A stretch of 43,225 nucleotides of DNA from Candidatus Undinarchaeales archaeon (lineage in GTDB: Archaea > SpSt-1190 > JASMDC01). The stretch lies in contig JASMDC010000030.1 in the NCBI GenBank assembly GCA_030753015.1, forward strand, positions 1 to 43,225, given 5' to 3'. The position numbers were made by a program, and so were the translations under genes. The notes under the pieces are model-generated. The model searched no databases, was not told the DNA's origin, and worked only from the letters and a program-made list of their open reading frames with translations. Below are positions 1-43,225 of the stretch, one piece after another (within the stretch, counting starts at the first letter, position 1; every line of letters starts with the position of its first letter).

Positions 1-266
1 ATGAGCTGCACCAGGGTCGCTATGATGAGGATGTACGAAACGATCTGCAGGAACAACAGTCCGTTCGGCTCCAGCACGTAGTTGTACACAAGCCATGTGG
101 CGAGGTTGGCCAGCGTCATCACGAAAGTAACGGCCGCGCCCATGCCAGCGGCTGACTCGGTCTTCTTGGAGACGCCCAAGAACGGGCAGATGCCCAGGAA
201 CCTGTAGAGCACGAAGTTATTGACCACGGCGGCACCGAAGAACAGGATGAACAGATCGCGGATCAT
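1..266 (-). CDS. rnfA: RnfA subunit of Rnf complex (partial, N-terminal 88 codons)
   Basis: RnfA is an integral membrane subunit of the Rnf complex, which couples electron flow from reduced ferredoxin to NAD with Na+ or H+ export. Only the N-terminus is present; the gene runs off the left edge. The translation begins MIRDLFILFFGAAVVNNF and contains GICPFLGVS, whose Cys is the conserved residue that, with its counterpart in RnfE, holds a [2Fe-2S] cluster inside the membrane in known complexes. The start at 266 overlaps the rnfE stop as ATGA and lies 7-8 bases after GGAGGTG. A second in-frame ATG at 272 is too close to that site. The order C-D-G-E-A matches Methanosarcina acetivorans and Acetobacterium woodii, so rnfB is expected just outside the window. 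Confidence 0.93.
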   Translation of the reverse strand, partial: MIRDLFILFFGAAVVNNFVLYRFLGICPFLGVSKKTESAAGMGAAVTFVMTLANLATWLVYNYVLEPNGLLFLQIVSYILIIATLVQL

Positions 267-904
267 TCGCATTCACCTCCACACTCGACACACGCCAGTT
301 TCGCTTGTCGCTGGTCGTACCAGTTCATGAACCCGATGAGGAATCCCAGTGTGAGGAACGCCCCCGGCGGGAGCACCATGACGAGCATGGGCTTGAAGCC
401 CGCCCAGAACACAGCGTAGCCGAAGATCGTGCCGAAGCCCAGGGCCTCGCGGATGCTGGCGAGCACCAAGAGACCGAGGGTGAATCCCAGCCCCGAGCCT
501 AGCGCGTCCGCAAGCGACTGGACCACGCCGTTCTTGGAGGCGAAGGCCTCGATACGGCCAAGGATAATGCAATTGACCACGATGAGGGGCACGAAGATCC
601 CCAGGATCTTGTGGATCTCCGGGATGAAGGCCGCTAGCATGTAGTCTGCGATGGTGACGAACGTCGCGACCACCACGATGAAGATCGGGATGCGCACCTT
701 GGCGGGGATGAACCGCCTGAACAGCGAGATGAGCATGGCTGAGCACACCAGCACGAAGAGAGTAGCACCTCCCATGACCAGGCCGTTGACCGCTGTGTTG
801 GTGACGGCCAGTGTCGGGCACATCCCAAGCAATAGCCGGAGCACGGGGTTCTGCACCCAGCAGCCCCGGATGAAAGTCCCGAATAGCGAATCATCGTCTG
901 CCAT
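263..904 (-). CDS. rnfE: RnfE subunit of Rnf complex
   Basis: This 213-residue polytopic membrane protein is homologous to RnfA and forms with it the inverted pair at the core of the Rnf complex. GMCPTLAVT (Cys29) and VVNCIILGR (Cys112) are the two family motifs whose cysteines take part in the membrane [2Fe-2S] cluster. Roughly six hydrophobic segments fill the chain, as usual for the family. The C-terminus has an extra CVECGGEC tail with three cysteines, which I do not recognise as a standard RnfE feature and which could bind a metal. The start overlaps the rnfG stop by one base (TAATG) and follows a GGAGGTGG site, so translation is probably coupled. Confidence 0.95.
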   Translation of the reverse strand: MADDDSLFGTFIRGCWVQNPVLRLLLGMCPTLAVTNTAVNGLVMGGATLFVLVCSAMLISLFRRFIPAKVRIPIFIVVVATFVTIADYMLAAFIPEIHKILGIFVPLIVVNCIILGRIEAFASKNGVVQSLADALGSGLGFTLGLLVLASIREALGFGTIFGYAVFWAGFKPMLVMVLPPGAFLTLGFLIGFMNWYDQRQAKLACVECGGECE

Positions 905-1461
905 TACATTCCACCTCCCTGTGTATGGAGGGTGTTCACCGATTCGATCACCATCTGGACCACCTTGCTCGACGATATGGTGGCGCCGGTGATCGTGTCG
1001 AACTGATTGGTCCTTAGCGGTGCTTCCTTTCCGGCGAACTGACCCTTGAAGAAATCCTCATTGATGCGCTCGCCCAGACCGGGGGTCTCGAGGTGCTCGA
1101 GCACCTTGATACCGGTGACGGTGGCCTTCCCATCCTTCACCTCGACGCCTACGAGCAGCTTCATGGAGCCACCGAATCCGATGCCCTCGACCTTCAGGGC
1201 GTACCCGGCCACCGCATCGCCGATGTACCCGGCGTACACGGAACGGACACCCTCCTTCTCTGTCGAGATGAGCGGGTGGTCCGCGAGCTCATCGAAGCGC
1301 TCCCCTGAGGGGAACACCTCCTTCTGAGCTATCTCAAGGGCCATGCGTTGGTTCTCATCGATGTACGGTTTGGTCGTGTCGTACACCATTGCCAGCGACA
1401 GGCCCGAGAGCAGGCACACGACCACCAGCGCTGCTGTCAGCTGCACGGTCTCGCTCACCAT
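904..1461 (-). CDS. rnfG: RnfG subunit, covalent FMN carrier
   Basis: RnfG is a flavoprotein with one N-terminal transmembrane helix (about residues 7-26) and an extracytoplasmic FMN-binding domain. The flavinylation motif DTITGATIS is present; Thr161 is the residue expected to receive FMN through a phosphoester bond made by ApbE/Ftp, and an apbE gene lies just beyond rnfC. Length (185 residues) is normal for the family. The start codon overlaps the rnfD stop by one base (TGATG) and follows AAGGAGGCGGGTGA, a strong ribosome binding site. RnfG passes electrons between RnfD and the RnfA/E membrane iron-sulfur centre in current models. Confidence 0.95.
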   Translation of the reverse strand: MVSETVQLTAALVVVCLLSGLSLAMVYDTTKPYIDENQRMALEIAQKEVFPSGERFDELADHPLISTEKEGVRSVYAGYIGDAVAGYALKVEGIGFGGSMKLLVGVEVKDGKATVTGIKVLEHLETPGLGERINEDFFKGQFAGKEAPLRTNQFDTITGATISSSKVVQMVIESVNTLHTQGGGM

Positions 1462-2507
1462 CAGTCACCCGCCTCCTTGGGCACAGCCCCGAATGGCTCG
1501 GGAGCCGTGAGACGATCGATGAGCGGCGTGAAGCCGTTCATGATGAGGATCGAGTACATCACGCCCTCTGGGAGCCCGCCGAACTGACGGATCACCGCTG
1601 TGAGGAGGCCGCAACCCACACCGAACACGATGCGGCCGCGCTTGGTGATGGGGCTGGAAACGTAATCTGTGGCCATGAAGAACGCACCGAGGATGAGGCC
1701 ACCGGTAAGAACATGGAACTCGGTGAACATGAGGTCCTGGGTGAGTACGAGCATGAGGACGAACACCGAGCCGACGTAAGTGAACGGTATGCGCCAGTCG
1801 ATGATCCCTTTGTAGAATAGGTAGGCGGCGCCGAGCAAGAGGGCCGCGGCCGAGGTCTCGCCGAGCATCCCGCCGATGTTGCCCCAGAACATGTCGAGCA
1901 GGCTCGGGAAGGCGGTCCCGGTGAGGGGCGTTGCTCCGGTTGTCGCATCCACTGCGGGTATCTTGGTGTAAACCTTCAACAGCGCCAAGGGCGTCGCCCG
2001 GGTCACGGCATCGGCAGCACCGAGAGGCATCCGGGCCGCCATGAGCACGGGCCAGGAGGCCATGAGGAATGCCCGGCCGGTGAGTGCGGGATTGAAGATG
2101 TTATAGCCCAGCCCGCCAAACGCGTACTTCGCGACGACGATGGCGAATGCACCTCCGATCGCGGCCATCCACAACGGGACGCCAGCAGAGAGGGTGAGTG
2201 CCAGCAGGAGGCCCGTGAGGACTGCCGAGCCGTCGTTCACGGTGACCGGTTTGCCGAACCATGTCTGGAGCGCGGCCTCGGTCGCCACACAGGCAACGAT
2301 GCAGGTGAGGATGACTAGGAGAGCGTCGGCGCCGAAGAAGTACACGCCGGCCGCGGCCGCCGGTATGAGCGCAAGCACTACGTCCCACATGATGGACCGA
2401 ACGGTCTCGGGATTGCGCACGTGGGGGCTCGTGGACAGGATGTACGGCTCGTCCTCTTCCTTCTTCTCGGCCTTTACGGGCTTGGTCTTCTCGTCTGCCA
2501 TCTTCAT
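1461..2507 (-). CDS. rnfD: RnfD subunit, membrane flavoprotein
   Basis: RnfD is a polytopic membrane subunit carrying covalent FMN and is thought to be part of the ion path. The flavinylation motif DATTGATPLTG is seen, with the acceptor Thr near residue 191 counted from MADEKTK. GYNIFNPALTGRAF is a conserved family segment. There are two possible starts: ATG at 2507 overlaps the rnfC stop as ATGA, while ATG at 2501 has better spacing from the AAGGGGGG ribosome site, so the protein may begin MADEKTK (346 residues). A charged Lys/Glu-rich cytoplasmic tail of about 20 residues precedes the first helix. Any longer reading upstream of 2507 lies inside rnfC and is not real. Confidence 0.94.
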   Translation of the reverse strand: MKMADEKTKPVKAEKKEEDEPYILSTSPHVRNPETVRSIMWDVVLALIPAAAAGVYFFGADALLVILTCIVACVATEAALQTWFGKPVTVNDGSAVLTGLLLALTLSAGVPLWMAAIGGAFAIVVAKYAFGGLGYNIFNPALTGRAFLMASWPVLMAARMPLGAADAVTRATPLALLKVYTKIPAVDATTGATPLTGTAFPSLLDMFWGNIGGMLGETSAAALLLGAAYLFYKGIIDWRIPFTYVGSVFVLMLVLTQDLMFTEFHVLTGGLILGAFFMATDYVSSPITKRGRIVFGVGCGLLTAVIRQFGGLPEGVMYSILIMNGFTPLIDRLTAPEPFGAVPKEAGD

Positions 2508-3823
2508 CCCCCCTTGCATGTCTTGTTGAACATGTTCTTCGCGTGCTTGATCCAATGGACCAGAGGAATGCGCGAGGGGCACGAGTAAGCGCAGGAGCCG
2601 CACTCGAAGCAGTCCATGACATGCGCGTTCGCGGCCTCCTGGAAACGGTCCTTGCGCGCCAGCCGGCCGAGGATGCTCGGCATGAGGTCCATGGGGCACA
2701 CGTCGACGCACTTGGCGCATTTGATGCAGGGTCGCTCGGGCGCATCGTCGATGTCGGTCTCGATCTGTACGAGCACGCCAGAGGAACCCTTGATGATGGG
2801 TATTTCGGAGGTGGTCTGGGCCATGCCCATCATGGGACCGCCGCCGATGAGCTTCCTGATCGGGCCCCTGGCGCCACCGCACAGCTCAAGGAGCTCTGCT
2901 GCCGAGGTGCCGATACGGACCACTAGGTTCTTGGGCTCCTTGACGGCACCGGTCACGGTGACCGCCCGCTCCACCAGGGGTTTACCCTCGTAGACCGCCT
3001 CGTGGATCGCCTTGCAGGTACCCACGTTGGACACGACACACCCCACGTCCATGGGAAGGCCGCCGGTCGGTACCTTCCGGCCGCTGGCGGCATAGATGAG
3101 CATCTTTTCGGCACCCTGGGGATACTTGACGTCCAGGGGCACAAGCTCGAACCCTGAGAAGGTAGACTGCTCAAGGAGCTTGGTGAACGCTTTGAGCGCG
3201 TCAGGCTTGTTCTTCTCGATACACACGTAGGCCTTGTCGGCATCCACGGAGCGCTTGACCAGCTCAAACCCCGAGAGGACCTTCTCCGCCATCTCGAGCA
3301 TGAGGCAGTGGTCGCAGGTGAGGAACGGCTCGCACTCGGCGCCGTTCAGGATCACCACGTCGATTGGCTTGTCCTTGGGCGGGGACAGCTTCACGTGCGT
3401 GGGGAAGGCGGCCCCCCCCAGGCCGACGATACCGGCTTTCTGGATGATGGACCTGAGCTCCTCGACGGTGAGCTTCTCGACATCCTCCTTGGAGCAACCC
3501 GAAAGTTCAACCCACGAGTCCTCCCCATCGCTCTCGATGACGATGGCCGGGCTCCGTCCCTTGGAGGGGTGAGGGCGGGTGGCGATCTCCTTCACCGTGC
3601 CGCTGATCGTGGCGTGGATGGGGACGCTGACGAACCCTCCGGCCTCGGCTATCACCTGACCCACCTTGACCGTGTCCCCCTTGGCGACGACGGCCTTCGC
3701 CGGCGCACCGATGTGCTGGGAAAGAGGGAGCACCACCTGTGCGGGCAAGGGCGCCGTTTCGGCGGGCTTGGACGCAGATAGTTTGTTGTACTGAGGGTGG
3801 ATACCGCCGATGAAGGTGGCCAT
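2504..3823 (-). CDS. rnfC: RnfC subunit, NAD-linked iron-sulfur flavoprotein
   Basis: RnfC is the peripheral cytoplasmic subunit that reacts with NAD(H). The N-terminus has the RnfC barrel-sandwich region (IGAPAKAVVAKGDTVKVGQ). GLGGAAFP at 134-141 and NGAECEP at 160-166 are the nucleotide/FMN-binding motifs shared with NuoF. Two [4Fe-4S] clusters are read directly: Cys366-369-372-376 (CIKCAKCVDVCP) and Cys405-408-411-415 (CFECGSCAYSCP). At 439 residues it is a compact, archaeal- or clostridial-like RnfC without the long C-terminal extension of gamma-proteobacterial forms. It is the first gene of the operon; a TATA element at 3848-3857 places the transcript start close to this ATG, so the message is probably leaderless. 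Confidence 0.96.
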   Translation of the reverse strand: MATFIGGIHPQYNKLSASKPAETAPLPAQVVLPLSQHIGAPAKAVVAKGDTVKVGQVIAEAGGFVSVPIHATISGTVKEIATRPHPSKGRSPAIVIESDGEDSWVELSGCSKEDVEKLTVEELRSIIQKAGIVGLGGAAFPTHVKLSPPKDKPIDVVILNGAECEPFLTCDHCLMLEMAEKVLSGFELVKRSVDADKAYVCIEKNKPDALKAFTKLLEQSTFSGFELVPLDVKYPQGAEKMLIYAASGRKVPTGGLPMDVGCVVSNVGTCKAIHEAVYEGKPLVERAVTVTGAVKEPKNLVVRIGTSAAELLELCGGARGPIRKLIGGGPMMGMAQTTSEIPIIKGSSGVLVQIETDIDDAPERPCIKCAKCVDVCPMDLMPSILGRLARKDRFQEAANAHVMDCFECGSCAYSCPSRIPLVHWIKHAKNMFNKTCKGG

Positions 3824-3845
3824 TGGCTGACACTCGGAATGTAGA

Positions 3846-3858
3846 GATTATAAATGTT
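3846..3858. promoter_or_regulatory. TATA element between rnfC and apbE
   Basis: GATTATAAATGTT reads as a TATA box in both directions. On the minus strand its centre is about 28 bases before the rnfC ATG. On the plus strand a start about 25 bases downstream would leave a leader of roughly 30 bases before the apbE ATG at 3911. This would co-express the complex and its flavin transferase. Confidence 0.6.
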
Positions 3859-3910
3859 ATGCCCTCCCCTCGGACGCCCCGTTAAAGCGGAGCAGAGCGA
3901 GGTCCGGACA

Positions 3911-4897
3911 ATGGACGACAGACGGATCCCAGTTGCCATCACGCTCGTTCTCATGCTGCTCCTCGCCGGATGCCAGCAGCCCCCTGGTGAGGTCGTGCGG
4001 AACGAGTCCCTCATGGGGACACTGGTGACCATCAAGGTGGTCCACGCCGATGAGCAGGCGGCCAATGCCTCCATCGACCGGGCCTTCGCAGAGATGCGGC
4101 GGATCGAAGCGCTGCTCACTAACACGGTCCCCGAGAGCGAGGTGTCCCGCCTCAACGTTCAAGGGGAAATGAAGCCCGCCAGCCCCGAGCTCATTCAGGT
4201 GTTGCAGCTCGCCGTCGAGCACGGTGAGCTCTCGGGTGGTGCTTTCGACGTGACCGTCCAGCCGCTCCTCGACCTCTACACTCATAGCTTCCGGGACCTC
4301 AAGCGCCCTCCCACCGAGGAGGAGATCAACACCACCCTCGAGCAGGTGGACTACCGACGCATCGAGCTTCACGACGGATGGACCGCCCTTCCGGCCAACA
4401 TGTCGATAACCCTGGGCGGCATCGCCAAGGGCTACATCATCGACGTCGCCTTCCGCGTGCTCCGTGCCGACGGTATCGAGAACGTCCTTATCAACGCTGG
4501 CGGTGACATCCGTGCCTTTGGCCGCAACGTCAAGGGTAATCCTTGGACGCTCGCCCTCCAGAACCCCCGCGAGGCCACCGAGTACATCACGCGCGTCCGT
4601 GCCGCCGACGCAGGAGTGGCAACGAGCGGCGACTACGAGCGGTACTACGACCCTGAGAAGAAGTTCCACCACATCGTGGATCCCACTACCGGATACTCCG
4701 CCCTCGGCCTCATCTCCGTGACCGTCATTGCTGACGAGACGGTGCGCGCTGATGCTCTTGCCACCTCTGTGTTCGTGATGGGCAAGGAGAAGGGGCTCGC
4801 TCTGGTCGAGTCGCTCGAGGGTGTCGAGGCGCTGGTCATCACCGAGGAGCGCGAGGTCTTCCGGTCGAGCGGGTTCGCCGCCCTTGAGCTACCGTGA
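3911..4897 (+). CDS. apbE: FAD:protein FMN transferase ApbE/Ftp, lipoprotein
   Basis: ApbE transfers FMN from FAD to a threonine in target proteins such as RnfG and RnfD. The 328-residue protein starts with a lipoprotein-type signal (LVLMLLLAG-C, Cys21), so it should sit on the outer face of the membrane, the side where the RnfG flavin domain is found. Family motifs seen are MGTLVTIKV (35-43), GGAFDVTVQPL, LGGIAKGYIIDVA, NAGGDIRAFG and ETVRADALATSVFVMG, whose Asp281 and Thr285 match the Mg2+-binding residues of known ApbE proteins. I chose the ATG at 3911 because an upstream in-frame ATG at 3854 lies inside the TATA element. It is divergent from rnfC and ends 4 bases from the convergent gene. 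Confidence 0.95.
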   Translation: MDDRRIPVAITLVLMLLLAGCQQPPGEVVRNESLMGTLVTIKVVHADEQAANASIDRAFAEMRRIEALLTNTVPESEVSRLNVQGEMKPASPELIQVLQLAVEHGELSGGAFDVTVQPLLDLYTHSFRDLKRPPTEEEINTTLEQVDYRRIELHDGWTALPANMSITLGGIAKGYIIDVAFRVLRADGIENVLINAGGDIRAFGRNVKGNPWTLALQNPREATEYITRVRAADAGVATSGDYERYYDPEKKFHHIVDPTTGYSALGLISVTVIADETVRADALATSVFVMGKEKGLALVESLEGVEALVITEEREVFRSSGFAALELP

Positions 4898-4901
4898 GCG
4901 G

Positions 4902-5333
4902 TCACCAGTTGTACTTGAAGTAGTTGATGTCCACGTGCAGCTCGCGGTCCTTCGCGTCCAGGTGGAGGCCCGGTGTCTCATGTCCCCAGGGACCGGGCCA
5001 GGACGATGTGCTCGTCTCCACAAGTCCCCGTGACGACAGCTCGTCTGCGACCTTCTCGGCCGCCCGGTAGATGTCCAGAAAGTGGTACTTCTCGCCGTGG
5101 ATATACGGCCCGAAGTCGAGCACGCTCTCTTTGACCTTTTCCTCGAGGTCCACGAGGGTGTCGTAGAGCTCGATCTCGCTCCTGTCATTAAGGTCCGCTG
5201 TCAGGTCCGTGTCGATGGGCAGACGCACGTAGTCATGGGCTAGAGGATTCATCCGTGTCCGGAACAGCTCGTCCCAGGAGTCGCCGTCGCCGGTGGGGGC
5301 ACCATCTACTACATCAGCGTACATGAGTGACAT
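4902..5333 (-). CDS. Unknown protein, member A of a three-gene paralogue array
   Basis: I do not recognise this 143-residue soluble protein. It shares one domain with the next two upstream genes: SEIELYDTLVDLEEKVKESV, then GEKYHFLDIYRAAEKVADEL, RGLVE, a GPWG element and the C-terminal LDAKDRELHVDINYF. The pattern is an alpha-helical half followed by a beta hairpin-like end. This copy has an extra N-terminal part of about 30 residues (TDGDSWDELF-type, acidic). A possible TATA element (GGGTATTTGAGC, 5352-5363) could give it its own leaderless start at 5333; ATG at 5324 is the alternative. It is convergent with apbE. Confidence 0.8.
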   Translation of the reverse strand: MSLMYADVVDGAPTGDGDSWDELFRTRMNPLAHDYVRLPIDTDLTADLNDRSEIELYDTLVDLEEKVKESVLDFGPYIHGEKYHFLDIYRAAEKVADELSSRGLVETSTSSWPGPWGHETPGLHLDAKDRELHVDINYFKYNW

Positions 5334-5379
5334 CCCTGGGTTAAGGCTTGCTCAAATACCCTTCCTTGGGAACAACGGC

Positions 5380-5721
5380 TCACCCCAGCGAGTGTACCTC
5401 GAACCAGTCGACGACCACATGAAGATCACGGTCATGCGCGTCAACGGTGTACCCGGGGATAGGGACGCCGTACGGTCCCTTTCGCGGTGTGGTCTCCACC
5501 TCAACCAGGTCCCGAGACTCGAGCTCACCGATCACGCTAACGGCCGCCTCGTAGACCTCCTGGTAGCGGTACACCGGACCATCGCACTGCGGCTGGCACC
5601 ACATCACGCTGCGTTCCACCTTCTCCGCAAGGCCGATGAGGGCGTCGTAGAGCTGGATATCCGACATATCGCTCGGACTCTCAAGGTAGGAACCCTCGAG
5701 CGGCATGATCTCCTGGACCAT
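5380..5721 (-). CDS. Unknown protein, member B of a three-gene paralogue array
   Basis: This is a 113-residue relative of its two neighbours. Shared positions include SDIQLYDALIGLAEKVERSV, VYRYQEVYEAAVSVIGELES, RDLVEVE, KGPYG and VDAHDRDLHVVVDWF. Two extra cysteines (WCQPQC) occur in the loop where the other copies have FGPYIHG or LNPRAGG. The start at 5721 (MVQEIMPLEG) follows AGAAGGAGGG with 7 bases spacing, and 25 bases separate it from the stop of copy C, so the two are very likely co-transcribed. There is no signal peptide or membrane helix. Function unknown. Confidence 0.82.
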   Translation of the reverse strand: MVQEIMPLEGSYLESPSDMSDIQLYDALIGLAEKVERSVMWCQPQCDGPVYRYQEVYEAAVSVIGELESRDLVEVETTPRKGPYGVPIPGYTVDAHDRDLHVVVDWFEVHSLG

Positions 5722-5746
5722 CGGCGAACCCTCCTTCTGTGACCTT

Positions 5747-6082
5747 CTACGTTCGGTCGGCGAAGTAGTCGATGTCCACGGCAAGGTCTCGGTCCTTCGC
5801 TTCCACGTGGAGTGCGAAGGTGGTCGAGCCGTACGGTCCGGGGCGCGGGGTACGCTCTACGTCCACCAGTTCTCTGGTCTCCAGCTCTCCGACCAGCTTG
5901 TTGGTCGCGCCGTAGACCTCCTGGAAGTGGTAGACAGAGCCACCGGCCCGGGGATTGAGCAGCATCACGCTCTGCTCCATTATGTCGGGAAGCTCGTTCA
6001 GCATATCGAAGAGCTCGACGTCACTGTAGGAGGTAAGGTCTCCCGTGTACGTGGCGTCGAGGTGGAGGACCTCTTGGTACAT
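5747..6082 (-). CDS. Unknown protein, member C of a three-gene paralogue array
   Basis: This 111-residue protein is the first gene of the array. It begins MYQEVLHLDATYTGD and carries the same core: SDVELFDMLNELPDIMEQSV, VYHFQEVYGATNKLVGELET, RELVDVE, PGPYG and VEAKDRDLAVDIDYF. The start at 6082 lies about 30 bases after a TTTATTAA element on the minus strand, consistent with a leaderless transcript. No catalytic motif is apparent. The charged AKDRDL beta segment and the preceding helices are the most conserved parts across the three copies and would be the place to look for a binding surface. Confidence 0.82.
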   Translation of the reverse strand: MYQEVLHLDATYTGDLTSYSDVELFDMLNELPDIMEQSVMLLNPRAGGSVYHFQEVYGATNKLVGELETRELVDVERTPRPGPYGSTTFALHVEAKDRDLAVDIDYFADRT

Positions 6083-6105
6083 GGATATCCCGCGGCCCCC
6101 AGGTC

Positions 6106-6116
6106 GGTTAATAAAC
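6106..6116 (-). promoter_or_regulatory. TATA-like element before paralogue array
   Basis: On the minus strand the sequence GTTTATTAACC lies about 30 bases upstream of the ATG at 6082, the usual archaeal TATA distance for a leaderless message. Confidence 0.5.
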
Positions 6117-6155
6117 GTTCCCTTTGCCGATAAGTGTGATACTTCTGGACACGGA

Positions 6156-6539
6156 TCAATCCTTGATCCCGAGCACGTCCCGAAGATGGTCGTGCGCTTC
6201 ATTGGAACAGCACTTCTTCTCGAGCTCACAGGAGTACTCCTTCACGCCGAACATGGCCACCTCGTAGAGCACCTTGTTCAGCGACCGGCCCTTTTCCGTA
6301 AGGGTGTATTCGATGAGGACGGGATCGGTGCTCACGACCTTCTTTTCCACCAGCCCGTTCTTCACCAGTTCCTTCAGACGCTCCGAGAGCACTTTACCGC
6401 TGAGGCCCGGATTCGCCCCGAGGAAATCCTTGAACCTCTTCCTCCCATAGAAGAGGTCCCTTATTAGAACCAGGGTCCACTTCTTCCAGATGTAGTCCAG
6501 TGTCGTCTGGATGGGGCATGCTTTCTCCACGGAAATCAA
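6156..6539 (-). CDS. HxlR-family winged-helix transcription regulator
   Basis: This 127-residue protein has the HxlR layout: an N-terminal Cys (ACPIQTTLDYIWKKWT), the helix LVLIRDLFYGRKRFKDF, recognition-helix region GLSGKVLSERLKELVKNGLVEKK and wing STDPVLIEYTLTEKG. HxlR proteins often sense electrophiles or redox state through the N-terminal cysteine. This copy also has a C-terminal CELEKKCC group that could bind metal or form disulfides. The first codon appears to be TTG at 6539, about 29 bases from the shared TATA element; GTG at 6530 is the alternative. Divergent from the HExxH gene and adjacent to the paralogue array, either of which it may control. Confidence 0.88.
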   Translation of the reverse strand: MISVEKACPIQTTLDYIWKKWTLVLIRDLFYGRKRFKDFLGANPGLSGKVLSERLKELVKNGLVEKKVVSTDPVLIEYTLTEKGRSLNKVLYEVAMFGVKEYSCELEKKCCSNEAHDHLRDVLGIKD

Positions 6540-6560
6540 CTTACTAAATGGTTACAAAAC

Positions 6561-6573
6561 CCTTTTATATTAC
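6561..6573. promoter_or_regulatory. Shared bidirectional TATA element
   Basis: CCTTTTATATTAC sits 25-30 bases from both the HxlR start at 6539 (minus) and the ATG at 6595 (plus). It reads as a TATA box on either strand, so one AT-rich core probably serves two leaderless genes. Confidence 0.6.
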
Positions 6574-6594
6574 TTTTGGTTATTTAATATGTAA

Positions 6595-7197
6595 ATGAAA
6601 GTATATAAGCCTTACGCCATGGTGACCGTTCCCCAACGCGTTCTTACGCTCACGGCCACACCGTCAGTTGCATCTTCATCAAGGGGGGCCGATGTCGATA
6701 AGGATAATACGCCCTTTTATGAGTCCTTGAAAGGATGCAGTTCGATCGCGGAGATCTTCGAGCTCGTAAAGACAAGGGTCTCGTTGCACATCGGCAGGGA
6801 GCGGACTAACCTCATGGTCGGCCTCTCTGACCTTGGAACCGCTCCGGGTGGGTTCATCGGTGCATATTGTGCGATCGGGGGCAACATCATCGTCATCAAC
6901 AAGCGGATCCTCGTCAAGGTAAAGGCTGAACGCCCCGAGCTCTACAACGAATATCTGTTCTTCATCCTTCTTCATGAGTACATCCATGGACTCGGTTTCT
7001 CCAATGAAAGGGAGACCGAGGAGCTCACCTTGTCCATAGCCAAGACCCTGGGCAATGAGACCATCATCGAGCTTGCCACGGACATGAGCCGTTTCTTCCC
7101 GGACATCGTTTTCTCACCCGTAGGTATGAGGCCCGAGCAGCGGTACATCGAGTTCGAGCATGGAATAGACCAGAAGGATACCACCTATATCCGGTGA
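6595..7197 (+). CDS. Putative HExxH zinc metalloprotease-like protein
   Basis: The 200-residue protein carries HEYIHGLGFSNERETEE at 127-143. HExxH is the zinc-binding motif of zincins, and one of the downstream glutamates (138, 140, 142 or 143) could be the third ligand. The preceding LFFILLHEY helix is typical of zincin active-site helices. No signal peptide or membrane segment is clear, so it may be cytoplasmic. The N-terminal 45 residues are Ser/Thr-rich and look disordered. I cannot assign it to a named peptidase family. ATG at 6619 is a second possible start. It is divergent from the HxlR gene, which suggests local regulation. Confidence 0.72.
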   Translation: MKVYKPYAMVTVPQRVLTLTATPSVASSSRGADVDKDNTPFYESLKGCSSIAEIFELVKTRVSLHIGRERTNLMVGLSDLGTAPGGFIGAYCAIGGNIIVINKRILVKVKAERPELYNEYLFFILLHEYIHGLGFSNERETEELTLSIAKTLGNETIIELATDMSRFFPDIVFSPVGMRPEQRYIEFEHGIDQKDTTYIR

Positions 7198-7221
7198 CCT
7201 TATCCCTATTCATTTTATGTA

Positions 7222-7250
7222 ACTACTCCCCAGTAGTAAACTATATATAC
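7222..7250 (+). promoter_or_regulatory. Promoter with inverted repeat ACTACT-CCCC-AGTAGT
   Basis: A perfect inverted repeat (arms 7222-7227 and 7232-7237) directly precedes the TATA element CTATATATAC at 7241-7250. The ATG at 7273 is about 27 bases from the TATA centre, so the message is likely leaderless. The repeat contains TACT-N4-AGTA, close in form to sites described for TrmB-family regulators; a TrmB-like gene occurs at 33871. Confidence 0.5.
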
Positions 7251-7272
7251 CTGAAGCACCTACAATATCCCG

Positions 7273-7878
7273 ATGGGACCGACATTCCTTGATGGCGTGT
7301 CTGACGGCTATGCTGCCGTCAAGGAGAAGGTCGCCGATAACTACCACAAGCATCCGGGCACCTACAAGGCAGTCGGCACCGTGGCCGCTGGTGTAGGCGC
7401 TTACCTCCTGGCACGGGAGGGCCTGGACGCTGTGGGATTTCAGGATTACGTGGCCAACAGCATGCCCTGGCTCGGCCAGTACGCTGACGCCGTCGCCAGC
7501 GGCACTGCCGGCGTACTCGCCGCCCTGGGAGCCAAGGCCCCGGTGGAGAAGACCATCAAATACTTCGAGGGCGAGCGGAAGCACGAGAAAGGCACGTACG
7601 CTGCGGACGCCAGTGAGAGCGGTGCCAAGGAGGCCGCGGACGCCGTTATCGAGGGGATGGACGGAACGGACATCGGCTGCGCTGCCCTGGGCATGCCCGT
7701 GGGCCTCACCGATATGAAGGAGCTTTACGACGGTGTGAAGTCGGACTACCAGCACAACCACAAGAAGGGTGCCTCATACAATGAGACCGATCCCGCCTTC
7801 GACGAGAAGATGTTCGGTGCCGACCAGGCGCCGTACCACGTGTTCAGAAAGGAGAAGAGCGGGAAGTCCGCCCCGTGA
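7273..7878 (+). CDS. Unknown small membrane-associated protein
   Basis: This 201-residue protein is not recognised. Residues about 34-52 (AVGTVAAGVGAYLL) and 66-90 (AVASGTAGVLAALGA) are Ala/Gly-rich and hydrophobic and may be two membrane segments. The rest is charged, with a helical SGAKEAADAVIEGM stretch and a polar C-terminus rich in Lys, Asp and Tyr. It has no known catalytic motif. The start is supported by the TATA element 27 bases upstream. It converges with the carboxypeptidase gene with only 9 bases between their stop codons. Confidence 0.75.
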   Translation: MGPTFLDGVSDGYAAVKEKVADNYHKHPGTYKAVGTVAAGVGAYLLAREGLDAVGFQDYVANSMPWLGQYADAVASGTAGVLAALGAKAPVEKTIKYFEGERKHEKGTYAADASESGAKEAADAVIEGMDGTDIGCAALGMPVGLTDMKELYDGVKSDYQHNHKKGASYNETDPAFDEKMFGADQAPYHVFRKEKSGKSAP

Positions 7879-7887
7879 GCCCCGCTA

Positions 7888-9219
7888 CTATTTATCGAGC
7901 ACCTGCTCCGGATCGTCCATCATCTCGATGAACCAGAGCACGGCAGGAAGGTTGTTATCGACCACATCGTCGATGTCCTCCTCGTCGGGATTGAACTGCG
8001 TGAAGGTGTTGCCCCATCCGCCTCCGCCTTCCAGCTCGACGGTGTAGGCGAGCATCCCCTTGGAGTCCGCCCAGTCGGTGTACGTACCGCTGGCCAGGGC
8101 CGTCCGGCCGCCGTGCATCACGTCGTACGGGCGCTCCATGAGCTCGCGCATCCCATTGCCGATGGCGCGGTAAAGCTCCTCACGCTCGCCATCCTCGGTG
8201 GTGTAGTCGGGGGCGTACTGGTACTCGCCACCATAGGAATGAAACGCCAGCGTCCCCTTGAAATCATGCTCGGCCACGAACTCGGCCATGGCCGTGGTCT
8301 CCTGCTCGCTCATGGCCTCGGGACCACGGTAGGTCTGGTGCCAGTAATTGCCGCTGGCACCGGGCTTGCCCCAGGCCTCCGAGAAGTTACGGTTGAGGTC
8401 CACACCATGGAGCGAGGACGACCTTTCGGCCCAGTTCCCCTCCTCGACGAGCTCGCTGTTATCGCGGGCGTTCTTGCGGTGGTCCGAGTCACCGTACCGC
8501 CGCACCTGCTCGGCCACGATCATCCCGCCATCGGTATTGAAGCTCGGGATTATCCAGGTGTCCCGGCTGTCCACCAACTTTGTGATATAGGCGTCCTTGC
8601 CGTAGCCGTCGACCATCGTCTTGGCCACGTCGAGGGGCACCTCCACCGCGATGGCCTCCCGGGCATGGAACTGGCCGACAAGTAGCACCTCGGTCCGCGC
8701 CTCGCGGTCCTTCACGCGAGCGTCGCTGCCGATGCGTATGGCGTAGATCGGATTACCGAGTCCACTCTTCCCGATGACCTCGACATGAGCGAGGTCCGGT
8801 GCCTTCTTCTCGAGAGCGTACAGTTCCTCGGCGACCTCCTCGGGGACGTGGTACTTGCCCAGACCACCGTCCCTGAGAGGCGAATCGGTGGGTATACGCT
8901 GCCAGGAACGGACATACTGTCCCTGCTCGACATACTTATCAAGGGCATCGTCACGGTCATAAGCGCCCCCTTCAGCGGGGAGCACCATCTCCTTGGGAAG
9001 CCGTATCTCGTAGTCGCCGAGGTCGATCCGGTAGTCGTCTGCCAGCTCGTGCTCAAGCAGCTCTTGGTGGGCGGGAGGCGTCGTTGCCGGATGGTCCGCC
9101 GCGTACGCTATTGGTGCGATAGCGGTGATGGCCGTGGCACCGAGGAGGGCATAGGTGGTGGCACGCTTCACCACACGGGCGAGCACACCCTCACCATCGC
9201 CGTCCCCGGCTTCTTCCAC
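7888..9219 (-). CDS. Exported M14-family zinc carboxypeptidase
   Basis: This 443-residue protein is an M14 metallocarboxypeptidase. Zinc ligands are seen as His185 and Glu188 (FHARE) and His327 (HSYGG); VDLNRNF at 273-279 and Glu395 (YTVELEG) match substrate-binding and catalytic positions, so the enzyme looks intact. A hydrophobic segment at about 21-41 after basic residues is a signal or anchor sequence, placing the enzyme outside. Before the catalytic domain, IDLGDYEIRLP (about 65-75) resembles the IDMGDYQVTLP motif of the peptidases at 25634-31613. The start is GTG at 9219, after AGGGGA. It lies 44 bases downstream of the unknown membrane protein gene and is probably co-transcribed with it. 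Confidence 0.93.
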   Translation of the reverse strand: MEEAGDGDGEGVLARVVKRATTYALLGATAITAIAPIAYAADHPATTPPAHQELLEHELADDYRIDLGDYEIRLPKEMVLPAEGGAYDRDDALDKYVEQGQYVRSWQRIPTDSPLRDGGLGKYHVPEEVAEELYALEKKAPDLAHVEVIGKSGLGNPIYAIRIGSDARVKDREARTEVLLVGQFHAREAIAVEVPLDVAKTMVDGYGKDAYITKLVDSRDTWIIPSFNTDGGMIVAEQVRRYGDSDHRKNARDNSELVEEGNWAERSSSLHGVDLNRNFSEAWGKPGASGNYWHQTYRGPEAMSEQETTAMAEFVAEHDFKGTLAFHSYGGEYQYAPDYTTEDGEREELYRAIGNGMRELMERPYDVMHGGRTALASGTYTDWADSKGMLAYTVELEGGGGWGNTFTQFNPDEEDIDDVVDNNLPAVLWFIEMMDDPEQVLDK

Positions 9220-9263
9220 GGCCTAAGTCCCCTGTTTCCCTTTGATCCCCTTTCTAATCGGAC

Positions 9264-10982
9264 TTACTCGTCGTCCCAGAAGGTCTCGAGCTCGTCGGTC
9301 TTGTTGGTGACCACCCACTCGTTCGGCGAGACCTCTTCAAGGTGGTACCCGTTCTTGCCGAACCGGGATACCTCCACCTTGTCCTTGCCGTCATCCAGCT
9401 TCCAGATCTCTTTCTCTCCCATAGCCTTGATGCTTTTGAGCACGGGGATGAAGTCCTTGATGCGGCGCTTGTGCGTGAGGTCGACGGCCTCCTCCTCGGG
9501 GCCGTTGTGCTTGATGTACAGATCGCCCTCGTTGAAGGCGACAGCATAGTGGTTGTCGTCCTCCTTGACGATCTTACCCTGAGAACCCTTGAAGGACACC
9601 TCCCAGCCGGAGTCGAAGATGTAACTGTCACCATCGTGGATGAAGGCAGTGCCCTCGATGGTGGTCTTGACCTCGGGCTTCTCGTGGTAGAGCGAGAAGA
9701 GGAAGTTGGAACCCACCCAGAGGGCGGCGCCGGCGGCGGCCACGGGCACGCTGGAGACAGGCCACGCCTTGGTGGCGGCCACGGTCCCCGAGTAGGTTCC
9801 CAGGTAGACGCCGCTGCCGATGGACGACTCCACGCCCATGATCTGCCAGAAGTTCTCCGAGTAGTCGTCGTGCTCGTGCTCCTTCTTGTTGATGATCTGA
9901 TCGTGGATGGCTAAGTTGGCCTTACCGCTCATTGTACCGGAGATGGCGCTGGCCACGGTGGCCGCGCCGTAGATGCCGATGAACGCGTAACCGGGGTTCT
10001 CCCCTAAGTGCTTGAGGATGTCCGGGTGGAGCCCAAAGTAGCTGGCGCCGGTAACGGTGCCCAGCCCGGCCACGTAGAGATTGACCTTCTTTAGTTCCTC
10101 CATAGGTTTCTCGGAGTTGACGGCGTTGTCGACGACGCTTCCAAGGAAGCTCTCGCCGATAATGCCAAGGGCGGGGCTGCCGATGTTGCCGATGGAGGTG
10201 ATGGTTGAGGCGATGCCGTAAGCAGCACCCTGCTCCCACAGCTTGGGGGTGATGACGCCCAGGAGCATGGCCGCACCGACGTTCCCCATAAGGTCGCCGA
10301 CCTTAAGGACGGCGTACTCAGGGTCCTCCTTGAACAGACGGTAAAAGACCTTGAACTTGTCCATGAAGGACTTCTCGTCCATCTGGTACATCTCGAGGGA
10401 GAGATCGTCAGGGATGCCGAAGAAGCTCTTGAAGTCCTCGTTGAAACCGAACTCCTCGAACTCAACGGTCTCTTTGAGATTGAAACCGTTCCCCTTGAGG
10501 TACTCCTTGAGGCCAGGGTCAGCGTCATCGGGGACCGGCAGTTTCTTGAGGCCGATTAGAGAGCCGAAGAACTTGCCCTCCCCCCGCTCGGTGATGACCT
10601 CCGTACGGTAGGCCATGGCCGGGTGGAAGGCGGGATCCTTTACGTCATACGCCGTAAAGACCGCATCCTTACCGGCGGCCGCAGCGACGCGGTAGGCGTC
10701 CACGTGCATGCCCTCCTCGTCGGTGTGGTACACCACGGAGAACCGCGCACCGTCGTACCCGGCGTTCACCAGGTCCATGTACTGGTCCTCCAGCCCGAAG
10801 TTGGCCTTCGCGAACTCGAGATTGTTCGGGTTCAGCTGGAACTCGTCGTACTGCGCTCCCGCTACGAAGAGCGGATTCGCGTCGAGCTTGCGTGTAAGAA
10901 TCTCAGAGGCAGTGTTGTTCTCCTCTTGGAAATCCTCTTCGGCGAGGACTGCTGCATCATACATGAAGCCAACGGGCGCCAT
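9264..10982 (-). CDS. Unknown multi-pass membrane protein
   Basis: I do not recognise this 572-residue protein. Residues 1-215 look soluble and mixed alpha/beta, with no signal peptide. A block from about 225 to 430 holds several Gly/Ala-rich hydrophobic segments (GNVGAAMLLGVITP, GASYFGLH, GYAFIGIYGAATVASAISG, AAAGAALWVGSNFLFSLY). The last 140 residues are charged and beta-like. The TATA-like stretch TTTAAAAAA at 10988-10996 is only about 10 bases before this ATG, whereas the in-frame ATG at 10964 (MYDAAVLAEEDF) is about 28 bases away, so the true start may be 10964. The M14 carboxypeptidase gene follows after 44 bases, hinting at a role in handling that enzyme or its products. Confidence 0.8.
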   Translation of the reverse strand: MAPVGFMYDAAVLAEEDFQEENNTASEILTRKLDANPLFVAGAQYDEFQLNPNNLEFAKANFGLEDQYMDLVNAGYDGARFSVVYHTDEEGMHVDAYRVAAAAGKDAVFTAYDVKDPAFHPAMAYRTEVITERGEGKFFGSLIGLKKLPVPDDADPGLKEYLKGNGFNLKETVEFEEFGFNEDFKSFFGIPDDLSLEMYQMDEKSFMDKFKVFYRLFKEDPEYAVLKVGDLMGNVGAAMLLGVITPKLWEQGAAYGIASTITSIGNIGSPALGIIGESFLGSVVDNAVNSEKPMEELKKVNLYVAGLGTVTGASYFGLHPDILKHLGENPGYAFIGIYGAATVASAISGTMSGKANLAIHDQIINKKEHEHDDYSENFWQIMGVESSIGSGVYLGTYSGTVAATKAWPVSSVPVAAAGAALWVGSNFLFSLYHEKPEVKTTIEGTAFIHDGDSYIFDSGWEVSFKGSQGKIVKEDDNHYAVAFNEGDLYIKHNGPEEEAVDLTHKRRIKDFIPVLKSIKAMGEKEIWKLDDGKDKVEVSRFGKNGYHLEEVSPNEWVVTNKTDELETFWDDE

Positions 10983-11277
10983 CGTCGGTTTAAAAAAGGT
11001 TTTCCTACGCGAACCGGAAAACTCGTGTGTTACTACCCTTGAGACACGTCACAAATCAAGAAAAGGAAGGGCATTTCCACCAGAGATAGGGTGGTTCACG
11101 AAAATACGGTCTGGATCGGAATGCCGTGTCACCGCCGAGTAGGAACACAAGCCAGGTCAAGTATCATCACAGAACGGGCCCGCAGGACTCCGCTCCGGGT
11201 TAAGAATTATTTCAATTATCCTTGAATGGTTGGACCATAAGGAGTATGAGAGGCGTTTCAAATACTAGAGAAGGTAT
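10983..11277. other. Intergenic region between secA and the 572-residue membrane protein gene
   Basis: The left end holds the TATA-like element at 10987-11003 for the gene to the left. The rest, including AT-rich stretches near 11200-11225 and a weak GC-rich inverted segment near 11176-11200, shows no gene or RNA that I can support. It probably also carries the secA transcript end. Confidence 0.5.
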
Positions 11278-13746
11278 CTAGGCAGCCGCCTCGGCGCCCT
11301 CAGGTGTACCCTCGCCTGACGTCTCGCCCTCGTCCTCTTTCTTCGTGATCTGGAAGTGGAAGAGCGATCGCGTCGACTGCCAGCGGATTCCGCTCTGCAT
11401 CCCCTGGTACATGTGGAAGGCCTCGGTCTGGTACTCGATGAAGGGATCCTTCTGTGCGTAAGCCCGGAGGTGGACACCGCGCTTCATCTCGTCCATGCCC
11501 AGAAGGTGATCCTTCCATGACATGTCTGCGGCGTGCAGGAGGACCTGTCGCTCCACCTGCCCGATTATCTCCGCCCCGACCTCAGCCTCCCGCTCGTGGT
11601 AGCGTTTCATGGCCTCGTTCGTGAGGTTCTCGGTCAGCTCGTCGGCGTTCTTGACCGAGCCAACGTTCAGGTCGGCCACGTCGATGCCGAAGACGGCCTG
11701 GCAGTTGTAGGTGAACTGCTTCTCGAGGAACTCGTTCTCCCACTGATGGGGCTTGGGGCCCTCAGCGGTGAAACTCTCAACTACTTCCTCTGCCGTCCGC
11801 TCGATGACGTTGTACACGTCCTGCTTCAGGTCAGGCCGCTCAAGGATTACGTTGCGGTCGTCGTAGAATATCCCTCGCTGTGTGTTCATGACCTCGTCGT
11901 ACTTCAGCAGGTTCTTGCGCATCTCGAAGTGCATGCCCTCGACCTTCACCTGCGCCTGTCGGACGACCTTGTCGATGAGCTTGCCCGATAGCGGCTCGTC
12001 CTTGTGGACCCCCGAGAAGAACTTATCAATCTTCTCCGGCCCGTAGAACCGCAGCAGCTCGTCCTCAGCGGACAGGTAGAACCGACAGGAACCGGGATCC
12101 CCCTGGCGGCCCTCACGTCCCAGGAGCTGGTCGTCGATGCGACGTGAGTCATGACGCTCGGTACCGATCACATGGAGACCTCCGATGTCGGCCACGCCCT
12201 CACCGAGCTTGATATCGGTACCGCGACCGGCCATGTTCGTGGCCACGGTCACAGCACCCTTCTGCCCGGCCTGGGCGATGATATCGGCCTCCTGCTTGTG
12301 GTGCTTGGCATGAAGCACCTGGTGGTCGATGCCACGGGCGATGAGCATATCGCTAAGGTGCTCGGACACATCGATGGAACGGGTGCCCACGAGCACGGGG
12401 CGGCCTGCCTCGTGCTGGGCCACGATGTCGTCGACGATCGCGTCGTACTTCTCCTCCGCGGTGCGGTATATCAGGTCCTGCTGGATGTCGCGCTGCATGG
12501 GCTCGTTCGTGGGGACCTGGACGACGTCCATGCCGTAAAGGGAGATGAACTCGCCCTCCTCGGTCTTTGCGGTCCCGGTCATGCCCGAGACGCGGTCGTA
12601 CATCCTGAAGAAGTTTGGGAACGTGATGGAGGCGTAGGTCTGGGAGGGCTCGCGGACCTTCATGTCGGTCTTACCGGTCGCCAGCATGTCGTTGTTGGCC
12701 TCTTTCGCCTCCAGGGCCTCGTGGAGCCCGGCCTCGTATCGCCTGCCGTGCATGAGGCGCCCGGTGAACTCGTCGACGATGAGCAGCTCGCCGTCGGAGA
12801 CCACGTAGTTCTTGTCCTTGGTGAAGAGAGAGTGTGCGGCGATGCACTGGCGTGCTGAGTGATAGAGGTGCATGGTCCGCTCGTCCGTGGGCGAGTCCAC
12901 TCCGAGGGCCTTGGCCAGCTTGTCATCCCCCCGCTCGGTGAAGAAGGCGAGATGGTCCTTCTCGTGCACCTCGTAGTCGCGCCCGGGCTCGAAGTCGCGG
13001 ACGATACGGTCCATGATGAGGTACTCGCGGGCCGTAGTGCCGGTGCGTCCGGAGATGATAAGAGGCGTCCTGCCCTCGTCGATGAGGATGGAGTCCACCT
13101 CGTCGATGATGGCGTAGTGCATGCCCCGCATGACCCGATCCTCGGGTCGCCGGACCATGTTGTCTTTGAGGTGGTCGAACCCGAACTCGTTGTTCGTCCC
13201 GTAGGTGATGTCCGCCTGGTAGGCGGCCTTGCGGTCCTCGGGGGACTCGTCATGCTGGATGCATCCCACCGACATCCCCATGAACTCATAGATGGGGGCC
13301 ATCTCCTCGGCATCGCGGCCGGCCAGGTAGTCGTTGACGGTGATGACGTGGACGCCCTTGCCCTCAATGGCATGGAGGTAGGCCGGGAGTGTCGCGACCA
13401 GAGTCTTGCCCTCGCCTGTCTGCATCTCGGCGATACGCCCTTCGTGAAGGACCACACCTCCCTTGATCTGGACATCGTAGTGGCGCATCCCGGTAACGCG
13501 GTTGCTTGCCTCGCGCACGGCGGCATAGGCTTCGGGCATGAGGTCGTCCAGGCTCTCGCCGGCAGAATAACGGTCCCGGAACTCGTCGGTTTTTCCCGCA
13601 AGCTCGTCATCGGAGAGGGTAGTCATCTCATCAGCGTAGCTGTTGACCTCCTCGACGATGCCGTCCAGGCGCTGCCGCTCGCGGTGGTTGTACGAGAAGA
13701 AGGACTTCACTCCGTCGTATAATCGATCGAGCAGCCCGTCCTCCAT
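11278..13746 (-). CDS. secA: SecA preprotein translocase ATPase
   Basis: SecA is the motor that drives unfolded proteins through SecYEG in bacteria. The 822-residue chain shows all core elements: Walker A MQTGEGKT (108-115), DEVDS Walker B (215-219), the GRTPLIISG joint, FFRMYDRVSGMTGTA (about 380-393), MAGRGTDIKL (505-514) and the arginine-finger region QLLGREGRQGDPGS (541-554, with Glu in place of the usual Ala in GRAGRQGD). The C-terminus ends in an acidic Gly/Ala tail and lacks the zinc-binding CxC...CH SecB site. The ATG at 13746 is about 30 bases from a minus-strand TATA element, an archaeal-style leaderless promoter; a preceding TTG at 13749 is less likely. Archaea normally lack SecA, so this probably reflects transfer from bacteria. 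Confidence 0.96.
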   Translation of the reverse strand: MEDGLLDRLYDGVKSFFSYNHRERQRLDGIVEEVNSYADEMTTLSDDELAGKTDEFRDRYSAGESLDDLMPEAYAAVREASNRVTGMRHYDVQIKGGVVLHEGRIAEMQTGEGKTLVATLPAYLHAIEGKGVHVITVNDYLAGRDAEEMAPIYEFMGMSVGCIQHDESPEDRKAAYQADITYGTNNEFGFDHLKDNMVRRPEDRVMRGMHYAIIDEVDSILIDEGRTPLIISGRTGTTAREYLIMDRIVRDFEPGRDYEVHEKDHLAFFTERGDDKLAKALGVDSPTDERTMHLYHSARQCIAAHSLFTKDKNYVVSDGELLIVDEFTGRLMHGRRYEAGLHEALEAKEANNDMLATGKTDMKVREPSQTYASITFPNFFRMYDRVSGMTGTAKTEEGEFISLYGMDVVQVPTNEPMQRDIQQDLIYRTAEEKYDAIVDDIVAQHEAGRPVLVGTRSIDVSEHLSDMLIARGIDHQVLHAKHHKQEADIIAQAGQKGAVTVATNMAGRGTDIKLGEGVADIGGLHVIGTERHDSRRIDDQLLGREGRQGDPGSCRFYLSAEDELLRFYGPEKIDKFFSGVHKDEPLSGKLIDKVVRQAQVKVEGMHFEMRKNLLKYDEVMNTQRGIFYDDRNVILERPDLKQDVYNVIERTAEEVVESFTAEGPKPHQWENEFLEKQFTYNCQAVFGIDVADLNVGSVKNADELTENLTNEAMKRYHEREAEVGAEIIGQVERQVLLHAADMSWKDHLLGMDEMKRGVHLRAYAQKDPFIEYQTEAFHMYQGMQSGIRWQSTRSLFHFQITKKEDEGETSGEGTPEGAEAAA

Positions 13747-13769
13747 CAAGTTGGCCTCGGCCCCGTACG

Positions 13770-13783
13770 GCCTTAATAAAGGT
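13770..13783 (-). promoter_or_regulatory. TATA element of secA
   Basis: On the minus strand ACCTTTATTAAGGC lies about 30 bases before the secA ATG at 13746. It falls in the 75-base gap after the stop of the pilin-like gene, so secA has its own promoter. Confidence 0.6.
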
Positions 13784-13821
13784 TTCTCTGCGCGGGACTG
13801 GAAAACGGCATACGTAGGCCC

Positions 13822-15645
13822 TCAGCATGCCTCGATGCGGGTCACGTACTCGTACCCCTTACTGGTGTGCACGGGGATGAGCGGGTACATCTCGACAGGC
13901 ACCTCGGTATCGCCCCGCACACGCACGACCTGGCCACGTGAGCGCACTTTGTACGCGGGCCGGTCGGCCGTATCGGTCGTGGCATGCGCGAGGAGAAGAT
14001 ACATGCCGGCGTCAACCTCGTGGAACTCGTACGTGCCCTCCTCGTCGGCGACCACGGTGACTGTTGAGCCCGGATAGCCATCCAGGGGCACCATGTGAAG
14101 GCGGATGGCACGAGGCGGTACACCGTCCACATAGGTGAGTGTTCGCTCGCCCACCGCTTTCGTACGCTGATCACCGGTGCACGATATCCTGTCTTTGACG
14201 TACACACGGCCATGCACGCGGCCCTTGGTACCCAGTTCGACATCCTTTGTGAGATGGCCTGACACCTCGACACGCTCGATGAGCCGACCGAGTCCGGGCG
14301 GGCGACTTGCCTCCACGATAAGTGTGTGCTCGCCACAGGGCACCTTTTTCCGCTCAAGGCGCCCTCCCTCGAAGGGATGGAGACAGGTGTCCAGCCACGC
14401 TTGACCGTCCACGGGAGCGTTCCCAGGTCCGGTGATGGTGAGCTCAAGATCGCAACCACCGGTCCCGCACAGGTCATCCACGGTCACCGGATGCTCCTGG
14501 CCGAACCGGGCGTAGGGGTCCACGCCTGTGAGGTAGGACTCGAGCACGAAGGCGAACTCCAGCGGTCGTCCCTCGGTCCGGACGCCCATTGCCACCGGTT
14601 TAAGGTCACGTAGGACCATCATCACGTCATACTGGGCGGTGTAGCTCACGTTGTACCGGCTGAGGCAGACTGGTTCATCGGCATCACGTCGGTCGATGAA
14701 CGGGAACGGTACCGGCACGTACTCCACATGCTTCGTGCTCTCCTGCTCGGTACGGGGATTGGCCAGCAGGGTCATGTCGACACGCTCGCGCACCATCTCC
14801 ATGGACCACTCGATATCCGGCTCGTCCTTTGAAGCACTGCGCTGCCGCTGGAGCTCCTTGGCCACCGACAGTTGTGCGTTCTCCACGAAGGGCCGGGCCA
14901 TGTCACGCTTGGTGGCGATGATACGCTGCTTCCGGCACGCCATGGTCTCTCCGATGCCGCCGGGCGGGCTGGGGATACGGTCGTCATTGATCATGCCCGA
15001 GAGGAGATTGCGCTCCATGTACCGCTCCTTCTCGTACATCTCGAGATAGGCCTTTGCCCGGGACCACAGGGTTCGAAGACGCAGTGGGAGGGTGATGGTC
15101 ATATCCTCCACCGACCGTGTCGCCTCCTCGTCCCCCTCGAGGTGATATGTGAGCTCGAGCGTCGCCTCGACTCCCTCTTCCTGCAGCTTCGCTGTGACCC
15201 GTGGTGCGCCGAAGACGACCTGGGCCTTTTCGCCTGCACGGATCGCCTCGAGGCGCGGGGTCAGCCGCCGTGTCGCCTCCTGTGAGAGGAGGCCCTCCAT
15301 GACCTGTACCGTGGGGAAGAGCACCATGCGGCCCTTCTGGAGATAGACGGGGCGCTTGACCACCACAGGACCCGGGAGCGAGTTGGTGGTGTAGCCGCCG
15401 CGCCGTCCCAGCTCATACACGGACTCCTCCACGGAGTCGCGGAGGGCGCTCTCGATGATTTCCGAGAGGTCACGCAGACGGTCCACGGTCGCTCTCGTCT
15501 CCCCCGCTTCGGCCCGGACCGTGCGGTCGGTCCGGCTCCCACGCAGGACGTAGGATACGATCACAAGAACAACGAGGGCGATAGCGATTAGCCCGAAGAG
15601 GCTTACCTGACCACGTCCACGGCCCAACACAATCCGGCCGCGCAT
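13822..15645 (-). CDS. Membrane-anchored protein with pilin-like N-terminus
   Basis: The 607-residue protein starts with a short basic tail, then RGQVSLFGLIAIALVVLVIV and a basic stop (about residues 11-35). This GQ-V-x-F hydrophobic N-terminus resembles type IV pilin-like proteins that are common in DPANN archaea, although a processing site is not certain. Residues 40-330 are helical and charged; the rest appears as beta-rich domains, including a carboxypeptidase-regulatory-like fold near the C-terminus (VVADEEGTYEFHEVDAGMYLLLA). Cysteines are scattered outside the membrane. The start ATG at 15645 overlaps the upstream stop (TGATG) after an AGGGGGTGG site, so it is the third gene of a tightly coupled operon with the two large exported proteins. 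Confidence 0.85.
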   Translation of the reverse strand: MRGRIVLGRGRGQVSLFGLIAIALVVLVIVSYVLRGSRTDRTVRAEAGETRATVDRLRDLSEIIESALRDSVEESVYELGRRGGYTTNSLPGPVVVKRPVYLQKGRMVLFPTVQVMEGLLSQEATRRLTPRLEAIRAGEKAQVVFGAPRVTAKLQEEGVEATLELTYHLEGDEEATRSVEDMTITLPLRLRTLWSRAKAYLEMYEKERYMERNLLSGMINDDRIPSPPGGIGETMACRKQRIIATKRDMARPFVENAQLSVAKELQRQRSASKDEPDIEWSMEMVRERVDMTLLANPRTEQESTKHVEYVPVPFPFIDRRDADEPVCLSRYNVSYTAQYDVMMVLRDLKPVAMGVRTEGRPLEFAFVLESYLTGVDPYARFGQEHPVTVDDLCGTGGCDLELTITGPGNAPVDGQAWLDTCLHPFEGGRLERKKVPCGEHTLIVEASRPPGLGRLIERVEVSGHLTKDVELGTKGRVHGRVYVKDRISCTGDQRTKAVGERTLTYVDGVPPRAIRLHMVPLDGYPGSTVTVVADEEGTYEFHEVDAGMYLLLAHATTDTADRPAYKVRSRGQVVRVRGDTEVPVEMYPLIPVHTSKGYEYVTRIEAC

Positions 15646-18464
15646 CAGCACACCACCCCCTCTAGGTTGCGCCAGTTGCCCGGATTGCCGGAGAGCTGGA
15701 TCCGGCTCGTGTCCGATACCTCGTCACCTGTGTTGTCACGGACCGTCACGACCACATCGAGGGGCATGGCATTCTCGGGTGTCGGACAGAGGCGGATGGC
15801 GGAGAGGTGGAGCCGGACACCGACGCTGGTGGGGTAGACGAATGCTACGGTGTCGCTCACGTCATGCGGTCCGACCCTGACTGAGAAGCTGTCCTTGTTG
15901 ATGGTCTCCCCGCCCTCGAGGTCCATCAAGATGTCCATGTCGAACCCGAGCCCCGCTAGGAGCAGGAACAGAGGCCGCTCGCGTGTCCCCGGTTCAACGC
16001 TGAGGATACGTATCGACAGGGGAACGTGCTCGAGGACGTCGAATTGGGCCCGTGCCTGGCCGGTCCGCCCTAGGTGGTTCACCGCGAAGGTCAGATGGTC
16101 GGCGTCCGTACTATCTCCCTGGATGTACACGACCACGGTCCAGGTACCGGTGTGCCGATCGTAGGTGGCCGATGTCACATCGGCGCGCACCGAGCGTTCC
16201 CCGCCGTCCAGGAGCGTGGTCATGGCCGAAACGGGCACATAGGGCACGTCCGCGCCCTCGGTATCGGTTATGCGCATGCCAAGGCGCACCGTGGCCCCGT
16301 GCTCCACCGCTGTCCGTGATACCCGGCGCGGTGCCACCGAGATCACGTCGATGCCGATCTCGCTCTGCTCAAGGGGGTACCAGACCTCGAAGGGCCGGCG
16401 GACGAGGTGCATGTTATCACCGACAGAGAGCATGAGGAACGCATCGTACCGCCCAGGAGCGAGGGTATGGTTGAAGGCCGTGGAGAATGTCCACTCGTTT
16501 AGGCCGCCGTCGTAGGAGATCCCTGGCAGGGGACCGCCCGTACCGCCCAGGAAGCTGGACGCCTCCAGCTCCTCATGGACGCGCTTGTCGTCCACGTGGT
16601 CGCCCATCTTCACAACTCCGGTCCAGGTCAGGGAAACACCCTCGCTCATGGCATCGGTGCGGACATGGATCGGTTTGAACTCCTTGACCTCGAATGTGAA
16701 CTCTGGTTGCTGGCATCCGGCCAGAGTGCACACCTGGCCAGCCGTACAGGGGGATAGTGCCTGGTCCGACGGATCGAGGCATACGCACGTGCCCGAGCAG
16801 ATCTCGCCTACCTCCACGCACGTGAGGGTCTCCAACCCGCGCTTGGCCACACAGGTGCCGCGCGTACGGATGACTGTGAACGGCGATGTCGAGGCCGATG
16901 GGGACGAGCAGGCAGTGGCGCTCCCCGGCATCGGGAGGCAGGTATCCTGGTACTCGCACACGTCCCGTGGCATGCCGTGCTCGTCGAAACAGAGGCAGAG
17001 GGGGAAGGCTGCGGACGTGGGATGGCATGCCATCCGCGGGCCTATGCAGGGTATATTGGTATCGAGCACGGGGAGGGTGCCCCCAAAGCAGAGGTCGGAG
17101 TGCACGGATCCCTGCCGCGGCCGCCAGTCCACGATCTCTACGGTCTTGACGCCCGTCGCCACGATCTCGCCGCCCTGGTATACCTCCATCTCGATCTCGT
17201 ACATCCCTGGATCGAGCTCATCCTCCAGTTCTATGTCGGCAGGCTCGCAGCCACCGGAGGTCGTTCGGGTCACGACGTTGCCGTCGCTGTCGGTGACAGT
17301 GACCTCGCACAGCTCCCCTTCGCCGGCGGGGAACACCGCGAGGTTCTCGCCCGCAGAGTACACGTCCTTGTCCGTCGTAATCTCTACGGTCCCCTCGCCC
17401 GTATCGGCGAAGGTGAACGCCGCAGTACCGGTGCCCGTGAGCTCGCCACGAGTGGCCCGCACCCGTATCATGTAGTCACCCGGGACCAATCCCGCGGTGC
17501 CCAGTCGTACCCTGTCGCAGGTTGTGAGGTCGAGCTCGTCCCACCGGTGCCCCTCTAGGTTGAGCACAGTCACCTCGCATCGGTCGACCTCGCCTTCAGC
17601 AGAGATGTCTACATCGAAGGACGGGCCGGTGACCGTGGCGGTAGCGATGTTCACAGCGACCGACAGCTGGGCGCGGGAGGCCACAAGGGGCGTGCGCGCG
17701 GAGGAGATGCGAGGGATATCGCCCCATGTGTCGATCGCGATCAATGCCAGCTCGGCACCTTCCTCGACCAGGAGCCCCGTCGTCGGGAGCACGAAGGGCT
17801 CACAGTTCGGGGAGACGGCGCTCAGGGCGGGGCGTGTCTCCCCTGGTTGTATGATGGCGATGATGCAGAGGCTCCCCTGGAGGCGCGGGATATTGAACGC
17901 GTCACCAATGACGAGCGAGCGTGCCAGTTCGGCGACCGACGAGGGGACATCCAGCGGTTGGTCCTGTCCCGATACCGTGAAGGTGGATAGAGTGGGCTGA
18001 TCACGCACGTCCTCAACGATCGCCCGATAGGCGGGGTAATGGATCGAGAGCTCGCGTTCCTCGGCGAGCAGCCCGGGCGCGAGGGTGAACTGTCGGGGCC
18101 GGTACTCATGGGAGAGCCGGACACGTACACCCGCTTCGCCCCAGACATCCTCCCATGCAAGCTCCTCCACGCCGAATATTGGATCATCGTTTACTGTAAA
18201 GATGATCCGTCCTGTGGTAATATCACGCCAAGGTTGGCAATCGGCCGCGGGCGCCGCTATGTTACATCGCGTTCGTAGGTCGGCGTCCGTCAGCACTGCA
18301 GCAGCGCTCGGTTGGAGTTCGAAGGTGACGGTCGCGGTCTGCTTATCGAGGGAGGCGAAGTCCACGTCCTCGGTCACGGAGAAGGCAATCAAGCCAAACG
18401 CGGGGGTCATGACGAGCATGAAAGCGAGGAGCAGGGCCGATGAACGGGACCATCGAGCGACCAT
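15645..18464 (-). CDS. Large exported beta-domain and Cys-rich protein
   Basis: This protein of about 939 residues begins MVARWSRSSALLLAFMLVMT, a clear signal sequence. The body is a series of beta-sandwich-like segments with Ig/CARDB-like character (for example DRCEVTVLNLEG, GDYMIRVRATRGELTGTG, DPGMYEIEMEVYQGG). A central block, about residues 455-605, has more than 20 cysteines (CIGPRMACHPTSAAFPLCLC, CVAKRG, CSGTCVCLDP) and resembles small disulfide-rich modules. No catalytic motif is visible, so a structural or binding role is likely. The ATG at 18464 is 8 bases after GGAGG; an ATG at 18470 overlaps the upstream stop (ATGA) but is too close to that site. It sits between the peptidoglycan-hydrolase fusion and the pilin-like gene. 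Confidence 0.85.
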   Translation of the reverse strand: MVARWSRSSALLLAFMLVMTPAFGLIAFSVTEDVDFASLDKQTATVTFELQPSAAAVLTDADLRTRCNIAAPAADCQPWRDITTGRIIFTVNDDPIFGVEELAWEDVWGEAGVRVRLSHEYRPRQFTLAPGLLAEERELSIHYPAYRAIVEDVRDQPTLSTFTVSGQDQPLDVPSSVAELARSLVIGDAFNIPRLQGSLCIIAIIQPGETRPALSAVSPNCEPFVLPTTGLLVEEGAELALIAIDTWGDIPRISSARTPLVASRAQLSVAVNIATATVTGPSFDVDISAEGEVDRCEVTVLNLEGHRWDELDLTTCDRVRLGTAGLVPGDYMIRVRATRGELTGTGTAAFTFADTGEGTVEITTDKDVYSAGENLAVFPAGEGELCEVTVTDSDGNVVTRTTSGGCEPADIELEDELDPGMYEIEMEVYQGGEIVATGVKTVEIVDWRPRQGSVHSDLCFGGTLPVLDTNIPCIGPRMACHPTSAAFPLCLCFDEHGMPRDVCEYQDTCLPMPGSATACSSPSASTSPFTVIRTRGTCVAKRGLETLTCVEVGEICSGTCVCLDPSDQALSPCTAGQVCTLAGCQQPEFTFEVKEFKPIHVRTDAMSEGVSLTWTGVVKMGDHVDDKRVHEELEASSFLGGTGGPLPGISYDGGLNEWTFSTAFNHTLAPGRYDAFLMLSVGDNMHLVRRPFEVWYPLEQSEIGIDVISVAPRRVSRTAVEHGATVRLGMRITDTEGADVPYVPVSAMTTLLDGGERSVRADVTSATYDRHTGTWTVVVYIQGDSTDADHLTFAVNHLGRTGQARAQFDVLEHVPLSIRILSVEPGTRERPLFLLLAGLGFDMDILMDLEGGETINKDSFSVRVGPHDVSDTVAFVYPTSVGVRLHLSAIRLCPTPENAMPLDVVVTVRDNTGDEVSDTSRIQLSGNPGNWRNLEGVVC

Positions 18465-18466
18465 TT

Positions 18467-21400
18467 TCATCTCCTCCGTGGTGCGCAGGTGCAGCCACAT
18501 GACCTCGTCTCGAGAGTGCAGTCGTTATTGTCTATATGGAGCTCGCAGGTGGAGAGGCAATCCTCGCACACCACTTCGAGGCGGCAACCTCCCAAGTCGA
18601 AGGTGGCGTCGATGGTCTGACGCGCGGTGTCGTCGAACTCTATCTCCTTTTCCTGGATGACCCGTGCGTTGGGGAATAGGGTGGGATCGGCGTCATCGTC
18701 GATCCATAAGGAGCCGTCCCCGTCCGTAGCGGTGACGTGCAGTCCCATGGCGGAACCACCCTCGGGATCGCCGAAAGCTCCGAACACCGACGAGCGGAGA
18801 GTGACGGTACCCCCTCGTGCCAGCTCCGATAGGTCCTGCTGCACCAGTCCACCGATAACGTCCATGCCGTCCTCCAACCGCGGTGCTACCTCGACGCTCC
18901 CTGAGAACGGGACGTGCGCGAGGTTCCTGACATCTATCTCGAACGACACGGGTTGGCGCAGCACCGCCGTGGTGATAGGCCTACCGTCGGCATCACGGAA
19001 CACGGCCTCGGCGATCCTGAGCTGGGGCCGCTTCACCTCGAGGTAGGCCCGGGGGTAGCCGAGCATGACGCGGGAGCGCTCCCCGACGCACCAAGAGGTC
19101 ATGACGCGACCGGTGCACCGCTCCGGATCGAACCCCTGCTCGTCCAGCACCGTGTCCAAGAGCACGCTCCCGTCACCGCCGGTGACGCGGACGCCAATAT
19201 GGAGCACCCAGCCGAGCAGATCGCCCGTGAGCTGGAACGGCGCCGTCTCCACCACCAACTCCTCACCGGGGGCGTCGATCGTCCTGGCAGCGCGCGTCCC
19301 CGCGAGCTCCTGGGACGCGCCGATGACCGCGTACGTCTCCACGGATACAGGGAACATCTGTGTCGTCACGACCAACCGGCCGACGACCTCCATACCGGGG
19401 TTGCCGTCGGTGACCTCCTCGTCGCTGTCCGTGGACACGAAGGCGCCGTGGGTCACACTCACCTCGCCCATCTCGACAACGTGCGTCAGCGGCCCCGCTG
19501 CCGTGGCCACGCCCTCCCCCTCGTCGTCGACGACGTCCAGCTCCAGCTGGACGGTTGCATTGGCCATCCACGGTTCCAGCTGGATGGGGTCGGAGATATA
19601 GGCCCACGAGTCGCCGGGCGCCAGCGGTCGGATGGGGACGTCCCGCAGCTCGATGACCTCTTCCTCGCATGCACACCCGCACTCATACGTGTCAGGACAT
19701 GGCGGGCAGTCGCACTCGCCGATGACCCTGAGCCGGGCGACCGCACGTCCCGTGAAGGAGTAGTCACCCGTGTTGTTCACCACGGCGCGGACCCGGACGC
19801 TCTCGTTGGCATAGAATGTACGGGTCTCCTCTGAGCCGCGGAGAAGCGCCACTTCCGATACGGTGACCTCCGGCGACACGGCTTTGCAGAGCTTGGCACA
19901 CTCCTTCTCGTTCCCGCCCGAGCTCGTGCAGTTCTCCATGCACGCGATGGTGGCATTGGCGGGATCACACCCCTTGAAACATCCATCCCGGGCGTTCCGG
20001 TCCTCCGGGAAGCGTATCCCGCAGTCGGTCACGCACGCAGGATCGCGCCCGCAATCGACGAGGCATGTGTGTTGGATGTCGACGTCGTCCTCGCCCAGGC
20101 AGCGCTCCTCGCAGGCGACCTGCACATCGTCGCACTTCCGCATGCACGTCCGGGCGTCGCCCGAACCGGCCCCGAACTTGATGACACACCCCTCCTCGCA
20201 GATGATGTCCGTCTCGCCGTCGCCAAGGCCCACGCACGCCTCCAGACATGGACGAAGGAGGACCGGGTCAGGCCGCTCGCGCGCGCATGTGTCCTCGCAC
20301 GTCGAGTTGCTCGGATCGCAGGTACGCATGCAGTCAAGGGCCCCGCGAACATCGGTCTCGTTGCCCGCAAGGCAGTCCCGCTTGCACTCGAGTGTATCGT
20401 TGAGCTCATCCTCGGGCTCAGGTGTGGGCGTCGGCATCACCGAGGGCATCGGTGTGGGGCTGACCGTTGCGTTGGGCGTGGGGCTGGGGGTGACGGTGGC
20501 GTTGGGTGTCGGTGAGGGGGTAGGCGACGGTGTCGGTGTGGGCGTCGCGGTGACGTTCCCCATATTGCACTTCTTGATGCACTTACGTGCTGCCGTGCTG
20601 TTGTCCTTGTGCTGGTCCAGGCACGCTTCATCGCACGGCACCTCGCGTGGCTCGCACTCGATCTTGCCCACCGGACGTTCGGTCAATCCCTCAAGGCAGC
20701 ACAGTCCCGTTTCGGACGTCGTCCCCACGCACACGTCGTAGGTCATGCCCGCAGCCCCGTACGGCGACTGGCACACGCTCGCCCCGCTCGTGGGCCCGGA
20801 CATGGGCTGATAGCTGGACCGGGCAGGGGGTACTGCTCCTAGCTGTCCTGCGGTCCCTTCCGTCCCCTCCGGCGCACAGCACTGCCGGGCAAGCTCCAGC
20901 GCCTCTTGGTCCCAGTTGATGGGGCAGTTCATGTCGATGAGATGGTGCCCGCTCCCAGTATGACACACGCACAGGCTGAGCTCGGGGTGACAGTGGGATC
21001 CAGTCGTTCCGAAGCAGAGCTGGCACGCCTCCTGGCACTGCCCCGGGGACAACTGCGCATCATTAGGAGCTGTCGGCGGGCGACGCGTTTTATACCTGAA
21101 GCAGTCCTGCATGTCCATGAAGAGCTTGTCCGGATCGAGGCGCGCCAGGTTCATGAGCGCGGCGACGTGGCCGGACGACCAGGCGTCCACGTTCACGTCC
21201 AGAAGCTCGACGCCTTCCTCCAGCTCGGACTCGCATCTTCCCGTCGGACGACCGCACCCGGCGACCGGTGCATCGCTGGTGATCCGCCTGACGAGTTGTC
21301 GGAGCTCCGGGACACCCTTACTCCCTCCCGAGGAGCTGGACGAACCACCGGCCGCCCGCTCCTTTGCGACGGTCGTCCGGTCCTTGACGTTGTACCGCCC

Positions 21401-24121
21401 GCAGAAGTCACCCCAGACGCCCGAACCACGGTAGCTGACATTCGCGCTGAGCAGTTCGTTGGAGACGATTATGCCGACATCATCCCTGTCACCGTTCTGG
21501 CCGGTAGAGCTGTCGTCCACATCGTATCGCCGATTGCTCGACATGGGGACGTTGAGGGATATGGGCCCGATATTGACGCCGGTGTACCCGATGGAGTCGC
21601 TGTTGCGCGCCATGCCGGGGGTCGATACATCACGGATGAGGGGATCGCCGGCGAGGGTGACGAGGGCCGTCAGCTCGTACTGGAACTCGGTAACCGAATT
21701 ACCTCCCTGCCCTCCCTTCTCCAGCATGCCCACGAGGTCGTTCACGTGCTGCTCGAGCCCGGGGGGCGGGGCGCCGGTCCGCATCGAGCTGCGCACGTCC
21801 CCGGCCAGCAGGCGGAGCTGGCGGGCCACGGCAGAGATTGCGGCTGTGCGCTGGTCGAGAGCGGCCTGGCCCCTGCCCGTGCGCTCGGCCATCGTGCATG
21901 GATCGAGAGTGATGCCGCCGAGGACGTCCGAACTGCCCACGGCGCATGCGTCCCAGAGATCGGACATCGCCCGCTGACAGGCAAGGAGCATAGAAGGCGC
22001 GGTGATGACCGAACGGGCCGATGCGGCGACGACGGTCGCGTTGGCGATCTTGCAGTCACCATTACACTTGGAGGGACAGGTCGCTTTCTCGCGTATACAG
22101 CAATCGCCCTCCTCACCGGGTTTGACGACGCATTCGTAGGTGCCCTTCTCCTCGTCCTTCTTGAACCGCAGGACCTCGCCGCACGCATCCTTCGTATCGC
22201 ACTTCTCGCCCTCGGACGGATCACCGATCTCGCATGCTGACGCGAACGCGCAGGGAACGGCCGCGCAGAGCGGGCATTCTGCGGCCTCCTCGACGGATTT
22301 GCTCTCTTTTAGCTCCGGTGCCGAGCCCGTGGAGTGCTGGAAGGCGGGACCGCCGCTGCCCGGTGTGCCCCCGATATCCCGGCAAGCCTGCTCGAACCGC
22401 TCCTGAACGAGTTCCGGGTAGTATGGCCCGTGACCCCTCTTCCGGCAGTAGTAGTTCGCGTTGTTCCACTTGGTACCGGCACCGTAGTACTTCTCACACG
22501 AGCGCATCATGGAGTCGAATGACGAGGCGCCTCCCTTGCGGTAGTTGATCGCGGTCTCCATAGCACCCATGCCGCGGTTGTAACCGAACTGGACAAAGGA
22601 GAGGGCCTCACTGCTCGACGCACCCAACGAACCGGCCTTGTTCAGGTTCGCAGCAAGTTCCTTGAGCCCCAGGTCGATGCCAAGGTCGGCGTTCCCCTTG
22701 CACGCACAGTACAGCGGGGAGCTCTTGTCCACGCGGCATGGATGGTCGACCTGCATGATACCGCCGCAATTTACGCTTGGATTGCACGAGGACTCCTGCA
22801 TCATGAGGGCCGCGATCTGGAGCGGGTCCACGCGTCCGTTCAATCCGTGCTTCGCCATATAGCGCTCGACGGTCTTCATGTAAGGAGCGCACGCGCCCAA
22901 GCTGCTCGAGCCGAGCTTGCCCATGTCGCCGCCCTGGCATCCGAAGGCGCCCTGTTCACCCTCTGAAGGGTCCTCGGTCTGGCCAGCCGTGGAACCCCCC
23001 CCGCCAGAGTAGTAGGCCTTGATGTCCAGAGGGTCCATGTATTGCCCTGGACCTTGTGGGCGTGCGATGAGGATAGCGAAGTGGAGGTGCGGCACCTTGT
23101 TCCCGAGCCCGACGGCACCCAGGTTCGTACCTGCAGTGACGTGTTTGCCACCGCTCCCGTCCGGGACGTGGAACGCAAGGCTCTTCATGTGCGTGTACCA
23201 GGCGAAATAGTACGTTTTGCCCTTGTACTTGAGCGGCTTGTCGAACTTGAGGAGTACGCTGTTGGGCGTGTCCGGTGGTGTGGTCCACTTCGTGTGACCG
23301 CGCTCGCTGTAAACGAGGGTACCGTCTGCGACGGCGTAGGTCGCGGTGCCCGCGGGGACGTGGATATCGATGCCCCGGTGTCGCCCCGCTGCGCCGTAGG
23401 TCTTCCATTGCGATTGACTCGTCCCCCGGAGCGGTTCGACGAGCTTGCCGCCCCCTGAACCGGACTGCGTGCTTTCGCCATCACCAGTGCCTGTGCCCGT
23501 ACCCTGGTCGGCCCCACTCCCGGAGCCGCTCCCGGTCGCCTCGTCCTCACCGCCACCGACCTCTCGCCCTTCGTCGGGACGACACTCATCGAGCCCCTTC
23601 ACCTCGCATCTTCGCCCCGCGGCCTGGTCGCAGAGCGCGGGTCCGAGGCCCTCGCTGGCGACCTTCATCGCCGTGAGCCCCTCCCCGCCAAGACGGGGAT
23701 CGCAACTGTCCAGTCCGAGCCCTTTTACCTGCTCGATGGCCTTGTTGCAGATCCAACACTGCTGGATGAACCCATCCTGTGCAACTACCATGTTAGTGGA
23801 GATTGTGGAGTAGTGTTGCACCATCTGCTCGTACGCGCCGGCCATGGCGTCGAGGTAGTCGGCCATGTTGTCGAACTCCTGGCCGGTGCAGGGGATAGCG
23901 AGATTGGAGATGTACGGCGCACTCGCACCCGAACTGCCGATGGCGTCGAGCGCTAGACCGCCGATCTCGGTGGTTTCCACCTCCTCCACGCCGTCCTTGG
24001 CTTTCTTGAGCTCCCCCTGCGCGTATCCGTCCTCGATATCCAGGCGCTGGTCTCCGGCGATGACCGAGGCTAGCACCAGGGCGAGCACGAGGAGGACACA
24101 TAGGGCTGATGACCGTTTCAT
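18467..24121 (-). CDS. Giant exported protein with M23 endopeptidase and lytic transglycosylase domains
   Basis: At 1,884 residues this is the largest gene here. Order: signal peptide (MKRSSALCVLLVLALVLASV); Cys-containing helical region; Gly/Ser/Thr linker (about 190-230); M23 peptidase domain (about 235-375) with zinc ligands His248, Asp252 (HRGID) and His347 (HLH, with His345), plus YTHM; SLT-type lysozyme-like domain (about 410-580) with catalytic Glu443 in MMQESSCNP followed by GGIMQVD; Cys-rich and helical regions; a Pro/Thr/Ser tract; at least a dozen Cys-x3-Cys elements (CEERCLG, CLVDC, CFKGC); CARDB-like beta domains; and a Cys-rich C-terminus. Known M23 and SLT domains cut peptide and glycan bonds of peptidoglycan. 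ATG 24121 follows AAGGTGGGGAT; GTG at 24130 is an alternative. First gene of a three-gene operon. Confidence 0.92.
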   Translation of the reverse strand: MKRSSALCVLLVLALVLASVIAGDQRLDIEDGYAQGELKKAKDGVEEVETTEIGGLALDAIGSSGASAPYISNLAIPCTGQEFDNMADYLDAMAGAYEQMVQHYSTISTNMVVAQDGFIQQCWICNKAIEQVKGLGLDSCDPRLGGEGLTAMKVASEGLGPALCDQAAGRRCEVKGLDECRPDEGREVGGGEDEATGSGSGSGADQGTGTGTGDGESTQSGSGGGKLVEPLRGTSQSQWKTYGAAGRHRGIDIHVPAGTATYAVADGTLVYSERGHTKWTTPPDTPNSVLLKFDKPLKYKGKTYYFAWYTHMKSLAFHVPDGSGGKHVTAGTNLGAVGLGNKVPHLHFAILIARPQGPGQYMDPLDIKAYYSGGGGSTAGQTEDPSEGEQGAFGCQGGDMGKLGSSSLGACAPYMKTVERYMAKHGLNGRVDPLQIAALMMQESSCNPSVNCGGIMQVDHPCRVDKSSPLYCACKGNADLGIDLGLKELAANLNKAGSLGASSSEALSFVQFGYNRGMGAMETAINYRKGGASSFDSMMRSCEKYYGAGTKWNNANYYCRKRGHGPYYPELVQERFEQACRDIGGTPGSGGPAFQHSTGSAPELKESKSVEEAAECPLCAAVPCAFASACEIGDPSEGEKCDTKDACGEVLRFKKDEEKGTYECVVKPGEEGDCCIREKATCPSKCNGDCKIANATVVAASARSVITAPSMLLACQRAMSDLWDACAVGSSDVLGGITLDPCTMAERTGRGQAALDQRTAAISAVARQLRLLAGDVRSSMRTGAPPPGLEQHVNDLVGMLEKGGQGGNSVTEFQYELTALVTLAGDPLIRDVSTPGMARNSDSIGYTGVNIGPISLNVPMSSNRRYDVDDSSTGQNGDRDDVGIIVSNELLSANVSYRGSGVWGDFCGRYNVKDRTTVAKERAAGGSSSSSGGSKGVPELRQLVRRITSDAPVAGCGRPTGRCESELEEGVELLDVNVDAWSSGHVAALMNLARLDPDKLFMDMQDCFRYKTRRPPTAPNDAQLSPGQCQEACQLCFGTTGSHCHPELSLCVCHTGSGHHLIDMNCPINWDQEALELARQCCAPEGTEGTAGQLGAVPPARSSYQPMSGPTSGASVCQSPYGAAGMTYDVCVGTTSETGLCCLEGLTERPVGKIECEPREVPCDEACLDQHKDNSTAARKCIKKCNMGNVTATPTPTPSPTPSPTPNATVTPSPTPNATVSPTPMPSVMPTPTPEPEDELNDTLECKRDCLAGNETDVRGALDCMRTCDPSNSTCEDTCARERPDPVLLRPCLEACVGLGDGETDIICEEGCVIKFGAGSGDARTCMRKCDDVQVACEERCLGEDDVDIQHTCLVDCGRDPACVTDCGIRFPEDRNARDGCFKGCDPANATIACMENCTSSGGNEKECAKLCKAVSPEVTVSEVALLRGSEETRTFYANESVRVRAVVNNTGDYSFTGRAVARLRVIGECDCPPCPDTYECGCACEEEVIELRDVPIRPLAPGDSWAYISDPIQLEPWMANATVQLELDVVDDEGEGVATAAGPLTHVVEMGEVSVTHGAFVSTDSDEEVTDGNPGMEVVGRLVVTTQMFPVSVETYAVIGASQELAGTRAARTIDAPGEELVVETAPFQLTGDLLGWVLHIGVRVTGGDGSVLLDTVLDEQGFDPERCTGRVMTSWCVGERSRVMLGYPRAYLEVKRPQLRIAEAVFRDADGRPITTAVLRQPVSFEIDVRNLAHVPFSGSVEVAPRLEDGMDVIGGLVQQDLSELARGGTVTLRSSVFGAFGDPEGGSAMGLHVTATDGDGSLWIDDDADPTLFPNARVIQEKEIEFDDTARQTIDATFDLGGCRLEVVCEDCLSTCELHIDNNDCTLETRSCGCTCAPRRR
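20415..20575 (-). repeat. Pro/Thr/Ser low-complexity coding repeat
   Basis: Within the giant exported protein this stretch codes for short repeats of TPTPSPTP and NATV units. Such tracts are usually extended extracellular spacers, often glycosylated; the NAT triplets are N-glycosylation sequons. The DNA is a degenerate six-base-period repeat and may vary in length between strains. Confidence 0.8.
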
Positions 24122-24175
24122 AATCCCCACCTTCCCATAGCTATACCTATCACTTAGGCCCCCCGAGTCGTGCTA

Positions 24176-24187
24176 TCTTTATACACC
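24176..24187 (-). promoter_or_regulatory. TATA element of the peptidoglycan-hydrolase operon
   Basis: GGTGTATAAAGA on the minus strand predicts a transcript start near 24153, giving a leader of about 30 bases with a ribosome site before ATG 24121. The remainder of the 24131-24320 gap has no gene I can support. Confidence 0.55.
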
Positions 24188-24320
24188 TGATGCCCGCCCA
24201 AGATGCCAAGTGACACGGCTGCCGAGAGCACCATCGATACGGTATGCGACCATATCTCCCCTATAGTATAATGTCTCAGATGCTCGAAGTGTCTATCGAT
24301 GGGAAGTGGATGGATCCGCC

Positions 24321-25625
24321 TCACACTTCCTTGAACCTTGCTGAGAAAGAAGCGTCCTCGCCCGAGATATTGGTGACCGCCAGCCAGAGCGTCCCGTCCT
24401 CGTGTATATCGATGTCCGTTGCTCCACCGTTGAGCGTGTCCGCCACCAGAGTAGGTCCCGATGACCCCACCATAGCAGCGCGCAACCGGAGCCCGTCGGA
24501 CGAACCGCTCTCAACCCTCACTGTGCGCCCCGCGGTGACCTGGGCCTTCATGAACGACATCCCTCCGCGCCCGGACACATCGGCATAGCAGGTCAGTCCA
24601 TCGGAGAGCTCGGTCGCCTTCACCTCACCTATGTCTAGCCGCTCGAACGCGTACATCCCCCCCTCGAACGAGGTGTCGTTCACCGCGATGGCCAGGCCCA
24701 GGTCGGCGAACACGGTGTCGAGGTCGAGGGAGGGGTTCAGACCCCCGAGCCTCGCGTCCAGCGAGTCCTTCCCGTGCAGTGGATCGGCCGTGAGGTCCTT
24801 GATGAAGCTGTCACCGAACCTCTCCCAGAGGTAGTCGCCGAAGAGCATGTAGAGGCCGTAGTGCCCCCGACCGATCTTGTCCGGGATAAGAGCGTGGGAG
24901 GGGTCGCGCAACCAGGTATCGACCCAGCGTTCGTCCGCACCGTAGCCGGTGAGCACCATCGCCACCTCGCTCATGGCCTCGTTGAGCCAGTTCTCCTCAT
25001 CCCGATCGTGGCCCCAATGGATGAGGTGCTGAAGCTCGTGGGCCTGTACGGAGAGCATGTAATCGGAGTCGGGAGCGTAATGGAGCGTGTTGATGTGTAG
25101 GGTCTCATGTCGGTTGGACACAGGGACGTCGAGCTGGTCCTCGACCTTGAAGTAGCCGTCGAAGCTGTGCCCGCGGTACCCCTCCATCTCGTACAGGAAG
25201 AGGTAGACCTTCGGATCGTTGTCGAACTCGTCCGGTGGGTCGCCGAACAGGCCCGTGACCTGGTCGTAGAGACCGTGCTCGGGATCGGAAGGTGTCCCTT
25301 CGTCCCAGGCCCTGATTAGGTTGGCCACCGTCCCCTCGTCAACGGAGTGGCCCCAGGCCGCGTCCTCGACGACGACGTACACGTTCCTCCCCTCACCGCG
25401 CACACTGGCCGCGATCTGCTCGTCCCGGGGGGGCATCACCGACAGGTCCCACACCCACCACATGTCGGTTGCGGGGCCGTACGGTCCCGGGACCGTGACA
25501 TCGTGGTCCGCATAGGCCGGAGGGTACTGGCAGAGGGGTCGGTGGGCCGTTGAGTATACCGGGGCTTGGTCCTCGAGCTCAGGAATGTATTCCGCGACCT
25601 CTTCGACGGGACCTGCGTCTTCCAT
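24321..25625 (-). CDS. Putative HExxH zinc metallopeptidase
   Basis: This 434-residue protein has HELQHLIHWGHDRDEENWLNE-type sequence near residue 200: HELQH supplies two zinc ligands and the glutamate of WLNEAMSE, about 20 residues on, the likely third. The arrangement recalls M6 or M30 (hyicolysin-like) zincins. The last 100 residues look like a beta-sandwich (VTAGRTVRVESGSSDGL, DGTLWLAVTNISGE) of the pre-peptidase C-terminal kind. Unlike the other peptidases in the operon it shows no membrane helix or signal at ATG 25625. GTG at 25637, overlapping the upstream stop as GTGA, adds four residues only. It is the last gene of the seven-gene protease operon, 8 bases after the preceding stop. Confidence 0.85.
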   Translation of the reverse strand: MEDAGPVEEVAEYIPELEDQAPVYSTAHRPLCQYPPAYADHDVTVPGPYGPATDMWWVWDLSVMPPRDEQIAASVRGEGRNVYVVVEDAAWGHSVDEGTVANLIRAWDEGTPSDPEHGLYDQVTGLFGDPPDEFDNDPKVYLFLYEMEGYRGHSFDGYFKVEDQLDVPVSNRHETLHINTLHYAPDSDYMLSVQAHELQHLIHWGHDRDEENWLNEAMSEVAMVLTGYGADERWVDTWLRDPSHALIPDKIGRGHYGLYMLFGDYLWERFGDSFIKDLTADPLHGKDSLDARLGGLNPSLDLDTVFADLGLAIAVNDTSFEGGMYAFERLDIGEVKATELSDGLTCYADVSGRGGMSFMKAQVTAGRTVRVESGSSDGLRLRAAMVGSSGPTLVADTLNGGATDIDIHEDGTLWLAVTNISGEDASFSARFKEV

Positions 25626-25633
25626 CGGGCCGC

Positions 25634-27181
25634 TCACTCTTTGCCCTGCTGCGACTCCAGGTAGATCTGGAGCCACAGAGGGAGCTCGAAGGCCTCCTCG
25701 ATGGTGGGGTTCCGCTTCTGCATCAGCTCGTCCCACGACGTGTCCTCTGCGAACCCGGTGGCCTCGTACAGCTGCTTGTAATGATCGTACTCCCGCTGCA
25801 CGCTGGGGACGTAGATGTGGAGCCCCGTTGCAGTGCCATGGGACTGGGCGTTGTGCTGCTCGGCAACGACCACCTGTCCGATGGACTTTATCACCTTGTT
25901 GGCAGCATCGCGCACTGCGGGTTCGTACTTCTCGTTGGCCGCGAGCCGCTCGGCCAGGTCACCCAGGTCCACGAGGGGCTCCGGGAAACCGAGCAAAGGA
26001 TTGGTGCCGAAGTGAAGGCTTGCGTCGTTGGCCTTGTTGAACTCCTCCATGGGGACCTTCGATCCGAGCAGAGCATCGGCCAATCCATCCACGGCCTCGG
26101 CCACCTTGGGCATCTTGGCCACCTCGGTGGCAGAGAGTGTCCTGAGGTTCTGCTGGTCGTTCTCGGCCTCCTTGACGATGAGGTAGCTCATCAGCTTGGG
26201 CGAGAGCTCGGGGCGCGGGCCGTCCTTGAAGGCCTTGGAGTACTTCTCCATGACCACAAGGGCACGGTTGCCCATGATGCCCTCGTAGGGCCAGCCCTCG
26301 GCGCCCTCATTCTCCTCGCTGGCCACCAGGAAGTCGGTGACGCTCCGTACTTGGTAGGCGCCCTCGGCCGATGCCATGAGGCACGCGTCGTACCCGAGCA
26401 CGTCGATCTTGACGCCCGTCTTCTGCTGGACCTTGCCCAGAGCCTCCTGGACCTGTGCCCAAGTCATGGAATCGGTACCCGCGGAATCATCGATAATCGA
26501 GCCGGTCCAGCCCATACCGTGGTCGGAGATGACGAGCATGTAGTTCTTCGCAGGGAAGTTCTGGACGCCCCACTCCACGAAGTCCTGGAGGTTCGCAGGA
26601 TCGGCCATGTCGATCTGACCTAGCTCACCCAGAACGGGGGAGTTGAGCTCGCCCTTAGTACCATCCTTCTGGAGGTGATAGCGCCGGGCACCGGTCCACG
26701 CTCGCTTGCCCATGTCGATCTTGCCGTCTGCCTTCTCGCCGCGGTCGAGCTGGACGATCACGTCCGCGTTGTCGGTGGAGCCTATCTTCTCCATATCGTC
26801 CACATCGGCGACCTGATAGGCCTCAAGATTGTTGTCCGCGGCGGAGTAGACGAGGATGGTCCACTCCTTGCCTTCGGCCTGGTCGTCCTGGGCAGCGTAG
26901 TTGAGCGGGATGGACGACGGGAGAGTGACCTGATAGTCACCCATATCGATGACGTTGCCTTGTTTGGCCTGTTCGGTCTCGATGACGTACGCCGGCTGAG
27001 GGTCCGTTCCGGGAGGCGGGAGCGTGTTGGGGAGCATGCCGCCACCGATGCCGACAATAGCACCACCGATGGTGGCTACAAGTCCAAGCCCTGCGGCGGC
27101 GTAGGTCGCCACCTGCTTGGTAGTAAGCCCCTCTTCCTTCTCGTTCGCTTCCGGTTCAGGTTCCTGCTCGACGTACATCAT
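25634..27181 (-). CDS. Membrane-anchored clostripain-like C11 peptidase, copy 1
   Basis: C11 peptidases are caspase-like cysteine proteases that usually cut after Arg or Lys. The catalytic dyad is seen as His221 (ISDHGMGW) and Cys267 (DACLM) in a 515-residue protein. The N-terminus has an acidic cytoplasmic tail (EQEPEPEANEKEE), one helix (about 24-45, YAAAGLGLVATIGGAI), a Pro-rich linker and the motif NVIDMGDYQVTLPSS (76-90), then the catalytic domain starts at KEWTILVYSAADNN. An N-in, C-out orientation is likely. It lies 8 bases after the stop of copy 2, to which parts are almost identical at the DNA level, pointing to recent duplication or gene conversion. Confidence 0.93.
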   Translation of the reverse strand: MMYVEQEPEPEANEKEEGLTTKQVATYAAAGLGLVATIGGAIVGIGGGMLPNTLPPPGTDPQPAYVIETEQAKQGNVIDMGDYQVTLPSSIPLNYAAQDDQAEGKEWTILVYSAADNNLEAYQVADVDDMEKIGSTDNADVIVQLDRGEKADGKIDMGKRAWTGARRYHLQKDGTKGELNSPVLGELGQIDMADPANLQDFVEWGVQNFPAKNYMLVISDHGMGWTGSIIDDSAGTDSMTWAQVQEALGKVQQKTGVKIDVLGYDACLMASAEGAYQVRSVTDFLVASEENEGAEGWPYEGIMGNRALVVMEKYSKAFKDGPRPELSPKLMSYLIVKEAENDQQNLRTLSATEVAKMPKVAEAVDGLADALLGSKVPMEEFNKANDASLHFGTNPLLGFPEPLVDLGDLAERLAANEKYEPAVRDAANKVIKSIGQVVVAEQHNAQSHGTATGLHIYVPSVQREYDHYKQLYEATGFAEDTSWDELMQKRNPTIEEAFELPLWLQIYLESQQGKE

Positions 27182-27189
27182 TAACCCTC

Positions 27190-28689
27190 CTACTGGCCTC
27201 CCTTATTCTGATTCGCCCGCTCCTGGAGGAACTCGTCCCACTGGGTGTCCTCTGCGAAGTCGAGCTCACCGTACTTATCACCGTCGAAGGAGTCCTGGCC
27301 CTCTCCAGGTGGACCGTTGAAGGGCACGTATATGTGCAGCCCGTGGGCGTTGGGATGGCTGGTCTCGTTGTGCTGCTCGGCGACGACAACCTGGTCGACG
27401 GCCTCGATGACCTTTGCCGCGGCCTCGCGCACATCAGCGCCGTAGGCACCATTGGCAGAGACCTTCTCGGCCAGCTCTACTGCGTCCACGAGCGGCTCCT
27501 CAAACCACCACTGCCTCCCAAAGTGGAAGCTCTCCTCGGCGATCTTGTTGAACTCGCTGATGGGCACCTTGGACCCTCGCAGCGCCTCGGCGAATCCGTC
27601 CATGGCCTCGGCGACCTTGGGCATCTTCTCCACCTCGACGGCAGAGAGAGTAGGGAGGTTCCGCTGGTCGTTCTCGGCCTCCTTGACGATGAGGAAGCTC
27701 ATGAGCTTCGGAGTGAGCTCTGGGCGCTTACCGTCCTTGAAGGCCGTGGAGAACTTCTCCATGACCACCAGGGCCCGGTTGCCCATGATACCCTCGTAGG
27801 GCCAGCCCTCGGCACCCTCCAGCTCCTGGCTCGCCACCAGGAAGTCGGTGACGCTCCGTACCTGGTAGGCGCCCTCGGCCGACGCCATGAGGCAGGCGTC
27901 GTACCCGAGCACGTCGATCTTCACACCGGTGCGCTGCTGGACCTTGCCCAGTGCTTCCTGGACCTCGACCCAGGTCATCTCGTGGTCCCCGGAGGAGTCG
28001 TCCCCGATGGCCCCGGTCCATCCGGCGCCGTGGTCCGAGATGATGAGCATGTAGTTATCGGCGGGGTAGTTGTTCACACCCCACTCGAGGAAGTCCGCGA
28101 GCACGTCGGGATCGGCCATGTTGACCTGCCCGAGCTCGCCCATCATGGGGGAGTTGAGCTTCCCTTTCTCGGCGTCCTTCTGGAGGTGGTAGCGCCGGGC
28201 GCCGGTCCAGGCCCTCTCTCCCGAGTCGACCTGGCCCTCGGCGACCGTGCCGCGGTCGACTTGGATCACGACGTCCACGTACTTGTCAGAACCGACCGTC
28301 TCCATGTCGTCGTTGTCGGCCATGAGATACGGCTCGAGGTTGTTGTCGGCGGCCGAGTAGACGAGGACGGTCCACTCCTTGCCCTGCGTACGGGCGTCCT
28401 GGTCCGCATAGGTCAGGGGGAGGGACGAGGGGAGGGTTACCTTGTAGTCGCCCATGTCGATGACGTTACCCTGAGTGCTCTGTTCGGTCTCGGTCACATA
28501 GGCCGGACGCGGGGTCGTGTCCGGGGGCGGCTGGAACGGCGGAAGGATGTTGATCGCACCGCCGATGGCGGCTACGAGCCCAAGGCCCGCTGCGGTGTAG
28601 GCCGCGACCTGCTTGAACGTAAGCCCGTCCTCTTCTCGTTCCGGCGCTTCATCGTGCTCGTTCTCATTCTCGATATACATCATGATCAC
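27190..28689 (-). CDS. Membrane-anchored clostripain-like C11 peptidase, copy 2
   Basis: This 499-residue paralogue has the same plan: an acidic tail (ENENEHDEAPEREED), helix about 30-48, linker, NVIDMGDYKVTLPSS, and a C11 domain with His220 (ISDHGAGW) and Cys266 (DACLM). Both catalytic residues are intact. Several in-frame ATGs (28689, 28683, 28680) follow AGGTGATC; the protein may begin MMYIENEN. The match to copy 1 is strongest around the active-site Cys. The stop of copy 3 is 10 bases upstream, so the copies form one transcript. Substrate specificity may differ between copies, since the C-terminal thirds diverge more. Confidence 0.93.
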   Translation of the reverse strand: MIMMYIENENEHDEAPEREEDGLTFKQVAAYTAAGLGLVAAIGGAINILPPFQPPPDTTPRPAYVTETEQSTQGNVIDMGDYKVTLPSSLPLTYADQDARTQGKEWTVLVYSAADNNLEPYLMADNDDMETVGSDKYVDVVIQVDRGTVAEGQVDSGERAWTGARRYHLQKDAEKGKLNSPMMGELGQVNMADPDVLADFLEWGVNNYPADNYMLIISDHGAGWTGAIGDDSSGDHEMTWVEVQEALGKVQQRTGVKIDVLGYDACLMASAEGAYQVRSVTDFLVASQELEGAEGWPYEGIMGNRALVVMEKFSTAFKDGKRPELTPKLMSFLIVKEAENDQRNLPTLSAVEVEKMPKVAEAMDGFAEALRGSKVPISEFNKIAEESFHFGRQWWFEEPLVDAVELAEKVSANGAYGADVREAAAKVIEAVDQVVVAEQHNETSHPNAHGLHIYVPFNGPPGEGQDSFDGDKYGELDFAEDTQWDEFLQERANQNKGGQ

Positions 28690-28699
28690 CTGTTGAACA

Positions 28700-30175
28700 T
28701 CACGGACCCGACGGGGTCTGCTTCATCTTCTCTGCCCGATCCTTGAGCCACTCGTCCCACTGGGTGTCCTCGGTGAACTCGAGCTGCTCGTACGCCTCGC
28801 CGTCGTAGGACCCTGCCCACCAGCTCGACGGGACGTAGATGTGCAGCCCGTGGGAGCCGGGATGGGTCGAGTTGTGGTGCTCGGCCACAATCACCTGGTC
28901 CACGGCCTCGATGACCTTGTTGGCGGCGAGCTTCACGTCCTTGCCATACTGGTCGTTTGCGGCGAGGTTCGTGGCCAGGTCGACCACGTCCACCAGGGGC
29001 GAGCCCCAGCCGTAGTCCTGGCTGTTGCCCTCAATGGTATTGAACTCGGTGACAGGGACCTCGGACGCACGCAGGGCGACGGCGAGCCCGTTCACGGCTG
29101 ATGCCACCTTGGGCATCTTCTCGAGCTCTGTTGAGGAGAGCGTGTCGAAAGTGGCGGTATCATTGGCGCCTTCCTTGACGATGAGGTAGGAGTAGAGCTT
29201 GGGCGTGAGCGCGGGGCGGTCGGTGTCCTTGAAGGTGCGGTTGAACTTCTCCATGACGTCCAGTGCCCGCTGGCTGATGATACCCTCGAAGGGCCAGCCC
29301 TCGACGCCCTCCAGCTCCTCGCTGGCCACCAGGAACCCGGCCGCGTCGCGGACCTGATAGGCGACCTCGGTCGATCCCATGAGGCAGGCATCGAATCCGA
29401 GGATGTCGATCTGTGCACCAGTGCGCTCCTTGACCCGCTCGAGCGCCTGGTCGAGCTCAGGCGTGGACATCTGTCCGGCGTGGTGTGAGCTGTCGTCGAT
29501 GAAGCCCTCCCAGCCCGAGCCGTGGTCGGCGATGATGAGCATGTAGTGCTTGGCGGGGAAGTTCTTGACGGTGAACTCCACGAACTCCGCCAGTGTCTCG
29601 GGAGCGGCCATGTCCACCTGTCCGAGCTCCGCTAGCACCGGTGAGTTGTAGTTGACCGGGTCGGTATCCTTCTGGATGTGGTAGCGCCGGGCACCGGTCC
29701 AGTCGCCGCCCTGGGGCGTGTCGGCGGTGTATCCGCGGTCCACCTGGACCACGACGTCCATGTAGTCGTTGGATCCCAGCTTCTCCATGTCGTTGATGTC
29801 GGTGAGCTGGTCGTTCTCGAGGTTGTTGTCGGAGGCGGAGTAGATCATGACGGTCCATTCCTTGGCCTCAGCGGGAACCCGGGCGTCCTCGCCGTAAACG
29901 AGAGGGATGTCCTTGGGCAGAGTGACCTGGTAGTCGCCCATGTCGATGGTGCCGCCCTTGACGGCGTCCTGCACTTCCGTGACATAGGCGGGCCGGTAGG
30001 GTCCAGTCCCCGACGCGGGGGTCGCGTCCATGGGTCCCACGGCCGTGCCGATGGCGCCACCTACGGCGGCTGCGAGGCCGAGGCCCAGTGCGGCGTACAC
30101 GCCCACCTTCTTGAGCGTGAGCCCTTCCTTCTCGTTCTCTATTTCCGTTTCGTACTCCGTCTCCATTATCATCAT
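28700..30175 (-). CDS. Membrane-anchored clostripain-like C11 peptidase, copy 3
   Basis: The most divergent of the three C11 copies (491 residues). His218 (IADHGSGW) and Cys264 (DACLM) are present. Its N-terminus, ENEKEGLTLKKVGVYAALGL followed by GLAAAVGGAI, is closer to the subtilase encoded just upstream than to the other C11 peptidases, as is the motif TIDMGDYQVTLP. The body is nevertheless clearly C11 (KEWTVMIYSASDNN). Starts at 30175, 30172 and 30166 are possible after GGGAG; a gap of 28 bases separates it from the subtilase stop. The mixed similarity suggests recombination of the anchoring module between neighbouring genes. Confidence 0.92.
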   Translation of the reverse strand: MMIMETEYETEIENEKEGLTLKKVGVYAALGLGLAAAVGGAIGTAVGPMDATPASGTGPYRPAYVTEVQDAVKGGTIDMGDYQVTLPKDIPLVYGEDARVPAEAKEWTVMIYSASDNNLENDQLTDINDMEKLGSNDYMDVVVQVDRGYTADTPQGGDWTGARRYHIQKDTDPVNYNSPVLAELGQVDMAAPETLAEFVEFTVKNFPAKHYMLIIADHGSGWEGFIDDSSHHAGQMSTPELDQALERVKERTGAQIDILGFDACLMGSTEVAYQVRDAAGFLVASEELEGVEGWPFEGIISQRALDVMEKFNRTFKDTDRPALTPKLYSYLIVKEGANDTATFDTLSSTELEKMPKVASAVNGLAVALRASEVPVTEFNTIEGNSQDYGWGSPLVDVVDLATNLAANDQYGKDVKLAANKVIEAVDQVIVAEHHNSTHPGSHGLHIYVPSSWWAGSYDGEAYEQLEFTEDTQWDEWLKDRAEKMKQTPSGP

Positions 30176-30203
30176 CTCCCGTCCCTGTCATATGATCCGG
30201 TAA

Positions 30204-31613
30204 TCATTGCTCCCCTTCCACTCCGTCGGGATTATCCGTCCCTGTGGGCGGTGGAGCGGAACCGGGATCGGACTGCAGAGCGCGGTCCAACTGGATAATG
30301 CCGTGGCCGTAATACTGATCCCAGCCGCTGCTGCCGCGGTCCAGCGCGGTGGTCTCAAGCGCGGTGCGCACCCGTTCTGGCGTGTTGAAATCGCTGGAAT
30401 AGCCGATCAGCACGGCGGCCGCCCCTGCCACGTGCGGCGCCGCCTGGGAGGTGCCGCTATTGTAGATGTAGGTGTCGTCAAGGCCGGTGGAGCCGATGTC
30501 CGATCCGGGCGCGGCCAGGTCTACAAAATCGCCGTAAGTGGAGAAACGAGAGCGGTTGTCGCTGGAGTCCGTAGACGCCACTGCAATCGTGTTCTCGTAG
30601 GCAGCCGGGTAGTCGATGGTGTTGCTGCCGGAGTTGCCGGCGGCAGTCACCACCGTCACGCCGTGCTCCACCGCATAATTGACGGCGTCTTCCAACGCCC
30701 TGGAGTTAAAAGGGGCTCCCAAGCTCAGATTAATGACGTCCGCACCGTTATCCGTGGCGAAGATAATGCCGTCGACGATGGCGGAGTACCTGCCGGCGCC
30801 GTTCGAACCCAGCACCTTGACCGGCATAATGCGCGCCCCCCACGAGACGCCGGCGACGCCCTCCCCGTTGTTGCTGACCGCCGCTGCAATTCCCGCCACG
30901 TGCGTACCGTGCCCCTGATCGTCCTGCGGGTTGTCGTCCCGGTTGACAAAGTCGTATCCAGGCACGATCTTGGCTGCCAGGTCAGGGTGGTCGAGGTCAA
31001 CCCCGGTGTCCAACACGGCGATTATGACCGAGTTCGATCCGGTACTCAGGTCCCACGCCTGCGGAGCCCGGATGCGCTGCGGGCCGTACTGCAAAGACCA
31101 ATATGTATCGTTGGGCGTTATGTCGAAAGCATGGGCCACGTAGTTCAACTCGGCATATTCCACCAGCCCTGAGTTGTTCAGCGCATCCAACAGTTTCTTG
31201 GCGTCACCATCGCCGGCGCGCAGCAGCTGAACGTCGAGGGAGGAGATCTCGCCCTCGATCCGCGCATCCAGGCCATCGATGAGCGCATCCGAGTCGCTCT
31301 TGTACAAATCTCTACTGAACTTCACCAGCACTTCGTCCGGCACGTACCCCTCGCTGTACACCATGGGGGTGCCCTCGGGAAGGGTGACCTGGTAGTCGCC
31401 CATGTCGATGACGTTCCCCTGGCTGCTGTGCTCGATCTCGGTCAGATAGGCCGGCCGCGGGGTCGTGCCCGGCGGGGGCGGGATGATACTTATGGCCCCG
31501 CCAATGGCGGCCACAATGCCCAGGCCCAGGGCGGCGTACCCGCCGACCTTCTTGAGCGTGAGCCCTTCCTTCTCATTCTCCAAGTCCGTTTCGTACTCCG
31601 TCACCATGATCAT
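30204..31613 (-). CDS. Membrane-anchored subtilisin-like S8 peptidase
   Basis: The 469-residue protein has the shared module (LENEKEGLTLKKVGGYAALG, helix about 24-44, Pro linker, NVIDMGDYQVTLPEG), then an I9/fervidolysin-like prodomain (VPDEVLVKFSRDLY to YAELNYVA, 91-160) and an S8 domain with intact Asp202 (VLDTGVD), His235 (GHGTHVAG) and Ser389 (GTSQAAPH); Asn326 forms the oxyanion hole. The prodomain implies autoprocessing after export. Start 31613 overlaps the upstream stop by one base (TGATG). The catalytic part uses more ATT, AAT, AGC and TTG codons than flanking genes, suggesting it was acquired and joined to a resident anchor. A polar GSAPPPTGTDNPDG tail ends the protein. Confidence 0.95.
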   Translation of the reverse strand: MIMVTEYETDLENEKEGLTLKKVGGYAALGLGIVAAIGGAISIIPPPPGTTPRPAYLTEIEHSSQGNVIDMGDYQVTLPEGTPMVYSEGYVPDEVLVKFSRDLYKSDSDALIDGLDARIEGEISSLDVQLLRAGDGDAKKLLDALNNSGLVEYAELNYVAHAFDITPNDTYWSLQYGPQRIRAPQAWDLSTGSNSVIIAVLDTGVDLDHPDLAAKIVPGYDFVNRDDNPQDDQGHGTHVAGIAAAVSNNGEGVAGVSWGARIMPVKVLGSNGAGRYSAIVDGIIFATDNGADVINLSLGAPFNSRALEDAVNYAVEHGVTVVTAAGNSGSNTIDYPAAYENTIAVASTDSSDNRSRFSTYGDFVDLAAPGSDIGSTGLDDTYIYNSGTSQAAPHVAGAAAVLIGYSSDFNTPERVRTALETTALDRGSSGWDQYYGHGIIQLDRALQSDPGSAPPPTGTDNPDGVEGEQ

Positions 31614-32671
31614 CACTCCCACTCCACCCAGTCGGGATTGTAGGTGCCCAGGGGCAGGTCGTCCCCGAACATCGATTGTGGTGAATACCCTAGTTGCGAA
31701 TAAGCGACATCCCGGGGGATGAGCAGATCGCGAACGTTGTTATCGGTGAGATAGGCCTTACCGTCGATGATCGTCTCGGTCCAGGCGTGACCTCCGCCCT
31801 TCATCGTCCCGAGCACCACCACCGAATCGTAACCCTTGGCCTCGAGCAGCGAGTTGGAGGCGAGTGCGTAGTCCTCGCAGTCCCCCCTGCCGAGGGAAGT
31901 GAGGAAGTGCTCCGGGTTCTGCCAGTAGTCGGTGTGACCGAGATGCTCGGCGTCGAAGAAGTACTTCCCCATGAGCGGTTTGCCGTCGGCGAACCGCATG
32001 AACTTGATACCGGATATGGTGTTCTCGCCGATATTTATTGAGCTGGGAAGGTCGCGGACCTCGAGGTTGTTGGCGTAGCCCTGGACGATCTCACTGTCCG
32101 GTGTGATGTAGGACGAGGGATCGTTGGGCATGTAGAAGCCCCGCTGTTCGCCGATCTCCTGGTGCCTGAGCGAGGGGAAGCCGTCGGGGATGCCATCGCT
32201 GTTCGCGTCAGCGTTATCGGGGTGGAGGTCGTAGGCGTCAGCGAGCCCGTCACCGTCCCGGTCGGGGAGCATGAAGTCGGGGTCCTTGCCGTCGATGATA
32301 CCGTCAGCGTCCACGTCAGGATTGGACCAATCCCAGTCCCGGCCGTCGAGGATGCCGTCCCCGTCGATGTCGGGATTACCGGGGTGAGGGTCGATGGAGT
32401 CGTAGAGGTGGTCGCCGTCGGCGTCCGCCATGGCCTGTTCGGGAGAGAGCGTGGGAACGCTGTCGTCGCCCAGCACACGGGTCTTGGGGGGCCCGGGCTC
32501 GGCCTCCTTGCCGAGCAGTGCACCAAGGACGAGCCCACCGGTGATGGTGAGGCCGACCGCTATGAATCCCTTGGCCACAGATTCGGCGTTGAGGTCCTCG
32601 GTGACCGTGTAGCCGTCGGCCGCCGTGGCGGTCCCGGCCTCATCGGTCTCGAGGTCGATGTCCATCGCCAT
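31613..32671 (-). CDS. Transglutaminase-like protein with calcium-binding repeats, copy 1
   Basis: This 352-residue protein has a cytoplasmic N-terminus, one helix (about 33-55), then a run of thrombospondin type 3/EF-hand-like repeats (about 82-165; DADGDHLYDSIDPHPGNPDI, DGDGILDGRD, DRDGDGLADAYD) that should bind Ca2+ outside the cell. The C-terminal domain has the papain-like transglutaminase triad Cys265 (GRGDCEDYA), His295 (GGGHAW) and Asp310 (YLTDNN). Known members act as peptidases or cross-linking enzymes. The start ATG overlaps the SPFH gene stop by one base (TGATG); ATG 32665 is an alternative. A paralogue with longer repeats lies at 39252. Confidence 0.92.
   Translation of the reverse strand: MAMDIDLETDEAGTATAADGYTVTEDLNAESVAKGFIAVGLTITGGLVLGALLGKEAEPGPPKTRVLGDDSVPTLSPEQAMADADGDHLYDSIDPHPGNPDIDGDGILDGRDWDWSNPDVDADGIIDGKDPDFMLPDRDGDGLADAYDLHPDNADANSDGIPDGFPSLRHQEIGEQRGFYMPNDPSSYITPDSEIVQGYANNLEVRDLPSSINIGENTISGIKFMRFADGKPLMGKYFFDAEHLGHTDYWQNPEHFLTSLGRGDCEDYALASNSLLEAKGYDSVVVLGTMKGGGHAWTETIIDGKAYLTDNNVRDLLIPRDVAYSQLGYSPQSMFGDDLPLGTYNPDWVEWE
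32210..32440 (-). repeat. Calcium-binding DxDGDG repeats in transglutaminase copy 1
   Basis: The coding DNA repeats a unit of roughly 39-45 bases encoding DxDGDGxxDxxD elements. These are aspartate-rich calcium-binding loops, not a non-coding array. Confidence 0.8.
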
Positions 32672-33651
32672 CAGTTCCCCTCCCGTACTTCGAGCTCATA
32701 TCCACTCTCGTCGATCTCGTACACCTGGACGCCGTACACGTCCTCGAAGGAGGGGATGATGTGCATGTCCTTGCCCTGGCCTCGCATGTGGAGCGACGCC
32801 TCGAAGTCCTCGATGACCTTGGACGGATCGTTCTGGATATCCTGGTAGAACTGCTGGGCGGCTTTCTTGAGCTCGCCCTTGAAGTAGGGGACACGGTCGC
32901 GTTCGAATGTCTTGACCGCCTCCTCGCCCTCGAAGGCAGCGAGCGTGGCCTCGTCCTTGTACTGCTTCTGGACGGGTTCGAGGTACTCGTTCAGTGTCGC
33001 CTGGACCACCTGGGTGCCCACATATTCGAGCGTTGTCTTCAACGCGCCCTCACGCGAGGAGAACTGCATCCAAATGGCGTCCTTCTCCTGCTCGGAGAGC
33101 GGGCCGTTACCTCCGTTGATCCTGGAGGTCTCGATGGTCTCGATAAGCTTGTGGTAATCGGTCCGGGCATCGAACTGCGCCAGGTTCTCGACGCTGTAGG
33201 ACACCTGGCCGTGGATGTACGCTTCCTTGGCGGCGTCGGCCTTCTGACCGGTGTAGGTTGCGAGCTGCCCGACGGGGATGTCGATGTCGACCGTCTGACG
33301 TTCAAGGGACACCTCCTCGTAGCTGGAGAATGGGACTGGGAGACGAAGGACGAACTTGCTTCCATCGGTCTCGTTCTCGATGTAGCGGGTGCCACCTTCG
33401 AAGTCGAGGATGCCCCGTTCATCGAGCTGGACGGACTCGTGGATGATGGCGCCGGTGTTGGGAGGGACGATACCGACCGTGGACACCATACCGAAACCGA
33501 CCCCGAGGGAGGCGAGACCGAGGCCGATGTACTTGCCGACGGTCATGGCCTGCGCGCCCAGCGGCAGGTCCGAGAACTTAGTTACTTCCTCCTCACGGTT
33601 GTCCGGTTGTAGGTCTTCCTCTTTGAGCTTCTCGTCCTCAAGGTTCCTCAT
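32671..33651 (-). CDS. SPFH/band-7-like membrane protein
   Basis: The 326-residue protein has an acidic N-terminal tail (NLEDEKLKEEDLQPDNREEE), one helix at about 36-62 ending in STVGIVPPNTGAIIHE, and a domain with the beta-rich start and long C-terminal helices of SPFH (stomatin/prohibitin/flotillin/HflK) proteins. Such proteins form membrane rings that organise or restrain proteases; HflK/C and FtsH are the best-known case. Here it is the first gene of an operon that encodes six enzymes with peptidase-type active sites, which fits a scaffolding role, though this is inference. ATG 33651 follows AGGGGGTAA. Similarity to SPFH was judged by pattern only, so the family call is moderately sure. 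Confidence 0.75.
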   Translation of the reverse strand: MRNLEDEKLKEEDLQPDNREEEVTKFSDLPLGAQAMTVGKYIGLGLASLGVGFGMVSTVGIVPPNTGAIIHESVQLDERGILDFEGGTRYIENETDGSKFVLRLPVPFSSYEEVSLERQTVDIDIPVGQLATYTGQKADAAKEAYIHGQVSYSVENLAQFDARTDYHKLIETIETSRINGGNGPLSEQEKDAIWMQFSSREGALKTTLEYVGTQVVQATLNEYLEPVQKQYKDEATLAAFEGEEAVKTFERDRVPYFKGELKKAAQQFYQDIQNDPSKVIEDFEASLHMRGQGKDMHIIPSFEDVYGVQVYEIDESGYELEVREGN

Positions 33652-33870
33652 TTCGGTTACCCCCTAGTTTCATACGTCCGTCCCCGTAGCCACGGCTGCG
33701 GCATGCCATACTGTACCGTGGCGTCCGGACCTCATTCGCCACCCTTCCGACCTTATATAGGTTGTTCCTCCATATATCGGAAAATTCCGCGAGAAACGCA
33801 TCACTACGGCTTAGTTACAACTCCGGAGTACGGTGGAAAAAGACACGTTATGACGGATGCGGCGCAGGGT
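33652..33870 (-). promoter_or_regulatory. Promoter region of the protease operon
   Basis: A TATA element (CCTATATAAGG on the minus strand, 33750-33760) predicts a start near 33727 and a leader of about 75 bases before the SPFH ATG. An inverted repeat CGGAA-AA-TTCCG at 33778-33789 lies about 20 bases upstream of the TATA element, where an activator would sit. The TrmB-family gene to the right ends at 33871. I see no gene in this 219-base gap. Confidence 0.55.
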
Positions 33871-34662
33871 CTAGACAGGCTTCCCGAGGGAGTCCCAGTA
33901 AGTGTCGAAGATCCCGCAGAACAGGGAGACGAAGTCTGCGTTCTTTGAGAATAGCACGATGTCCTCGCCCTTGCTAATGGTGAGGCTGTCACGCGTTGCC
34001 CGCAGGAGCATGGCCATCTCGGACTTGTCGACGATCACGATGCGTGGGAGCGGGGCGTCGAGCATTCGGACATCGGCGAACCGCTTCGCCCGCTCGAGCT
34101 GCTCCGGATGTGCGATGTCGAACACGAGCATCCTGATGGGCTTCCCCTCGTCGCGGAGGCGCTGGTGGACATTGCTCTTCGACTCATAGAGCAGCATCTT
34201 CCCCAGACCCGCCTCGTTGACGGTGATGCGCACCTCGTTCTCGGTGGTGTTCATCATCTTGTCGATACGCAAGTATTTCTTGGACCTGCCATGGATGAAC
34301 CAGAACTCGGGGATGCTGGCCGACTCATCGCTCTTTGCGGCGAAGGACGCGAGCTGGGCGCGAGCGGTCTCGTGGCTCTGCTCCAGCGCATCTATCATCG
34401 AGCGCGTGTGCTCCTTGAGCGCGATGTCGGGCTCCACGGCGATGTAGCGGATGGGCTTAATGTCCTGTTTGTAGATGAACCCGCGCTTCTCGAGCATGTC
34501 GAGCGCCTCGTAGATGCGGGCCTTGGGGATCTTGAGCATGTCGTATAGGTCAGACACGGTGGCGCTCTCCCTCATCAGGAGATGGGGGTAGACGAGCACC
34601 TCGTACCGTCCAAGGCCTAGGTTGGTCATGGCGTTCAATAAGCGCTCACTTATCTTGAGCAT
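33871..34662 (-). CDS. TrmB-family transcription regulator
   Basis: The 263-residue protein starts with the TrmB winged helix (NLGLGRYEVLVYPHLLMRES to ATVSDLYDMLKIPKARIYEALDMLEKRGFI), followed by a coiled segment and a C-terminal effector domain. TrmB proteins are mainly archaeal and often sense sugars or other metabolites through that domain. No sugar-binding motif is obvious. The gene lies directly beside the promoter of the protease operon and could control it. A TATA-like element (AATAAAAGAG on the minus strand, 34687-34698) about 31 bases before the ATG suggests its own nearly leaderless transcript. Confidence 0.9.
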   Translation of the reverse strand: MLKISERLLNAMTNLGLGRYEVLVYPHLLMRESATVSDLYDMLKIPKARIYEALDMLEKRGFIYKQDIKPIRYIAVEPDIALKEHTRSMIDALEQSHETARAQLASFAAKSDESASIPEFWFIHGRSKKYLRIDKMMNTTENEVRITVNEAGLGKMLLYESKSNVHQRLRDEGKPIRMLVFDIAHPEQLERAKRFADVRMLDAPLPRIVIVDKSEMAMLLRATRDSLTISKGEDIVLFSKNADFVSLFCGIFDTYWDSLGKPV

Positions 34663-34720
34663 CTAAGAGACAATATGCTGCATCACTCTTTTATTCTTTA
34701 GGCCGAGCCGACCAACCCCG

Positions 34721-35668
34721 CTACTGCTGGGCCAGCATACGTTCGACGTACGAGCGGACGTGCGGGTTGTTGTTCACGGATCGCTCGACGAGATCAGGAT
34801 TCCGCTCTGAGAACTCCTGGATTATATCGCCGTGCATCCCCAGGCCTTCCAGGCCCACTGACTGGCGCACGCTCTCCTCGAACTCGGCTCCGGCCACGAT
34901 GAGGGAGAACTGGAAGTCCGAGATGTCCACGTCCACCTTGGACAGGCCTTTAGGCGTGAGCTTGGCGACCCGCATGGAGTTCAGCCGCTTGTGTCCTTCG
35001 CCCGTATCGAGCTTCTCCACGAACTCGCCCACGTTGACACCCTCGGGCGCATAGTCCTGCCTGAGCAGCGCCTTGAACGAGATGAGGGACGTCGCGTCGG
35101 CGAAGGTCTTCTCAAGTCCGAGCTCCTCGGCGTACGTGTCGAGCAGAGCTATGGCCTTCCCGCCTATGTGGCTCCCCTGGTGCTCCTTCTTGATGGCGAA
35201 CCGCGACATCTCACCGGAGAGGTCGTCGCTGTGGACGTTGATCGCGAAAGAGCCGACCATCTCGGCGTACTCACCGGGAGCGGTCTCCTTCTCCACGACG
35301 AACCAGAGGTCGAAATTGGGGACTCGCCCACCGCCCTTGGTGAGGTAGTCCGAACCATAGAAGGACATAGTCTTGTGGTCCTTCTGGAACCTCTCGGCCT
35401 CGAAGATCGACTTGTCGCAGTGCTCCTGGTTGGAGTACACGTTGTTGTAGACATCGGCCAGACCGTCCGCATCGTCGGCCTCCCAGAGGCGCATCCGGTA
35501 GGTCTCGCCCAGATCGTTGGAGAACGTATGGGCCTCCAGTGAGGCCATGTTGACCAGGATCGTCTCTTGAGGGGACGCTATGTACAGGGTGTGGGATTCC
35601 TCCACGGAGGAATCATACGGTTCAAGAACGACCGCTTCAACAGCCCCAGGAACGAAATACATGTCCAT
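34721..35668 (-). CDS. GNAT-family N-acetyltransferase
   Basis: The 315-residue protein contains a GNAT fold: a beta strand GETYRMRLWEADDADGLADV, then MVGSFAINVHSDDLSGEMSR, followed by the acetyl-CoA pyrophosphate-binding loop KEHQGSHIGGKAI at about 161-173. GNAT enzymes move an acetyl group from acetyl-CoA to an amine. Substrate unknown; the C-terminal 100 residues are not typical of GNAT domains. The ATG at 35668 (MDMYFVPGAV) follows a G-rich site and a TATA element about 60 bases upstream. Readings that start further upstream run through that promoter and into the divergent gene, so I reject them. Confidence 0.85.
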   Translation of the reverse strand: MDMYFVPGAVEAVVLEPYDSSVEESHTLYIASPQETILVNMASLEAHTFSNDLGETYRMRLWEADDADGLADVYNNVYSNQEHCDKSIFEAERFQKDHKTMSFYGSDYLTKGGGRVPNFDLWFVVEKETAPGEYAEMVGSFAINVHSDDLSGEMSRFAIKKEHQGSHIGGKAIALLDTYAEELGLEKTFADATSLISFKALLRQDYAPEGVNVGEFVEKLDTGEGHKRLNSMRVAKLTPKGLSKVDVDISDFQFSLIVAGAEFEESVRQSVGLEGLGMHGDIIQEFSERNPDLVERSVNNNPHVRSYVERMLAQQ

Positions 35669-35725
35669 CCAGCCCCCCACAGGGAACGCCCCTGCGATGG
35701 TAACACATCCGGCGGCCCCGTGGCC

Positions 35726-35780
35726 GGTATATAAGCCTTTTGATTTTCCTCCGGTCACCGGTGGAACGAGCTTTATAAAC
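35726..35780. promoter_or_regulatory. Divergent promoter with central inverted repeat
   Basis: Minus-strand TATA GGCTTATATACC (35726-35737) faces the GNAT gene and plus-strand GCTTTATAAACAG (35769-35780) faces the gene at 35807. Between them CCGGT-C-ACCGG (35751-35761) is a candidate operator placed to affect both genes. Confidence 0.55.
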
Positions 35781-35806
35781 AGGGTCATATTGGACCGATA
35801 CAGGAC

Positions 35807-36436
35807 ATGGAAGGGGACGATATCCTGGGGACGTGTATCGACGGTGTCTACACACGCCGCTCCTCGGAGCTCGACGGGTACGCAGAGGGTATTTTCCTTG
35901 GTGACTACATGGCCGATCTTGCCCGGAAGCTCGGTGAGGAGGGGAAAAAGCAGCTTCCAGACCTCCTCGATGGAAAGATCGACGAAGACGAGGCCTATGA
36001 ACGCACTATCTCGTCCTTCATCGGTCTGTACGAGCACTGTGGAGAAACGATACTAGAGCAGATGGTCTCATACATCAAGCCCCATGTCCACAATCCGGCG
36101 GTCAAGGCCTTCGCTCTGGCCGAGCTCACGTTCAACACCTACGTCATCCGCACCTACGAGCGGGCCCTTGACGCCCAGCCCGAAGCGGCCTGCGACGACC
36201 TCTTCCTTGACGACGACATCTACTGCGCGATCATGTCCATCGAGGGGGACATCGATACCTACGAATCACTTGTTGAGCAACGGGACCAGGCCTCGCGTGG
36301 ATTCATCGACATGGTTGTCGAGGAGGCCGGGTACTTGCGAGGACGCATCATCAAGGTGCCGCTCACCACCATCCTCGTCGACCGCCCCGGCGAGCGTGAA
36401 GAGGATCTCGTTCGGCGGATGCGGTCCCCCGCCTAG
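35807..36436 (+). CDS. Unknown helical acidic protein
   Basis: This 209-residue soluble protein is not recognised. It is strongly acidic and mostly helical, with conserved-looking blocks YAEGIFLGDYMADLARKLGE, FALAELTFNTYVIRTYERAL and EEAGYLRGRIIKVPLTTIL. No membrane segment, signal or catalytic motif is visible. The ATG is about 32 bases after a TATA element. It is divergent from the GNAT gene, with which it may be co-regulated, and its stop overlaps that of the DUF523 gene through a shared CTAG (36433-36436). Confidence 0.75.
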   Translation: MEGDDILGTCIDGVYTRRSSELDGYAEGIFLGDYMADLARKLGEEGKKQLPDLLDGKIDEDEAYERTISSFIGLYEHCGETILEQMVSYIKPHVHNPAVKAFALAELTFNTYVIRTYERALDAQPEAACDDLFLDDDIYCAIMSIEGDIDTYESLVEQRDQASRGFIDMVVEEAGYLRGRIIKVPLTTILVDRPGEREEDLVRRMRSPA

Positions 36437-37035
36437 TCCTCAAGGAGCCTTGTGATATCCTCGACGGTGAGGACCTCTATGTTGTTCCGCTCCAGGAGAG
36501 TGGCTGCTACTCCCCGGCCCGGGACCACCTTTCCCTTGAACGTCCCGTCGTGGATGTTCTTCGGTCCGCATGCAGGGCTCCGGTCCATGAGGACCGCTGT
36601 CCTCGCCCCCACGGCCTTGGCCACCGCGAGCGTCTGCAAGGACCCCCGCATGTAGGGTTCTGTCACGTCGTCCCCGATCTTCGTGAGCACTTGTGCGACG
36701 CCCCCGACCACGTGGTCACCGTTCCTGCCCGGCTCGATCTCGGAAGGTAGATGGGGGATCGGCAGCCCGCCTAGGGACTCGGGGCAGGCGAACACCAGAA
36801 CATACCGCCGGGCGAGGCGGGCGATGGCAGGATCGTATCGAGCGGTACCGTCGTAGCGCGTGGGGCAGCCCCCCAGGCATGCGCTCACCAGCACGACATC
36901 CTTCTCGACCGGACCGGTCAGTCCCTTCCATGCTACGAGGTCGATAGTGTGCGCGAATTCGGGCCCGCCCTCGTACACAGGGATGAGCTTGTCATTCCCC
37001 GCGTACCAGTGACCGAGGACCTCTCCGGTCCTCAC
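36433..37035 (-). CDS. DUF523 family protein
   Basis: The 200-residue protein carries the DUF523 signature: VSACLGGCPTRYDG, FACPESLGGLPIP, RSPACGPKNIHDG and PGRGVAATLLE. DUF523 proteins are small, cysteine-containing and of unsettled function; related domains are involved in sulfur or nucleotide metabolism. The GTG at 37035 overlaps the ogg stop as GTGA and gives a 45-50 residue N-terminal extension (VLGHWYAGNDKLIPVYEGG) before the usual start of the domain, which I cannot identify. A later GTG in front of the VSACLGG segment is possible. The gene is the third in a Nudix-Ogg-DUF523 operon. Confidence 0.85.
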   Translation of the reverse strand: MRTGEVLGHWYAGNDKLIPVYEGGPEFAHTIDLVAWKGLTGPVEKDVVLVSACLGGCPTRYDGTARYDPAIARLARRYVLVFACPESLGGLPIPHLPSEIEPGRNGDHVVGGVAQVLTKIGDDVTEPYMRGSLQTLAVAKAVGARTAVLMDRSPACGPKNIHDGTFKGKVVPGRGVAATLLERNNIEVLTVEDITRLLED

Positions 37036-37682
37036 TTGAATACCTCGCCCGTGGCCCGTGCCCAGAACACAAGGTCCATGTGGTCCAGAGGTATGCCCTC
37101 GCGTTCGGCGAAAGCGGCCATCTTGCGCTCGATTGACAGGTACCGACGCGGGGTGAGCGTCTTGGGGATCTCGGCGATTACTTCCAGCTCCTTGAGGCAG
37201 CGCAGGATATGGCGGTCGAGGATGGCCAGGTGCGCTCCCATGCCCAGGTTGCGCAGGAGGTGACCTGATTCCTTGTAGCCGAGCCCCTTCACGTGCTCGA
37301 CCAGCCACTCCCGTGCGTCCTTTGGATCCTTGAACCGGCCGAGCACGGTACGAACGGACAGCCTACCCTCCGGTGCGAAGAGCAAGCGGGCGGCCACGAC
37401 CCGGCGTGCCTTGGTATGATGGAAGCGCACACCGGTGCTCGCCAGTGCCGCGGCCACGTCCTCAGCGGCACCTGTAAGGAGCAGGCCCATGTCATCCAGG
37501 GCGCAAGCAGCGTCCCAACAGGCGCGACCCTTCGACTGGGGGGTGAGCAGACAGAACACGACCTCGCGGAACAGCTCTTCCTCGGAGGCGCTCTCCCATT
37601 GATCGCGGAATCCGTGCAGACGCTCTTCGATGGTCGGACGGAGGGTGTGGTGGAGCTCGTGGATGTCGATCAAGGAGAGCAC
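37032..37682 (-). CDS. ogg: 8-oxoguanine DNA glycosylase/AP lyase, Ogg2 type
   Basis: This 216-residue enzyme removes 8-oxoguanine from DNA and nicks the strand. It has the helix-hairpin-helix and catalytic segment GLGYKESGHLLRNLGMGAHLAILDRHIL-like (about 140-170), in which Lys of GYKES and Asp of LDRH match the catalytic Lys and Asp of the Ogg2 family (M. jannaschii type). The protein ends in TGEVFK; a C-terminal lysine that reaches the active site to read the damaged base is a known Ogg2 feature. The start is GTG at 37682, directly after the Nudix stop. Pairing with a Nudix hydrolase suggests an oxidised-guanine repair and pool-cleaning unit, though the Nudix substrate is not known. Confidence 0.92.
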   Translation of the reverse strand: MLSLIDIHELHHTLRPTIEERLHGFRDQWESASEEELFREVVFCLLTPQSKGRACWDAACALDDMGLLLTGAAEDVAAALASTGVRFHHTKARRVVAARLLFAPEGRLSVRTVLGRFKDPKDAREWLVEHVKGLGYKESGHLLRNLGMGAHLAILDRHILRCLKELEVIAEIPKTLTPRRYLSIERKMAAFAEREGIPLDHMDLVFWARATGEVFK

Positions 37683-38564
37683 CTATCGGTCGATGGGAAG
37701 TGCACCGGTCCGCACGGCATCGAGCCGCTCCCGGTTCTCCCCCTCCCAGGGCACACGTATGCCCCGCTCGTCGAGCACGGCGTCGATCAGCACCAGATGA
37801 TGGGCGAAACCAACCGGTCCATTAGCGAGCTTCGAGATCGGGACGACCAGTGCGTGAGATGCATCGTCGCCGGGCGAGATCCGGGCGGCCAGCCGCTCGG
37901 ACGGGCCGTCCAGCTCCAGCACGAAGAGGGACGTGCGCACGGCTCCTCGCGGGAACCGTGGATCGTCCCAGCCGTCCATGACCCGCTCAAGATAAATCGC
38001 ACTTATCACGGGGCCGTCGGGCTCGAGCGACACCTCCTGCTCGATGGACCCGAAGGTGGCGGACCTGCGGGCGAGCTCGTCCAGTGAGAGCACGGCAAGC
38101 TCTCGATCGCGAGGGTAGAGCACGAGCCCTGTCTCCTCGGCGAGCTCCCGGACCGCGGCCTCCTGGGGTGGTTCACGGTACTCGACGAAGCCACCGGGAA
38201 GGGCCAGCATCCCCTCGTACGGCGGGCGGCCACGCCGGATGAGGAGCACCGCGGGCTCCTCGCCATAGCACTTGGTGAGCACGAGGACGTCCACGGTCTC
38301 TGCGTTCCTCCGGAACTCAAGGACCATCGGAATGACCGGACAACACCCGTCCACCGGCTCGCCCAGGCAGACGAGCTCGCACCCGGCAGGCAGGGCCGCA
38401 GCAACGTCCCGGGCAAGGTCCGCGTTCCCTTCGGACCGGACCATGATGGGAGGTCCTGAGGCCACCGCCCGCTGCCCGGGCGGGACGTCCACCGGGTCGA
38501 GCACTGGCTCTTCGTCCCCCGTCACCACGCGATGGACATGGAGCTCGACGCACTCAGAATCCAT
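37683..38564 (-). CDS. Nudix hydrolase with N-terminal extension
   Basis: The 293-residue protein contains the Nudix box GGFVEYREPPQEAAVRELAE followed by ETGL, with the Glu residues that bind the metal. Nudix enzymes split nucleoside diphosphates linked to another group. Before it, about 105 residues form an N-terminal domain rich in beta strands and containing VDGCCPVIPMVLEFRR. The region after the box (GPVISAIYLERVMDG) recalls NrtR/ADP-ribose-type members, but no HTH is evident. I placed the start at ATG 38564, about 26 bases from the shared TATA element at 38584-38598; longer readings cross the promoter and the divergent TPR gene. Confidence 0.88.
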   Translation of the reverse strand: MDSECVELHVHRVVTGDEEPVLDPVDVPPGQRAVASGPPIMVRSEGNADLARDVAAALPAGCELVCLGEPVDGCCPVIPMVLEFRRNAETVDVLVLTKCYGEEPAVLLIRRGRPPYEGMLALPGGFVEYREPPQEAAVRELAEETGLVLYPRDRELAVLSLDELARRSATFGSIEQEVSLEPDGPVISAIYLERVMDGWDDPRFPRGAVRTSLFVLELDGPSERLAARISPGDDASHALVVPISKLANGPVGFAHHLVLIDAVLDERGIRVPWEGENRERLDAVRTGALPIDR

Positions 38565-38583
38565 TGAGCGGCAGGTATGTCGA

Positions 38584-38598
38584 AGGTTTTTATACTTG
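38584..38598. promoter_or_regulatory. Shared bidirectional TATA element
   Basis: AGGTTTTTATACTTG lies about 26 bases from the Nudix ATG (minus, 38564) and about 27 bases from the TPR-protein ATG (plus, 38618). Both transcripts would be leaderless and driven from one core. Confidence 0.6.
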
Positions 38599-38617
38599 CG
38601 CACGTCAGACGAGGCTG

Positions 38618-39235
38618 ATGAGCCGGAAGGCAATGCTCGGGCGTCGTGTCCTCTCGGACCTCGGCCGGGCCGTGATCGTGTTCTTCCTAATCGGTGTGTT
38701 CGCACAGAGCGTTCTCGCCGATCTGCTCATCGTAACCATGTTCTACTATGTGCTCCGGGCGGTGTTCCGGTCGTTCGTGCTGGCGACAAACCTGCTCACG
38801 GACGAGGATGAGGCGGGGCCCTTGGACGGCATCATCCCTTCACCCGTAGATCAGAACGAGATGGAGGACCTCGCCAAGGCCCTGCTGCACGAGGGGGAGT
38901 TCGAGGAAACGCTCGACCTTCTGGACAAGGCGCTCGAGGCGGACCCCACCGATGCCAAGCTCTACCTGCTGCGAGGGATGACCCTTCGACATCTGGCCGA
39001 GGACGGCGGTTCGGACGAGCTGGTGCGCAGCGCCATCCGCGACCTCCAGTCGGCCATGGTGCTCTCCCGCTCCATCGCCTCCATCCCACAGACGGACCTG
39101 CTCGTGGGCAGGCTCTTCGCCAGGCTCGGGGAGAAGGCCAAGGCACGTCGCCACTTACAGCGTGTGCTCGCTCACAGCGATGCACCGGAGCACGTGCTCG
39201 AAGAGGCGAGACGCACGACAGCATCGCTGTCGTGA
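38618..39235 (+). CDS. Membrane-anchored TPR-like protein
   Basis: A 205-residue protein with a hydrophobic N-terminal region (about 15-58, VIVFFLIGVFAQSVLADLLI) that may span the membrane once or twice, then two to three TPR-like helical repeats: LAKALLHEGEFEETLDLLDK, ADPTDAKLYLLRGMTLRHLA and VGRLFARLGEKAKARRHLQR. TPR domains bind other proteins. The start at 38618 is set by the TATA element 27 bases upstream; an earlier in-frame ATG at 38564 overlaps the divergent Nudix start. It converges with the second transglutaminase-like gene, with a 16-base gap. Confidence 0.85.
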   Translation: MSRKAMLGRRVLSDLGRAVIVFFLIGVFAQSVLADLLIVTMFYYVLRAVFRSFVLATNLLTDEDEAGPLDGIIPSPVDQNEMEDLAKALLHEGEFEETLDLLDKALEADPTDAKLYLLRGMTLRHLAEDGGSDELVRSAIRDLQSAMVLSRSIASIPQTDLLVGRLFARLGEKAKARRHLQRVLAHSDAPEHVLEEARRTTASLS

Positions 39236-39251
39236 GGTCCGCGCGAGCCGC

Positions 39252-40514
39252 TCAGGCCGTTGCCCAGTCCGCTTCGTAGTCGCCGTACTCTACCTCGTCG
39301 TTGAACGCATAGAGCGGATTCCAGTCGGTGTGTGACTCGTAGAAGGCGTCCCGCTCAACGAGACTGTCGTAGTCCACCACGTATCGAGTGCCGTCGATGT
39401 CCGTCTCCAGCCAGGCATGACCGCCCTCGTTGTTGGGCTGGGTGAACCCCACGACGACCATGGACGGATTCCCCCGGGCGATGAGGATGGACGAGGCGGT
39501 CAGGGCGTAGTCCTCGCAGTCACCCACCCTGCCGTTGGCCAGGTAGTTATCGGGATTGATCCAGTAGTCGGACTCGTTGAACTGGTCGATGTCACGCTCG
39601 TAGCGCTGGAACAGGTCGGTGCCGTCGGCGAGCCGGAGCTCGTCGTTCTCGATCTCCAGCCGGTTCGCATACCCCAGGACCACCGGATCGTCGGGATCCA
39701 CGTACTCGTGGGCGTCACGGGCATGCAGGAGCAGGCCCGAGGACGAGGAGCTGTAGTCGCGGAGCGCAGGGCTCCCGTCCAGGTTCCCGTCACCGTCATG
39801 GTCCGCGTCCCGCGGGTAGAGGTCGAAACCGTCCATGAGGCCGTCGCCGTCGCTGTCGGTGCTGTCCGGGTTCGGGTCCTCCCCGTCGATGAGAAGGTCG
39901 TTGTCGCAGTCGGGGTTGTATATGCATGCGTTCGTTTCGTCACCATCGAGCAGGCCGTCGCCGTCCACGTCAGGGTTCTCCAGGTCGGGATCCAGACCAT
40001 CGAGCAGACCGTCCGCGTCATGGTCCGCCTCGGAGATATAGGGATCAGCACCATCGAGCAGGCCGTCGCCGTCCACGTCAGGGTTCTCCATGTCGGGATC
40101 CTTTCCATCGAGGAGGCCGTCATTATCGTAATCGGACCGCGTGGGGTATGGATCGGCCATGTCACCGATGCCGTCACCGTCGGTGTCCGGGTTCCCGCTG
40201 TCAGGGTCGAGGCCGTCGAGGAGACCATCTCCGTCGGCGTCCGGATTCAGAGCCGCCGGGTCCGATCCGTCCATGATGCCATCGCCGTCCGAGTCGGGGT
40301 TCAGGAGCTTGGAGCCGCCTAGGAGCTCGCTCATGTTGGATGCCCCGTCCTTGTCGAAGTCGGCGGTGGCGAGGTAGCCCGCTCCCAGCACTCCACCCAT
40401 CACCGCGCCGAAGGTCAGATGTCTCCTGTCCAGATCATTGGTACCGCTGTAGCCCTCCACCAGTTCGGACCTTCGTTCCCCGTCCGACTCCAGTTCGATC
40501 TCGCGCTTGTACAT
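39252..40514 (-). CDS. Transglutaminase-like protein with calcium-binding repeats, copy 2
   Basis: This 420-residue paralogue of the gene at 31613 has a charged tail, a short hydrophobic helix (about 33-50, FGAVMGGVLGAGYLA), about ten DxDGDGxxDGxDP calcium-binding repeats (55-250) and a C-terminal domain with Cys333 (GDCEDYA), His366 (GGHAW) and Asp381 (VVDYDS), the intact transglutaminase-type triad. The repeat array is about twice as long as in copy 1 and would form a rigid Ca2+-dependent stalk. Thus enzyme reach may differ between the copies. The start is ATG 40514, 6 bases after the stop of the PHP gene, so both are probably co-transcribed. Confidence 0.92.
   Translation of the reverse strand: MYKREIELESDGERRSELVEGYSGTNDLDRRHLTFGAVMGGVLGAGYLATADFDKDGASNMSELLGGSKLLNPDSDGDGIMDGSDPAALNPDADGDGLLDGLDPDSGNPDTDGDGIGDMADPYPTRSDYDNDGLLDGKDPDMENPDVDGDGLLDGADPYISEADHDADGLLDGLDPDLENPDVDGDGLLDGDETNACIYNPDCDNDLLIDGEDPNPDSTDSDGDGLMDGFDLYPRDADHDGDGNLDGSPALRDYSSSSSGLLLHARDAHEYVDPDDPVVLGYANRLEIENDELRLADGTDLFQRYERDIDQFNESDYWINPDNYLANGRVGDCEDYALTASSILIARGNPSMVVVGFTQPNNEGGHAWLETDIDGTRYVVDYDSLVERDAFYESHTDWNPLYAFNDEVEYGDYEADWATA
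39790..40350 (-). repeat. Calcium-binding DxDGDG repeats in transglutaminase copy 2
   Basis: The DNA shows a repeating unit encoding DGDGLLDGxDPxxxNPDx; some units (39951-40000 and 40051-40090) are nearly identical, indicating expansion by recent unit duplication. It is coding sequence, not a CRISPR or satellite. Confidence 0.85.
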
Positions 40515-40520
40515 GGTCGC

Positions 40521-41339
40521 TCACTCCTCCGGTAATACCTCGCCCTGAGGCGGATCTAAGTAGCGCTCCCTGATCTGGTTAGCAATGAACATGAAGGCGC
40601 GGGGGATCCCGCCCACGAAGTAGTCCAGGTACCTGTGGACCTTGGTGCCGAACCGGTCGTTCACCGCAGGCTTGTGGCCCTCGGACTTCCGGTCCCTGAT
40701 GTTCTGGAGGAAACCGTCCACGGTGTGTGTCTCGGGCATCACGGTGAGGCCGGTGCCCAGCGACCATGCATAGTGCGCATCCGAGCCGCCCAGGCGGGCC
40801 AGCTGGTACTTGTCCGCCAGCGCCGAAGCCAGCTCGTTGGCGTTCCCGGGGAAGAGCACGGAGGAGTTGTACACCTCGATCCCGTCCAGGAGCGCGAGCT
40901 CCGCCTCCTCGATGTTATCCAGGTCGAAAGGATCCTGGGTGCCAAGATTGGCGGAGTAGGGGTGCGCCGCCACGGCCACGCCACCCTGGGCGTGGATGCG
41001 CTCGGTGGTCTCGGTCAGGGGGAGTCCGGCGGGGAGCTCCTCACGGATGCCGTAGGCTAGCACGTGGCCCGCGCCCGAGGACACCTCGGAGGCGGGGATG
41101 ATCATGAAGTCGTCGTACTTCGCGGCCTCGGCGCACGCCCGCTCGTACGAGTCGGTGGAGTCGTGGTCCGTGATGGCGATGCCCGAAAGTCCCAGCTCGT
41201 AGGCGGTCCGTACCATGGTCTCGGGGCTCCTCAGTCCGTCCGAGTACTGCGTGTGCGAGTGGAGGTCGTAGACGCTCTTCCCCTGCGCCCTCAGCGAGGC
41301 GATTTCTTGATGTAGCGAAAGCTCTTCAAGATCAAGCAT
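40521..41339 (-). CDS. PHP-domain phosphoesterase
   Basis: This 272-residue protein has the PHP metal-binding motifs in order: DLHSHTQYSDG (about 25-35), ITDHDS, the glutamate of PASEVSS, AAHPYS, and GGSDAHY. PHP proteins hydrolyse phosphoesters; related stand-alone forms cleave nucleotide or 3'-5' phosphoester substrates. The C-terminal part with GGIPRAFMFIANQIRERYL may contact the membrane. A TATA element (AGTATATATACG on the minus strand, 41379-41390) lies about 45 bases upstream, leaving a short leader with AGGGGA. ATG 41339 is preferred over GTG 41345 on spacing. Downstream is the second transglutaminase-like gene, with which it shares no obvious chemistry. Confidence 0.92.
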   Translation of the reverse strand: MLDLEELSLHQEIASLRAQGKSVYDLHSHTQYSDGLRSPETMVRTAYELGLSGIAITDHDSTDSYERACAEAAKYDDFMIIPASEVSSGAGHVLAYGIREELPAGLPLTETTERIHAQGGVAVAAHPYSANLGTQDPFDLDNIEEAELALLDGIEVYNSSVLFPGNANELASALADKYQLARLGGSDAHYAWSLGTGLTVMPETHTVDGFLQNIRDRKSEGHKPAVNDRFGTKVHRYLDYFVGGIPRAFMFIANQIRERYLDPPQGEVLPEE

Positions 41340-41378
41340 ACCCACGGTCCCCTGTACCCATTTTTCGGCAGTTCAGGG

Positions 41379-41391
41379 CGTATATATACTT
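41379..41391 (-). promoter_or_regulatory. TATA element of the PHP-transglutaminase operon
   Basis: AAGTATATATACG on the minus strand predicts a transcript start near 41358, some 19 bases before ATG 41339. Confidence 0.6.
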
Positions 41392-41454
41392 TGCGGTAGT
41401 AACGCACGATTCCCTTGTTTGGAATGGCATGCGGGGGATTAGGTGAGAGTGCTT

Positions 41455-42552
41455 TTACCGATAGTTCAGGCGGTCCACCCGGTCCCGCCACATCAGACGG
41501 TAGCAGAGCTCGTACTCCTCCTGGGAGGGGAGGCGGTTGCACAGATCGACGTCCTGCTTGTCCCGGGCGACGTCGTACACGCACCGTGCGCGGATCGTCG
41601 CTTCTGTCGCGCCCAGGCAGAGCTCCAGCTGACGGGCTATATGGGGCGGGTCCTTTTCCCCGCCGGGCCTGTACCAGCCGAAGAGGAGGACTAGCGCGAG
41701 GAGCGCCACTATGGCGATGGTGCCGGCGACGAAGAACGTCTCCATATTCGTGAGGATATGTACTTTCTCGCGCTTCCCCGTTGGGAGCTCCTCCTCCGGC
41801 CTGCCGAAGACCGTCATGAGTATACGGTCCAGTCGCTGCGTGTACTCCCGCCGCAACTGCGCCCGGTCGTCGGCGTCAAGGGACATGGAATAGAACGATT
41901 GGTGGTTCTCGTCCAGGGCCCGCTTGATTATATAGATCAGGTAGATGACGCCCACTACGTAGGCGATCCCGAGGATCTTGAAGGCCGCCCAGAAGAGGCG
42001 GACCACTTCTGGGATGACGATGAACGTGCCTGCTGCGAAGAAGATGAGGGCGCGCCACGTCGTGTGGAGGCGGTCCAGCCTGCGCCAGCGACGGATGTAG
42101 AGGTCACGAACGATGTAGACGACCATTATGGCCACGAACACTGTCGCCCGAACGGCCACCAAGCGGACGCGGAGAAGGGGGTTCGGGCACGGCTCGATAT
42201 TGTTGGTAGCGCAGAGCGAAGTGAGGACAAATCCGGCCAGAAGGCACATCACCGCGAGGAAGGAGTAGAATGCTATGTTGGAGATGAAGGCGTTGAGGGC
42301 CATCTGGATGGCATGGGAGCAGCGTCTCGACCGGGTCGCCCATACCGTCTCGGCGTCCATTCCCTCGAGCTTGATCTCGGGATAGGCCACGAGGGCGGCC
42401 GTGCGCATGTCCAGTGTCAAGTCCCAGAAGGCCAGCGTGAAGAGCAGCCCCCACACCAAAGGATAATCGGTGAGGAAGGCCGCTACGATGATTACGAGCT
42501 TGAGGAATGGCTTGAATGCGGGCGGTGTGTCGATGACTGATCGGTGTTCCAT
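41455..42552 (-). CDS. Unknown multi-pass membrane protein with Cys motif tail
   Basis: A 365-residue protein with about six or seven hydrophobic segments (for example FLKLVIIVAAFLTDYPLVWG, AFYSFLAVMCLLAGFVL, LIFFAAGTFIVI, VVGVIYLIYII, IVALLALVLLFGWY). A helical charged region lies between the last two segments. The C-terminal 60 residues after the last helix contain four cysteines in the pattern LCLGATEATIRARCVYDVAR then DVDLCNRL and YELCYRL. Cys/Tyr motifs of this kind occur as short helical repeats in many proteins of DPANN archaea; I know no function for them. ATG 42552 follows a TATA element at 42601-42615 with a leader of about 25 bases. Confidence 0.82.
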   Translation of the reverse strand: MEHRSVIDTPPAFKPFLKLVIIVAAFLTDYPLVWGLLFTLAFWDLTLDMRTAALVAYPEIKLEGMDAETVWATRSRRCSHAIQMALNAFISNIAFYSFLAVMCLLAGFVLTSLCATNNIEPCPNPLLRVRLVAVRATVFVAIMVVYIVRDLYIRRWRRLDRLHTTWRALIFFAAGTFIVIPEVVRLFWAAFKILGIAYVVGVIYLIYIIKRALDENHQSFYSMSLDADDRAQLRREYTQRLDRILMTVFGRPEEELPTGKREKVHILTNMETFFVAGTIAIVALLALVLLFGWYRPGGEKDPPHIARQLELCLGATEATIRARCVYDVARDKQDVDLCNRLPSQEEYELCYRLMWRDRVDRLNYR

Positions 42553-42819
42553 GGTCAGTATGCGGGATCGGTCGTGCCCGCGTGGAGGCGTTAACGTACA
42601 CTTATTATTAAATCCCGGTGGTCTGCCCAAGGAATCGTGGGAGGTCATTTCCGCTGAGCGACTCATCGCGCTCATAGGAGGCTTTCTCCGTATTCTAGCC
42701 ACCAATGTCAGGGGCAATGCCAATATGGACGATGACCGTCGCCAAAAGGTCCGCGACGTGAGCGCTCACCGGAGCGTTTTTTAAGTTTCGCCTCCTTTTC
42801 CGGTACCGAGGTCACGACC
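42553..42819. promoter_or_regulatory. Divergent promoter region between the membrane protein and parvulin genes
   Basis: The left side holds a minus-strand TATA element (GGATTTAATAATAAG, 42601-42615). The right side holds GTTTTTTAAGTTTC (42775-42788) for the parvulin gene, preceded by a perfect 12-base palindrome GTGAGCGCTCAC at 42758-42769. The middle (about 42620-42750) shows nothing I can support. Confidence 0.55.
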
Positions 42820-43101
42820 ATGGTTACGCAGGTACGCGCGAGCCACATCCTCGTGAAGAACGAGGACGAGGCGAAGAAGATCAAGGAGCTCATCGACAAC
42901 GGGAAGAACTTCGGCGAACTGGCCAAGCAGAACTCCACCTGCCCCTCCGGCAAGAAGGGGGGCGATCTTGGATGGTTCAAACATGGCCAGATGGTGCGGC
43001 CTTTCGAGAAGACCGCCTTCAACATGAAGAAGGGCCAGGTCTCCGAGCCGGTGAAGACCCAGTTCGGCTGGCACATCATCAAGCTGGTCGACACCAAGTA
43101 G
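42820..43101 (+). CDS. Stand-alone parvulin peptidyl-prolyl isomerase
   Basis: The 93-residue protein is one parvulin (PpiC/Pin1-like) domain, beginning VTQVRASHILVKNEDEA and including FGELAKQNSTCPSGKKGGDL, GWFKHGQMVRPFEKTAF and EPVKTQFGWHIIKLV. These match the family's substrate-binding residues (His8, Cys/Ser loop, Met/Phe pocket, C-terminal His). It has no signal or anchor, so it should act in the cytosol on prolyl bonds during folding. Single-domain parvulins are known in some archaea. The ATG is 38 bases from the TATA element, giving a leader of about 10 bases. Confidence 0.94.
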   Translation: MVTQVRASHILVKNEDEAKKIKELIDNGKNFGELAKQNSTCPSGKKGGDLGWFKHGQMVRPFEKTAFNMKKGQVSEPVKTQFGWHIIKLVDTK

Positions 43102-43120
43102 ACCGTCGACAGTAGGACAT

Positions 43121-43169
43121 CCCGGGCGTTTTCACCGCCCGGGGGATTTGTAGAGTCCGGATATTTTTT
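43121..43169 (+). terminator. Hairpin and T-run after the parvulin gene
   Basis: CCCGGGCG (43121-43128) and CGCCCGGG (43136-43143) form an 8-base-pair stem with a 7-base loop, 19 bases after the stop. A six-T run at 43164-43169 follows. The T-run sits in a second inverted repeat (AGAGTCC 43152-43158, GGACTCT 43185-43191). Archaeal termination depends mainly on the T-run. Confidence 0.55.
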
Positions 43170-43225
43170 CGCTCGAGCTTTCCTGGACTCTTGTCGCAAA
43201 TAACCATGTAGTTCAGTCCTCCCTT

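What the first reader, a model, noticed from the sequence alone, without database searches (positions are those of the whole stretch)
24321..31613. One membrane-anchor module joined to unrelated protease domains
Four adjacent genes (a subtilase and three C11 peptidases) begin with a nearly identical unit: an acidic tail, GLTLKKVGxYAALGLG-type helix, Pro-rich linker with RPAYVTE, and IDMGDYQVTLP. Serine and cysteine peptidase folds are unrelated, so the module has been shuffled. The M14 carboxypeptidase 15 kb away has IDLGDYEIRLP in the same place after its own hydrophobic segment. The conserved motif outside the helix may be a docking or processing tag of an undescribed surface system.
Basis: partly seen in the sequence, partly recalled or inferred. 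Interest (0 to 1): 0.88.

Follow-up and report, generated by a model that had tools for sequence, protein, structure and literature searches.

The report
Shared N-terminal leader on unrelated proteases
In one archaeal genome, proteases from two (probably three) unrelated families carry the same N-terminal membrane leader ending in a small conserved hairpin, where their relatives have an ordinary signal peptide or nothing, so a targeting or tethering piece has been swapped between enzymes; what the hairpin binds is not known.

Summary
A subtilase (S8) and three tandem clostripains (C11) share an 82-88 residue N-terminus: acidic tail, one hydrophobic helix, Pro-rich spacer, IDMGDYQVTLP (61-69% identical to the S8 copy). 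A profile built without the M14 carboxypeptidase still ranks M14 first among non-members (E 3e-4 in 348 proteins, 0.06 genome-wide): probable, but weak and mainly from linker plus motif.

New evidence is replacement. The nearest S8 relatives (47% identical) carry ordinary signal peptides ending where the S8 propeptide begins. None of 78 C11 relatives has the motif; many start with a signal peptide. M14 has 45%-identical paralogues in the same genome lacking residues 1-114. So the leader was grafted. It was found in no other genome searched.

Reinterpretation: the module lies N-terminal to the S8 propeptide (mature domain from about residue 168), so subtilase self-processing would release the enzyme. 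I read it as a zymogen targeting/tethering leader rather than a permanent anchor. AlphaFold puts the same two-strand hairpin at the motif in S8 and C11, at low to moderate confidence. Pairing with the 'SPFH' protein could not be tested, and that label has no database support. New variant of a known kind.

The parts
30204..31622 (-). S8 subtilase: module (aa 1-82), Fervidolysin_NPro-like propeptide (aa 91-160), thermitase-like catalytic domain (about aa 168-451)
   Evidence: Pfam PF00082 E 4.8e-61 and PF22148 E 1.4e-12; model aligned to thermitase 1thm from residue 168, Z 50.6, rmsd 0.9 over 278
31377..31622 (-). module on S8 (aa 1-82); motif IDMGDYQVTLP at 31377-31409
28700..30175 (-). C11 peptidase c, catalytic domain from about aa 102
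   Evidence: PF03415 E 3.6e-42; clostripain 9cip Z 41.3, rmsd 2.8 over 362
29915..30175 (-). module on C11c (aa 1-87); motif at 29915-29947
27190..28689 (-). C11 peptidase b
   Evidence: PF03415 E 8e-40
28429..28689 (-). module on C11b (aa 1-87); motif IDMGDYKVTLP at 28429-28461
25634..27181 (-). C11 peptidase a
   Evidence: PF03415 E 2.7e-43
26918..27181 (-). module on C11a (aa 1-88); motif at 26918-26950
7888..9219 (-). M14 zinc carboxypeptidase with a diverged version of the module
   Evidence: PF00246 E 7.5e-51; own-genome paralogues 45% identical from residue 115 on lack the N-terminus
8995..9219 (-). diverged module on M14 (aa 1-75); motif IDLGDYEIRLP at 8995-9027
   Evidence: left-out profile test E 0.06 / 0.011 genome-wide, E 3e-4 among 348 proteins
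31613..32671 (-). transglutaminase-like/C93-like protein with acidic tail and single N-terminal hydrophobic helix but no module motif; same gene run
   Evidence: PF01841 E 1.1e-5
24321..25736 (-). HExxH metalloprotease-like ORF downstream, no module
   Evidence: NCBIfam NF045524 E 2.2e-5, far under cut-off

Best explanation
It is a lineage-specific N-terminal leader, exchanged between unrelated secreted proteases by recombination, that stands in the place of their signal peptides. Shown: its sequence, its position, the replacement in S8 and (less sharply) C11, and purifying selection on it. Inferred: the acidic tail stays in the cytoplasm; the hydrophobic helix inserts as a signal-anchor or a slowly cleaved signal peptide; the Pro-rich spacer holds the pro-enzyme off the outer face of the membrane; the ID-GDY-QVT hairpin is a recognition or packing element of the zymogen. 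Enzymes carrying the leader, encoded side by side, would be delivered to the same membrane site as pro-enzymes. S8 then self-cleaves after its own propeptide and is released; the C11 enzymes, whose self-processing is expected inside the catalytic domain, may stay tethered. The likely purpose is breakdown of outside protein by a coordinated set of endopeptidases plus a carboxypeptidase.
For: Homology of the module across S8 and C11: E 1e-30 to 5e-25. Nearest S8 relatives (47% identical over residues 93-465) start with ordinary signal peptides ending at the propeptide. None of 78 C11 relatives has the motif; many start with a signal peptide. The 4 other S8 and 10 other M14 of the genome lack it, and M14 paralogues begin at its residue 115. 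Module dN/dS 0.18-0.39, catalytic domains 0.32-0.50. Four-point distances group S8 with its neighbour C11c and C11a with C11b (my arithmetic), the latter agreeing with the catalytic domains. Acidic tail plus single N-terminal helix is concentrated here: the six contiguous genes 25634-33651 are six of the eight proteins with tail charge -3 or lower among 35 single-helix proteins in 443 kb. S8 mature domain aligns from residue 168 and confidence dips to 68 at residues 161-170. Same hairpin in both models: S8 strands 71-73/78-80 (block pLDDT about 54), C11c 76-78/83-85 (62-76, against about 30 for the rest of the module).
Against: No experiment and no dedicated topology or cleavage predictor was available; anchor versus cleavable signal peptide is undecided (IGGA-I in S8/C11 and AYA-AD in M14 satisfy the small-residue -3,-1 rule). 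Nothing shows that the hairpin binds anything; its confidence is low in S8 and moderate in C11, and the module rows of both alignments are the same five sequences. Some C11 relatives (Eremiobacterota) lack a signal peptide too, so the C11 replacement is less sharp than in S8. The M14 copy is weak.
Confidence: 0.55

Rival explanations
1. Permanent type II membrane anchor and stalk: the proteases remain tied to the cell surface for life, and the motif is merely a short structured foot of the catalytic domain.
For: Hydrophobic run of about 22 residues after KK, no lipobox, Pro-rich stalk; other genes of the run share the acidic tail plus helix layout.
Against: In S8 the module lies before a cleavable propeptide, with the mature domain starting near residue 168, so ordinary processing would free the enzyme.
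Confidence: 0.18
2. Long signal peptide plus pro-region: the helix is a cleaved signal peptide and the spacer plus hairpin is a removable pro-segment or intramolecular chaperone, with no addressing or tethering role.
For: M14 has a textbook AYA-AD site after its hydrophobic segment; GGAI is invariant in the S8 and C11 copies and similarity drops right after it.
Against: S8 already has its own propeptide; one chaperone segment serving two or three unrelated folds is unlikely; the acidic tails are atypical next to the short basic signal peptides of this genome.
Confidence: 0.2
3. Spread by adjacency only: tandem duplication and gene conversion carried the module between neighbouring genes, and its likeness reflects common origin rather than function.
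For: Found only in this genome and mostly in four adjacent genes; S8 is closest to neighbouring C11c.
Against: Synonymous divergence is about as high as between the catalytic domains (pS 0.40-0.67 against 0.46-0.48) while the protein is kept; a diverged copy sits on M14 more than 16 kb away.
Confidence: 0.07

Closest known systems
YSIRK/GXXS signal peptides of staphylococcal and streptococcal surface proteins (PMC5962339)
   Same: One conserved N-terminal targeting sequence shared by otherwise unrelated exported proteins; basic residues before a Gly/Ala-rich helix.
   Different: No Pfam match for the modules; the module adds a long acidic tail, a Pro-rich spacer and a hairpin outside the helix; archaeal host; no effect on location has been shown.
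Clostripain family C11 (9cip) and thermitase-like S8 subtilases (1thm)
   Same: Catalytic domains and, for S8, the propeptide are ordinary members.
   Different: Their N-termini are replaced by the module.
Secreted C11, C25 and M14 peptidases of sediment archaea such as Thermoprofundales/MBG-D (PMC6461988)
   Same: Archaea with sets of secreted peptidases for external protein breakdown, including C11 and M14.
   Different: Those were recognised by ordinary predicted signal peptides; no leader shared across families is mentioned in the passages I read.

Membership tests
Peptidase S8 (subtilase) | catalytic domain with Asp, His, Ser motifs and subtilase fold | tested here: met
   PF00082 E 4.8e-61; thermitase Z 50.6, rmsd 0.9, 278 aligned
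Peptidase C11 (clostripain) | C11 domain with conserved His (HG.GW) and Cys (DACLM) | tested here: met
   PF03415 E 3e-43 to 8e-40; H218 invariant and C264 nearly invariant in the 54-row alignment; clostripain Z 41.3
Peptidase M14 | zinc carboxypeptidase domain | tested here: met
   PF00246 E 7.5e-51
YSIRK signal peptide | match to a Pfam signal-peptide profile | tested here: not met
   no Pfam family at E 10 or below for the four S8/C11 modules; for M14 only two unrelated families under cut-off
YSIRK signal peptide | directs secretion to a particular membrane site | not testable with these tools
   needs microscopy of tagged proteins
archaeal class III (archaellin/pilin) signal peptide | K/R-G or K/R-A immediately before the hydrophobic stretch | tested here: not met
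   by inspection the helix is preceded by KKVG or KQVA, without K/R directly before G/A
known general propeptide | profile match of residues 1-95 to a described propeptide family | tested here: not met
   no meaningful PDB sequence match
SPFH/Band_7 (32671-33651) | match to PF01145 or to a true Band_7 protein | tested here: inconclusive
   no Pfam, NCBIfam, PDB or BLAST support; fold not predicted

The most novel reading that the evidence does not exclude
The leader is a dedicated address of an undescribed surface-protease system: a partner, possibly the SecA encoded on the same contig or one of the other acidic-tailed membrane proteins of the gene run, recognises the tail or the ID-GDY-QVT hairpin and gathers zymogens of unrelated folds at one membrane site for joint activation.
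Probability: 0.2. Interest if true: 0.78.

Novelty: new variant of a known kind. Interest (0 to 1): 0.5.

Why it matters
If true, it shows that an archaeon can retarget unrelated secreted enzymes by swapping one N-terminal cassette, and it gives a short, testable motif for how a surface protease set is gathered and activated. The same contig carries a full-length SecA in an archaeal genome, which would make the export route itself worth testing.

Tried and rejected
Searched for the module elsewhere: own genome, 60 and then 393 other archaeal genomes, all 10 held genomes of the phylum, GTDB r220 contigs, IMG/VR: only the five known copies. The one weak outside hit (L120, E 0.008) is an S8 with an ordinary signal peptide and no motif; L014/L015 are unrelated metabolic enzymes by eye. 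A PDB profile hit (21nr, E 4.5e-8) is a repeated low-complexity match to the acidic tail and Gly/Ala helix (each repeat E about 7) and was rejected. Helix similarity between the module and the 'SPFH' protein (VGxYxxLGL) looked suggestive but is not significant (E 3 in 348 proteins). Homologues of the 'SPFH' protein were not found in IMG/VR or 296 other archaea; three weak hits were, by eye, a sugar-kinase-like protein, a DnaK and a short ORF. No SSU rRNA was found with the archaeal model. Identity values for C11a rest on a truncated segment and are not used.

Full report
Observation. On the minus strand of the window a run of genes encodes a subtilase (S8, 30204-31622) and three clostripain-family peptidases (C11c 28700-30175, C11b 27190-28689, C11a 25634-27181). 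Their first 82-88 residues are one module: an acidic tail, a hydrophobic segment introduced by KK or KQ, a Pro-rich spacer with RPAYVTE-like letters, and IDMGDYQVTLP. Identity of the C11 copies to the S8 copy is 61-69%. An S8-only profile finds the C11 copies at E 1e-30 to 5e-25 on a genome-sized search, so S8 and C11 modules are homologous beyond doubt.

M14. The carboxypeptidase at 7888-9219 carries IDLGDYEIRLP in the same position. Left out of the profile, it is still the best non-member: E 0.06 (four modules) or 0.011 (S8 alone) genome-wide, and E 3e-4 against 348 proteins sampled from this genome, next best 0.34. The match comes from linker plus motif; the tail-plus-helix profile does not find it. 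I accept it as a probable, diverged member.

Replacement. The closest S8 relatives found (47% identity over residues 93-465) begin with ordinary signal peptides (for example KKLIIVLFILIAISFIGFPAQADQPVPE) that end where the S8 propeptide begins. Of 78 C11 relatives from GTDB genomes none has the motif; many start with a signal peptide, some (Eremiobacterota) with a Pro-rich N-terminus lacking one. Within the genome the other four S8 and ten M14 proteins lack the module, and two M14 paralogues about 45% identical to the window M14 start at its residue 115. The module therefore stands where other members keep a signal peptide or nothing. This is the strongest evidence that it was grafted.

Age and constraint. 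Synonymous divergence of the module between genes (pS 0.40-0.67) is like that of the C11 catalytic domains (0.46-0.48), and dN/dS is 0.18-0.39 for the module against 0.32-0.50 for the catalytic domains. The four-point condition on the module dN values pairs S8 with neighbouring C11c, and C11a with C11b (my arithmetic); the latter pairing agrees with the catalytic domains. So the module was copied about when the C11 genes duplicated, and has been kept by selection since. It is not a single recent duplication, but it is confined to one genome as far as searched: no copy in 393 other archaeal genomes, in the held phylum (10 genomes), in GTDB r220 contigs or IMG/VR. The phylum is thinly sampled, so absence is weak evidence.

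Structure. AlphaFold models of S8 (mean pLDDT 82) and C11c (82.5) leave tail, helix and spacer without confidence, yet both place two short strands at the same motif letters: (V/T)ID and QVT, around the turn MGDY. Block confidence at the motif is about 54 in S8 and 62-76 in C11c, compared with about 30 upstream. S8 aligns with mature thermitase from residue 168 (Z 50.6, rmsd 0.9, 278 aligned); its propeptide is at 91-160. C11c aligns with clostripain from residue 94 (Z 41.3, rmsd 2.8, 362 aligned).

Interpretation. Because the module precedes the S8 propeptide, normal subtilase self-processing (general knowledge of the family) would detach the mature enzyme from it. A permanent anchor is thus unlikely for S8, although C11 enzymes could remain attached. 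I favour a leader that exports and tethers zymogens at one place, with the hairpin as a recognition or packing element. That shared layout without shared sequence hints at a common membrane site, but the helices of these two do not match the module significantly. The SPFH label itself has no support from Pfam, NCBIfam, PDB sequences or comparison with a true Band_7 protein of the same genome; it remains possible at the fold level.

Comparison with known systems. The nearest functional analogue I know is the YSIRK/GXXS signal peptide, one N-terminal sequence shared by otherwise unrelated staphylococcal surface proteins that steers them, through SecA, to the septum (PMC5962339). The module is not a member: no Pfam match, a different host, and extra parts beyond the helix. 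Archaea with sets of secreted C11 and M14 peptidases are known (PMC6461988), recognised there by ordinary signal peptides.

Genome context. Genomes classed in the same domain look archaeal, and the genome has an archaeal RNase P RNA, yet this contig carries a complete SecA. In 393 other archaeal genomes only weak, helicase-like matches to the SecA profile were found, the best E 8e-7 against 3e-122 here. The contig fits the genome by composition and by a paralogous three-gene cassette on another contig, but chimeric binning cannot be excluded (contamination estimate 5.01%).

Noticed in passing
window 11278-13749 (-): Complete SecA (DEAD, cross-linking, wing/scaffold domains) in a genome that is archaeal by RNase P and kinship; the only strong SecA match among 394 archaeal genomes. 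Either a striking acquisition or a binning artefact.
   Followed up: partly
window 13822-24130 (-): Three large genes (609, 951, 1887 aa) form a cassette with a diverged paralogous copy on another contig (L139, about 11946-20000); the 609-aa protein has a pilin-like start (RGQVSLFGLIAIALVV), the 1887-aa protein is Cys-rich.
   Followed up: partly
window 39252-40514 and 31613-32671 (-): Two transglutaminase-like proteins with DxDGDG (TSP3-like) repeats, 40% identical to each other, both with a charged tail and hydrophobic N-terminal segment.
   Followed up: no
window 263-4897: Rnf-type electron transport genes (RnfC, RnfD, FMN-binding RnfG-like, RnfE-like) with a divergently placed ApbE that has a lipobox-like start.
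   Followed up: no
genome G000: 3.85 Mb at 98.9% completeness while the nine other held members of its class are 0.6-1.1 Mb; no SSU rRNA found with the archaeal model.
   Followed up: no
L125 and L127 (contig C95): Tandem S8 pair without signal peptides and a cluster of three M14-like genes on one contig.
   Followed up: no
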